A stretch of DNA of 64,000 nt from positions 250,524 through 314,523 of the forward strand of contig ML213529.1 of assembly GCA_004369045.1 (NCBI GenBank), written 5' to 3'. Shown one piece after another: positions 1-64,000 of the stretch. A model generated the notes under the pieces. It did no database searches and was not told the DNA's origin. It saw only the letters and a list, made by a program, of their open reading frames with translations. Position 1 is the first letter of the stretch; every line of letters starts with the position of its first letter. This DNA is from Heliocybe sulcata. Its lineage: Eukaryota; Basidiomycota; Agaricomycetes; Gloeophyllales; Gloeophyllaceae. Made by a program: the position numbers and the translations under genes.

Positions 1-835
1 AAAGGAATTGCTATAGATGATATATATAAGGACCCATGAAGGGTTTTAAAAATAATAAATTGTTCTGGTCGGTGAATCAATTACAAAATCAAATGTATTT
101 GATTTCCATTTTGATCAACATATCGTAACGTCCGAAATGGTGTAACTCCCGCTGTGTCAGAGTGGAACGAGAACGCTCGACGGCTGGTTTTAGGAGCCTG
201 GTCCGTTCGATGAATCAAGAGACGTGTGGTTGAGGTTCGTTGCGGTGGTTTGGCCAGGCAGAGTTGTACCCGCTCTTCCCAGACTATGTCTCTCCCTCAC
301 TTTTTCTGGTGAAAGCGGTGCGACGCTGTTCTCCCTCATCCAAGTTAACCGCTCCTCCCACTACACGATCCTCACACGATGGCAAGATCTCTTTCTTTCC
401 CTTGCATGGAAATTCTGCTGGATGCTACCCGCCAGTCCCTTCGATGGATGCTCTGGCAGGACGGACCACTTGTCCACTCGGACGACAGCAGAAAATTGCT
501 CGGTCGGCTCGACCTGGACTGGAAATAATATTTGCTCACATCTCTTCGGTAGGAAGATGCCCACGTTCGGAGGCGGTGACGGTTCCATAGGGTGTATGTC
601 CAGTTCGCTCGAGGAAAGGTGGCTACCATTAGCAGTGCTCCGTCGCAGCGGCGCGTGGGGCGCTTGGGGGTCCGGACGAGCCTGATACCGCTGGAGGCTC
701 GCACATGGGAGTCGGTGCCGTACTAGGAGGTTGTAGCTGCACTGTACATGCCCGTGAGGCAGGATGTCAGATAGGTCGGACTCGGAATTACTAGGTTCTT
801 CAGTTCAAATGACTAGCCGAGAGAACGAATTAGTT
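1..835. other. Intergenic, no gene recognised
   Basis: Open frames on both strands overlap one another between about 220 and 700 and none shows a domain, a plausible splice structure or biased composition that I can support. I see no gene here. Confidence 0.5.
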
Positions 836-1843
836 CTACCACATCCATTTCTCCTTCAATATCGCCTTCTCCTCCTCAGAGTCGAACAGCTCCAACTCTG
901 ATTTTGCCAATAACCCAGCGCGGTCTTCCTCTCGTATCTTGTCGACAGCCTGGCGACTCACGCGAAACTTCCTGAGCGGTACTCCAAAGGATGCACGCCC
1001 ATCGATAACAGAGCGTATGGTGTCGTACTGAGGGTATGCGCGAGCCTGAATCGACAACCATGTCAACGATTCTAATTTGGGACACGGAGCCTCTTCTTGC
1101 TCTGTCGGTTCCCATTCGGGCTCCAGCATCTGAACGTATGGCGTGCAATCGCCGACCCACATGTGCGTAACAGAGCGGACGCGTCTCAGGACATAAGCCA
1201 CAAAGTCCGTCTCTTCAGGTAGGTGCCCATTGTCGTGCGCGGAGGTCCGGGTGTCCAAACCCAGAAAGAGATGGGTGAGGACCGGCATGCCATCCAAGAG
1301 CAATTGCCCGCAGCAGTCGCTAATGAAGCGTGCATTTATGTGAAGTTCTTGGAGACGTGGGGCTGGGATATCGCGGAGGGGTGCTGTAATTGCGGTGCCA
1401 GCTCGGTCCCTCCTTTCATCGAGCACATCCAGCTCATTCAGCGCCTCGTCGTGCTCAGGCTCATCCAATGATATTCTGAGTACTTGACACCGGTCGAGAT
1501 AAGCGGAGAGAAGAGTCGTGAGACGAGTAATGGCGTCGACTTTTGCTGTAAAGTCCTCGTCGGGCTCGTAAATGAGAGCGAAGCGTATGTCAATCGTGAG
1601 GGGATGCTGTCCCGACCTGGCGAGCTGAGCTTTCAGCCACTCTTCAGGCACAAGAGGTGACACAGTAACACGACTCCAAAGGCTTGGTGTGTCCAACGAG
1701 ACACTCCTCCAGTACGCGCAGACTGCGGATATTACACGGGAACATTCGCGTGGCGCGTAGTACCAGATGTACTGCAGTAATTCGTTCGGCAGCGCGTGAA
1801 ATCCAGAATTGGGAGCTAGCGCCATTGTTCTGAGAAAAGACAT
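836..1843 (-). CDS. F-box-like protein
   Basis: A single uninterrupted frame of 335 aa. Residues about 14-60 carry an F-box-like helix set: a Leu-Pro-x-Glu-Leu-Leu core (LPNELLQYIW), followed by VCAYWRSVSLDTPSLWSRV, the usual pattern in the large Agaricomycete F-box families. Such proteins dock substrates to Skp1-Cullin ubiquitin ligases. The rest is a leucine-containing region without clear repeats, as in many basidiomycete F-box proteins. The start used is the first Met; a second Met at residue 7 lies just before the F-box and is an alternative. Substrate unknown. No intron is needed. Confidence 0.75.
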   Translation of the reverse strand: MSFLRTMALAPNSGFHALPNELLQYIWYYAPRECSRVISAVCAYWRSVSLDTPSLWSRVTVSPLVPEEWLKAQLARSGQHPLTIDIRFALIYEPDEDFTAKVDAITRLTTLLSAYLDRCQVLRISLDEPEHDEALNELDVLDERRDRAGTAITAPLRDIPAPRLQELHINARFISDCCGQLLLDGMPVLTHLFLGLDTRTSAHDNGHLPEETDFVAYVLRRVRSVTHMWVGDCTPYVQMLEPEWEPTEQEEAPCPKLESLTWLSIQARAYPQYDTIRSVIDGRASFGVPLRKFRVSRQAVDKIREEDRAGLLAKSELELFDSEEEKAILKEKWMW

Positions 1844-3276
1844 GACTATCAGACAGGCCCAGCGACGGAGAGACAGACATATCCCTACAGCGCATATGTT
1901 CCCGGGTGTCTGGAAAGCAAAGTCTTAAGGGCCCAGGCTTCGCTCTCGCTGAGAATTTCAAACCTTTCAACCAGGAAACGCAACTACGTCGCCCAACAGA
2001 CGTCCTTTTACAGTCTCCCGAGGTCAGCGCTGCAGCTCCTATGGAGGCTGCATAATTAAGGGGCCAGAAGAGGAGTGACGCATATTGTGATGGTCACACT
2101 ATGCACGTGCCTGGGCGCTCAAGAGCGCCCAAAGTTCTCACGAATTAGTCAGCACGATCTTAAGATCTCAGGAGATCAGCGCTGGCCACAGAGGGTTAGA
2201 AGTGATGGACTCCGATGGAGATCGCTGAGGGTCCGGTCGTCCTTCCCTGTACATATGTTGGAGCACAGTACCCCTAGTCAGAAAGGATAGAGACATGGAA
2301 ATAAGGGTATATCAATAAATGCGAAGTTTGTACTTCATGATGAAGATATATGTCGAGCCGGTGAATGCCGGAGGTGACATTTTGACACGAAAAACGGTGA
2401 AATGGTATGAAGAATTTGTTATAAAAAAGCTTTACATCACGTAAAAGAAATATAAAATGTATGTAGGGCCTTATTTTGAGGAATACTGCCTCAGTAGCAC
2501 GAAAATATATGAAACCATCCATGGCCGGTAATCACCGAGGTGTGGACTTAGCTGTGCGGCAGGCCAAAATTGTGAAAAAGTACACTCAGTAGGACTCGAA
2601 CGAGGGACCTCCGGATTGCATAGAATATACGCTATGAGGCCCAACCCACTACACTACAGTGTTCTTGGAAGTCCTGGTTCTTTACCTTATATTTATACTT
2701 ATACGCCGCTGCCTAAGGGAGGGTCCATACCGAAAGAGGTCCGCGTCGGTCCCGATCGGCTTTGGAAAGCTGCCATTTCGGGCGAAATTGCCGATTACGG
2801 TAACGCGAAGCGCCCGCGATGGCGTGAGAACTTTGGGCGCTCTTACTCGCCACGTGCCTGTAACTCACGCGGGTAGAGGAAGTATGAGAGCAAGCCGCGG
2901 CCGCTTTCACAGCCAGTCGTGTTGAAACACAAGTAGACATGACGGAAGAAGAATACCAGGACTTATACCTACCGGGAGATACATCTTGCAAGACAGGTTC
3001 CTTCGATTAGCGAAATTTCACCCTGGTCTTACTCATTTCGCGCCCCATGCTTCCATCGTCACAACCAGCCATATATGCTATCTTCCAGTCCTGTGCGCTA
3101 CGTCCACTCTTCGTTCATGCGCTGCCACCGTCAATAACAACATTGCGGATGGATTGCGTTTGGAGGCACAGACCTGAGACAGCTGGAATGCAATCGGGAA
3201 CCGTACTGTATACGATATCCCTCATTAACCGGTACATTTATTACGAGCTTACCACGCCGGTACCTTATCACCTGGC
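1844..3276. other. Intergenic; contains a tRNA-like relic
   Basis: No protein gene recognised. The stretch around 2300-2580 is AT-rich compared with its surroundings. The only structured signal is the tRNA-like sequence at 2583-2661. Confidence 0.45.
2583..2661 (-). tRNA. tRNA-like sequence, probably a relic or SINE head
   Basis: Read on the minus strand, this has a box-A-like stretch (TAGTGTAGTGGGTTGG), a perfect 5-bp anticodon-type stem (CATAG/CTATG) with an 8-base loop, and a box-B-like stretch (CGTTCGAGTCC). A T5 run (2575-2579) follows the 3' end, as for RNA polymerase III termination. The outer stem pairs only at its last four bases (CACT/AGTG), the loop is one base too long and the T-stem pairs poorly. 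I therefore read it as a decayed tRNA or a tRNA-derived SINE fragment rather than a working tRNA. Confidence 0.35.
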
Positions 3277-6200
3277 CTACAGCCTTTCATTGCCCAAGCC
3301 ATCAAACAGGCCGGAGGACTGCACGAGGGACATGAATTGCTGGTCCATTCCCATATCCGAAGATGGCTGAGCGTTCCCGAAGCCGTCCGCTTGAAGGACA
3401 AAGCCCGTGTAGAGACCAGCGTAGTCGTCGATCATATGACACGATGGCCCGGAGCCATCGCCAACGGCGTGCGCGGATGCACTTTCATGGTAAGAGGCTA
3501 CTGGAGGTGCCGGATATTGCGACGTCGACAACGATTGAACAAACTCTGGGAAATGGGCCTGGAATGCCGTCTGTGTCCAGTCCATGGACATCGGATCGTC
3601 GCTGAATGAAAATGTGGAGCCGACATCGGTCTCCTCAGCTGGTAGATTCGAGAGGTAATCGACTAGACTGGGGTGAACCGCCAGAGGAGTCTGGGTAACG
3701 TTCGACGACTGTGGGGGAGCGTCCGTAGCAAACACAGGGCCGATGTCGCCCCCAAGGTCACTGAAAGGTCCTGGCGAGGGACCAGAGTTGCTGCTTGATG
3801 GAGTGGAAGATAGAGGGCTCTCACGCGGTCGTCCGCAATATGCCCAGTACTTGGAGAGAAACTTGCTCTGTATGAGTTTTGTTTGTCCACCGAAGAGGGC
3901 TAGCTCTTCCGCGCCATCCGTACTTGAACTGGATGCGCCGTTGCGCGATGTAAAGTATGCTTGTTGAGCTTTGCTCTTTAACTTGCGGAGGAATGTCTGC
4001 GAATGATTGGCAATGAACATAAGATGGAGAGAAACGACCAAGGGGTAGCTCACGATGGACCGCCGCGCTCGTATGTTAACCTGTGCTCCTTTCTCAAAGA
4101 GGTCGACCGTTGCATTCAGCTCAGCGAGCGCGTTGAGGGACATGGTGGACTTCGGCATGCGGACCACAACGAGACCCATAACAACCTGCACGCCACCACG
4201 TGAGTTCACTTCCATGCAGGGTAACTTATGGCTTACCGCGGCGGCGAAGCCATGGAACCAGAAGCCACTGTATCGAAGAAACAGATCCGGACAGCGTTCA
4301 AAGTAATGAAGGTCGCGTTTGATCATGACCGACGCCGAGCGATAGGCAGCCAGGAAGGACGGCGCGTATGGGCTGCAGAGCGGGTTTCCCGAGTTATCCA
4401 TGAGAGCCTGCTGTCACTTCAATAACCGTAATTTGCGATCAGGAGAACCGTCTACCTGAGCAAAATAGGGTCTGTGAATATACAACATGGCTGTGGCACT
4501 GCGTTAGCGCTGTTTGCTTGGACTATGAGGACCGAACCTTACGTATAAGCCGATATTGTACAACTAACCAGGTCCTTATACATACGGATGGGTCATGATA
4601 TTCTTCGCTGTCTGGCCCAACGAAGAAGTTGTAGTTCTTGGGCAACCCCTTCTGGCGCACTCGGCGGTCAAAATCGAGGATCTTTTCGTACGATGGCGTC
4701 TTGGTAGTTGCCAAGCATTCGCTGATCGGACCCAGGAGGTCTCTCGCCATGGAATATTTCCAGGCCCAAACTAGATGACGGAGACAAATCAGTAAGTCAA
4801 TAATCACCGCTAAAGGAGGCTCACAGCCAGGGACCACTTCTCCATTCTCGGTCAGACTTTGTTCTTCATCCAGAGGGAATTCGCAGTCGACATAAGCCAA
4901 TGAGATTGCCGGCGGACGGCCAAGGTGCAGACTCTACTCATAGCGGTGCTCAGTTTTGTGAATAAAGGCGTGCTGAGGTTTGCCTACCAGCAACACGTCC
5001 GCAGTATAGAGTTCCCAGAATACGTAGCGACGTCGGCGCACCGTCTTCGCATCGAGGTTCCAGCCGGCGCAGTCTCGGTCTACATCAACCCATAATAGTC
5101 AATAAATTGCGACATGCCACGTCGAAGTGGACGCACGGAGTCCGATCTATATCACAAAACCTCAAGTCGCTGCTTATAATTTAAATACATCTACTCACAC
5201 TCTGCGCAAGTTTCAAGGAAATTCCCAGAAACTCCCAACTGGTCTCGGCCGTCATCTTTCGCCCTGACGTTGAATGGTACACCGCGACCAGAGACAGCGC
5301 CTGCACTGTTTCGAGTACGGGCGAGTCCGTTATAGACCTCGCTGTCATCGCACTCCTCGCCATCAAGTAGTATTTGTGCGCTTCTTCATTGTACGGTTGG
5401 TTTGTGAGGTCAACCAGCGCACCCATGGCGAACACGAGGAGCAGCAGTCCAACCTTGTGAGGGACATCGCGAGCGACGCGTCCGGGCTCGGATGACTCCT
5501 TGACGGCCCTGTATATTGGCGACATGATATCGTTGACAAGGTCGTCGCGCTGCACTGGACGGAAGTTGTAGGCCGCGTGCGCATAGTAGGCTTCAAGGAG
5601 TGCCCATGCACGCGGTAGTGAAGGGAGGATCGCTTCGATAGACTCGAAAGCAAAGGGGTCGTTGCGGGCAAGAGGAGTATTGGGCCCGTTCTGATCAAAG
5701 TAGGAGGTAATCTCCAGTGAGACCGGAATTTCGCCAGGTTCCTCGAGCTAATAAGGAAGCTTTGAATGATCGTGAGATATGTAACATGGGAGAAAGTCAC
5801 TGACGTGGAGCAGAGACTGCATGTAGAATGAACCGCTCGGTGAGTCGCCATCGGGAATCATGATGGGTCGGTGTACGTACCTCAGACCCGGCTGACTGTC
5901 CAAAGTATTTCGCCTCGCCGTCTTCGCCTACAGTCAGAGTGCCAAAGGCGCTGACGACCTCCTGTACCGCCGTGTCTTGTCCCGGATCCGGCTTGGAGGC
6001 ACCCTCCTGTTCAACTTCCGGCCAGTGCTTGATATGTAGGAGCTCTTTTCGGAGGAGAGGGTGACGCTCCTGCGAGATATCAGCCTGCATAATCGAGAGT
6101 GCGTCTTCGAGGTGCCGTATACGCTCGCTCATCTGAGTAATCTTGCGGTGTAGGGCTTGAGTGTCCGCTAGGATGAGTCTGCCAGGCATTGCGTGAATCA

Positions 6201-6564
6201 AACAGAAGGCTGAAGTGAGAACAAGACATACCTAGAGCCCTGACCTCCAGATAAAACTCCTACGCAATATATGAGAGAGATGTACTGCTGCATCCTAAGT
6301 GGTTCGTACCCTGCGGACAAATATTTGCGCAACCCCTCCGCGTACATGTGCCACACGGAATTTGCTTGTCACACTTCATTTTCAAACTGTACATACGGAT
6401 TCAACGACACAACAACGGCCTAGTGAGTACACGTACCGTCTACACTCGGCACATGATATCTCTCCCCTAGCACGCTTCACTTCATTGTTCCTTCTCCGCT
6501 TCGGCTTAGGTGCTGATTGGCTCCTGTCAAGACTTGGTGGTGAACTGGAAGTACCCGGGTCCAT
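3277..6564 (-). CDS. Zn2Cys6 fungal transcription factor
   Basis: A multi-exon gene for a nuclear DNA-binding regulator. Exon 1 starts at 6564 with a basic segment (KPKRRRNN) and begins the zinc cluster; after a short intron (donor GTACGT, acceptor TACAG) it continues. The assembled cluster has Cys at about residues 38, 41, 48, 54, 57 and 66, the Cx2Cx6Cx5Cx2Cx8C pattern, with core KMKCDKQIPCGTC. Next come a linker with ILADTQALHRKI and a helical, probably coiled-coil segment (6200-6100). Then follows SAFGTLTVGEDGEAKYFGQS, typical of this basidiomycete subfamily just before the fungal_trans region. Pieces at 5555-5181 and 4900-4523 belong to that regulatory domain; the 3' exon (4401-3277) ends in a Ser/Pro-rich tail. 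Targets are unknown. Internal exon borders after the first three were not all resolved. Confidence 0.85.
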
Positions 6565-7735
6565 GCTGCCAAGACAGAGCGTCGATTGCGTCGATTAGTC
6601 TGCTGGTCTTACATATAGAGGCGGTGGAGGTGGATACGGGAGCAAGTGCTGAATGGCCTTCGAGCGAAGGGGCTCGGACCCGAAGGACCTTCCGCAGCAT
6701 TTCATTGACTCAACGGCTGGTCCAAGACTGAAACAAGACTTCTTGAGGAATAGAACATTAAGCGGACCGCAATCCTCGGGCAGGAAGTCCTCCATGAGAA
6801 ATGCGATGCTGTACGCTGTTTTGAGCGCCTAACTGCAGCTCCGGAGACATCCTTCTGTATTTAGCTATGGATACCTTTTTTTAGATAGATGGGGCGAAAT
6901 TAGAATTCTTGCAGCATTAGAGGCAGCGACATGAAGCTATTCCACATGCATATCTTGTCATTTTCATAGTCCTAGGGGTTCAATCATGCTGAGCGTCTAA
7001 GACTAGGCGCGTATGATCCGTGATAACTATCTGCGATGGCCTAGTACCAAGCAAGAATCCAGATTTCCTTGTATGGAAGCATGTTACAAGGGACTTACTC
7101 CTACACCTATCGGTTGTACTCCCTGCGCCTAACTGACAGGATGGCTTGATGCACGTCAATAGAGGGTATCTGCCACGGGACCTAAATAACTCGACCCTTG
7201 TGCTGAAACCATGGATGGTGCAGTCGCGTCTTATAAGCTTGATGGATCACACCGTTGCATGGTACCAACCGATCGTGATCAGAACATTGCTGGTATTTAT
7301 TGCAGCAGATAAGCTTGTCTGTACGTGATCTCACATATGCTACTCGTGGTAGTGCCACAGGGCCACAGCATTTCTCCCAGTGCCTCGGGTCCTTGTACAG
7401 TACTGTTCGCACGGTAAGACTCGATTCAAACTCAATTTCCTCCTTCAAATCAGCTTCAACTGGCGACGTCTTTGCCTGTATTGTGGACTCTGCATACTTG
7501 CCTCAATCCAGACTGGACTTCCATTCTTTAAGAAACAAGTAGGCAGAGTCGGCAATCGAGTATTGCTTCGGCGTCTATCACCAGAAGAGTCCCGCTCGGG
7601 CCCAGTGCCTGTGCCATTCTCAGCGGGGAACATCCTGATCTCCCATGGACATGAACAGCAATACAGTGCATTAGCGCCCGGTATCCCTACCCCCTGCCTC
7701 GTGCCCTCGGTCATAAAGATTAGACGTATCGCGAA
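6565..7735. other. Intergenic region between divergent genes
   Basis: This separates the divergently transcribed Zn2Cys6 regulator and the DUF6699 gene and must hold both promoters. I see no convincing coding frame; the overlapping short frames at 7380-7900 look like chance. Confidence 0.5.
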
Positions 7736-8986
7736 ATGCCTCACATGCTTAACGACGAATTTGACGACCTCCCGCCGCTCGTGGACGCGTCCACCGCTCA
7801 AGCTTTCCCTGGGCCTTATCCGTCTTCGCCAGCACGCTCTGATGCGCACCTGCATACACCTTACAGTGCTTTTGCGGCGTTCCCGCCCGCTTTACCTGAC
7901 CTAGGCTCGTATCAGCCAAGCTGTCCGCCTCCAGGATCTCCATGGCAGGGATGGGCGCGTCCGGCGCCACAGACATTCGGTGAGCTCACCGCTATCGAGC
8001 CGCTCGCGTAGCTCATTCACTACTTGCTAGACCCCACCCCTGCCTGGCCAGTGGTATGGCAGCCCCCAGTCCTGTCCCCACCCGGTGCACCCTTCATTCC
8101 CACTTCGCCAGCACCATACCCGTACCCCATGTCCCCGCCCCAATTTCTGGCCCCGCCTTCTCCGTACATGCTTTCTCCACCAGGCACGCCCTCCTCTGGT
8201 CCTCCCGCAACACCGCAATCATATTCACCTGGCCAGCTAAGCCCACTCCCGTCAGGATGGGATCTACAACGGTCTGCGTCCGATACAGGTATCAGCACCA
8301 GTAAGAAGCGCAAGTCGGGCCACGTCGCAACAGGCCGGCCTCCCGCGTCGTGGAGATCGAATTACGAGCCGTCAAAGTCTAGGCTGGGGTCGCTGCTCAG
8401 AAGCAAGAACGTTTCAGGCGGAAAAGGTAGGTGATATCATCTCCGCAGCCAATTGTAAGAGTGTTAAAGCGCCTTGTTAGATTTCGGAGACATCTCTCAC
8501 GTGGCGCTACACCCAAGTCTACAATACTATCCCAAGGACCCTCCGTTGACTTGGGATCTCCGCCGGCCGCTTGCTGTGAGCCTCCAATTCCACCATCTCG
8601 AACGACGTCTCTCGTCCTTCGACCTCATCCAGTTCGCGTCGAACCCGCCGGTGCCGGATATGCACCTGATCCACACCAACACGCCCTGGATCATCACTGT
8701 CCAGCCAGACCAGGCGCCGTCCGTCACGATACACGATCTGCTGCAGGCGATATGGGAGGACATGCAGCAGCCGATACGAAATGCGGATTATAACAACGAC
8801 GTTCTCACCGAGACGGACCGTGGAAGGATATATACGGCGTGGAATGAGAGGTGTGGCGAGGATGCGGAGGAGAGGAGTCAGGGGATTAGGCGAGTGGACT
8901 TTCTGTGCGACAAGTACATCTTTGAGGGGCTGGTTCCTGGGAAGAGAGGTGTCTGGGAGATGAAGACGAGGGCAAGGCGGGAATGA
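7736..8986 (+). CDS. DUF6699 domain protein
   Basis: Three exons: 7736-7979, 8031-8426 and 8481-8986. Both introns (51 and 54 bases, GTGAGC..TAG and GTAGGT..TAG) join in phase and give 381 aa. The first two thirds are Pro/Ser-rich and probably disordered. The last exon is the DUF6699 domain, a basidiomycete-specific fold of unknown function: it opens with PLTWDLRRP, has a central strand with TPWIITVQP, then TIHDLLQAIWEDMQQP, and ends with the family signature RVDFLCDKYIFEGL. A second DUF6699 gene lies at 50.5-51.6 kb. Molecular role unknown. Confidence 0.85.
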
Positions 8987-9234
8987 GCTGAGTGACGGAG
9001 AGTTTTGAGTGTCGTTATTGTATCGTTACTGATCTTCTTGATGTCTTCATAGCACTGCCGAATGTATGTATAGGTAATTTACGTTAATTGCAGTTGTAGC
9101 TCTTTCCACCAGTGATGTTATCCTCGATATACGTGGCAATCGATCAGAAAGTATGTATGACGTCTCTCCACGCAGACGCTTTTGCATACTGGTACGTCGC
9201 ATCGCCCATCTGCTGCGTACTATGTCTCACACGG

Positions 9235-10594
9235 TCTAGATATATAAACAGACGAGATTGGCCTGAGGAGTACCTGACACCTCGAGCCCGGGCAGCCATC
9301 CTCACCATCCTTGATATCTTCGTCAAACTTAACCCCCTACCTCGCAGTCTGGGAGAGTCTGACCTCGCTACGAGTGCAGCAGATCCAAATGATCTTGCAC
9401 AGTTGGCCAGTCTCTTGCCGCGTCAGCAGAAGTCTCTGCAAAGCCTTGCCTATATCTAATGTGATGTCGATGACGCCGTCTTGGTGAGTCCTCGCCGATC
9501 GCGATTAACAGAGCCGGCCTTAAGGCAGAGGTGAAAACATGACCAGTGCAACAACGAGTGCGAAGGTACGTAGCTAGCTTCCGTTCACTACCAAACATCG
9601 AGGAAGTCTCGAGTAACGTTCGTTCTGCAGAGCTGAAAGTGCGTTGGGCGAGGAGCAGAAGAAGCCATGGCCATCGCATCGGTTCATGACTGAGTTCCAG
9701 GATAAGAGTACAGACGAGGATATCTCGAACGGCATGGATAAGCATTTCGCGGCACAGATTGTGGACCTACGCATTTCTGTTCTCGACCTCCCTTTCTCGA
9801 CTTCAGGCGCTCCGGACTAACTTCGCTTGAACTTCATCAGGTACTGGGACATCGCACTGTCCTATCTTCTTAGCCGAACGGCGTGGATGCGCTGGTTGCT
9901 TTCCTTCACTCGAGAATATGGGTTTGCCTGTTTACTCGTAAGTTCCCCGTGAGACTACGGATAGGTTTCAAGACATGACGGTGACTAGGCAGCTGCGGAC
10001 GCGAGTCACTTGCGGGCAGTTCTATGGCTGTCAAACGCTTAGACTGTTCGCCCGTGATCTCGCAAGAGAAGTGCTACAGGTGATGCGGGGCACACGCTAT
10101 TCTAATGGTCTCGGTGGCAAAAGCGGTGATACGGAGGATGCTAAGCCATCCCGATATCTTACCGCTAATCGGCACCCTAACAAACCCGAATTACAGTCCT
10201 TCTTGATGATTTCGTCCTGAATGGAGAATGCCAGTATTCTTGATTGGTATGGACTCGCGTCTTTCTGGGAGAGTGCATCATCTTACTCTGCGTTCAGTGA
10301 CATGACATCGCATCAGGGCTGGCGTGGTACATGGAGATATCCGAGAGGCGAGCCGCCTTTGAACCCTTAGCGGCCAGTGCCTGACTTGTCGTAGGCGATC
10401 GTCCTCGTGCCAGGTTGCAGGTTTGTCCTGAGCCATTGGCATGACGCAGTCTTTTCATGGCTCGGGTACGGTGACATTAGGTGGATGGTGTCCGAGTTGC
10501 GTGATGCCATAGCCGTCCTGGAAGATCAGTCGACGGAAACGCAAGCCGTAGATGTACCAGCTTGTCGGATATTTTCTGTGGAGGTTAGTCACCA
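9235..10594 (+). other. Possible intron-rich gene, unrecognised
   Basis: Several consecutive plus-strand stretches read like protein and are separated by short splice-like gaps: about 9240-9459 (RRDWPEEYLTPRARAAILT), 9630-9820 (HRFMTEFQDKSTDEDISNG), 9840-9940 (YWDIALSYLLSRTAWMRWLL, followed by GTAAGT) and 10400-10590 (RFVLSHWHDAVFSWLGYGD). I could not join them into one consistent frame and do not recognise a family. It may be a real small gene, a decayed one or chance. Low confidence. Confidence 0.25.
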
Positions 10595-11307
10595 TTCCTA
10601 GTACAAATGTTGGGCTAACCATACATGGGCCCACTCGGGACAAGCATCTCTATGAATACAAGACTGGTGGAATGAGGAACGGCCGATGTCTGACGACATT
10701 GTGGCAGCGTGCGACGAATCATTTAGCAGAAGGACCCGGAGACCCGTCCACTGATCCGGAGACTCGTCAGGGACGATTGCTCGGCACCGAGCCCCTGTCC
10801 TCTCTCCTGGCTTCGGACGTCTCTCCGTCGCACTAGGCTGTCCCAATTTAGCATGCAATCAATAGCTATAAGGTGGCTACGGTACGGAAACAACTGGTGT
10901 ACATCCCGGCGGTCACCAAATCTCGTCGCAACGGTGTTTCCAGAGTATAAAGGCCAGTAACCGTAATGCTATGATACGAGCTGTAAGATTGCTTCATTCC
11001 TTTCTCAATAGAGTGGAACTGATCTGTGCAACCGCGCCGATAGTTAGGGCGTTACGACTGCTATGAGGAGATCACTGAATGACAGCGGAACAGAGTCGAC
11101 CGCAGCTCAGGTATCTCCAATTCCAGCTGGTGCCTGGACTCTGGCCTAATTGCATGATCGGATCGCGCGGAAAAAATCTTTAATTCATGCCGGGCAGTGG
11201 AAGGAGGCCTGTCATAATCTCCGAGCTGACCCTCGTTAACACCGTCGAGCGCGTGTGTATTGCATCATACACTCATTCATGCATATAACTCCATGTGATT
11301 CCCCTCG

Positions 11308-11316
11308 TATATATAC
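11308..11316 (+). promoter_or_regulatory. TATA box of the first P450 gene
   Basis: TATATATAC lies about 45 bases before the chosen ATG at 11355. The paralogous P450 on the other strand has a TATA motif at nearly the same spacing (19130-19136), which supports both starts. Confidence 0.55.
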
Positions 11317-11354
11317 TCACTCCGCGTCTTCTGACAGACAGTAACATTCCTGCC

Positions 11355-13548
11355 ATGTTCCTCGCCAAGGTGTTCTTGTCAGCCGTAGCAGCTGGGTTGG
11401 CTTATGTTCTCTGGCGGATTGCATCCAGGCTTATAAGACCGGCGTTCTCGCCTTTGAGAAACCTCCCCGGACCTCCGAACCCCAGCTTGCTCCTTGGCCA
11501 TGCCAAGCAACTAATGAAAGGTGACTCTGGAGAGCAGGTGGGGCAATGGGCAGAACAGTACGGCCATGTCTTCAAATTTAAACTCCCCCTAAACGTGAGC
11601 TGGTTCTGTCAAATATCTCGCAATTAAAACTTATGGCCACGGTCAGTCCGATCGTCTCGTGATCTTGGACACGAAAGCTATACATCATATCTTATCCCAC
11701 TCTTACGACTACCCGAAACCGGAAGGGGCGCACCGGAGTTTATCCAGAATCTTTGGTGCAGGTTTGATTCTGGTAGAAGGTATGGTACTCCTAGTAGTAC
11801 GGCTCCGTTACTGACCGAGAACAGGCGATGAACACAAACAGCAGAGAAAGGTTATGGCACGTATATTCCTGTTATTCCACGTCATATATCTCGTTGTCTA
11901 ACCTCTGCCCCAGAATCCTGCCTTCGGTCCAGTTCACCTCCGCGGGATGACCAGCATATTCTTTGATAAAGCGACACAAGTATGTACGCTCTTTCCAGCA
12001 GCACTTTTTCGCACCTGACTATTATCCCCAAAGCTTCGTGATATTTGGCTTTCGCAGCTTCCAGCTTCCGGAGAGCCCGTGAAACTGGACGCCCTTGGGT
12101 GGCTCAGCAAAGTGGCGCTGGATATCATAGGACTTGCCGGTATGTCCTCCGCAGTCTGGGTCGTTGTGACCAATTATCTATCTGTTCTTGTGAAGGATTC
12201 GGCTACGACTTCGAAGCGCTGATCTCGGATCGGAAGCCGAACGAACTCAATGAGGCTTTCGACACCGTACTACACGGGGGACCCCCGGCCAACAGTCTCA
12301 GATCCATACTTCAATTGTTCACGGGCTTCGGATGGCTGGAGGTAAATTACTTGTCATTATCTATTCCTTGGAGTATATCTGCATACTGAAGAAGCGCATT
12401 TGAAGCCAGCGGAGAGGCGCAGGCAGATCCAAGAAGCTCGCCGCACGCTAGATCGCATCGGAAGGCAGCTGCTCGAAGAGAGGAAGAATGCCGTGCGCGA
12501 GTCCATGAGCGGCGCAGAAAAGCTGGAGAAAAGGGCGTTTCAAGGACGGGACTTGTTGAGTCTTCTGGTCAAAGCGAATATGGCAGAAGATATCCCAGAA
12601 CGCGAGAGGCTCACAGATGCGCAGGTTTTAGCTCGTACGTGTTGCGTTCCCAATTTGAGGTATCTTGGCTGATCATCATTATTTTGGATCGATATGTAGA
12701 GGTACCAACGTTTGTGATCGCTGGTCACGACTCGACAAGGTATGCCGTTACCCCCATCATTTCCTTCTGTTCTTCCTAACCGCCTCATGTAGCACCGGCC
12801 ATACATGGTGTCTCTACGCCCTCTCCCTCAATCAGTCAGCGCAATCCAAGCTCAGGTCCGAGATACATTCCGTCTCGTCCGACACGCCCAGTATGGAAGA
12901 GCTCAATAACCTCCCATATCTCGATGCTGTGGTGCGAGAGACGATGCGAGTCCACCCGCCCGTCCCCATGACTGTTAGGGTGGCTACGAAGGACGACGTT
13001 ATCCCCTTAAACAAGCCCTTTGTTAATCGGAAGGGTACAGAGCAGAGTACGTTTGCGATAGCAAAAGGTGAAAATATCACGCTACCCATCGACCTCATTG
13101 GCCGGTCGAAGGATATCTGGGGCGACGACGCGGAGGAGTTTAGGTACGGAGTTTATCTAGTAGTGCGGCTGAGATTGGTGTTTGAATCTTGTTTAGACCT
13201 GAGCGCTGGCTCTCGCACGATATCCCCGAAGCTGCGACGTCTGTGCCGGGGATATGGGGGAATAGCCTCGCGTTCCTGGGTGGTCCGCGCGCATGCATTG
13301 GTTATCGTTTCTCCGTGCTCGAGTGCGTTGCCTCTTTTCAGGTCCAGTATCTGGCGTAGCTGACCATGGACGATGCTTGTAGGACGAAGGCCATCATCTT
13401 TACAATCATCCGCGCCTTTGAGGTGGAACTTGCGGTTCCTAAGGAGGACGTTGGCAAGAGGTCTATAATGGTGACCAAGCCTCTGTTATTGAGCGATCCC
13501 ACGAAGGGAAATCAGCTGCCGTTGTTGGTAAGAGCAGTCAAGCAATAA
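11355..13548 (+). CDS. Cytochrome P450 monooxygenase (copy 1)
   Basis: An eleven-exon model gives 544 aa. Exons: 11355-11594, 11647-11779, 11825-11856, 11914-11979, 12034-12139, 12196-12341, 12406-12634, 12700-12739, 12793-13143, 13197-13322, 13383-13548. The N-terminus is a membrane anchor ([19 protein letters not shown]) followed by the proline hinge LPGPPNP, so the enzyme should sit on the ER membrane. Seen motifs: I-helix AGHDSTS, K-helix ExxR in [17 protein letters not shown], and the heme-Cys loop [13 protein letters not shown]. It oxidises an unknown substrate using a P450 reductase. Intron 3 needs a GC donor (ATG/GCACGT) to keep a conserved Val-Met; the paralog has GTGTGT there. Family number not assigned. 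Confidence 0.9.
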
Positions 13549-14589
13549 GTCCATGGAGTCTCCTGTATCATTGCTTGACTGGCTTGGTTGGTCTGGATGT
13601 ATCTCTCCTACTTACGGACATAATTTATTGAATCACGTCGTTGTTCATCCAGGCTATTCTCTGTATATATATGTGGCAGCAGTTATGGTCTGGCTGGGAT
13701 CGGGTTTTCCGGGTGCGAGAGTTGTGGCGTGAGAGCACCAAACCGGCGCAAATCAACGCCAACGTCCGCTCTGACCTGTGTGCTCGTCTCCGTAACATTA
13801 TCTGGAGTTATGCCACTGCTTAGTCCCTGGAAACTCATACGTCTTGAGGATTCTGTGCATGTGAGAAGAGGATCGGCCGATGCTGGGAACGTCAGTCCGA
13901 AGGCTGTCTGAAAATACAGCATCGATAGCAGCGTCCACTTATAAAGCGCCCGTCTCCGAGAGCTAATTCTCTTCTTCTCGGTTCTAGATCCCTGCGGTGC
14001 ACGCATTGCTCTCTTGGTCTAGCATCGCATTCGGGGCACAACCACGCAAAGTTTTGGGAGCTGCCTGTTCTACACCGGACCCGTGAAAGACTGATGATAC
14101 TCGCGGGCTTTCGAGACATCGGGACTAAATATGCCTGCCCTAGTCCAATATGAGTCTAGCATGGCAGTGACTGCTATACGGATCGTGAGAGCGTTTTATA
14201 CATATTTCGTGTGGCAGTGAATCTGATTCTCTTCGGGCGACTTGTCGATTGTTGCGGTGCTTCGAGTAGCGCTGATGATCAGTACTCAGTGGCAGTTGGG
14301 CCCCGTTCTTGCTCAGATGACCTCAAAAACAATGAAAGCGTGAGCACGGATGCTGTGCGTCGGAAAACGGGCTTCGTACTGTACACTGCTTGAGGCATTC
14401 TGCGCAGGATATTCGCCATCCGCTTGCACCTAGCCCAGTCGTTGGCCATATAGGGCGGTACCTGCGCAGCATCAGGACGTCTTCTTCGCCTTTTAAGTCA
14501 GTCCTGCACCTCTGTCATGCATGTCGATCCCCCGCATTTGCCTCATTGACCTTGGATTTCGCTAGGTCGACAGCAACACTTCGAGGAGC
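13549..14589. other. Intergenic
   Basis: Lies between the 3' end of the first P450 and the kinase. Only short overlapping frames with no recognisable content are present. Confidence 0.5.
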
Positions 14590-16120
14590 ATGTATCCCAT
14601 CCGCGCTTCCGATCCTGGAAATGGCTACAACTGCCTGTCGCCTTTCAATCTATCAGTCAAGACTCGATTTCCTTCAAAATCGCTGGGTATACATCCTGTG
14701 TTTGATGCTCCAGGAATGCGGTCGTATGAGTTTGATGTGAAGGAGCGTGGCAGCCAATACTCCGTCGGTACCGTGGAGATAGAAAGTCATGTCCCACTTC
14801 TCATCGATACCTTTGAGAGGTGCCGCGAAGATGAGATTTTGAAGTCTTGGGGCCGCCATAGGACGGAGAGATCGTTGGATATGCTTCTAAAGGTATTCAC
14901 TGCGCTTTCCTTCACATTTACCTTACACCTCTCTGGACTGACATGGACAAGATGTTGAAGGAGAAGCGAGATGATGAAACTCCGGACGAGAGAAACATAA
15001 ATAGGAGAGCCCTCCGTTCTCTGCTGAGGTTCACTCGGGATGTTTCCTTGTATCCTCCCTCTCTTTTCATACGTGGCATCAAGATGGGAAAGTTTGCATC
15101 ATTTGCGGGCGGGTTCGCAGACGTTCACAAAGGAAATTGGAACGGCACATCAGTGGCCGTCAAGCGCCTACGCCTCTACAGTGACGACTCTCCGGAAAAG
15201 CGACAGAAGCTAATAAAGGTGAGGTAATGTCACTGTCGGCGGATATTTTCTGACTCGAAGGAACATAGACCCTTTTCCGTGAAGCCCTGATATGGTGTAC
15301 TTTAGGACATAGGAATATTCTGCCACTCGTAGGGGTCTGTTTAGGAGACGTTATATCTCCACCTTCCATGGTTTCGCCGTGGATGGAGAATGGCAACATT
15401 GTCCGATACACCACTTCGAAAAAGGCTTGTCAGAGCACGATAGATGTCATGGTAAGTGTTACCGTGGTTGCGATATTCCTCAGCGCCCAGCCTAATACCC
15501 TCAATCTCCAGCTTCGCGAGGTTGCCACCGGGCTCGAATATCTCCATGCTCGCGGGTTTATCCATGGCGATATCCGGGGCGTGCGTCCGTTCTTCACCTC
15601 CGTATGCGCACCCTGACCAGTGTCAAGGCGAACATACTTGTCGATCAAGACTTACATCCGTGCATCGCCGACTTTGGTCTCGCCCACTTGTCTGATATGT
15701 CTCACAGCAACACTGGATCAGGATCTGCCAGGTGGATGGCTCCGGAACTTCACGATCCGAGAACCTTTGGCCTAGAACACTCAGTTAGGACTCGTCAATC
15801 CGATGTCTTTGCGTTCGGGATGCTCTGTCTAGAGGTAAAGCTGCCATTTCTGGGTCTGACTTGGTAGTTATTTATGCTTCAGGTACGGCTAGGTCTCTAG
15901 CGGATTGGCCCCCTTTTCTAACCTCAGGACCGACGGAGCTGCATTGCTTGCAATCATACGAGGGGAACGTCCTAAACGACCGGTCGAAGGAAGCCGCAAG
16001 ATGTCAGATGCTCTGTGGGTATGGGCGACAAGCTGTTGGCGTCATTATCCAGGAATGCGGCTGTCTATGAAGGAACTCTTGGAAGAAACCGTACGCGATC
16101 ATGAGTACGGAACCCTTTGA
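14590..16120 (+). CDS. TKL-like protein kinase (possibly frame-broken near the 3' end)
   Basis: Exons 14590-14892, 14952-15218, 15269-15451, 15512-15580 and 15628-15834 join in phase. The N-terminal 150 residues form a helical extension. The kinase domain shows a Gly-rich loop region (AGGFADVHKG), VAIK-type lysine (TSVAVKRLRLY), the catalytic loop as HGDIRGANIL, the metal-binding ADFGLA and the activation-segment end RWMAPEL. This is the TKL/Tyr-kinase-like type that is expanded in Agaricomycetes. The final segment (about 15905-16120) has the conserved PFSNLRTDGAALL and CWRHYPGMR motifs but sits one base out of frame with exon 5 for all three obvious acceptors. Either an unusual intron is used or the gene is damaged there. 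Substrate unknown. Confidence 0.75.
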
Positions 16121-16917
16121 CTCACTTACTCCTTTCGCCGTCTCATATTTGGCAGAGTCCGAACATCAATACCGGCCACAGATTCGCTTCCTAGGCTCTC
16201 CAGCCGTTCTGCTGTCCAAGCAACTCCTAGTAGGAAGTATGGCCTGAAATCAGAAAACTGGTCACACTTGAGAAGTATAGGCATACCGCCCACCAGCGGT
16301 CTGCTGATGGCTTCCAGGCAAACCAGCGGCAAAGACGGGGACCTCTTCCAACACCAACCCATATTCCACGATGTGACCACCGAGGACGAATGCCCGCCTG
16401 GACAGCCTGATGTCTTCGCCGAGAACTCGTATCTAGATCTCACATGGGAGACGGACTTCTCGGAAGGATCTGAGCGGGCAACGCGTCACCGCGTGTCTGT
16501 TGCCCCTGTCCTTCCCTTCGTCCGCGTGCCCTCTCGAAGGTCGTGAACGTTTCATATGCAGTCCGAAAGTTCTAATGCTCGATACTGAAGGAAGTCGAAA
16601 CCAACACTGTAAAATGGACTCCGTCCAGAAGACAATTCTAACTTTCCCCATCGCTCCAATATCTCCGACAGATCAGGAGCTTTTATTGCCCATGCAATAC
16701 ACCTCAAAATTTTGGTTACTCACATTCCTCTCCTTCCTCGACGACCTCGACGCGCAGATCGTTCTGCATCTTATCATGAAAGTGGATGTATTAGTAGTGT
16801 ACACTGTAACCCTAGAGTCCGTAGCCACAAAATCACACGCAACCGAACAAGGAATGTACAATCTTATAACATATAACCCAAGTCCAGTCCATCGCAAGTC
16901 ACACGTCCAAAAGCCAA
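16121..16917. other. Intergenic
   Basis: Lies between the kinase and the 3' end of the second P450, which is transcribed towards it. Open frames here overlap on both strands and show no domain. Confidence 0.5.
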
Positions 16918-19092
16918 TCATTGCTTCACCGGCCTGATAAGCAGTGGAAGCTGGTTCTTCTTCTCCGGCTCACTCAACAGCAACGGCCTTGTTACGATCA
17001 TCGATTTCTTCCCAATATCCTCCTTTGGCACCGCGAGCTCGATCTCAAACGCTCTGATGAGAGTGAATATGATCGCTTTCATCCTACAGTGGTTCATAAG
17101 TTATAGAGGAGTGAGGATAAGGGAGGGTTGACATAACGTACTCGACCAGGGAGAAACGGTATCCAATGCAAGCTCGCGGACCGCCGAGGAAGGAGAGGAT
17201 GTTGCCCCAGATTCCGGGAACGGACGTCGCCGCTTCAGGTATCTTGTGGTCTAACCAGCGCTCTGGCCTGCATGCAAAGTCAACTTCAGTTACAGGCCTC
17301 CCTACGATCAACCGTGCCACGCACCTGAACTCATGCGCATCCTCGCCCCAGATCTCCTTGGACCGATTAATAGGCACAATGGGTATATTGATAATATCGC
17401 CCTTCGAGACCATCACCGTGGTCTGCACACGCCCTTTTGTGTCTACAAAGGGCTTATTGAGCGGGATGAGGTCGTCCCTCCCTGCGACTCGGACGGTGCT
17501 GGGGACTGGCGAGTGGACGCGCAGCATCTCGCGCACGACGGCGTCGAGGTATGGCAGGGCGTTCAGCTCGTCCATACTGGGAGTGTCGGTGGGGACTGAG
17601 AGGAGCTCGGACCGGAGCTTGGACTGGGCTGATGGGTTGGTGGAGAGGGCGTAGAGGCACCATGTGACGCCAGTGCTGAAAGGGACGGTCAGCGAGTGAT
17701 CAGGAGAAGCGCTGAAAGGACGGACGCACCTGCTTGTCTCGTGACCCGCAATCATGAACGTGGGTACCTCTGTCACTCATCAGTCAAAATGCATGCAAGT
17801 GTGGGATGATTACACACGGGCTAAAACTTGCGCATCCGTTAATCGCTGATTCTCGGGGATATCTTCCGCCATATTCGCCTTTACGAGTAGGCTCAGGAGG
17901 TCGCGGCCATGGAATGCTTTCTTCTCCACCTTCCCATCGGCGCTCATTGATTCGCGCACGGCCCTCTTCTTCTCCTCAAGGAGCTGCATGCCAATACGGT
18001 CCATCGTGCTGCGGGCCTCCTTGATCTGTTTTAGCCGATCGGAAGGCTTCATAAAACGTAGTTTAGCATGGATTCGTAGAAGGGGTGACGGTAAACGGAT
18101 GACAACCCACCACAAGCCAGGTAAAGCCAGTAGCAAATGCGAGTGCCTGCCTAATACCGCCGTTCCGCGGTCCCCCATTGAATATAGTTGCGAAGGCTTG
18201 GCTGAGCTCATTTGGCTTCTGGTCAGGGCTGAGCGCTTCGAAGTTATATCCAAATCCTTCAGAAGAAGACGGATGAGCTAGCTGGTAATACACGACATGG
18301 GCAAGGGCATACCAGCTAATCCGATGACATCCAGGGTCATCCTGCTCAGCCAAGATAACGCATCCAGTTTCGCGGGCTCGCCAGAGGTGGGGATCTGGGA
18401 CAGCCAGATGTCGCGAAGCTGTAAAGGGGAATGGTCAGAGACGAGTACGTAGAAGCGGTGAGGGTAGACTCACTTGGATCGCTTTGTCGAAGAAGATACT
18501 AGTCATTTCGCGCAGATGAATCGGACCAAATGCGGGGTTCTGGAAACCAGCTTGAACACGCAATACGCGGTAAGCTTTATTGTCATACACACCATAATCC
18601 TCCTCTGATGTTTATGCTCCTCGCCTGCTTATGTCAGTCAAAGAGCAGGTTCGAAGCAAAATATGGTACCTTCGGATACAAGGAGGCCAGACCCGAAAAT
18701 CCTGCTGATATTGCGGTGCGCCTGCTCAGGCTTCGGATAATCGTACGAGTGGGATAGGACGTGGTGGGTCGCTTTCGTGTCCAGGATAACCAGGCGATCG
18801 GACTGATGGAATCGTACGTGTCAACTATAAGATACAGCATCAACATGAGACTTACGTTCATCGGGAACTTGAACTTCAAGACGTGTCCATACTCATCTGC
18901 CCATCGTTCAACCTGCTCCCCTGGATTAGCTTTTTGCAGTTCTCGCATATTCCCGTAGAACCAGCTGGGGTTCGGAGGTCCTGGGATGTTCTTCAGAGAG
19001 AACAATGGTCTCAGCAATGTTGGCAGCGTGCGCCATAGAACCAGAACGAGCCCAGCCGTTACAGCGGACAGTAGAATATTGAGGAAAGACAT
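16918..19092 (-). CDS. Cytochrome P450 monooxygenase (copy 2)
   Basis: Close paralog of the gene at 11.4-13.5 kb, with the same intron positions where compared, on the opposite strand. The first exon starts at 19092 with an anchor helix ([18 protein letters not shown]) and the hinge IPGPPNPSW. Further seen: the short exon ending HQRRIM before a normal GTGTGT donor, I-helix AGHETS, ExxR in [11 protein letters not shown], the FRPERW motif formed across an intron, and the heme loop [13 protein letters not shown]. The last exon ends [12 protein letters not shown], parallel to copy 1. A membrane-bound monooxygenase of unknown substrate. Together with copy 1 it forms a convergent pair around a kinase gene, consistent with an old inverted duplication. 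Confidence 0.9.
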
Positions 19093-19129
19093 CGCTGAAT
19101 GCTAGGAGACTGTCCGCGAGGGCAGCGGG

Positions 19130-19136
19130 TATATAT
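19130..19136 (-). promoter_or_regulatory. TATA box of the second P450 gene
   Basis: On the minus strand this reads ATATATA within GGCATATATACCC, about 38 bases before the ATG at 19092. Confidence 0.5.
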
Positions 19137-20166
19137 GCCAGGAGCCCCACAGCTGCAGCAGCTGTTAGTCCTGTCGATCGCCAAACTAACGACTTCGCAG
19201 CGGAAAGTCCGGGCTTAGCAGCACGCTCGTGAGAGGGAGATAGTCAGCACCGGAGGAACGTCCAACCGAGAAGGACTCCGAATTCTAGTGTATTTTTTCG
19301 CACTGAGGCCTCGCAGGGGATAAGCTCCCCACTAATAGCGCATGAATGCGATCAGAGCCACGCCGTCTGGCTACGAATATGTTCGGCAAAATGTTGGTAG
19401 GATTGATGACTAGAAGCAGCAACACGCGGTGGCTGTGTCTGAGGTGTCAATGGCTTGTGGCGTGCGCATACGGCTCGCAGTGGCTGCGGACGTTCGAATT
19501 CGATGTGTCGGGCAATTGCCTTCTTGCCGCCGAACAGCAGTTTGCTATGCATAGCAGTGCGGGACGCCGCGAATTCAGGTCGGTCAGGAGACTGCGGCGA
19601 GTTGCGTTGCTGGCCGGCTCTCGGGATTTGGACTCGAAGCAGATCAAACAGAGGTGACTGCGCACGGCCCAGGAGGAACGATCCTCCTTTCCAGTACGAC
19701 ACCTCGAACAATTGCTTACACTCAATTCCCTTGCACCGGCTATTACGCAAAGAGTCTCTCTTACTGTCACATCGTTACGCATGTCTACCGGTACTGGCAC
19801 GAGCTCTGCCGACTGCACCGTGGGTTCGGTGGCGATAAAAAATCGGTCTGGCGGCACTTTGTCAGTTGCATCTGAAGTGATCGCTCTAAGCTTGTATACT
19901 GAAGTGTGCGCAGAATCTAAGTGCGACTGACTTTGCTGTCATCTAGTGTACCATCTCTCCGAGATGGAAATTGTTGAAATCCGAGAACTAGCTCAGTTTA
20001 CGCGTCAAGGTCAAGGTTTCATCTCCAAATCACCGTTCTCCAGCTCCGTTGGGCATTCTTAGCGACCGATATGCCAATGCTCCTGACAGTACGGACGTTC
20101 AATCCTCCCTGTTATGCGCAACATATTTGCGGCTACTGCAACTAGTCCGTGCCAAACAATTTCAGC
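19137..20166. other. Intergenic
   Basis: Frames of 70-136 aa overlap on both strands between 19346 and 19930. None has a recognisable domain and their mutual overlap suggests chance frames in balanced-GC DNA. It must contain the divergent promoters of the second P450 and the EthD gene. Confidence 0.45.
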
Positions 20167-20667
20167 ATGAACACGCAGCCTACCATCTACCGCATCCTCA
20201 ACTTTATCAAGCGACGCGGTGACCTACCTGAAGAGGAGTTCTACGCTCACTGGCAGAACGTCCACGCTGCCCTGGTGGCACCGTGGGCTGTGAAGCACGG
20301 GTTCGTAGGTTACACCCAGGCGTGTCTTTCTCCCATATCACTCTCCGCGCAATTCTGACTCAGATGCCCTGAATATGTTAAGGTAGCAACTCCTATGCCT
20401 CTTCGTGAGACCTACAGTACCGCTGCCCCTCCTCCCTTCAACGGACCCATGGATTACGATGGTTATGTCGAATGGCGGGTCTCCTCGCTCGAGGGCTTCG
20501 TCCAGGCATTCCAGGACCCGTACTATCAGGAGACGGTGGAGCCGGATGAGAGAAGATTCATTGAGAAGAAGAATGTAGTGCTTGCGGGAACTATGGGGGT
20601 TGAAATGGTTGTTGTGCAAGACGGAAGAATAATGGAGGGTACTGGAAAGCAGATGCAGAAGATGTGA
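20167..20667 (+). CDS. EthD-domain (dimeric alpha-beta barrel) protein
   Basis: Two exons, 20167-20319 and 20383-20667, give 145 aa. The N-terminal half has the EthD start pattern (IYRILNFIKRRGDLPEEEFY then HWQNVHAALVAPWAVKHGF); the C-terminal half has DYDGYVEWRVSSLEGFVQAF and a region with DERRFI. EthD-like proteins form small dimeric ferredoxin-like barrels; several fungal members act in polyketide or aromatic metabolism, others are unassigned. The only frame-keeping splice uses a GC donor (CCAG/GCGTGT, acceptor GTTAAG, 63-base intron). The ATG at 20167 is chosen because it directly precedes the conserved QPTIYRI. It lies next to a P450, but a shared pathway is only inference. Confidence 0.85.
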
Positions 20668-21874
20668 TACTCGTGAGGTTAGCTGTCAGTCGACGGTTAC
20701 GTTGCTAAATTCGTTTGGACTGACCATGCATGGCCAGGCCTTCTAAGCGGTAGACGCACTTACTGCGTCTACGACAGAAACAGCACATCAGGTCATATGC
20801 TTAGGCGTTGACATGGCCATAAAATACATCTGCCAAACAACCCGCGACGTAATTCTCCTACACACCGAGAGGTAATATTGACAAGCAGGTACTGTACCCG
20901 CCTGAGCTATGAGACCTAGGCAGGATATTTGGTATTACCAGATAGCGACTCTCCGTAGTCTGCTCCTACCGACCATTAGCCACTGACACTCGACGTCAGT
21001 AGATTGCTGTTCCGCTCGCTCGAAGATAGCTGTCCTAATACGAAGAGCCACCCTCGAACACTGTTTTAGAGCGAGGGTCTGGCCCGAACAGTCAAGTGCG
21101 CGACGGATCTCATGAATCCCGACATATGACACTAAACGCTAATCTTACCGCGCTTCTCATTATCAGGAGGACTTCACCCGAGTTGGAACGCGAGTCTTTC
21201 CAACATTGCGCCGACAATCCTCCCTCCATCGACCACAGTCAACGCAAGTCCAGGACACCCAGAGTGTACTTACCTTGTCATAGCGCTCCAGCACGGTTGA
21301 CAGTTCTAGAATCTTGTCCTAACCCCAAAACACCAGAGTGATGGCGATCAAGTGTTGTCCGACTCGGACTTCAGTCGACTCGGCCGAAAGAAAATCATGC
21401 AGAGCTTCGTATTCATTCGTAACAAGTCATCTATCTACGTATATACGTCGAATTTATCTATAGGATTGTAAGGTAGAGTACAGAGTGGCCAACAGACACT
21501 TATGCAACAACAATACCGACAATGGGGGATCAAAGGAAAATGTACAACATGCGACATGAAGAACGACAAAGAGGAGAAGGGGTGATGATACAAGCTGAAA
21601 GTCCAGGCATTATATAACAACGAAGGTAGCAGTGGGGAATGCAAGCGGAAAAGAGCGCCAAAAGCGCAATGAGGGCAGAGGCTGTGCGAGGCGGGATAGG
21701 GATACGAGGAGGGGCGTACACCTATGCACACATGTAGATTGCATTTGATTCATACTCCATGGTCCATGCAGAAAGGCTGGTGTCGAACAAGCCGTAAATA
21801 AAATAAGTCGAGGTGGACGGGGCAGGTCTATGGGGGTGGCAAGAGGCGAGTGGCTATGAGCGATAAGGGAAGAG
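20668..21874. other. Intergenic
   Basis: No gene recognised. A frame at 21435-21731 on the minus strand is low-complexity and unsupported. A tRNA-like fragment near 20.83-20.93 kb was considered and rejected. Confidence 0.5.
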
Positions 21875-22767
21875 CTAGTAGCTCATCCTCCGTCTCCGGT
21901 CCCTCGACGACGCCGTGCTCCCCCAGCCCGTGAACAGTCGTTTCAAGAACGGCTGTGCGGCTTTCTTTTTCAGCGTTGCAGGGGCTTGTTGGCGAGAGGG
22001 CTATATACCGTATTGATGGGTGGGGAACGGTTAAGAAGAGGTGAAGTGAGGTGTAGGGGATTCCGTTAGAGAGAGTTGCCCGAAAATGACGAGGATCTAC
22101 GCACCATAACCCTCACATTCCCGCCCGGATAGACGTACGCTTGTTGGCCGGGTGGCAGGGGGACGACCTTGCCGCCCGTCACGTACGGAACCCCTGCGGT
22201 CTTGGAGTAGTAGCCCTGTGGCGGCGAGGAGTATATTATGGGCTGCCGACTCTGCGGTTGCGCCTGCGCGTAAGCGTATATAGGCCGAGGGTAGTGGACG
22301 ACGGGTGATTGCTTTGTCGGCGACCGGCCACGGGAGGATGTGGAGTGTGAGAGCGAGTTGGAGCGATGGGGCGAGGACGAGGAGGACGTCGAGTGGGACT
22401 GCGGTGGGTGCTGCGTCTGCGTCAGCGAGTACGTCTTTGCGCGCACGGGCTGCGTTGGCCTGTACTCGCGCGGCTGCGCGTACCCGTGTGTGTTGGTGCT
22501 GGCGCTCCTCCTGCCGGCGGTGAGCTCCCTTCCTCTCCGTCGTTGCTCGAGGTCCCTTGCGAACAAACCAGGGGAGCCTGGGAACTCGGAGGGCGGGGAG
22601 GCGTACATGGGTGAGGCCGTGCGGACGGCGGCCTCGGAGCGGGTGAGCTGGAAGGGGTTGTTGTACTGGGGTCGGGACTGGGCTTGAGAGACGACCCAGT
22701 GCTTGATGCGGTTGTGCGTCGCCATCGCGCGCTGGTAGGCTTCTGGAGAGTAGTCGTATTCAGTCAT
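21875..22767 (-). CDS. Low-complexity Ser/Pro/Tyr-rich protein of unknown function
   Basis: Two exons, 22105-22767 and 21875-22000, joined by a GTGCGT..TATAG intron of 104 bases, give 262 aa. The start TEYDYSPEAYQRAMATHNRI looks structured and helical. The middle is rich in Ser, Arg, Gln and His (a run HSTSSSSSPHRS) and probably disordered. The final exon is strongly basic (ATLKKKAAQPFLKRLFTGWG, then RDRRRRMSY) and supports extension beyond the first stop in the upper frame. A TATA motif lies about 40 bases upstream. I do not recognise the family; basidiomycete genomes carry many such proteins. Charge suggests binding to nucleic acid or membrane, as inference only. Confidence 0.65.
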
Positions 22768-22807
22768 GGCGGGGAAGGGGGTAGAGAGTCGGTGTGGCGC
22801 GGGGATC

Positions 22808-22814
22808 TATATAC
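22808..22814 (-). promoter_or_regulatory. TATA box of the low-complexity gene
   Basis: Minus-strand GTATATA within CAGTATATAGATCC, about 40 bases before the ATG at 22767. Confidence 0.45.
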
Positions 22815-22864
22815 TGCCCAGAGTGTGGCGGTCTGCGCCGGGTCAAGAAACCGCGAGGACTCAG

Positions 22865-22916
22865 TACGGATCGTGTCGGACAGCCTGGGATACGGATCGT
22901 GTCGGACAGCCTGGGA
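22865..22916. repeat. Perfect 26-bp tandem direct repeat
   Basis: Two adjacent identical 26-base units, each starting TACGGATCGTGTCGGAC, lie about 100 bases upstream of the low-complexity gene's start. A simple slippage duplication or a doubled binding site are both possible. Confidence 0.9.
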
Positions 22917-23099
22917 CAAGGCGTCGTCGGCAGTGCAGGACCCGAGAGGGGGTCCGTTGTGGCTGACGGAGCAGGACGAGTGAAAGGCGGGAAACGAGGC
23001 CTGGACGTCCTCTATATACTTAGCGCGAAGTCTAATAATCCGGCACCCTGAACCTACGGTGCCCAGTCCAGAAACAACAAGGATGGCCGGCGAGATCGA

Positions 23100-26000
23100 C
23101 GCGGGAGCAGCAGCACCGCCAGTACCGCTATAATCCTTTTGTCCTTCCGCAGAAGGCTGATGCGAGTTCTAGCAGGGGGCCTGGTATCGATAGAAGAGGG
23201 GGTTATATAAGGAATTATGGTATGCAAGCAGCTCACAGCAGATGACCAAACTTAACGCCTCGAGGCCACAAGCACTCTCTCGGTCCTCCGGTCCGCATAT
23301 GGAAATGAGCCCTCCCGCGCCGGCCGAAACGGAGGTTTGCCTGCCTCCGTTTTGCCCCCGCATGCCTCATCTGTTTGTTCGATTCCCCTTCCCACCGCCT
23401 CTGTTCAGTCTCCCGGTTCTATTGTTCTGCGCAGTCCTAGTCAGGTGTTCTTTTCTGTTCGTATAGGCTTGTACGCCCGGTGTCTGATGTCGTCAAGCCA
23501 CGCTCTGAATGTGCGAGTATGCATAGCGCCGAACCCTTGTCCTCGGAACAAATTTTCATTTGTCTATTCCTTGCTATTTCTATACAATCAGCTGTGGCCG
23601 TATCCCCGACAAGTCAGCATATAACTTCAGCTCCTGTGTAACTACCGCTCTGGACTTTGGCGCTCTCCACTATTTCCATCTCGCTATGTCACTCTCGCTC
23701 ACTCAGACTCGGGTTGCAGTTGAAACACTCCTCGGCGCCACTTCATCTCGACCCTTCATGAAGTCACCCAGGCCCTTCACAACCCAACGCCAAACTGCAG
23801 GCGCAGTGCCTCTCTCGGGACCCTTATGACGTATGCCTGCCCACAACTCCCTTAGGCTCTTGTCGTGGCTTGCTCAGGTGACCCTTGTGTATATTCATCG
23901 CACTCAGTATTCGATCACTCGGTCTCGGGTTATTCGCTGAATTGTCTACTGCGATCACACGATGCAGTTTTCTTTTCACTTAATGACGCTCCACGGTATC
24001 TTGAAATCTCTTCTCTGCCAGCGTCATTGGCTCTACCTCCAATCTATCACGAAAATTTCTGCGTCATCTGCTAGTGCCGTAAATCTTCTGTTCGCTGGCT
24101 CGCTGTGAAAGTTAAGACAAATGCTGTCTTGACTCTTGACGGCGCCAACTCGCATGCCTTCGAGAACGGAACACGAAATGTCCACCCTTCTGCGCACAAG
24201 GTCTCGGGTTCTTCCAGCACTGAGCACTACATGCCAACTCGGAGTGTTTCCGCACCACTATCACACTGCTCTCTAGGCTCTAGACTGGCCTCCCACTATA
24301 CCCACTCGGGCGACACTAAAACAGCAGCATCCTTGTGGCGACGCTATACCCGTCCTCGTCGATCCCGAAGAGATACCGGCCGAACTCTTCCCTCCGCCAT
24401 AGGTTGCCCTCTGCGACCAAGGTGTATCAGTAGATCGACGATCTAACACCAGCATCATTGATAATATCAGCTACGTCTGTCTATCGGCACCAATATCTTG
24501 GGCTGAACTTTGCCGTCGAAGTCGAAGTCGGGGCTACGTCTATCAGCACCAATATCTGCATCCCGCCCTACTATATTTGTCGTATGTCGCCGAGATTGCA
24601 TTGCTCAGTAGTCAGGCTGCATCTATTAACGCCAAATCGGCGAGCCGCTGAGACTCGAGGCTATCTATATCGCCCCTCATCCCGAAGGCTTGTATCTGGG
24701 GTGCGCTATATCTTCCCCAGTGAACATAGTCTGCACCGGTGACTTGCGCTAGATTCATCTGCCAATGGACTTCTGCCGCGCACCTGGACTGCTCATTGTC
24801 TTCTGGCTTCATACACCCCGCCATCCCGGGCAAGTGAGCGACCTCCGTCTTCGATTGCCTTCCGCCCTTGGGCGGTCTCTTAATCTCGCGCCACCACGCT
24901 GGGCACACGCTTTGTTTGATGTGAACTGACTTGACACGTTATCTCATCCCGGGCTGACTATGAGTATACGATATCCTGTCCTGACGCTCCTTCGATCCCG
25001 GCTTGACTCGTGCATGGTGATCTTTGATCTTGATCTGCCTTCTCCTCTCATGCATACTTATTGACTCCAAAGCCGTCCACCTTCCTTGCTCTCACTGACA
25101 CCCTTCCGCGTACAAAGACCAAGTTCCCGAAGCTGGACAGCCTTCTCACTCCGGGCTCTCGAACTCACTCAACCGCGTAACCTGCTCGCGGAACCCTTCC
25201 TATTGTGACCAAACAGGGACGAAGATCGGAAGGGTTACACGGCTTGACCCTCGCCGGAAGAGGACTGCGTGCTAACCCTGAAAGGCTATCCCCACGACCA
25301 CGATCCCGCCGTGCTAAGCTCTCCCTATGCTGCTACCTTATCCCGGGCCAATTGGGCTATGAAGCTCTGGAATCTCGGCTTCACACTGGATATGAACGTG
25401 CGGAAGGTGATTTTGAATCAGTTGTCTGCCTCCAAGCACAATTCCGCGCCTTGCCTTTACACCTGTGATCAGAGTGCCGGACGAGTAGATGTGCATCAGA
25501 AGGATGATGCTTCGTGGCTGCGTGCCGTGGAGATCCTGTGCGTGCGCTTATAGAGAACAGTTTGAGCTCGAGTAATGCGTATAGGCATTGACCGTTCGGC
25601 GACGTTCTTAGGATTCTAATCTGGCCGCTGATGCCAGGTACTGGGCGTGGCTACGCTGCCTGTGGGGCGGCTGTGACAGCAGTCAATTCCAAGCCCACTC
25701 TGGCGCACCCATGTCGTCGAAGCTTCTGGGTGGCTGCTATTTCAGGATACTCAGGAAACATTGCAAGGACCGATCATGTTACAGCACTCATTCTGCGCAA
25801 AGGATCTCTGACATTCGGGGCCGCACTCTTGGGGTTGTTCATGAACTTCGGCGTCCCTGCTGCGAGTCATTCGGCTCTACGATCCTGGGTTTACATGAAA
25901 CTGCGGATATCTGGGTGACTGACGGAGCTCGTAACTTTGATCATTGACCGTACCTCGACTTGCGGGATGTTGTAATCCTACGGTCAAGTGGACCGCTCGG

Positions 26001-28400
26001 GCGTGGCCGTTTGGGCTTGGAGGACTCGCCTTTATTGGGACTTCGGGACGTGGGCCCGGGTTGCTTCCCACATCGCCACCAATACCGACGGATCATGTTG
26101 TTGCCCCGCTTTGATTATCACTTGTGGGCGCTGGTCTAATGCCGTGTTGATCTAGTGGAGCGTCGACGGTGGTCCAGATCCAAGGAGTACCTTCAATAAC
26201 TGGCTGACATGTGGTCAACTCTAGGCGAAGATGGTTTGTTGAGGAATAGGTACGACTTCACGTTCTATGCATTTGCTAACTACCTTGCGTCGGCGAAAGC
26301 AACTCGGTCATTCCTCTAATTTTACTTGCCCCCGCTCGCTATTCGGCTTGGACGCCGAAACAGCACATGATGCATGGCCACTCAACAGACGGATCTTGCG
26401 AAGTCTGTCAACCTGTCAAGGTCAAAAGAAACTCGAATGGACCACACCGTGTCTCGTTATGCTCTCGCCGCGAGGATATCGCGCTGTGCTTCGGCATCTT
26501 GCCGCGGCCAGCTGGAACTAAGCTTATCGCTTACCCGTATTTCTCGGTCACCGTCGACAGGACTCAAAAGTCCGCAATAGAGCACCTCCCATCTGCCCGA
26601 GCCCGGGCAACTATTTCAGTCTGTGGTTACTCCCTGGTCCACACAGAGTGCCCGCCTTTTCTCGCGTCTCTCATCCCACCGTCATATCTCTTCGTAGAGC
26701 AGGATCTACCGTCCACGCTCGGATATATATCCTTGGAAGCTGTCCACTGGCCGCAAGTCTTCTTGCCACGAGGGTACCGCACATCTCGCTTCGAACGGGT
26801 AAAGGAAGGGCATAGGCTGTCTAATAATTACCGGCGTCTATGTTATCGATGTATCGATTGGGCGCTACTGCCCATGGATGGTCAGGGACTCGCTTCGAAC
26901 TGGTTACCGGTGGAAAAAGTTGGCAGGCCTTTGTATTGTTCGCAAACGCCGGTGGACTCCGTATGTGGCTGCCAATGCCCGCCTAAATTCCGCTGGTTTT
27001 CTGTTACTTGCGTGGGTCTTATGCGACAGCAAACGGCCGTTAACGAGTGGCGTCCTAGACTTCATGGTGTTCCCAAAGTTTCCTGCCATTGCCGCGTAAA
27101 TCGCTTGGTATTCTGCGTCTATCTACGCTCCGCTGATTCAGGTCAGGCAGTGCCTCCATCTTCGCCACCTCTTGATACGTCTTCGCGACCGTGTGCGGCT
27201 CCCTAACTCCCCGTTCCTTCAGTGGGCGCCAAGTGGATCATCGGCGGACCTTCTGAATGTCCATAGCCTTTGTGGCGTTCCTTCTGTCTCGGAGATTGCT
27301 GCGAATCGGGTTTGAAGGAGTTGTGGTTAGATTGACCCGGATGGCCAAACATCCTGCTTTCGGCGGCCTGCCTGAACCGAAGCGTCTCTTAAATCTCACG
27401 GACGGCCTCTCCTCCTTCCTGTCCTGATGGTGATCGCGTCGTCAGCTGGGGTCAGGCTTCTATTCCTGGATCAATTGCCGTTCCATATCCTCTGGGCCTT
27501 TTGTGAACTTTCACGCATCTCGCTCTTTTCCTCTAATCCCTGTGGTTTGCTGTCGGTTCTTGCTGTTATTTCGATTAGTCTCCAAATCTTTCTGAGTGAC
27601 TATCGCCCTTCCTCACGTGTAGACGTTCCTTGGGATCTGCATCAGTCTTCATTTGTTTACAGCACTCTCACTGTGCGACGGCGATACACTGGGGTGCCTG
27701 AAGGTATGCGTGGACTCCCTCGGGCTTTGCCGCCCGTGGTATCGAAGTCAAGAAGACAGAAGCCCGATCATTCCACTGCACCTTCTCTTGAGCCACCACG
27801 CTCTGCATCTCTTGAGTAAGCTCTCAGACTTACGCATTCCTTCAGGTAGGTTACTGCAGTTCGGCTGCTGCGGGTCTTTCCGGCGTGCCACCGGTCGACG
27901 TGCGTCCGAGTTCAGCCATTGTCTTCCGATACGTAGCTGCGTTTCACATAAAATCTGGGGGCAGGCGACTGGATTACGAGACAGTCGGACTCCCTCCTAC
28001 TCTTCCAGTGACGAACCCATAAAGTGCATGCGAGTCTGCAGCCTTTGGTTCTACCTCTATCTCGCGCTCGTTGCATGCGCTCTGCTGAGGTGCTCTGTTT
28101 CGTCCTGAAGCTGCGCTCTCCATTTGTCCATCTATCGTTGGAAGGGGCATAGAGACTGCTATTTCTGATGATGAGCAATGGCATCCCTGCCGTACCAGCC
28201 ATCAGCTTACGTTCAGGTCCGGTCGAGCTCGATACTATGGAATGTGGCGTCCGTGGCCCGAACGCCAAGCGCTCAGGTCACATATCGTGACCTCCCGTGA
28301 CTGACGTGGATAATCACACGGTCTCTTTCAGAATGTTTTACACGTCTTCACGGATCCGAGGTTATCCCGTCCTTGGCGTGGTCGATTTCTTGAAACGCCT
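23100..28400. other. Gene-poor decayed region, possible old retroelement fossil
   Basis: About 5.3 kb with no intact gene structure I can support. Weak plus-strand resemblances to a Ty1/copia-type polyprotein are visible: a gag-like start near 25.1 kb and a protease-like motif near 25.9 kb. If real, this is an old, heavily broken internal fragment with many breaks; no terminal repeats were found. Confidence in the family is low. Other parts (27.2-28.4 kb) show nothing recognisable. Confidence 0.3.
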
Positions 28401-28467
28401 GCTGAATGTGTCTTGCTGCGAACTACACTTCCTCTCTGAATCAACAACACTACAAAGTTCAGCTCTA

Positions 28468-29236
28468 ATGGCCGCGACGGTGAAGAATGAAGAGCAGCTG
28501 GCAGCTGCGAAGACCCTCAACAACGTTCCTCGGGGTGAGCAGTACGAGAGGATGATCTCGGGCATGCTGTACGCCAGTTCATGTTGGGATGCCAGCGCGT
28601 CTCCACCCAATACTACTTTTGAGACACTCGCTGAAGACTGTTTACAGTTATAACGCTCAAGACCCGGAGCTTGCATCTGCCCGCTTCAAAGCCCGCGCCT
28701 GGATGCACCGCTACAATAGCTACTTCCCGCCGGAGCTCTCTGCCGACTTCGACATGCTCAAGAAGCAGCGCGCATCGATGCTCCGCGAGATACTAGGCAG
28801 CATGCAAGGCGACGAGAACAACCTCGACGAAGTCCCCTTCATCGAGCCCCCCTTCTCCGTCGACTACGGCTGCAATATCCGCCTCGGCGCGCGTTTCTAC
28901 TCAAATTTCAATCTCACCATCCTTGACTGTGGACTCGTGACCATCGGTGATAGGGTCATGTTCGGGCCTAACGTGTCCATCTTCGCGGCGACGCACGAGA
29001 CGGAGGTACAGAGCCGCAGGGATGACATCGAGTATGCGAAGCCCGTTGTGATTGGGAACGACTGTTGGATCGGCGGACACGTCGTCATTCTACCTGGCGT
29101 CACGATTGGGGACGGATGCACGATCGCTGCGGGATCAGTCGTTTCCAGGAGCATACCGGCGTGGAGTGTGGCCATGGGATCGCCGGCAAAGGTCGTGAAG
29201 AAGGTGACCCCCCTTGAGGGCGACAGCAAACAGTAG
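28468..29236 (+). CDS. Maltose/galactoside-type sugar O-acetyltransferase
   Basis: Two exons, 28468-28568 and 28648-29236 (79-base intron, GTACGC..TTACAG), give 229 aa, the usual length for the NodL-LacA-Maa family. The join recreates the family motif MISGMLYNAQDPEL. The N-terminal helical Mac domain is followed by left-handed beta-helix hexapeptide repeats (TIGDRVMFGPNVSIF, VVIGNDCWIGGHVVILPGVT, IGDGCTIAAGSVVSRSIP) and the closing GSPAKVVKKV. The catalytic His is in FAATHETEV. The enzyme should transfer acetyl from acetyl-CoA to a sugar hydroxyl in the cytosol as a trimer. The chosen Met fits the N-terminal length of relatives. Gene-poor decayed DNA lies upstream and the OPT gene ends downstream on the other strand. 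Confidence 0.88.
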
Positions 29237-29606
29237 AACAGACTTTGTTTCACCTAGGAGATTGGTATTTTAGGTCTCTGACTGAACTCGTTGTCAACTT
29301 GCTGGACGCGTTGCCCGATAAGTTTCCGTCGCTGTTCATGACGATGCGCAAGATCATAGTAAACATTCCCCGCTGTGATTGTACCACCTCTTCATTATCA
29401 CAGCCCAGACGTTTGGCATAAGTGTGTCGTCCTTATTACGCCAATGTCTTTTCAAGATGACGCAGCCTTTGGACCCGGGGGCAAGCAGTTAACCACAACA
29501 GAGTCGTATCACAAGTCATCACCACCATACAATGATCATAAGAGTAAAAACATGACAGAACAGCTACCCCCAATCTACACTCTCCCAAGGCGCACCTGAC
29601 AACCTT
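29237..29606. other. Convergent intergenic spacer
   Basis: Lies between the 3' ends of the acetyltransferase (plus) and OPT transporter (minus). No gene seen. Confidence 0.5.
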
Positions 29607-32600
29607 CTAATTGGCTGGAGCTTTGCACCTATCCGCGGATAACCCTGGAGGTGAACGATAAGCGCAAGCGGACATCCATCTTCAGTTTACGTTACGTTCA
29701 CCAAGCGTATCACGTACCTTGATCAAGCGACGGGTTACCCCACTGCGAAATGCCAAGAAGAAGGAGGAACGATCGATTAGCGACTGTAGTCACTCGGAAG
29801 AGCCGCGAGCGGGACGTACCCAGGTCGGGAAATCGTGCGATGAGCCAGCGGCTCCGAAGACCGCGAAGGACTGCGGGAGATGCGTTAACATGGGTATTCT
29901 GACGCAGTGCGCGGCGCGGACTTACCAGGATGAAGATCATGACTGGCAGTTAATGACGGCGTGAATAATGATGTGAGGAGCTTAATTCGTGTAAGACATA
30001 CCTTGCGTGCCGCCGTCCTTGTTGCGAAGCGAAATGAAGTTAGCGTCATACGAAGACAACGAGGTAAGAACGCACCAATGCGCCGGAGAGGATATAGCTT
30101 TGAAGAACCGATCTATCAGCGCCGTACGATAGCCGCACAATGTGTAACACTCACTTGTACTGGGACATAAGAAATGATCAGCAGCGTGACATTGCACTAG
30201 GATATAAAAACTCACTTTGCTGAACCATCTGGGATAGCGCCCTCTGATGTAGCTACAAACCGCGGGGGTCAGGTCTGTCATTAATATTCACCAAGCCCAT
30301 CCAAAGACGTACTATTGCGTAAAGATCCCGATGAGGACAGAGAACATAATAGACGTGTTGACCCCAACAGTCAGCCACGCCGAGTACTGCGCCGCGTTAA
30401 TCTCGGTTAGCGCGAGATGAAGAACGCTCGACGGGTACGTACTTGGGTGACAATCGGCACGATGATATAATTGAAGCCGGCCTTGGGGAACTTTCTGTGG
30501 AGGAACCAGAAGGGGAGAGGACCGACCAGTCCGATGGCGAGGGCGACGGGGACCATGAAGTAAGTACCGCCGCTGCCGAACATTTGGGGGCCTGGGTGAA
30601 CTCTTAGTCTCATCATGGCGCTGCGGGGTATGGAGATTGGACTGACCGAGCGCTCCCCAGCTTATCGCACTGGATGATTAAGGAAGAGATTAGAGATATT
30701 TCCGCCATCAGAATGGGACACGCACTTGCTGTTATACGACTGCGGGTTCTGACCACTCCACAGACGCGTCCCGGAGATAGTGAGCAGCGCAGGTCGGTTA
30801 TCTAGCAGCGCTCAGTCTGATGTCCCTGCGAGGTCGCAAGAGTGGCTTACTATCGATAATGTCTGGATCGTGTTGCTCTTCAGTGATGCTTCAAGGAAAG
30901 ATAATAGCAGTGTTCTTACTGAGCAACATGACGTAGTTCAAAATTGCACCGACGAGAGAGCCGCCGACCTGCGCGCAGAACGTAACTACGAGGACCGTCA
31001 GCTCAAACCAAGCCATCAGCCAGCGTTCATCGTGACTCACCCCTACCGCCACGAACACGCAGGAGACGTTATTCCACTTGAAAAGGAGATGGACAAAACT
31101 GCTGACCTATGTGGGAGCTTCGTATATTGTCCCAGCTTAAAGTCCGACATAAGGGACAACGCCTAGGGTACAGCTCAGATTTCGTGAACATCGAACTCAA
31201 GCGAATGGGCGTACCTGGTTCATGGTATGTTGGCCGTACACCGTGCCATACCTGTGAACCGAGTGTCAGGAGAAGTGCTGATGCAAAAGCGCTAGTCCTT
31301 ACATATTCGCGACTGGTTTTCCGGGCAGCATGAAACCCACAATCATCTGCGCCCGTCATCAGAGCATGCATCAATATGCCTCCTAAGCGGACATACCTGG
31401 AAGAAGCCCGAACCGAACCAAGAGAGGGAGAAGCCAGTGACAGAGGATAAATACCTGCATGCATGCGTGTGTCAGGTATATATCCCAATGACGGGATAGA
31501 GCAAGCAATTTACCCGTAAATGACAGTGAGGATGAAAGACATGATCAAAAGCACGATCAAGGCCCACCACGGCAGACCGCTATTTCCCTTATAATTCGTA
31601 GCCTACACAACCACCCCATCAGCGCACGAAACTACACGAGCCATGTGATAGTTACCTGCGCAGTAGCAAACGCCGCAACGAAAATCGCGATGAACCACCA
31701 ATGCGGCACCGGTTTGTATTTCTTCATGACGTTGTGATGCGGGTCGTCGACTTCGTATCCGCGGCGGAAGCCTGAGAACTTGAATGCACCGGCAATTTCT
31801 TTCCAGTGCCAGAGAAAGACCTGGGGTAGCGTGTTAGGAGGTATGGAGCAAAGTTAGGCTGAGCAGGCGTACGTGGGTGAGCTGTGAGTGCAAGAAGGTC
31901 AGTGTCGGGTACGGTGGTAGTTCTGGTCGAGACAGGTACTTACGCAGGAACTCAGAGCCAGGTTCGAGACGAGCAGGAACCATGCCTGCGCAGCCGATTT
32001 GAGCATGCTGTTGCTGGTGTAGTAGCGAAATACTCACGTTCGACGCTGTAAAGTACGCAGGGCCTTGTTCCGCGTACTTCTCTGGATCGCTGGGGAGAAG
32101 AGAGTTTAGTGACGAACCATGGCGGCATCAGAAGCCAGAACATACAACACGTTATTCGTCAAGATTAAAGTCTGATTGTATACTGTCCCGTCTTCGTTGA
32201 ACAGTCCTTGGCCCATGAACGGGAAGTTCTAGTAGATACCATCAGAGAGCGTGCTGCTTCCGCCACAGAGGGTACGCACTTTGGCTTTCCATACGTTGCC
32301 TGGAGGAGCCGCGGTCTTAGCTCTATTGGGATAACGTATCACTGAGAAGCGAGCTTACCGTAGTACAAAGCCATCATGAAGACATCTGAAAAGCGATTTG
32401 AGTGGCTGCTCTGCGTGGAACGCCTCAACCACTCACAAGTCAATAACAACCCGACGTCCTGGTTGAGTTGCGTTTGCAAGGGCTGCCACAAGCACTATGG
32501 GGTGGGAGAGGGTTGGAGACGCCCGCAGAAGGAAAGCTGGGAGAACGTACGTCACTACCGATATAGTTCCAATCAAAGCATGCCGCGAAGAGACCGGTTC

Positions 32601-34022
32601 CTAGTACGCGTTCACAACGGCATGGACTGACTAGAGGAAGGCTGCGCACCTTCGTTGTTTGAGGCACCACCGAAGAGGTTGCGTACCACGTCGCCTCGGC
32701 CGTTGGCGATGAGACAGATGATGGAGAACCCACTACAGGTTATATTCAGTAAACCAGCGTAATAGGGTATTCATATGGGCGCGTACGAGAGTACCGGGAA
32801 CATAAATTGCGGCACGATCTCCCATATAGCAATTCCTCTGATCGATCGGTCTTAGCGCGGTGAGTAAATAGGAGGATGTACTGTCGCTTACACGAAGACC
32901 ATCCAGAACATCTGGACACGCTTACTCACGATCGCGCGATCAAAGTGCAAGGCTTGCAAAACCTAGCGGGCAGTAGTATTAGCCGCGAGACAACAGATGC
33001 GATAAGGAAGGTACTGACGTTGGCGGATGTAATACTCGTGGGCCACCATGTCTGTAGCGGAGATAAATCGCAGCTCTGGAAGTTCTGGCAAGGAATGACT
33101 GACCGCTGTTGGGAACACAAGGAAGTCGCGCAGAATGCTAGGTGGGTTTTAGATCCATGTGATTAGGGATGCGAATAGAGGAACGTACCCTGCAAAGCCG
33201 TACCCGAGGAGCTGGGTCGCGAATAACATGAAGATCGCCAGGGCAGGGTTCAACTTATTATTGTAGTAAAGGTCATCCACCGCGATGATCTCGGATGCTG
33301 TAGCCGATACCGAGGCTGTAGAGCTCCTGTGCGAGAATGAGTACTGCCGGGTGCGTAAATCAGTGAGACTCACATGATGATAATCGCGGTATGCTGGTAC
33401 ATTAATTTCAGCATACGTCGCAAATGTTAATAAAACCAGTATCAGAAGCTGACCTCCTTGACTAAAGGAGGGGACAAAGGGGAGTCAGTCAACAACCCAC
33501 GCTATAGTTCTGATCACCATCGCGCAACTTACTGTTGAATGGACCAGGATTCAGATAGCGGAAGACGCCCTTCGTGGGAATTATCCATGCCATACCTTTG
33601 CCGAGGAAGTATGAGATGAGCAGCAGGAAAAGCTTCGCTACTGTTACTGTCTGGGGCTTGAAGCTACACAATTTCAGCGGCTCTTTCGGGCAAGGAAGGA
33701 TAAAAGACATACTAGTATATCTGCGCCAATACACTGCCGAATGCGCTCAATCCCACACCCAGAAACAGGAAGCGGAATGTCAGGGCAGGCTGCGTCTCGT
33801 CATCTTGCGTAGAAAGAACCTGTACGGAACCGTCAGAGCATTACGGTTTCGCTGGACAAATCTACCTACCTTGATTGCAACGTCTCGAGCGTAGTCCTCG
33901 ACGAGGTACTCCTCCTTTTCGAAGTCGGAGACCTTCTCGGCGTCAACGGGCTCCTTGGTATCGAGGGAAGTCTCATCGACGGCGACGGACGAGGTCTTCT
34001 CCAATGCTCTGATCTCCTCCAT
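29607..34022 (-). CDS. OPT-family oligopeptide transporter
   Basis: A highly intron-split gene for a proton-coupled plasma-membrane oligopeptide transporter. Exon 1 starts at 34022 with an acidic cytosolic tail ending VEDYARDVAIKV. Later exons show the family signatures: FKPQTVTVAKLFLLLISYFL with WIIPTKGVFRYLNPGPFN (33.5-33.7 kb), STASVSATASEIIAVDDLYY (33.2-33.35 kb), KPVPHWWFIAIFVAAFATAQ (31.7 kb), GNSGLPWWALIVLLIMSF (31.55 kb) and GPLPFWFLHRKFPKAGFNYI (30.5 kb). The 3' end resolves into exons 30216-30252 (37 nt), 30155-30159 (5 nt), 30076-30097 (22), 30002-30017 (16), 29926-29942 (17), 29820-29870 (51), 29718-29742 (25) and 29607-29644 (38). They join in phase to give YNYILSGALDGGTQVMIFIL and a C-terminus SADRCKAPAN. 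Exons between 30.6 and 33.5 kb were not all bounded. Confidence 0.9.
30155..30159 (-). other. 5-nt microexon of the OPT gene
   Basis: Minus-strand TACAA is flanked by a strong acceptor (TTATGTCCCAG) and a strong donor (GTGAGTG). Including it supplies Tyr-Asn and the phase needed to read KYNYILSGALDGG, the conserved OPT sequence. Skipping it breaks the frame. Confidence 0.75.
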
Positions 34023-35190
34023 GTCTGCCTAGTTGATGGACGGACGGAAGAAGTTCAAGTCCCTCAAAGGCCGGTCAGCCTCGGTTCCGTAGATAACCAA
34101 GAGGCGGGCTGGCCGTTCAACGGATGGAGGCGGGCCGTCGAGATAACATACGTCCTTTCCAATGCAGACCGGGAGTCTATGGAGTCTATCGCCGCATGGA
34201 GGAGCCCTTGGCTATGGACTATCAGCCACATGCACATGCAAAGATAATCAGACGTGGGCTTAAAGCTTAGCCGGCTGGCCTTTCATCATAGTGCAAGAAG
34301 CGCGATTGGCCACGTGATGTGGAAAGCCATGAAAGAATGCAAAAGCACCATGATAAGCCCATGCCACAACACTCAGGCTAAAGACTGACCTCATAATAAT
34401 TAGAACTCCTTGTGATATTCCTTGTTTGCGTCTGCAAGATTGACCATCGCATAAGAGGGTCACACCCCTTGCGCACTGGAGCGATACGACCATCGTATCC
34501 GATGAAAAGGTTCGGGAATGAATCGCGTCGCGTCGCAAAGTTTGATGCGCAGCTATGCAAACTCTTGATGCGCAGCTAGCAAGATTTCATCAATTTCATG
34601 TTTGCCCGTATTTGACTGTGGCTGACCTTTTTCTATGATAAGTGAATCGCATAGCAGTCTCCGCATGCAATTACAGGCACCGTCGCCGCATTCCCATACT
34701 GTACGAGGACGACATACTACTCCTCTTGGCAGGGCAGATCGTGAACGAAGCTGGTCGAGGCTAGCACTCCTTCATGATCATAACCCAGCCCTGAGGTCTG
34801 CCTCCCTTGCGGTTGAATGGTGGCAAGATGAATTCGGAGAGTCGGTTGCAAGACCGTGATCCTACGATAGTTCCTGGAGACTGTACTACCGGCACAATGG
34901 GAATAACCCAGGAAACTCGCCTTCAGTCATGGAGCTCTAGAGTCTGGAGACTTGGACGATCAATATCAATATCAGTGGCTGCGGCGCCGCGGACGCGTCG
35001 GATCATGCCACTCAGCAACGTCAAGCTCACTGGACGTTCTTCTCCCTACCATTGTCTATGCCTCCCTTCGACTTCCCTCACGCAGGCATTTCTGCGCAGT
35101 AAGGTCTCCGCTTCTCCAGGTTCTGGGTCAATATTACTGGTTACCCGTTGATCATAAGTCTAACCTGGTCCATACTACCGCATCATGTCT
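34023..35190. other. Intergenic region upstream of the OPT gene
   Basis: Promoter side of the transporter. No gene recognised; the plus-strand frames at 34635-35150 are short and overlapping. Confidence 0.45.
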
Positions 35191-35194
35191 ACGT

Positions 35195-35740
35195 CGCGCC
35201 TCTCCTAAGCCTATCTCTTCTGTTCTCAGCCAATTCTCAGCTCAAACTGCGGCGACAGACATTTGGGCTTCCGGGTTAATTGAGGAATTCTCCGTTGGAA
35301 CAACAGCTTCAGTACACACCAACGACGTGCACAACTCCTTTGGAACTGATATCTGACGCTGAGCACAATCGAATCACATTCTGCCTGGGCTTGCGACCAT
35401 ACTCAGGCCCATTTCCCCGATCTCGTTCAATCTGTGCCGATCTCAGTATCCTCCGCCTCCAATACCCTTGAGTTATCCTGCTATTGGCGATGGCTCCAAT
35501 ATGCGGTATCAGATGCTTCACGACTTCGTCGGTCTGTAACCGGGGCTTGTTTCTTAGAGTGACGCCCGGCGAAGGTTCAGTCACCTTCGGATCTGTGAAT
35601 GGACCAGCAGTTTATGACCCTCATGCATTCCGCAAGCATAAGTATTCGATAACTCGGCCCGTGCAAGGCTGTGGATTCAGACAGCCTGATGTTATGTTAT
35701 ACATAGGAGATCGTAATAAGTTAATGAGGGAATGTCGTTC
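35195..35740 (+). pseudogene. Decayed copy of the secreted protein at 38.2 kb
   Basis: The segment at 35200-35245 matches the signal-peptide coding part of the gene at 38244 (CTCCTAAGCCTATCTCTTCTG versus CTTCTAAGCCTGTCTCTTGTG). The segment at 35345-35400 matches its exon 2 (SDAEHNRITFC versus SDAEHDGSTFC). Similarity fades towards 35.7 kb. The frame is interrupted and no full-length protein can be read. It is best seen as a dead tandem duplicate of the same host gene, separated from it by the kinase gene on the opposite strand. Confidence 0.6.
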
Positions 35741-35848
35741 TCCAGCAGTAATCCCAGTTTACCCATAACTCAAAGTCCCAAGGCCATCCCCAACTCGTGT
35801 GATAAGGGCGACAAACGAAGTTCGCGGGGCACGGGGCATGACTGCGCC

Positions 35849-37758
35849 TCAGCCGAGCAGATGTGACGGAATGATGCCTAGTAATTCTTCGTGCGCGCGG
35901 CCTATAGGTGTCCGGCTACCTGGATGTTGCTGCCAGCAGCCCTTGATAATCGTCCATATATCATCCGCCACTCTATGACCTTGATACGTAGGTCTTCTTG
36001 GACGTTTTCCCCTGATTACAGATAACACGACAGCGCCGTCGCTCGGAGTGTCCGCGAAAGGAGGACGTTGGGTGTATATCTGCCGACTGCGTTGGATAAC
36101 TCCGGAAACAGCAAAGCACGGTCCTTACCTCGATGCACAACATTGCGAAGGAGAAGACATCGGCCTCCTGGCTCCGGGACGAGGTAGTAAGGCCAAAAAA
36201 TTCAGGATCAAGCAGCTCGGGCGCCATCCACCGGATCGACCCGCCCGATCTTGTGCTAGGCGTGCTCTCCGCGATGGCAGCTAGCCCAAAATCAGTGAGA
36301 CGTACATGATGGCGTGTGCTGCTGGAGTCAATTAGTACGTTCGCCTGCAAACGTATGACAATGAACATCAGATCCAGACTCGCAGTCTCGGTTTTAATGA
36401 CTCACTCCGCGCAGATCGCCGTGCACCACGCCCCGCTCGTGGACGTATTCCACTCCAGCGGCGACTTCGCAAATCTATCACTCACGCTAAATGTCAAGAG
36501 TCTTAATTGCCTCGATGCAGCAAGCACGCACCAGTCTCAAGATGGTTGAAGGCTGCGGCGTGCAGCGCTCGATATACTGGACGATATTGCCATGCTCCAT
36601 CCAAGGAGATATCATACAAACAAAGGGCGCGAAGACTTGGTCGTCGATGCCGTACAGCGGTAATATATTGGGATGGTCCAGAGCCCGCCATATCAGCGTC
36701 TCCCGGTATAAGATCTGAGAGGGTAGTTGCTTAGTAAGCCGACGTAGCGAGTAAAGTCTTACACACCCTAGTCGCTCGCATCTTGCGCTGATCGGAATCA
36801 GTCGGGAATATTCGAAGACGCTTGACAGCGACCCTCCTGCCGAACCAGTGTCCACAGTAGATGTCGGCGAAGCCGCCTCCGGTGGTGAGATTAGCCTCGG
36901 CATGCACTCCATGGATGAACAGAGTGGATGGAAAGCATCCTGTGGAGAGGGCGACTTTGACCATCAACCCAAGAGCACGCGTGCTCAGATTCTCGCGGTT
37001 CGGTCGGAGAAGTTGACGGTCTAGCACCTGGGTAGTCCGTGAGCCGACTCCCCCAAGCAGGCGGAGCTGGGATTACGCACACACAGCAAGATATCCAGGA
37101 ACTGGCTGGCACGGTGACCTTGCAGTTCTAGCGACAGCTCCCCGGCCTCTGGAGATGACAAGAAACGCCTTGATGTTATGTACAGAAGCGACTCGTTCAT
37201 ATCGAAAGCCAGGCCCGGTCGGCATGCGCATAACTTGGGCCATATATTGAGCATGGCATCCATGGCTAGTCTCGCTTCTCCAGGTGCCGATGCTCGCTCA
37301 GAAGTATGCACAAAGGAAGCTGTATGCGTGAACAGATTGCGTGGCATCTCCGTTAAAGTTGCAAGGGTAGGCGTGTGGTCTTCCTGTGCACTGGAAACAG
37401 AATCGGAGTCGTAGTCACTGAATGCCTCAGAGTCCATTCTCGGTTCTAATTCAGGCAAGACCGACAACTTTTGTTGTTTGCCTCGCAATACGAGGGGACT
37501 GGGAGAACGTATCCACGAACATTCCTGCGCGCTGGAATGGAGACCGGTTGCGCTTGCATAATACTCGGGAGGTAAATTTGGAGTGCGTAGGTCCGTCAAT
37601 GCATAGACAGAAGCAGACGATCTACCAAAGTCGATGCTCGCCGCATCTGCAGAAACAAAGATCAGCTTCGTTCGCTCTCATTCTGCTATGTAGATCATGC
37701 CCGTACCTTCTGCGTCCGTGATCAGGCTTCGCCCGAAGGAAACTCGCTGCATATCCAT
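35849..37758 (-). CDS. TKL-like protein kinase
   Basis: Exon 1 (37707-37758) starts MDMQRVSFGRSLITDAE and joins in phase to exon 2 at 37646. The usual upper-frame start at 37599 is a TTG and is not used. A Ser/Asp-rich segment and a helical region precede the kinase domain. Kinase motifs: GGGFADIYCGHW, VAVKRLRIF, MISPWMEHGNIVQYIER (hinge), HERG near the catalytic loop (36.43 kb), ANVLIDSS, LTDFGLAAI and RWMAPELLDPEFFG. The last exon reads IYTQRPPFADTPSDGAVV and CWQQHPGSRTP and ends at 35849. It has the same architecture as the kinase at 14.6 kb but without that gene's frame problem in the last exon. It is probably a cytosolic Ser/Thr or dual-specificity kinase; substrate unknown. Confidence 0.85.
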
Positions 37759-38243
37759 GGTCGTTGGTGTCGCTCGCCGAGACAAATCGTAAGGTCAAAT
37801 CGATGAGGAAAGGCTGAGATCTGACACACTAATGCCTGTCAAAACCAGTGGAAGCCTTGGTCGAGACAAGCACGCTATGGCCAAGCTGTGTAATCACGCA
37901 CCGCCGTCTATTGACGGCGTTGATAGTGGCTATGAATATCGTTCAAGAGTACTGCATCCATAGAGTTCGATAATCGGGAGTCATCGAACCTCTGAAAAGT
38001 CCTTCACAATGCTTGCGTCGCGTCCTCGGTGCCAGAAAGTAGCAGCATTAATCCATGTCGTGGTTTAATCCAGCTCGGCGTTAACTTGAAGAAAGGCTTG
38101 AAGAAAGGATTTCTAGCGTGACACGTGCATCGTGTGACCTTGGCAGTGGCACCTCTTGTTCATCCAGGCAACGCACCGAGCTTTCCTTGCGCTTTTCATA
38201 ATTCCCTCCAGGCTAGCTTTAACATCCTTGAAACTCCTGTGTT
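37759..38243. other. Divergent promoter region
   Basis: Shared upstream region of the minus-strand kinase and the plus-strand secreted protein. No gene seen. Confidence 0.5.
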
Positions 38244-39202
38244 ATGTCTACTGTGGCGTCTCTTCTTCTAAGCCTGTCTCTTGTGTTCTCGGTTCAAGCC
38301 GTTGCAATAGACAATCTGAGCTATCTGGACGACGGACGCATTCTCCCTCGGAACGACAGTACTACGAATGCATACTACTCCGGTATCTTCCGTCGAGAAC
38401 TACTCTGCAATACTACCATAGAAGACAGTGACTCCTTTGGCTCTTCTGGCATCGACGAGCTGTTCTTTGCCCGGACTCCTACAACCTCTGTGGATCTGCG
38501 TCCGACTCCGGCTCCTACTGGCGACTCCTCGGGCCTGACTACGGTGCACGTCACTAACCAGAACGACTTCTCGCTTTTGATGCCCAAAGCTGGAGGTACG
38601 CTCGAAGCGGCAATACTGTTACGCTACTTATTCTTACCGAGGGCTTTTTCTTCGTTTGTAGAGATGATATCCGACGCTGAGCACGACGGATCGACATTCT
38701 GCACGCCGAGGAGCCAGGCACCTGGGTGTAACAAGAGACTTCCAGACGGTCTCATCCGTGCGGCTGCTGTTGAGCGGGCATCAGACGGGTCTTGGGTTCA
38801 GGTGCGTCTCCTCATGTCAAGCTCTACGACATCTGCTTGACATGCTCGAAGGTGACCGGATGCTTGGACTCCTCCAAGTACCCCTTCGCCTCTTCAGACG
38901 ACGGCGGTCAATTCGATGTCCGCTTCCCCAACGGCGCGCAATGTACCACGGGTGGATACGGTGCCAGTTTCATTGAACAGTTCGTCCCTCCTATACCTTC
39001 TTATTTTATCCTTAATGTCATTCGCTTTCCTATCTCTCCCTTTCTTCAAAGGATCGAGCCGACTGCGAACCGCTTCTGCTTGCGCTGCTGCTCCTCCAAG
39101 AATGACCAAGAGAACTGCAACTCCCATCAAGACAAGTCTGGCTGTCTCGTCGCTGTCCCTGGGCAATACGATTTCCGCGAGCTCGGTGTTCACTGCTCCT
39201 AG
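38244..39202 (+). CDS. Secreted Cys-rich protein of unknown function
   Basis: Four exons, 38244-38595, 38662-38801, 38852-38979 and 39052-39202, give 256 aa, all in phase. The N-terminus is a clear signal peptide (TVASLLLSLSLVFSVQAVA). The middle is acidic with N-glycosylation sites (NDST, NTT). The C-terminal half is the conserved part: TFCTPRSQAPGCNKRLPDG, DGSWVQVTGCLD, DDGGQFDVRFPNGAQC, FCLRCCSSKNDQENCNSHQD and GCLVAVPGQYDF ending HCS. About twelve cysteines there suggest disulfides. An apparent frameshift at 38802-38851 is resolved by a normal 50-base intron. I recognise the pattern as a basidiomycete extracellular family without assigned function. A broken copy lies at 35.2 kb. Confidence 0.8.
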
Positions 39203-39599
39203 AGTCGACTTCTGTCTGGCGCCCGTTTTCCAACTGTCCAACTGTTTGGCCGTGGCCCGTTGCTCTCCGCTACTATCAACTTTTTGTGTCGTGTTTGCCT
39301 GCGTCCTCTTGTACTGTTTGTTTTGTCCTCTGTAATCACTATTACCTGCCTTTTGTGACCGCTATCGGGACTACGACGTGACTATGCGCCTATATTACAA
39401 GGTTTGATACTTTCCTCAGCTCCGCGTCTTCGCATCAGTTCGGCTGCCATGTTCATGCCCGCCTCCCCTCCGGGCATAAGCGACGACCTCCCTTTGTTGA
39501 AGACGAAGCGCACACCACTAGGTTTAGGCACTCTACTTTGTCATCGGAGCTCCTCGGTCGGCTATATTGAAAGCATATACTTCCGAACTTGAGCGTCTT
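39203..39599. other. Intergenic, up to the palindrome edge
   Basis: Unique sequence between the secreted-protein gene and the outer edge of the left inverted-repeat arm. No gene seen. Confidence 0.5.
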
Positions 39600-39782
39600 G
39601 TCGACCAATCGTGGTAATGTCATGTGGCATTGGTCGGGCGGTAACGTCACGTGGCGTCCGTCGGGGTCACATCGACTTGTTATGTTGGCCACACGCTGGG
39701 TCAACGCCATCAGGAAAGAGGCATATGCGTGCCATCACTGTCGCCCAGTTCGTACCCTTTATTCAAGCCAACAGTCGCGCCG

Positions 39783-41661
39783 ATGGAGCCGATCCCTCTT
39801 GAGTTCAAGATGCCAGTGGAGGTTGTGGATGATTCTTGTACGACTACAATGCCTGAAGCTAGCAAGAATGACGTCCCTAGCAAGAGACGAAAGTCAGGTA
39901 GCGGCGCGGAAGTGCCCTCCAAGCAGTCAAAGGCAAACCCGAGACCGAAGACCAAGACGCAGACCAACTCACGTAACACCCAGTTTGGTACGGATGCCGG
40001 CGAGAGTGATCATGACCATAATTCACGGCCGACAAAGTTCGCTCCCGATGCACAGGTCGTTGTCTACGCTTCTCAGCGTCTCTCCTCATCTGTCGCGTTC
40101 ACACAGTCTTTCCGGCTCATCATACGCGGTGTGCATTTCTCTTTCTCTCGAGTAGTCCGTTTGTGGCTCTGACTGTTGACTGCGTACAGATAGTATCATC
40201 TCAGTACAGTGGTTTGACCGGTGTTCGGCGATCGTGTCCGACGGCATCGATCTCGTCACTAACTTGCCTCATCTTGTAGTTCTGCTCGTCAACGCCCAGC
40301 ACCTCGATGAGCACGCCTGTGTGGGACTCGCACTTCGCAAGAGAGCGCTGGACTTCTGGCTCGCCGCTGACTTTACTCAGCCAGGCATACCTTCCAGACT
40401 CAGGCTGACGCTCGACGAGACTGAGCATGCCCTGGATCTCTATCCTACTAGTCACAGCAGAGATGCCGGCCCTGCGACGAGCTCTGACCAGCACCCGATC
40501 GTGCCAGGCGCATCTCTTGGCTTCGTCACAAACCTTTCTCGCCTAGAGGAACACCATAACAGCGAGGCGCGAGTATTTGTCAAGGAGTATCAAGTCACTC
40601 GCCACGGTACCGAAGACAGCAAACGTATTCACGGTTACTTCCCGATTTTACGCGCTTCCGACGTTCATAACAATGAAGGCACGGAGTGGAAGGTGAAGGT
40701 ATCCAGTCCCAAGAAGGAACACCAATGTCGGCTCCTCCACGTGCTGTCTTTTGCAAGAATGGAGTACATCCATAAACTGTCTGGCGAAGAATTCATGAGC
40801 GCGTTCAACGATTGCTTCCGCTGTGCGTGTTTCCCGAACAGTTCACACGTTCCGTGCCGTGCTAATGTCACTTGCAGGCCATGGCCATTCCTGGCTGAAC
40901 GGCATTCACCACCAAGACATCTGCCCGAACAATCTACTGTTCACCTGCGTGGGCGGGTACGTGGTTGGCGTCTTAAATGACTTGGAGATGTGCATTGTCC
41001 GCAGAGACAGCAGTTCTCCTGAATATGAACGGACTGATACCGCCCTGTTTATGGCTTATGCCCTACTACGGGCGTTTGGAACGGGCGACTCGGTTGCGCA
41101 CCTCTACGGTACGTCCCATTTCGGATTTGATTCTGGCGGACTCAGGAGTAACTCTTTCTGCCAGAGCACGATGTAGAGTCGTTTGCATACGTGGGCCTGT
41201 GGATCTGTGCTCGCTACAAGAAGGGCGAGGTTACAGTGCACGGTGCGTATTGGGACTGGACAGACACAATTGGTCCGGATTTCATAGCGGGAATGAAGCG
41301 CGGCTGTCTGGCGGATCCTGAACCTGCGACCGAGTCACACACTAGACATTTTGCAGCCATTAAAGCTCTCACCCGGGAGGCAGACTTTTCTATAGCCAGG
41401 AACATGTATCCGGGTGTGTTTGGACCTCCCGATACGCCGAAAGCGTACTTTGAGCGCCTGCGCGGACTCTTCGATACCGAAATCAAGTCTATGGACCCGG
41501 AGTATGACGCCTATATGCAAGCGGTGGAGCGCATTATGGATGACTATCGAGTACCTTATGTACTGGGCCTTTGGCGCAGTTGGCAAGGTATGTCCATAAC
41601 CTTGTCGCCCTATTTATCAATGCCGAACATCATCTGCATAGGTGACGGACAGGTTAATTGA
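39783..41661 (+). CDS. FunK1-type protein kinase, N-terminally truncated (copy A)
   Basis: Five exons, 39783-40128, 40190-40822, 40878-41108, 41165-41587 and 41642-41661, give 550 aa with every junction in phase. Exons 3-5 have exactly the same lengths (231, 423, 20) as in copy D. The N-terminal 240-250 residues of D are missing. A relic of the D-type 5' end (RAITVAQFVPFIQA) survives just upstream at 39720-39775, directly abutting the new start. The kinase core keeps HLYEHDVESFAYVGLWI and LNDLEMC, but the catalytic loop reads HHQDIC where D has HHRDIS. FunK1 kinases are fungal-specific and poorly characterised. The ATG at 39783 is the first in frame; whether it is expressed is unknown. Confidence 0.75.
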
Positions 41662-42122
41662 TAGTTCCCTCTTGTCAAGACGATTGCAGTAGTACCCGTT
41701 GTGTCCTCCTTGCTACATTGCCCAGTATTCATTGCATTGGTACTCTTCGGACCCAGTCACGTGTAGCTATATGAAAGCAGGGGAGGTAGGCCACCGCAGA
41801 ACATGGCGTTTTCACGCACCCATTTGTTACTTCTCGGAAGTGGACTTCACGCGTCAACGGAGAGAGCACATCGACCGTTTCAGTCGCGCCAGTTCGGCCT
41901 GTCGTTTACTTGACTAACAGTAGTGACTGGCTAGGGCAGATCCATCCACCATCCCCGGGATACCTACAAGAGCAATCTAATATTGTTCAATGCACCTCAG
42001 CCAAACTGCCAATTCTTCACGTGGGCCGTTACCCTCCCGAGGAGGAGTGCATTATGATGATTATAGACACAAGGGGCGCTCGAACATGCACCACCGCAAA
42101 ACCCCAATCATTCGCCTCTGCA

Positions 42123-44110
42123 TTATACTGCACACCGATAGCTTTGTCTCCCCTCATACCAAACCCCCGCTTCTGACACTCCACAGCCGTGTTCGCCCAC
42201 CGCCTCGGTACGTCCGGGTCGTCTTTCCACATGACGGGTTGATAGAAGATCTATCACAAAGGCAGGAGAGGATGTGAGGACCGAACAACGAGGACAAGGA
42301 AGAGGAGGTAAAAGCAACAAAACACATACCCCGTGAGTGAGGGCGTGTCGCGGGTCAGAGTAAATAGGGCGGCAAGGTTGTGGACATACCTTGCCAACTG
42401 CGCCAAAGGCCCAGTACATGAGGTGCTTGGTAGTCCTCCATAATACGCGCCACCGCCTGCAAATACTCGTCATACTTCGAGTCCATAGACTTGATTTCGG
42501 TATCAAGGAGCCCGCACAGGCGCTCAAAGTACACTTGAGGAGGTTCAAGAGGTGCCTCCTGGCGGCTAGACTGTTCAACACCTCTCTCGTCAGCCCTGCT
42601 TATACAACGGCTTGCCTCCAGCGTGAGAGCCATAATGGCTGCAAAGTGTCCAGTGTGTGACTCGGTCGCAGGTGCGGGGCGCGTCAGATGGCCGCGTTTC
42701 AGTCCCGCTATAAAGGGTGGAGCGACTGTGGCCATCCAATCCCGGTATGCACCGTGCACTGTAAGCTTGCCTTCCTTGTAGCGAGCACAGATCCACAGGC
42801 CCACATACGCAAACGACTCTACGTCGTGCTCTGGCAGGAAGAATTACTCCCGAGTCCGCCAGAATGCAATTCGAGATGGGACATACCGTAGAGGTGCGGG
42901 ACCGAGTCGCCCTTCCCGAGCGCCAGTAGGAGGGCATAAGCCATGAACGGGATGGTACCAGTCAGTTCATATTCAGGAGAACTGCCGTCTCTACGGACAA
43001 TGCACATGTCCAAGTCATTCAAGACACCGACGACATGCCCGCCCACTCGAGTGAACAGTAGATTGTTCTCGCAGATGTCTCGGTGGTGGATGCCAATTAA
43101 CCAGGAACGGCCATGGCCTGCAAGTGACATTAGTACGGCAGGCAAGGTCTGAGCCGTCGAGGAAACACGCACAGCGGAAACAATCGTAGAACGCGCTCAT
43201 GAACTCCTCGTTGGACAGTTGATGGATGTACTCCATTCTTGCAAAAGACAGCAGGTGGAGGAGCCGACATCGATGTTCCTTCCTCCTAGGCCGATATACC
43301 TTCGCCATCTGCTCAGCGCCGTCATCGTTATAATCGTCGGGTGTGCGTAAAACCGTCGAATGACCAGGAAGACGTTCGGTATCATCGTCATCACCACGAG
43401 CGACTTGATACTCCCTTGTAAATGCTCGTGCCTCGTCGTTGTGGTGCTCCTCTTTGCGAGAGACCTTTGTGACGACGCCGAGAGACATGTCTGGCGCAAT
43501 CGAGTGCTGGTCAGAGTTTGTCGTAGGCGCAACGTCCATGCTGTGGGTCAAAGAACCGAGGCCCAGCGGAGGCGGTGTTTCGTCGAGCCTCGCACTGGCT
43601 ATGGGGGGCAAATCTGGCCGAGAAAGGTCGGTGTAGGGCTGGCGGTCCTGCCCTCTCTTATTCTCGCGGAGGCACTGAACGATATCGAGCAGAACCACAA
43701 GGTAGTCCGCGACGAGGTCGATGCTATCAGATGCGATGATGGAACACCTGTCAATCCACCACAGTGAGACGGCACTATCTGCATGCCGTGAACTGTCAGA
43801 ACAAGAGTTCGAGTACTAGTCAGAGAAAAAATAATCGCGCACCGTGCATGATGAACTGGAAAGATTGATTGATCGCGAGAGACGATAAGAGACGGTGGGA
43901 AGCGTAGGAGACGACCTGCGCATTGGGACTAGGGTCGTGATCACTCTCGTCGACGCTCATTCCGAACTCAGCGGTACGCGAGTTGCTCTTCGATCCCGGG
44001 TATGTCTTTGACCTCTTGAAGGGCACGAACGCATCGCTACCGGCCTTATGTTTCGTACCATTTGCACCACTCTTGCGCTCTGCAGGCACCGTATTCCACG
44101 GCATGTTCAT
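42123..44110 (-). CDS. FunK1-type protein kinase (copy B)
   Basis: Exons 43843-44110, 43173-43778, 42887-43117, 42390-42830 and 42123-42250 join in phase, giving 557 aa. It starts MNMPWNTVPAERKSGANG and carries the catalytic loop HHRDICENNLLF, LNDLDMC, TGTIPFMAYALL and HDVESFAYVGLWICARYK. Exon 4 is 18 bases longer than in A and D. The last exon is uncertain: the in-phase frame reads DLLSTRHVERR, but a second frame of the same exon (42029-42250, PDVPRRWANTAVECQKRGF) looks more protein-like and is also kept in the other arm. Upstream (44.11-44.22 kb) TLYKLLLSLDTPAGRQEKT suggests a lost 5' exon. It pairs with copy C across the palindrome. Confidence 0.7.
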
Positions 44111-44629
44111 GACCCTTAATCAAGCCTGCAATTCGAGAGGGATCGTCTTCTCCTGCCTTCCTGCTGGCGTGTCCAGGCTAAGGAGTAACTTGTAGAGGGT
44201 ATCAGCTACTTCTGGTTCCGTGAGCGCCGAGGCACCCTATACCAGCCAATCCGTACCCGACCAGGGAAACGTCTTCAAGTAATGAATGATACAAGCATAG
44301 CAGAGTGGGTTGACGGCGTTGACTGGACTGCGTTGAACGAGACAGTACTCTTGTCTGATTCGTTCTGATTCGTTGCAGAAGAGATTGAGAAGAGATGCGG
44401 AAATTGCCGGCAAAGACCCGAACCTCAGTGCCTTCTCAGCTCAGTCGCAAGGAGTATAGACGGTATAAAGTGTCTACAGCTCGGTCACATCGACCATACT
44501 AGACAATACGATGCGTGGTAGGGAGGCGATGTACCAAGTGGCATGACACCGTTCAGTCTCTGGCATACTTATATATCGATCATACCCTTGCAAGTGCATC
44601 AAAGACACACCCTGCCAGGCCTCGTACTT

Positions 44630-44960
44630 CCCAAGGTAAACAGACACCTCCTGGCTCTTCGACTGTCCTCGTCATATGCACGGCGTTGGTGATAAAATGC
44701 GCCTGGTACACTCAAGAATGCCATGGTCCCGCGCTGCATCTTCCCGCTCACGTCTATCGTCTGCTCGCCCTCCCTTCTACATGGCTCCCAAACACCGCGT
44801 ACACACTTGCCCGTCTCCCAGTCCACTTTGTAGGTCAGGGACTGTCGACGGAGCAGACGTACCAGTGTATCCTGGCCATGAAGCTCAGGAATGTGCGGGA
44901 CATACAAGAATAGGAGTCTGACTCTGCCAAACACTCCTCTTCTACGTTCCGAGCGATCCT
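44630..44960. other. Segment present only in the left arm
   Basis: Flanking bases match 58.12-58.26 kb of the right arm on both sides (GCATCAAAGACACACCCTGC to the left, GGGATAGCTAGAAGAGCAGG to the right), but about 330 bases between them have no counterpart there. The minus frame contains the protein-like stretch TYKVDWETGKCVRGVWEPCR; I do not recognise it. It is either an insertion in the left arm or a loss from the right. Confidence 0.55.
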
Positions 44961-47900
44961 AGGCCTCGCTTTAGACACTTAGCCCCACGGGATAGCTAGA
45001 AGAGCAGGTTGGATTGGGAGCGATGCAGGAGGAGTATCGTCTAGCTTACAATTCAGATACTAGTCAGCTGTCCCAGTGCGCTGAGGAAGGAGGGTACCGA
45101 TAACCGACTGAACTTGGCGTCGCGCTCAAGAAAGGTCTGTAATCGAAACTGTGGGCCGGAACGGAGTTCTCCGACACACGTCCTCGAGATGCCCAAGACA
45201 TTAAGCGCCGTTGGTAAACGTCTTCGTATCAAGAAACTTGAAGAGATCTTGGGCCCGTACACGCGAAGAAGACGATAGATGTCGACCACGGGAGGGACAG
45301 GAAGGATAGATGATTGCTTGAGGCCCAAGGGCGCTGACATCGGGCAACACGTCGGGACACCTGATAGTCGGGAGAGTAGGGATGCGTATATGAATAGACA
45401 GGCCTAGAGGACGTAAAGTTACTGTGGAACAGGAGGTATGAAGGACGAGGGTGTCGGTGCCGAGCGTCGCTTCAGTGAAACAGTCTCCAATGTGGTCGGC
45501 CAACATGATTTGGAAATGCGGTATTGATCTCCACCGGTGGAACCACCACCACGACTCGCCGGACAAGGACTGGGCCGTTCTCCAGGAGCGGGATTTACGG
45601 TAGAGAACAGCTCACTTAGTAAACCGGGGCATGATCGGCGGAAATGACTACCACAGCATGGCCATAGAAGAGATTGCGCACCAACGTGAACCTGTCAAAG
45701 AACGTCAGGACACCAAATACGACGTTGACCTGACGCACGGTAGCTCATAATGCCGACTCTGAGTTAGGCCCCATCTCGTTCGAGTGAGGCCCAACAGCTG
45801 GGCATTTCGCATGGAATAATACAGTCTGCCGCACGGCCCTCACTGATCCAATTGTGCGTGTTGCGCGAAGGGAGTGGTGTGAAAAGCGACCTAAGAATAC
45901 CGCGTCGGCGGTCAATAAAGGCAGGGACGAAGAAGAACACGCAGCAGGCGGACCATATGAGGCTGAAGAGGCCGTCTGTGTACGGTCAGTACGCAGGGAC
46001 GGGTGTCGCACGCATGAAAACTTACAGGGTGGGATAGAGGAGCGCATGTTCCTCTTGCGTTGTTCGTCGTATTACAGACCGCGCTCAAAAGCACTGCAGG
46101 GTGTACAATTAGTGACACAGTCGCGTGTCTCAACATTCAAACACTCACCTGCAAGACGTTATTGACACCTACGATGCGCGCATGGTGAGAACAAAACACG
46201 GGCTGTAAGAGCGCAAAGGCCGAAGTTATCTCAGAGACAGAAGTCGAAGCACACGCCGCAGTCTGGATCCTGCTTCCTGATACGCGTCGACCCCGCCTTT
46301 CACGCTGCCTTGCATTCCGATAGCCTGGTGGAGGAAGGAGAACACGTTGAGCGGGACCGAGGTCGTTACCCGACCTTCTTCTTTTCCACGCATCCCCCAT
46401 CCCGCTGCTAGCCGACCCGCACCGCTGGCCGAGCAGTACCGCACGCATAGCTAACGTCTCCAGAAACGCACTCAGAGATTCGTTTCCATGCGTCTGCCTG
46501 ATGCAACCCTACTCCATACACCTTGGTAATCGCAGGGAAGGCCTTTCCATGACGAGAATACGTTCCATGTCCATAAAACACACTTCCATTCGAATAGAAA
46601 TAGAAGGAAAGACAGCCTATAAGTATAATCATAAAAGCGACCTAGTGACTGCTCACGAAAAGAAGTCGATCCCGCCGGTGCCCCAGTATTTTGCTCACGA
46701 GGCGTACGGTGCCTACCCTGATGACCAGAGCAGTGATAGCCGACGCGCTTTACGTGATGAGTACTGGACAGCCTGGGCGACGTTGTTTCCCGATAACTTC
46801 CTGGCTGTTGAACGCTGCAGAAATCCCTGCATGCAAGAGTTAGGATCGACGTCAGAAGCGGAAGACTTTGAATGGATGTTAAGTGCTCTCACTCATGCTG
46901 GAAGGCATGCATGATACTCCCCAGGCGATTTATTGGTGGCGGAACAAGAGCAAAACTCAAACGCACCCATCCCATTGTAGAGGCACCGACGATCGATCCC
47001 CATACTTCCCACAAACATAGTGAAATGGAAAGGTACACTCTCTCGTCTACGTCACCCTGAGAGCGTGACTTTTAATCAACCAGGAGGTGTTAGACTAGGC
47101 CGTCTTCGTATGCAGGAAAGCCGGACTTACCGGATTCCAAGGCACCTACAACCGCACAGCTTGAGGCAGTGTACCCTCGGGAACTGCTTGCAGCGGGATT
47201 CGACGTCGCAAGGTCATAGACTCTTACTTGCCTCGACAAATCAGATATTGCGACCGGAATTAGACTCACAACATGGTCGGCTAGGATAACCTCAGAATGC
47301 GAGAGCGGAACAGGTGAAGGTTTGGAAGACGTATCGCTTAGCTATCCCGGGATGCACAGCAACGGTATCACGACTTGACTTTGATCTCCAAGTTCCATTG
47401 TCCTCGGTCGTCACAGCTGTTCGTCAGGCATGGGGGACGCTGCTAGACATGGTCGGCTAGGATAACCTCAGAATACGAGAGCGGAATGGGTCAAGGTATC
47501 GCTTAGCTGCACAGCCTGTCCCGGGATGGTATCACGACTTGACTTTGATCTCGAAGTCCCATTGTCCTCGGTCGTCACAGCTTTTCGTCAGGCATGGAGG
47601 AGGCAGCGTGTTTCTTCTTCCACCGTCCGAACGGATGAGGCGATGCGTCGCTAGTTTTTTTCCCAGCGGGAGTACGCTGGAAACCGGGCGAATCGAGATG
47701 GTATGGTTAATGTATCTGCCGGGAAGACGAGACAAGGCAATGAGTCGTAGACCCGCTCTCTGCCGTGTTTACTCCAGAGCTCAGCGGGAAGCGGAACGGA
47801 CGACTGATCACTTGACAAGAGTCCAAAGGTTCGGACTAGTCTGACCTGTGCTGAGAAAGATTATCATTCCCTGACAGAGAAAGGTCCGTGCCGACGTGGA

Positions 47901-49935
47901 TCGGACCAGCTTCGGCAACTGGACACGATATGAGGTGGTCAGACTCGATTGAATGCAAGGCTGTCCCGTCCGCTCGGGAGCAGGAGAACATGTTGGAATA
48001 TGAGGAGTGCTAGTGTAGCCTAGTTGATCGAGAACACTGTGAACGGACTCGGAGAAGGGCAACGTTCCAGGACTTTGGGATGCAAAGAATACAGGTCTCC
48101 ATCGAATCCGAAATCTAGTGAGCACAACAAAGCGCAAAAGAATGAATGATCAGAGTTCGACATATGGATCGGTGCGCGTCGGAGAAGGTAGGGCTCTCGC
48201 CTACCATGGTTGGGCCATTGCAATACGGACGTTATCCTGAGTAAGATCCAAGCCCGTTCACGCTTCATGCTGCTCGGCAAAAGTCAGGACTATTGTGCTG
48301 AACGATAGGTATAGATGTCTCTTACCTGTAAGTATCATACTAACTTACACGGCCTCTGGGGTATATCTGGCGTATTCAAGTGAGCCGTGGTCAATATGAA
48401 CGTGCTGGTAGGAATTACGGGGCGCTTGCCTTGGCGTTCTTCGAGCTCTACGACGGACAGCGGCGGACTCTTCAGTTCAGCAAGTGGCATGCCTCCCGCG
48501 ATTTCGACAGGCGTCCCCACACACGCACGGAACGATCCTTTGCGACTACGCACTCTAGAAATCTAGGGTGCTTCAGACTAATCAGTAACCACAAATCCAA
48601 ACCGTGGACCGTTGCCTGCCATCATTTCGTTGAGCCCAGATGACGATCTTCGCCGACACACAGCGTAAAGACCTTGCTGATATCGACATGTCTGCATCGG
48701 GTTCGCTAAAAGTGACGGGACGAAGCAACCGCCGCGCTTCTTTGACGGCTAGGCAGAAGGTGAGGATCCCAGCGATCTGCGCTGTCGAGCACCGTCACTC
48801 GTGGGGACTGGGGGATGCATTGCGAGTACCTGCACACAACGTACTGTGCGTCGCAAGACATGCTGCGACTCGGTTAGACGTGCGCATTCGCTTGGGTCGG
48901 ATGGAGGTCGAGATTTAGAGGTAGTCCTGTTGTTCGGACTGGCATGGCGTCGGGTAGAGATGGACTGTTTGGAAGGAATAGTGAAGGAACGTCTGGGGTG
49001 ACATCAACGTACGAGGGCCATTACATCCACGGCCACAGAGGCTGGCCTCAACATTCACGATAGCAAAACAACGACTCCGCAATGCGGCGGAAGCAGAGGC
49101 GCCCTATTTGTCCATATTTGTCCCAAGTTCTAATCCCGATGCATGCCCGCATCCAATGTCCATCCTCCTGCTCAAGTGCTTCGTTCTGTTCTCCCTCATG
49201 ATCATATCCAGCATAGGCCTCTATCTGGAGAACTCCTCTGCATCCGCTGTCATCGCGAGAAGTCTCAGAAGACTCGGGCTTAGTGCTCCACTGGACAGAA
49301 TCATGATGTCGAATTCGTATGACGCCGGAAGGCAATGACCGCTGTAAACTCTCAAGATCTGAAGCTCAAGCTCAAGCCCGCAAATACCGATAGGAGCCTA
49401 GATCACTGCTGAGACTGCGCGCTCGATAACCCTGGCCAGCCTCACCTTCCCACACAATCTCACGCTTCTCTTGCGTGGAACGCCAACCTTGGCCGGTGAG
49501 TAATCTCCTCGTGCCAGCCCATTCCCTGATAAGTAACTCTCGGTTCCGCCCCTTCTTGATTCGAGAAACCCGCCATGAGGCTAATCTTACCTTATCCCAG
49601 TTCGCACTAACGACGTCACGCATCGAAACTTGCCGCGCTATCTCTGGTTCATACCGACGAAGAACTGTGGCGATAGCCGCTGGTAATACCGCGAAACGTA
49701 CGTACGCATCGCAATGCCTGGGTCCAGCGCTAGGCCGTTTCAAGTTCCCGGCGGTCCTTGTTGAACGTCGAACTCAGAGTGTGGCCAGCAAAAACATCAC
49801 AGGCGATAGCGGAAGCAAGCTTGCCTGCTTGGCTGACTTCACAGGATTGATGGCCCGCGTCCTGCTCTGCATACGTCTAGGCTTGCAGGACGCTGCAACC
49901 TATTCCTGCCGCCTCATCCAAGCCCTCGACGCGAC
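44961..49935. other. Interior of left arm: decayed, unassigned
   Basis: Five kilobases without a gene model I can support. Short stretches conserved with the right arm read like protein, for example minus-strand 45053-45340 (TALNVLGISRTCVGELRSG), 46408-46632 (AITKVYGVGLHQADAWKRI) and 49372-49743 (EWAGTRRLLTGQGWRSTQ). They lie in different frames and break often. They may be relics of one or more host genes duplicated with the arm. Confidence 0.4.
47271..47620. repeat. Two-copy tandem repeat, unit about 175 bp
   Basis: The unit beginning ACATGGTCGGCTAGGATAAC at 47271 starts again at 47446, and both contain the block CATTGTCCTCGGTCGTCACA followed by TTCGTCAGGCATGG. Two diverged copies of that block also exist in the right arm (about 55.07-55.10 and 55.64-55.67 kb), so the duplication probably predates the inverted duplication. 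Confidence 0.7.
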
Positions 49936-52555
49936 GCAGCCGGCCATTGGTTGACGAACACGTCGATATAGGACCACGGGATGGACTGGGAGGGGGGTGT
50001 GGTGGATGCGTGGAGATTGTAGCTCCACGTCACTTGTTCAATGCGCCTAACTTTAGCTGGACTGAGAATCACAGAAAGAGTGGCCCACGGCATATGATCG
50101 TGGTCGTCCGATTTAACCCAGCGCGCGACGTCTCTTCATGCCTAATGCAAATGCCTCGAGAACACAAGAAGGTAAAGGATGCATATTCATAACCGCATAC
50201 ACAGAGAGGAGAGGGGAGAAAATAATGCATACGCATAAGGCCTATAGTAACTTTTACGACCCCAAACCCGAAAGCAAGACATAGACGAGCGAATAAGAAT
50301 GCCGGTACGTATAGTACAATATGAGTAGTGAATGCGTGGTACTGTTACAATGCGAGAGATAAGTAACATCCTGTCCAATCCAAACCAAGCGCACAAAAGA
50401 ACGCGAGGGGCACCCCGCCAGCGGCCGACCCACTCACCAAACCTCACCCTTCAACGTTACCGCTTCACGCCTTCTCAAACACAAGCCTCCCAACCGCCCC
50501 CCCTCGGCTCTTATCCATCTCAACACCCACCAAGCGCGTCTTCTCTCCTAACCAATCCACCCGCCTCACACCCCCCTCCCACCCCCCGCCCATCCTCGCA
50601 CACCGCTTCTCATACGCCCGCGTCACCCGCCTCTGCGCCCTGCTCCCCCGCCCCAGCGCCTCCCACTCCCCCGGCGTCACCCGCGTCAGCAGCGTCGCAT
50701 GCAGCGCGTACAGCACGTCCAGGTTGCTAATCGCCCCGGACCCGGACCCGCACCTGGATTTGGAATTGGAGGCGCCCACGACGACCGCCCACGGGAACCG
50801 ATCCGACGTGAGCACGAGCTGCGAAGCCGTCGACAAAGGCGGCTCCGTCGCGGGCTGCGTCAGCGTGTGCGTCGGCACAGCCTCGCGCGTCTTGCTGTCC
50901 ACCACCGTCCGCGCCGACGGGGTATACACCACGTCATACGAAATAGGCGCGTGGTGGAACCGCGTGTGCGCGAGGAGCGGGTGCATGTTCAACGGCGCGT
51001 GGATCGGGGCATCTGCAATACATTTCGTGAGATTGTCAGGACGCGGGACTAGGTGGGATAGGGAGGAAGATGGAAAGGAAACGCACGGGCGGAGGCGGAG
51101 CCGGGGTGCCACGAGTGGTTCTGCTTCAGCGGCGGCCGCTCGTCGGCGTACCGCACGCGTTTCGCGGGCTTGGGCACCGGCGCGGCCGAGTGCGGGAACC
51201 CGGGGTGCAGCGACGTCGACGAGTTGGAGCGCGAGCTCGCAGGCGTCGAATACGCAGATCTACTCGTCGAACTCGCAAAGTAGGGGTAGTGCACGGCTGG
51301 AGCGAGCGAGCGAGAATCAATATTCCAAATTCCGCACGGGAAAAGTTCAGAGTGGGGACGTACCACCGTGGCTTCCGTGTCTTTTGACCGACGGGCGGGG
51401 GTCGACGGGGATGGTCGGGTGGGGCTGGTGCGAGTCGTACCGGAGGGGCGAAGGGCGCGTCGACCGAGGGGCCGCGTACGAGTTGGCGCGCGGTCGCGCT
51501 GGTGCGGTACTCGGCCGTTGCTGGGCGTACGCATACGCAGGTGTAGTAGCGCTCTGGGATCGGCTATGTGTCGGCCGCCGAGGCTGAGGCTGGCCATGGT
51601 GGCCCGCGCCGAACATGTTGCGCAGATAGGAAAGGTAAGAGTCCATGGAAAGGTCGTAAGGCAGTCGTGCAGGGGTCGTAAGCGTAAACTTCGAGGTGGT
51701 GAGACCTCTGGTGTTTGTGGGTTGTGGCTCGAGGTTTTATGGATGTATGCGCGGGATCTGGATGGGCCTGTCGCGAGGTGGAGTGGTCGGGCTGGCGTTC
51801 TGGATCCCGCCTGGGAGGCACTGCAGCGAGAACGCCCCCCAAAAGCAGACCATCAGGAGAGTACGCAGAATGAGGGGCAAGTACGTGACGATTTGTCCGG
51901 GGCTTTGGTAATGACCAATTGGCGAGCTGCTGGGGAAGTTGGCGGATGGCGTAAACCCTCGTCGATCGTCATTATAGCTCCCGGCGTTGGTTCGCGAAGA
52001 TTGCTTACCTATTCAGGCTGACTCGTGTACACCACGTGTTTGCTCTGTCGCTCGTTCTTCCGCTCTCTCGCGCTATGAATACACGAAAGTCCGTCTAATA
52101 ATGCTCGCAGTAGTTTCAGGCTGCCAGCAAATCATAATCCCGGTAATACCCGCCTTTCTCGCAGAGCTGATGGCAATGAGGCGCGAACCATTGGGGCCAG
52201 GAAATTTGGCAGGTGCGGGGGGCGGGTGTTCCATTTGGAAACACTGTGGGAGAAGCCTATCGGACTGCGAGCTGAGACGCCGGATGCCCGAAGTGACGGC
52301 ATTTGGAGACGACGAGATGCCACCACAGCAATCAGTACTTTCTTGTGAGACGGATCTGAGATATCGCTGCCCAAGATCGCATGCGATCGCTCCGCCTGCT
52401 ACAAGGGACGCACAAAGGGAGTTACTCTGTCTCTTCCGGACACGACGGCATAGGAGGCCCAGACAGATGCGCGGATCGCGGGCCAACATTGTCCGCCAAA
52501 ATAAGACAGAGAGTGTCCAAGTACGAGAATACTCATCAGAAAATAGGCATCAATC
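49936..52555. other. Unique spacer of the palindrome
   Basis: About 2.6 kb between the two arms with no self-complementary partner that I can see. It holds one DUF6699 gene on the minus strand; its flanks (49.94-50.46 and 51.65-52.55 kb) contain no recognised gene. Confidence 0.6.
50465..51646 (-). CDS. DUF6699 domain protein (palindrome spacer)
   Basis: Exons 51364-51646, 51087-51296 and 50465-51012 (introns 67 and 74 bases) join in phase to 346 aa. The N-terminal half is low-complexity (SRSQSATTPAYAYAQQRPST, many Pro/Ser/Ala). The C-terminal half is DUF6699: FPWAVVVGASNSK, then LDVLYALHATLLTRVTPGEW, a helix with AQRRVTRAYEKRC, and the signature GGVRRVDWLGEKTRLVGVEM. It is the second member in the window but differs clearly from the one at 7.7-9.0 kb. 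Long open frames on the opposite strand here are shadows produced by high GC. Function unknown; it is the only gene recognised between the arms. Confidence 0.85.
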
Positions 52556-52559
52556 CAGG

Positions 52560-55500
52560 GCCATGACCGAGGGTGCAGCCAGAATAGTTTCGACACAACG
52601 GTTCGCCAGCACGCCTAGACCTAGAGCAGTTGCACGACAGATCGCGAGCTGTGGTATGCCAGCCATCACCGCACGCAGCCTGTGAGAGCTCTGCTGTGCC
52701 CAGCCATTGAGAGCATAAAGCACGCAGGCCCGCTTCCCAAGGCGCAGCTCGCTTATCGCCTGCGAAGTATGCCACACGCTCAGCTGAGCTCAACAAGGAC
52801 CACCGGCATGTTGAAACGGCCTAGCGCGGACAATCTCCACGTCCAGCAGAGGGCAGGAAGTGTTCGCCAGCGACCCTTGCAGTGCTGAAGCGACAGCTCT
52901 GGACCCAGGCATTGCGATGCGTACGTACGTTCCACGGTATTAGCAGTCCCTATCGCCACAGTTCTTCTTCTGCATGAACCAGAGATAGCGCAGCAAGTGT
53001 CGATGTGACGTCGTTAGGGTGAACTGGAATAAGGTAAGATTAGCCTCATGGCAAATGAAAGAAGGGGCGGAACCGAGAGTTACTTATCAGGGGAATGGGC
53101 TGGCACGAGGAGATTACTCACCGACCGAGGTTGGCGTTCCACGCAAGACAGTCGTGGGATTGTGTGGGAAGGTGAGGCAGGCCAGGTTTATCGAGCACGC
53201 AGTCCCAGCAGTGATCTAGGCTCCTATCGGTATTTGCGGGCTTGAGCTTGAGCTTGGGATCTTGAGAGTTCACTGCTGTCATTGCCTTCCGGCGTCATAC
53301 GGATTCGACCTGAGAAGATATCATGGCGAAGCACTAAGCGGAGTCTTCTGAGACTTCTCGCGACGACAGCGGATGCGGAGTTGTTCTCCAGATAGAGAGG
53401 CCTATGCTGGATATGATCATGAGGGAGAACAGAACGAAGCACTTGAGCAGGAGGATGGACATTGACCATCGGGATTAGATTGGCACAAACATGGACAAAT
53501 AGGGCGCCTCTGCTTCTGCCACATTACGCAGTCGTTGTTTTGCTATCGTGATTCGTGAATGTTGAGGCCAGCCTCTGTGGACGTGGATGTAATGGTCCTC
53601 GTTGACGTCACCACAGCCATTTCCTCATTACTCCTTCAAGACAGTCCTGGCAGTCCATCTCTACCCGACGCCATGCCAGTCCGAACAACAGGACTACCTC
53701 GACTTCGCATGAGCTCCGTCCGAGGTACCCAGGTGAATGCGCACGTCTAACCGAGTCGCAGCAAGTACGTCGTGTGCAGCTATCCATCTCATCTCCCCAA
53801 CAGGAATACTCGCAATGTATCATCCAGTGCCCACGAGTGATGGTGCTCGACAGCGCAGATCGCTGGGATCCTCACCGGTCACCTTCTGCCTAGCTAGCTG
53901 TCAAAGAAGCGCGGCGCTTGCTTCGTCCCGCCGCTTCTTTGAGGAGCTAACGCTTCTCGAACTTATGTCGATAGCGGAAGGTCTTTACGCTGTGTGTAGG
54001 CGAAGATCGTCGCCTGCGCTCGTATCTGCGTAAACGAGATGATGGCAGTCAACGGTGCACGGTTTGGATCTCTGACTGCCCATGGCTCTAACGTACCCTC
54101 GATTTATGGACTGCGTGGGCTCGAGTTTGCGCGAAGGATCGTTCTGTGCGTGCGTGGGGACGCCTGTCGAAAATCTGAGGAGATGGGAAGAAGGCATGCG
54201 TCCTGCCTCATTCGGGAGCCCGCCGCTGTCCGTCGTAGAGCTCGAAAAACGGCAAGGCAAGCCTCCCGTTGTTTCTACAAGCACATTCGTATTGACGACG
54301 GCTCGCTTGAATACGCCAGATATACCCGAGAGGCGGTGTAAGCTTACAGGTAAGAGACATCTAAATTCTTCGTTCAGCGCGATAGTCTGAACTTGCCGAG
54401 CATCATGAAACGTGAACGCGCCTAGATTCTACTCAGGATACGTCCGTATTGGAATGGCCCAATCATGGTAGGCGAGAGTCCTATCTTCTCCGACGCGCAC
54501 CATCAAGGCAGCCGATTCCGTGTCAGCAGAGAAGTGAACGTCGAACTCTGCCCTTTGTTGTGCTCACTGGATTTCCGATTAGATGGAGACGTGTATTCTT
54601 TGCATCCCCAAGTCCTGGAACGTTGCCCTTCTCCACGTCTGTTCACAGGCTTCTCGATCGACTGCTGCTCTTCCGAGTTTTGAGTACGTGTTCTGCGCCC
54701 GAGCGGACGGGACAGCCTTAAACTCGACACTCGAGTCTGACCACCTCGCATCGTGTCTAGCTGATCCGGTCCCCGTCGGCACGAATCTTTCTCTACCAGG
54801 GAAACTAATCTTCTTCAGCACAGGTCAGTATAGAAGCTTTCGACTCTAACCAAATCATCAGCGCTCAGCGCTCAGCACGCAGTTGAAGCCTTCGCCCGTT
54901 CCGCATCCCGGTGAGGGCAGGTCTACCACTCATCGCCTTGTGTCGTCTTCCTAACCGTAGTGCCTCGATTCGCCCGGTTTCCAGCGTACTCCAGCTGGGT
55001 GAAAAGCTAGCGAAGCATCGCCTCATCCGTTCGGACGGTGGAAGAAGGAACACGCTGTCTCCTCCATACCTGACGAAAAGCTGTGACGACCGAGGACAAT
55101 GGAACCTGGAGATCGAGTTCAAGTGGTGGTACCAGTGCTGTGCATCCCGGGATAGCTAAGCGATACGTCTTCCGAACCTTCACCTGTTCCGCTCTCGTAG
55201 GTCTTTCCGTCAACTAGGCCATATTCCAGTGACCGCATGTCGAGCCCTGGAGCCTTTTTCGCGCTCGAGTCTCGCATTCAGGACTAGTCGATCCAAGCCA
55301 CCTATCGTGTCGACGTGCGAGGAAGTGCTGAGAAGCTGGTCCCCTCCACGCCGGCACGAACCTTGGTCTACCGTGGGTCGCAGCGAGCACCATCCATTCC
55401 ACTCAACTTGCCAGTCCCCGGTGTCTCCCGTGCGTTCAGCAGGAGTAACTCGGAGGAGGCGGCTCTACCTTGCTTCCTAGCTGATGGGCAAACCGCTTGT

Positions 55501-58500
55501 CTAGCTTCGCACTGTCTCTTCCATAGTCATGCTAGGCGTATAGAGTTCGCTGTCGCCTCCCAGCTGGCTAGGAAGCTAGCGACGCATTGCCTCGTCCACG
55601 ACTCTATCAGAAGGACCGCTCGGCTTCCTCCATGCCTGACGAAGAGCTGTGATGACCGGGAACCATGGACTGGAGATCGGATTCAAGTGGTGGAACACGC
55701 GCGCGTCGTATTAATTCGACCCTCCATTGCTGTGCATCCCGGGACAGGCTGTGCAGCTAAGCGATACCCTTCACCTGTTCCGCTCTCGTATTCTGAGGTT
55801 ATCCTAGCCGAGCATGTCTAGCAGCCTGGTCGTGAGCCTAATTCCGGTCGCAATATCTGATTTGTCGAGGCAAGTAGGAGTCTATGACCTCGCGACGCCG
55901 AATCCCGCTGCAAGCTGGTCCCGAGGATACACCGCCTCGAGCTGTGCGGTTGCATGGTGCCTTGGAACCCGGTAAGTACGGCTTTCCTGCATACGAAGAC
56001 GGCCTTGGTTGAACGCGAAATCACGCTCTCAGGGTGACCTCGACAGGAGAAAGTATACCCTTCTATTTCACTATGTTTGTGGAAAGTACGGGATCGATCG
56101 TCGGTGGCTCTACAACGGCATGGGTGGGTTTGAGTTTTGCTCTTGTTCCGTCACCGATACAACACATGGGGAGTATCATGTATGCCTCCCAGTAGGATTG
56201 AGAGCAATTAACACGTTGGCGTCCATTCGAAGTCTTCAGCTTCGGGCGTTGATTCTAACTCTGGTATGCAGGGATTTCTGCAGTCAGGAAGAACAACGCT
56301 GGCGGTCGCTCAGACTTCCGAGTATTCATCACGTAAAGCGCGTCGGCTATCACTCTTAAACACTGTGCCTCGTGAGCAAAATACTGGGGCACCGGCGGGA
56401 TCGACTTTTTTGCGTAAGTGGCGACGACACCAGGACGCTGTTATAACTTACATTTCTAGGCTGTTTTACCTTCTATTCGAATGGAAGAGCATTTCATGGA
56501 CTTGGAACGCATTCCAGTCATTTTCAGATCGTGAGGCTTTCATGCCTGCTATTGATGATTACCAAGGTGTAGTATATAGTGGCATTGCTCTCCGCGTCTC
56601 TGGAGACATAGCGAACCCGTTAGCTATGTACATTTGCGTGCGGGACGCTCGGCAACCGATGGCCTAGGCAAGGGGAGCAGTGCAGGTCGGCTAGCAGCGG
56701 GATGGAGGAAGCGTGGAAAAGAAGAGGTCGGGTAACGACTCGGTCCCGCTCAACGTGTTCTCCCTCCTCCACCAGGCTATCGGAATGCAAGGCAGCGTGA
56801 AAGGCGGGGTGGACGCTTATCAGGAAGCAGGATCCAGACTGCGGCGTGTGCTTCGACTTCGTCTCTGAGATAACTTCGGCCTTTGCGCTCTTACAGCCCG
56901 TGTTGTGTTTTTTCACTTACGCGCATCGTAGGTGTCAATAACGCCCCGCAGGTGAGTGTTTGCATGTTGAGACACGCGACTGTGTCACTAATTGTACACT
57001 CTGCAGTGCTTTTGAGCGCGGTCTGTAATACGACGAACGACGCAAGAGGAACACGCGCTCCTCTGTCCCACCCTGTAAGTTTTCATGCGTGCGACGGTCG
57101 CGACCGTCCCGTCCCTGCGTACTGGCCGTACACAGACGGCCTCTTCAACCTCATCCGGACATGATCAGTCCGCCTGTTGCGTGTTCTTCCTCGTCCCTGC
57201 CTGCATTCACCGCGGACGCGGTATTCTTAGGTCGCTTTTCACACCACTCCCTTCGCGCAACGCGCACAATTGAGTCAGTAAAGCCCGTGCGGCAGGCTGG
57301 TGATTCCACGTGAGTGCGTAGCTGTTGGGCTCACGTCTATCGACTTGGCATGTTGCACAAATGAGATGGGGCCGCATTATGAGCCAAGGTGCGTCAGGTC
57401 AACATCGTATTTGGTGTCTTGACGTCCTTTGACAGGTTCACGTTCGTGCACAATCTCCTCTATGGCCATGCTGTGGTGGTCATTCTCGCCGATCATGCCC
57501 CGGTTTACTGAGTGAGTTGTTCTCTACCGTAAATCCTACTCCTGGAGAACGGCCCAGTCGTAGCCCGGCGAGTCGTGGTGATGGCTCCACCGGTGGAGAT
57601 TATACCCGCCTTCCAGGTCGGAATGCTTGCCGACCACACTGGAGGCTCCCGTCCACCCAAGCGACACTCGGCACCGACAGCATCGTCCCTCATGTTGCGC
57701 GGTAACGTCCTACTCTAGGACTGTTTCTTCGTATGCGCATCACTACCCTCCCGACTATCAGGTGTCTCGACGTGCCGCCTGATGTCAGTGCCCCTGGCCC
57801 TCAAGCAGTTATCTATCCTTCCTGTCACTCCCTTGGTCGACATCTGTCGTCTTCTTCGCGCGTACGGGCACAAAGTCTCTTCAAGTCTCTTGATATGCAG
57901 AAGGTTACGAACGGTACTTGATGTCTTGGGCGTCTCGAGGACGTGTGTCGGAGGACTCTGTGCCGGCTCACACTTTCGATTACAAACCTTTCTTGAGCAC
58001 GACGCCAAGTTCAGTCGGTTATTGGTACTCTCCTTTCTCAGCGCACTTGGGCAGCTGAGCATCTCAAAATGCGAGTTACACGCGGATCCTGCTCCTGTAT
58101 CGTGTCTGACTCAACCTGCTCTCCTAGCTATCCCGCAAGGCTACATGACACGGCGAAGACTGGGATTTCTCGAGGGCGGAGTGTGTCTCTGATGCATTTG
58201 CAAGGGTATGATTGATATCCGTGGCCCTATAAGTATGCCAGAGATTGAAAGTTGTCATGCCACCTTAATCCCCGTCGCCTGGCCTCGCCAACATACATTG
58301 TATCGTCTAGTGTGGTCGCTGTCTCCGAGCTCTGTATACTTTTGTGTCGTCTCCGCTCCTTGCGATCCTGCTTGAGCTGAGAACGTGAGCGAGAAGACGA
58401 CACCGAACGAATGCTGAATGCCGCAGAGGAGAGGGGCACGACTACCCAAGAGTAGTGTCTCGTTCAACCCAGTGCAGTCAACGCCGTCAACCCACCCTGC

Positions 58501-58680
58501 TATGTTTGTATCGTTCATTGCTTGAAGAAGGTTCCCAGGTTGGGTAAGGATTCGCTAGTATAGGGGTGCCTCGGCGCTCATGGATCTAGAAGTAGCTGAT
58601 ACCCTCTACAAGTAACTCCTTAGCCTGGACACGCCAACAGGTAGGCAGATAAAGATGATCCACTCGAATTGCAGGTTTCA
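52560..58680. other. Interior of right arm: decayed, unassigned
   Basis: Counterpart of 44.2-49.9 kb. Plus-strand protein-like stretches mirror the left arm, for example 53048-53245 (EWAGTRRLLTDRGWRSTQ), 56009-56220 (YGIDRRWLYNGMGGFEFC), 56450-56667 and 57782-58080 (TVLDVLGVSRTCVGGLCAG). No continuous gene model can be built and I do not recognise a family. Confidence 0.4.
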
Positions 58681-58687
58681 TAAGGTC

Positions 58688-59906
58688 ATGAACATGCCAT
58701 GGAATACGAGGCCTGCAGAGCGCAAGAGGGCTGCGAATGGTACGCAGCACATGGCCGGTAGCGACGCGTACGTGCCCGTGAAGAGGCCAAAGACAAACCC
58801 GGGATCGAAGACCAACTTCTGTACCGCCGAGGCTGACATGGACGTCGACAGCAGTGACCATGGTCCTAATTTACAGCCGATCAACTCGTCTCCCAATGCG
58901 CAGGTCGTCTCCTACGCTTCCCAGCGTCTCTCATCGTCTCCCGCGATCAAACACTCTTTTCAGTTCGTCATACACGGTGTGCACTTATTTTTCTTTGAGT
59001 AGTACTCGAACTGTTGTACTGACAGTTCGCGGCATGTAGTTAGTGACGTCTCACTATGGTGGCTTGACCGGTGTTCGGCGATCGTGTCCGGCAGCATCTA
59101 TCTCGTCACCGACTTGCCGCACCTTGTACTTCTGCTCGTCATGTCCCAGCGGGGTGTAAACCGCTTGTTTGGCAACAGAGCTCTTCTCCGCTGGCCAGGC
59201 GTCGACCTTACTCAGCCAGGCATACCTTCCTTACTCAGAGCGACGCTCGACGAGACTGAGCATACCCTGGACATCCTTCCTTCTAGTCACGGAACAGATG
59301 CTGGTCCTGCGACATGTCCCGACGAGCACCCGATCGCGCCAGGCATGTCTCTCGGCGTCGTCGCAAACATCCCTCGCACAGAGGAGCACCACAACGACGA
59401 TGTGCAAGCATTTGCAAGGGAGTATCAAGTCGCTCGTGGTGATGACGATGATACCAAATGTCTTCCTGGTCATTCACCGGTTTTACGCACATCCGAGGAT
59501 CATAACGATGAGGGCGCTGAGCAGATGGCGAAGGTATCTCGGCCTAGGAAGGAACACCGATGTCGGCTCCTCCACGTGCTGTCTTTTACAAAGATGGACT
59601 ACATCCATAAACTGTCCAACGAGGAGTTCATGAGCGCGTTCTACGATTGTTTCCGCTGTGCGCATTTCCTGGACGGTTCAGACCTGCCCTGCCGTACTAA
59701 TGGCATTTGCAGGCCATGGCCGTGCCTGGTTAATTGGCATCCACCACCGAGACATCTGCCCGAACAATCTACTGTTCACCCGCGTGCGCGGGTATGCGAT
59801 CGGCATCTTGTACGACTCGGAAATGAGCCTTGTCCGTAGACACGCCAGTTCTCCTGAATATGAACGGACTGGTACCATTGGAGGAAGCGAAGGAGCAGAG
59901 AGCTGA
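58688..59906 (+). pseudogene. FunK1-type kinase lacking its C-lobe (copy C)
   Basis: Exons 58688-58976, 59040-59657 and 59713-59906 join in phase to a 366-aa frame, the partner of copy B. It keeps the N-terminal part (MNMPWNTRPAERKRAANG), the kinase N-lobe, the catalytic loop HHRDICPNNLLF and LYDSEMS. It then runs from GTIG straight into unrelated residues and a stop. Relative to B, roughly 0.6 kb is deleted at about 59.88 kb, removing the segment from FMAYALL through HDVESFAYVGLWI and beyond. The sequence after the deletion again matches the 3' tail of B. Without the C-lobe it cannot be an active kinase; a regulatory dead fragment is possible but unsupported. Confidence 0.7.
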
Positions 59907-60603
59907 CCCGCGGTACGTCCTCACTGACGGGGTATGTGTCTCGTTGCTTTTACTTCCTCTTCCTTGTCCTCGTTGTTCGGTCCTCACAACCTCTCCTGCC
60001 TTTGTGATAGATCTTCTATCAACCCGACATGTCGAAAGACGACCCGGATGTACCGAGGAGGTGGGCGAACACGGCTGTGGAGAATCAGAAGCGGGGGTCG
60101 GGTATGAGGCGAGACAGAGCCATCGGTGTGCAATATAATGCGGAGGCGAATGATTGGGGTTTTGCGGGGGTGCATTTGGGCGGTCCTTGCGTCTATAATC
60201 ATCCATAATGCACTCCTCGTCGGGAGGGTAACGGCCCATGTGAAGAATTGGCAGGTTGGCTGAGGTGCATTGAGCAATATTAGATTGCTCTCGTAGGTAT
60301 CCCGGGGATGGTGGATGGATCTGCCCTGGCCGGTCACTACCGTTGGTCAAGTAAACGACAGGCCGAGAATGGCGCCACTGAAACGGTCGGTGTCCTCTCT
60401 CCGTTGATGCGTGAAGTCCACTTCCGAGACGTAACAAATGGGCGCGTGAAAACGCCATGTTCGGCGGTGGCCTACCTCCCCTGCTTGCATATAGCTATAG
60501 GTGACTGCGTCCGAAGAGAGCCAGTGCAATGAATTCTGGGCAATGTAGCAAGGAGGACACAACGGGTAACTACTGCAATCGTCTCGACAAGAAGAGGGAA
60601 CTA

Positions 60604-63266
60604 TCAATTAACCTGTCCATCACCTATGCAGATGATGTTCGGCATTTGTAAATAGGGCGACAAGGTTGTGGACATACCATGGCAACTGCGCCAGATGTGC
60701 AGTACATGAGGTACTTCGTAGTCCTCCATAGTACGCTCCACCGCTTGCATATACACATCATACTCTGGGTTCATAGACTTGATTTCGGTATCGAAGAGTC
60801 CGCGCAGGCGCTCAAAGTACGCTTTCGGCGTATCAGGAGGTCCCGCCACGCCCGGATGCATGTTCTTGACTATAGAAACGCTTGCCGCCTCGGCGAGAGC
60901 TTTAGTGGCTGTAAAGTGTCCAGTGTGTGACTCGGTCGCAGGTTCGGGGCGCGTCAGACAGCCGAACTTCATTCCCGCTATGAAATCCGGATCGATCGTG
61001 TCTGTCCACTTCCGGTACGCACCGTGCACCGTGACCTCGCCGTTCTTGTAGCGAGCACAGATCCACAGGCCCACATACGCAAACGACTCTACGTCGTGCT
61101 CTGGCGGAAAGATTAACTCCTGACTCCGCCAGAATAAACTTCGAGATGGGACGCACCGTAGAGGTGCGCGACTGAGTCACCCGTTCCGAACGCCCATAGG
61201 AGAGCAGAGGCCATAAACGGGATGGTACCAGTCCGCTCGTTTGCGAGAGAACGGCCTTCGGCATGAATGACCGACAAGTCGAAGTCATTCAAGACGCCAA
61301 CGACGTGCCCACCCCTCCTAGTGAACATCAGATTGTCCTCACTGATGTCACGATGGTGGATATCGTTTTGCCAGAGAACACCATGGCCTACAGGAGTCAT
61401 TAGCAAGCCAAGGAAGGTCTGAACCGGCCCGATACACTCACAGCGGAAACAATCGTAAAATGCGCTCATGAACTCTGCGCCAGAGAGTTTATAAATGTGT
61501 TCCAAATGTTCAAATAAGAGTACGCGGAGGCGGCGAAAACAGCGCCTTTTCCCATCCCTGGATATGCCCAGGATCTTCGTCATCCGTTCAGCATATTCGT
61601 CGTCAAAATCGGCCGAAGCGCATAAAATCGGTAAATGACCGCGAACATGTTTTGCGTCTTTGTCACCGCTGCACGCTACACCATACGCCCTTGCAAGTAC
61701 CCGCACCTCACTTTCCCGTCGTTCATCCGGGTGATAGATCTTGGCGACGAACTTGGAAGAGGAGTCTGGCAGGGTCGGGTGCACATCAGAGCTTTCCACA
61801 TCGATAACGTCCGTGGCACGACCAAAGAGATGGAGTGCCCTGGCATGCTTAGCTTCCTTCAGTGTTACTGTGATTGAACGTGCGTCTGGCGTGGCAAGGT
61901 CGATCTCGAGCTCGCCGTCAGGCGTTTTGCGAAATACGCGATTAGAACCCCAAGCGTGCTCGTCGAAGCGTCGGAGGATATCTAGAACGACCACCAGGTA
62001 CGGTAGATTGGTGATGAAATCGAACCCGCCGGATCTGATCGCCGAACACCGGTCAAACCACCACAGCGAGATGACGCTATCTGCTCGTGGTCAACCGTCA
62101 GAAACACAGGTGGCCAACTGAAAAGAACCCGAAGTGCGCACTGTTTATGATGAACTGGAAAGAATGGTTGATCGCGACCGATGATGAGAGGCGCTCGGAA
62201 GCGTAGATGGCGACCTGGACGTCGGGAGACACCTTCGTCGGCTGTTGATCAGGGTCCCTCTCGTGGACGCCTATCTCGTACTGAGCAGTGCGCAATTCGC
62301 TCTTGCTCTTGCTCTTGCTCTTGCTCTTCGTCTCCGGTCCCTCTCTCGACTTTGACTTCTTGGAAGGCACATCCGCGCCGCTACCTGACTTTCGTTTCTT
62401 GCCAGGAACGTCATTGTTGCTAACTCCAGGCATCGTAGTAGTCCCAGATACATCCACGTCCCCCTCTGCTATGTTGAACTCGAGAGGGATCTGCTCCATC
62501 GGCGTGTCTGTTCGCTTGAATTCCAGACTAACTAGCGTTTTGTCGAAGGCAGGGGCTTTTTCCGATTTCTTGAGCGCCGGGCCAATCCTATGCTTCTCCC
62601 AGAGATCATCCCAATTCTCACCGGGCGCCAGCTGCAGTTCAGCAGCTTCTTTGACAGTAAGAAGAGCATCACGGAGCATTAATCCCACTACATCAGGCTT
62701 GCGTTTGGTGGTCTCCGCGAGGAGGCAGCCATCGGCGCCTACGTGTTCTGAAAGGATTTCCGTCGGGTCATTGCACTGGAAGACCAATTGGTTCTCTTGC
62801 CCAGAGGCGGGGGGAAGACAGGCCACTGACGTCGGATCACGCCTCGTCTTCTTGATAGCCAGAATGGTGTTAGCCAATTTGCAGAAGGGAGCGTATTCTT
62901 GTTGTTCCGTCTTCGTTTGACGACTGGAAGAATTAGACCAAGGATAATGAATCAAAGAGAGATGACGTACAATTCGGCCAGTAACTCCTGGAGCCCGTGT
63001 ATCTTTCCTCCGATACTGTCCTCAGGGGAGGCACTTCTGGCCTGGTTGGCGATGGGAAGCGTTTTGTGTTCATTGCACATTATAACAGCATCCAGGAGTA
63101 ACTCGTCGAGGATGGACTCGAGTTCCACCTTGTCCTTTTCTTTCGTTTCCGTGAAGAGGCTCAGGAGGAAAAGGAGGAAGGTTCGGACAGACACGTCCTC
63201 AACGTGTTTCTTCATCTGCTCTTCATAGTATGGTCTTACCTGTTTAACCCTATATTTCGGAGGCAT
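60604..63266 (-). CDS. FunK1-type protein kinase, complete (copy D)
   Basis: Six exons, 62971-63266, 62142-62923, 61442-62080, 61157-61387, 60678-61100 and 60604-60623, all in phase, give 796 aa. A helical N-terminal region of about 280 residues is followed by a basic linker with a KSKSKSKSKS run encoded by a hexanucleotide repeat. Then come the split FunK1 kinase domain: SLWWFDRCSAI, KFVAKIYHPDERRESEVRVL (candidate ATP-binding Lys), HHRDISEDNLMF (catalytic Asp about 586), GVLNDFDLSV, RTGTIPFMASALL and EHDVESFAYVGLWICARYK. It ends CHGDGQVN. A further upstream exon (to about 63420, NTRTFTTGQFVPFIAW) is possible since copy A retains its counterpart, but no good splice site links it. It is probably the parental, functional member of the quartet. 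Confidence 0.85.
62299..62328. repeat. (GCTCTT)5 hexanucleotide repeat in copy D
   Basis: Five perfect units inside exon 2 of copy D, encoding alternating Lys-Ser. The other three copies lack it at the matching position, so it arose or expanded in D alone. Confidence 0.9.
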
Positions 63267-63432
63267 GAGGTTTATGACGAATCGTCCTCCAAGCGATGAA
63301 GGGTACGAACTGGCCAGTAGTGAAGGTGCGCGTATTTCGTTTGCCCGGTGGCGTTGACTGGATCGGGTTCGACGGGTTCAACGAGGCTGCAGACCCGGGG
63401 GGCGTGGTGGGCGGTTCCATCTGTACTCGAAG

Positions 63433-63470
63433 AGCGTGTGGGCAACGTCGAAGCGTGTGGGCAACGTCGA
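63433..63470. repeat. Perfect 19-bp tandem direct repeat
   Basis: AGCGTGTGGGCAACGTCGA occurs twice in a row close to the outer edge of the right arm. The matching place in the left arm (about 39688-39706) has a single related unit (GTTGGCCACACGCTGGG in reverse sense). Confidence 0.85.
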
Positions 63471-63525
63471 ACGAATGGGCGCCCCCTGAGCGCGCGCGAC
63501 AACGCCACATGAGATTCCCACGATT

Positions 63526-64000
63526 GGTGGTGTGAACTTTTGAAGGTCCGACACGACGGTCCTACATTAGCTAGCTATTTTCCCATTCATCCACCCCATT
63601 CATCCACCGACGAGAGTTGGAATAAGCGTCGAAAGGATCGCGAGACCAAACGACGATGAGGACGGGCACCGGGTGAAAAGCAGGGGGGCTCCGATAGAAT
63701 TCTGACCACTTCAGTGGCGTGGCGCACTGCGCACTGCGCAGCCTTCGAGCGACACTCATCCCCGGACATGCTCTTAGCCGGGGTGCCAGCTGAGCGCTGA
63801 AGTGTCAAGAGGTGCGCAGGAAGCGGTGCCAGCTTGACACGCAATGGGTGTAGAGCTATAGGGATATTCAATGTCGCTTCATGAATAAGTGGCTCTCTGT
63901 CAGCAACGGAATAGGGATGCATGTTAGTGTATGTACCAACCCTATGAATCTCAACTCGATGACGAATGCAAGAAAATCATTCAAGCTCAGAAGCGTATGC
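63526..64000. other. Intergenic, beyond the palindrome
   Basis: Unique sequence outside the right arm; overlapping short minus-strand frames show no domain. Confidence 0.5.

Follow-up and report, generated by a model that had tools for sequence, protein, structure and literature searches.

A layered 28-kb inverted repeat with FunK1 kinase copies in Heliocybe sulcata, a probable old inverted duplication patched by gene conversion

The window analysed here, a stretch of 64 kb at C27:250524-314523 of a 31.6-Mb assembly in 51 contigs, carries most of a large inverted repeat, which spans w37832 to about w65743 (w, position in the window), about 27.9 kb in total, and whose right end lies 1.7 kb past the end of the window. 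The FunK1 kinases, the DUF6699 proteins and the short introns fit a mushroom-forming basidiomycete. We consider it likely that this structure arose long ago as an inverted segmental duplication in the nuclear genome, with arms that diverge from each other and are patched by ectopic gene conversion. It belongs to a known kind of structure and is unusually layered.

The left arm measures 12.0 kb and the right arm 13.0 kb, and the spacer between them (w49809-52753) is about 2.9 kb long. Each arm contains in turn an inverted pair of its own, formed by two tail-to-tail copies of the FunK1 kinase (PF17667), and a stretch of about 5 kb that seems to be noncoding. From left to right, the order of the elements is gene S, copy A, copy B on the opposite strand, the 5 kb of noncoding DNA, a DUF6699 gene, the same 5 kb again, and then copies B', A' and S'. 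The comparison of the window with itself by BLAST, in the inverted orientation that the preliminary description had proposed, recovered collinear inverted matches between w39761-49808 and w62521-52754, with four long pieces at E = 0, and the reversed order of landmarks reported there was thereby reproduced. The large inverted repeat is real, but the total of 24 kb, the arms of 10-11 kb and the spacer of 2.6 kb first given for it fall short of its true dimensions. Its edges had also been described as ending abruptly in unique DNA; instead, each of them is followed on its outer side by a block of 1.76 kb that carries a secreted-protein-like gene, the two blocks being 93% alike. The left one (w37832-39592, plus strand, with gene S) recurs in reverse complement at w63981-w65743 (C27:314504-316266), 91.7% identical by BLAST and 93.3% over 1,744 aligned columns, and only 20 bases of this second copy fall inside the window. 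Beyond this outer block, no match at E <= 1e-3 was found between w25000-39600 and the sequence to the right of w63500 (as far as C27:354523).

Gene S runs from an ATG at w38244 to a stop ending at w39202 and contains introns; its start resembles a signal peptide, as judged by eye, and its first ORF had no Pfam match. In the left arm, copies A (w39761-42120, plus strand) and B (w42200-44660, minus strand) form the inverted pair, 74% identical by BLAST between w39891-41616 and w44047-42361. Their counterparts in the right arm are B' (w58175-59903, plus strand), the partner of B by BLAST, truncated at its 3' end, and A' (w60130-63577, minus strand). No coding signature was seen in the inner left arm (w44950-49808), where the six frames gave no Pfam family; its inverted partner, the inner right arm (w52754-58172), gave none in the five of six frames scanned. 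The spacer holds the DUF6699 gene (w50468-51112, minus strand; PF20415, 102.3 bits, six frames scanned), and a second copy of the spacer was absent in the assembly search. In the window as a whole, there was no tRNA, nor any Rfam family at the gathering threshold. Since the inverted arms are long and enclose a short unique centre, they could also be read as the terminal inverted repeats of a giant transposon of the DNA type that carries the spacer as cargo. This origin seems very improbable to us, given that no transposase domain appeared in the inner left arm and the spacer (six frames each) or in the inner right arm (five of six), that the inner left arm matches nothing in the assembly except itself and its partner, and that a target-site duplication was not evident by eye at either outer edge, where about 80 bases were inspected.

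The preliminary description raised the alternative that two diverged haplotypes of a single locus had been wrongly joined head to head. The arms are indeed collinear and about 17% different, a divergence that can be reached between haplotypes of very polymorphic basidiomycetes, and the same scaffold carries N runs, located in the stretch examined at C27:227563-250523 (ending exactly at the window start), 336841-338705 and 353436-354005. However, there is not a single N in the 64 kb of the window, and the sequences that flank the palindrome outside w37832 and w65743 show no relation to each other, so that a join would also require another rearrangement at exactly those points. Furthermore, no allelic copy of the left flank (w26000-37800, 11.8 kb), of the right flank (C27:316283-324513, 8.2 kb) or of the spacer was found in the assembly, in searches that pass over frequent words and score the top candidates only, and that are thus strong but incomplete; the other matches of these regions were 64-84% identical over at most about 775 bases. 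In addition, A' matches a third locus, the fifth copy A'' (C27:216656-220160, 94 kb from A' and in the same orientation), at 93-100% over 2.5 kb, and two further inverted FunK1 pairs are present on other scaffolds, one of them around SEC61. A haplotype join is therefore hardly to be expected, and the palindrome looks, from its sequence, like a structure of the genome rather than two wrongly joined chromosome versions.

In a global alignment, the arms are 83.1% identical (9,028 matches in 10,862 aligned columns); with BLAST, where gaps are counted, the long pieces come to about 78% each. This identity is uneven, ranging from 0.59 to 0.98 per 250 columns well inside the arms: the intergenic DNA of A and B reaches 92.4% between arms, the inner noncoding DNA 81-86%, and the N-terminal parts of the kinases only 65-66%. 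Noncoding tails of about 90% identity, as first reported, are thus present in the A-B intergenic DNA and in the outer gene block, but not at w39.61-39.76 and w63.27-63.52 kb, which are only 66% alike. The identity of the inner noncoding DNA was patchier than in column shuffles (variance 0.0071 vs 0.0013, P 0.001), and so was that of the outer block (P 0.001), with no excess in the A-B intergenic block at w41660-42360 (P 0.49); such shuffles ignore the natural variation of constraint, and patchiness alone is no proof of conversion. Of the short indels in the inner left arm, 15 of 73 are multiples of three. There was no clear sign of a CpG-directed mutation process behind the divergence of the arms: CpG is undepleted in the aligned arms (observed/expected 1.03 and 1.05), and 555 CpG sites are kept, 240 differing between arms as TpG or CpA.

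PF17667 (Pkinase_fungal) is what we take to be the FunK1 family. Copy A' matches this profile with 77.3 bits against a cut-off of 24.1, and an exon of B (w42924-43154) also exceeds the cut-off, with 32.1 bits; A and B' were assigned to FunK1 by their homology to A', since the first exons of A, B and B' taken alone gave no Pfam family. The kinase motifs considered here, with their well-known roles, are the lysine (that of FVAKI in A'), HRD and DFD. Only A', among the four copies, has a recognisable full 5' part and keeps all three. Copy A lacks about 750 bp of the 5' part found in A' and presents N at the lysine column, HQD for HRD and DLE for DFD. In B, the lysine and HRD are kept and DFD is replaced by DLD, while B' lacks about 570 bp of the 3' part of B (w42359-42951 vs w59879-59902) and shows N at the lysine column, HRD kept and DSE for DFD. 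An intron-like stretch, from GTGCGT, GTGCGC or GTGAGT to CAG or TAG, is located at the same place in the four copies.

In the first kinase exon, dN/dS was 0.25 between A' and a copy on C9 and 0.26 between A'' and the same copy, and it amounted to 0.55 for A-B, 0.66 for A-B' and 0.78 for B-B'. It was below 1 in 14 of 15 pairs, the exception (1.22) being the nearly identical A'-A''. The chance that no stop codon would arise under random change was 0.007-0.06 for the pairs among A, B and B' and for A-A' when all differences were considered, and 0.08-0.26 with half of them, so the open frames of these pairs are weak evidence for constraint. On these data, A' and A'' look constrained, in the manner of working kinases; A, B and B' look relaxed, and A and B' appear degenerate.

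The kinase copies are mosaics. By BLAST, w60270-63577 is 92.3% identical to C27:216828-220160. From w63600 to about w61140, the identity of A' and A'' is 0.93-1.00 in all 13 windows of 200 columns; in the next six it goes from 0.91 to 0.73, with 0.43 in the last one, and there A' and A are 0.87-0.93 alike. The maximum chi-square test on 641 informative sites placed the break at w61044: before it, 431 of 448 sites side with A'', and after it 48 of 193 (P 0.001; none of 999 shuffles was as extreme). A simple late copy of A' would be expected to match it as well in the 3' part as elsewhere, and had A overwritten A' afterwards, these two would be expected to exceed their identity of 87-93%. That A' and A'' exchanged sequence over the 5' 2.5 kb is therefore the simpler reading, which would make the tract common to both (w61044-63577, minus strand) a product of gene conversion. 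The direction of this exchange, from A'' to A', is inferred. At the 5' edge of copy A, sites favour A' over B by 45 to 9, and at its 3' end by 74 to 8. Most of its kinase part leans to B and B', except for a block of 200 columns from w40062 in which A' again prevails over B (30 to 21 sites); the mosaic of A is unclean. The trees of three segments disagree, with supports of 0.948-1.0: in the middle segment, A groups with B and B', and A' and A'' join the C9 copy, whereas in the last segment A groups with A'. The break among A, B and B' is weak (chi-square 10.9, P 0.02) and could come from rate variation.

Gene conversion, which had been named at the outset among the possible consequences of such a repeat, is the simplest reading of these mosaics, and we infer that ectopic conversion produced them. 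Diversifying selection on the N-terminal part of the kinase was also considered, given that A and A' are only 59-66% identical there, beside noncoding DNA of 91-93%; it was dropped as the main cause, because the trees, the site counts and dN/dS point to mixed ancestry. As a separate observation, B and B' are 65% identical in a block at w43480-43720, which mixed ancestry leaves unexplained.

The history that we favour, that of an old inverted duplication, would begin with an ancestral block made of gene S, FunK1 copies A and B and about 5 kb of noncoding DNA, copied in reverse beside the DUF6699 gene, presumably by copying or template switch in the repair of a break. Later, the 5' 2.5 kb of A' may have been replaced by sequence from A'', and a large share of A's kinase part by sequence of B type, while the remaining sequence of the arms would drift apart. 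A selected function for the palindrome itself is unneeded.

The genome contains at least 57 FunK1 loci, merged from 114 PF17667 hits at E <= 0.001, and the same profile also matches in four of 14 control genomes. We tested whether neighbouring FunK1 loci are inverted more often than expected across the genome: 14 of the 22 neighbours within 30 kb lie on opposite strands (P=0.14), a suggestive but non-significant proportion, in a count that omits A and B' and therefore treats the palindrome as a single direct pair. Two of the 14 inverted pairs were examined at the sequence level, those on C6 (at 27 and 35 kb) and C15, and the other twelve as coordinates. The arms of the C6 pair (26666-29380 and 34396-37127) are 87.3% identical and surround SEC61 (SecY match, 207 bits). 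They share an identical tract of 1443 bp (C6:27363-28805 and 34969-36411) that covers the main kinase ORF; homologous windows of 100 columns beside it are mostly 0.66-0.86 identical, with 0.94 at the edges and one at 0.53, and its next best match in the genome is 79% over 635 bp. Part of this tract could be an assembly artefact, as C6 reads N from 38605. On C15, the inverted partners are 90% identical over 1,641 bp and 16 kb apart, with the next relative at 73%.

A further rival reading is a cassette system, in which an expressed FunK1 copy would draw on spare inverted copies for its diversification or repair and the palindrome would be selected. One complete copy among four, the visible tracts and, on C6, the perfect tract that spans the kinase part agree with it. 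Against it, the tract of A' is found in the dispersed A'' rather than in its partner in the palindrome, and dN/dS carries no sign of selection for diversity; we regard such a system as improbable. A bolder and unlikely suggestion is that this lineage retains its FunK1 genes in inverted pairs that enclose unrelated single-copy genes, the members of a pair serving as conversion partners by which kinase domains are renewed or reshuffled in a cassette-like manner. If true, cassette-like conversion between inverted pairs would keep a large fungal kinase family evolving.

Under the favoured reading of a duplication patched by conversion, this 28-kb example in fungal nuclear DNA, with mosaic borders that can be read, is a natural case in which to test how inverted duplicates persist and how sequence passes between them. 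Together with at least two further inverted FunK1 pairs, it also allows a test of how these kinases multiply, and it calls for caution with FunK1 trees, because different histories are mixed within one gene. Our search of titles and abstract openings in the open-licence literature of PubMed Central found nothing about FunK1 palindromes. The lineage-specific duplications described in FunK1 expansions concern the same family as here, in an account whose consulted passages do not describe palindromes or conversion (PMC3203195). In Cryptococcus, gene conversion between divergent pheromone genes was suggested by analogy with the Y chromosome (PMC12510652); those are mating-type pheromone genes, whereas no mating-type gene was identified in the scanned parts of our window. 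The mammalian Y and willow W palindromes share with ours the large gene-bearing arms and gene conversion, which in the willow W is confined to parts of the arms (PMC7023750). Like the Y-type palindromes, the present structure has two long inverted arms with a spacer; however, arm-to-arm conversion has not made its arms nearly identical (they are 83% alike overall and 59-98% by block), and it is not known to lie in a non-recombining region. With its arms unhomogenised, we class it as a palindrome touched by conversion, outside the Y type. The nearest precedent that we found is that of the inverted paralogous pairs of Caenorhabditis elegans (Zhao et al. 2007, PMC1803023). In that source, long inverted repeats are considered usually unstable, gene conversion is proposed as one way in which the arms stay alike, and one locus has arms of 2,207 bp, 99.7% alike, with a spacer of 126 bp. 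As in those pairs, paralogs lie here on opposite strands and are inverted together with their homologous intergenic DNA. In contrast to them, the arms described here are 12-13 kb long, about 83% alike and nested, surround a gene-bearing spacer of 2.9 kb, and show exchange with a dispersed copy.

The two arms of the palindrome (w, window position; w37832 to about w65743) are unevenly matched in certain stretches. About 400 bp of the right arm (w63577-63981) have no clear counterpart on the left side, and this segment abuts the outer border of the tract shared by the FunK1 kinase copy A' and the fifth copy, A''. Within the FunK1 pair formed by B and its right-arm partner B', identity is only 65% at w43480-43720, compared with 90% and 79% in the adjoining stretches, and no donor is known for this block. 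Immediately outside the palindrome, in the left flank, a protein kinase domain of a family other than FunK1 (PF07714, 29.5 bits) was found on the minus strand at approximately w36409-36720, two of the six frames having been scanned.

Other inverted pairs are present on the same scaffold, C27. One of them, C27:192050-195006 and 213240-216202, shows 82% identity across 3 kb; the first copy, which was the one scanned, matched serine carboxypeptidase (PF00450), and the second adjoins A''. Two cytochrome P450 genes, at w11377-13546 and w16920-19070, are convergent and inverted, with 66% identity. There is also a hairpin-like repeat of 1.38 kb at C27:335128-336503, with a self-complementarity of 89.5% and no Pfam match in the three of six frames scanned. 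Related to it is a 782-bp inverted pair of 99.5% identity that flanks a run of N on scaffold C9 (C9:1087231-1089289), where the one frame of six scanned gave no Pfam match.

Elsewhere in the genome, an additional, partial copy of the unit made up of FunK1 and SEC61 was located at C6:88968-93034, about 60 kb from the inverted FunK1 pair around SEC61 on that scaffold. FunK1 matches cluster near some scaffold ends (C6:10-163 kb, C9:1090-1166 kb and C3:6.5 kb). The first 163 kb of C6 hold 12 of the 57 merged FunK1 loci, and one match on C9 stops 12 bases short of the scaffold end. As a guess, these end-clustered loci could be subtelomeric.
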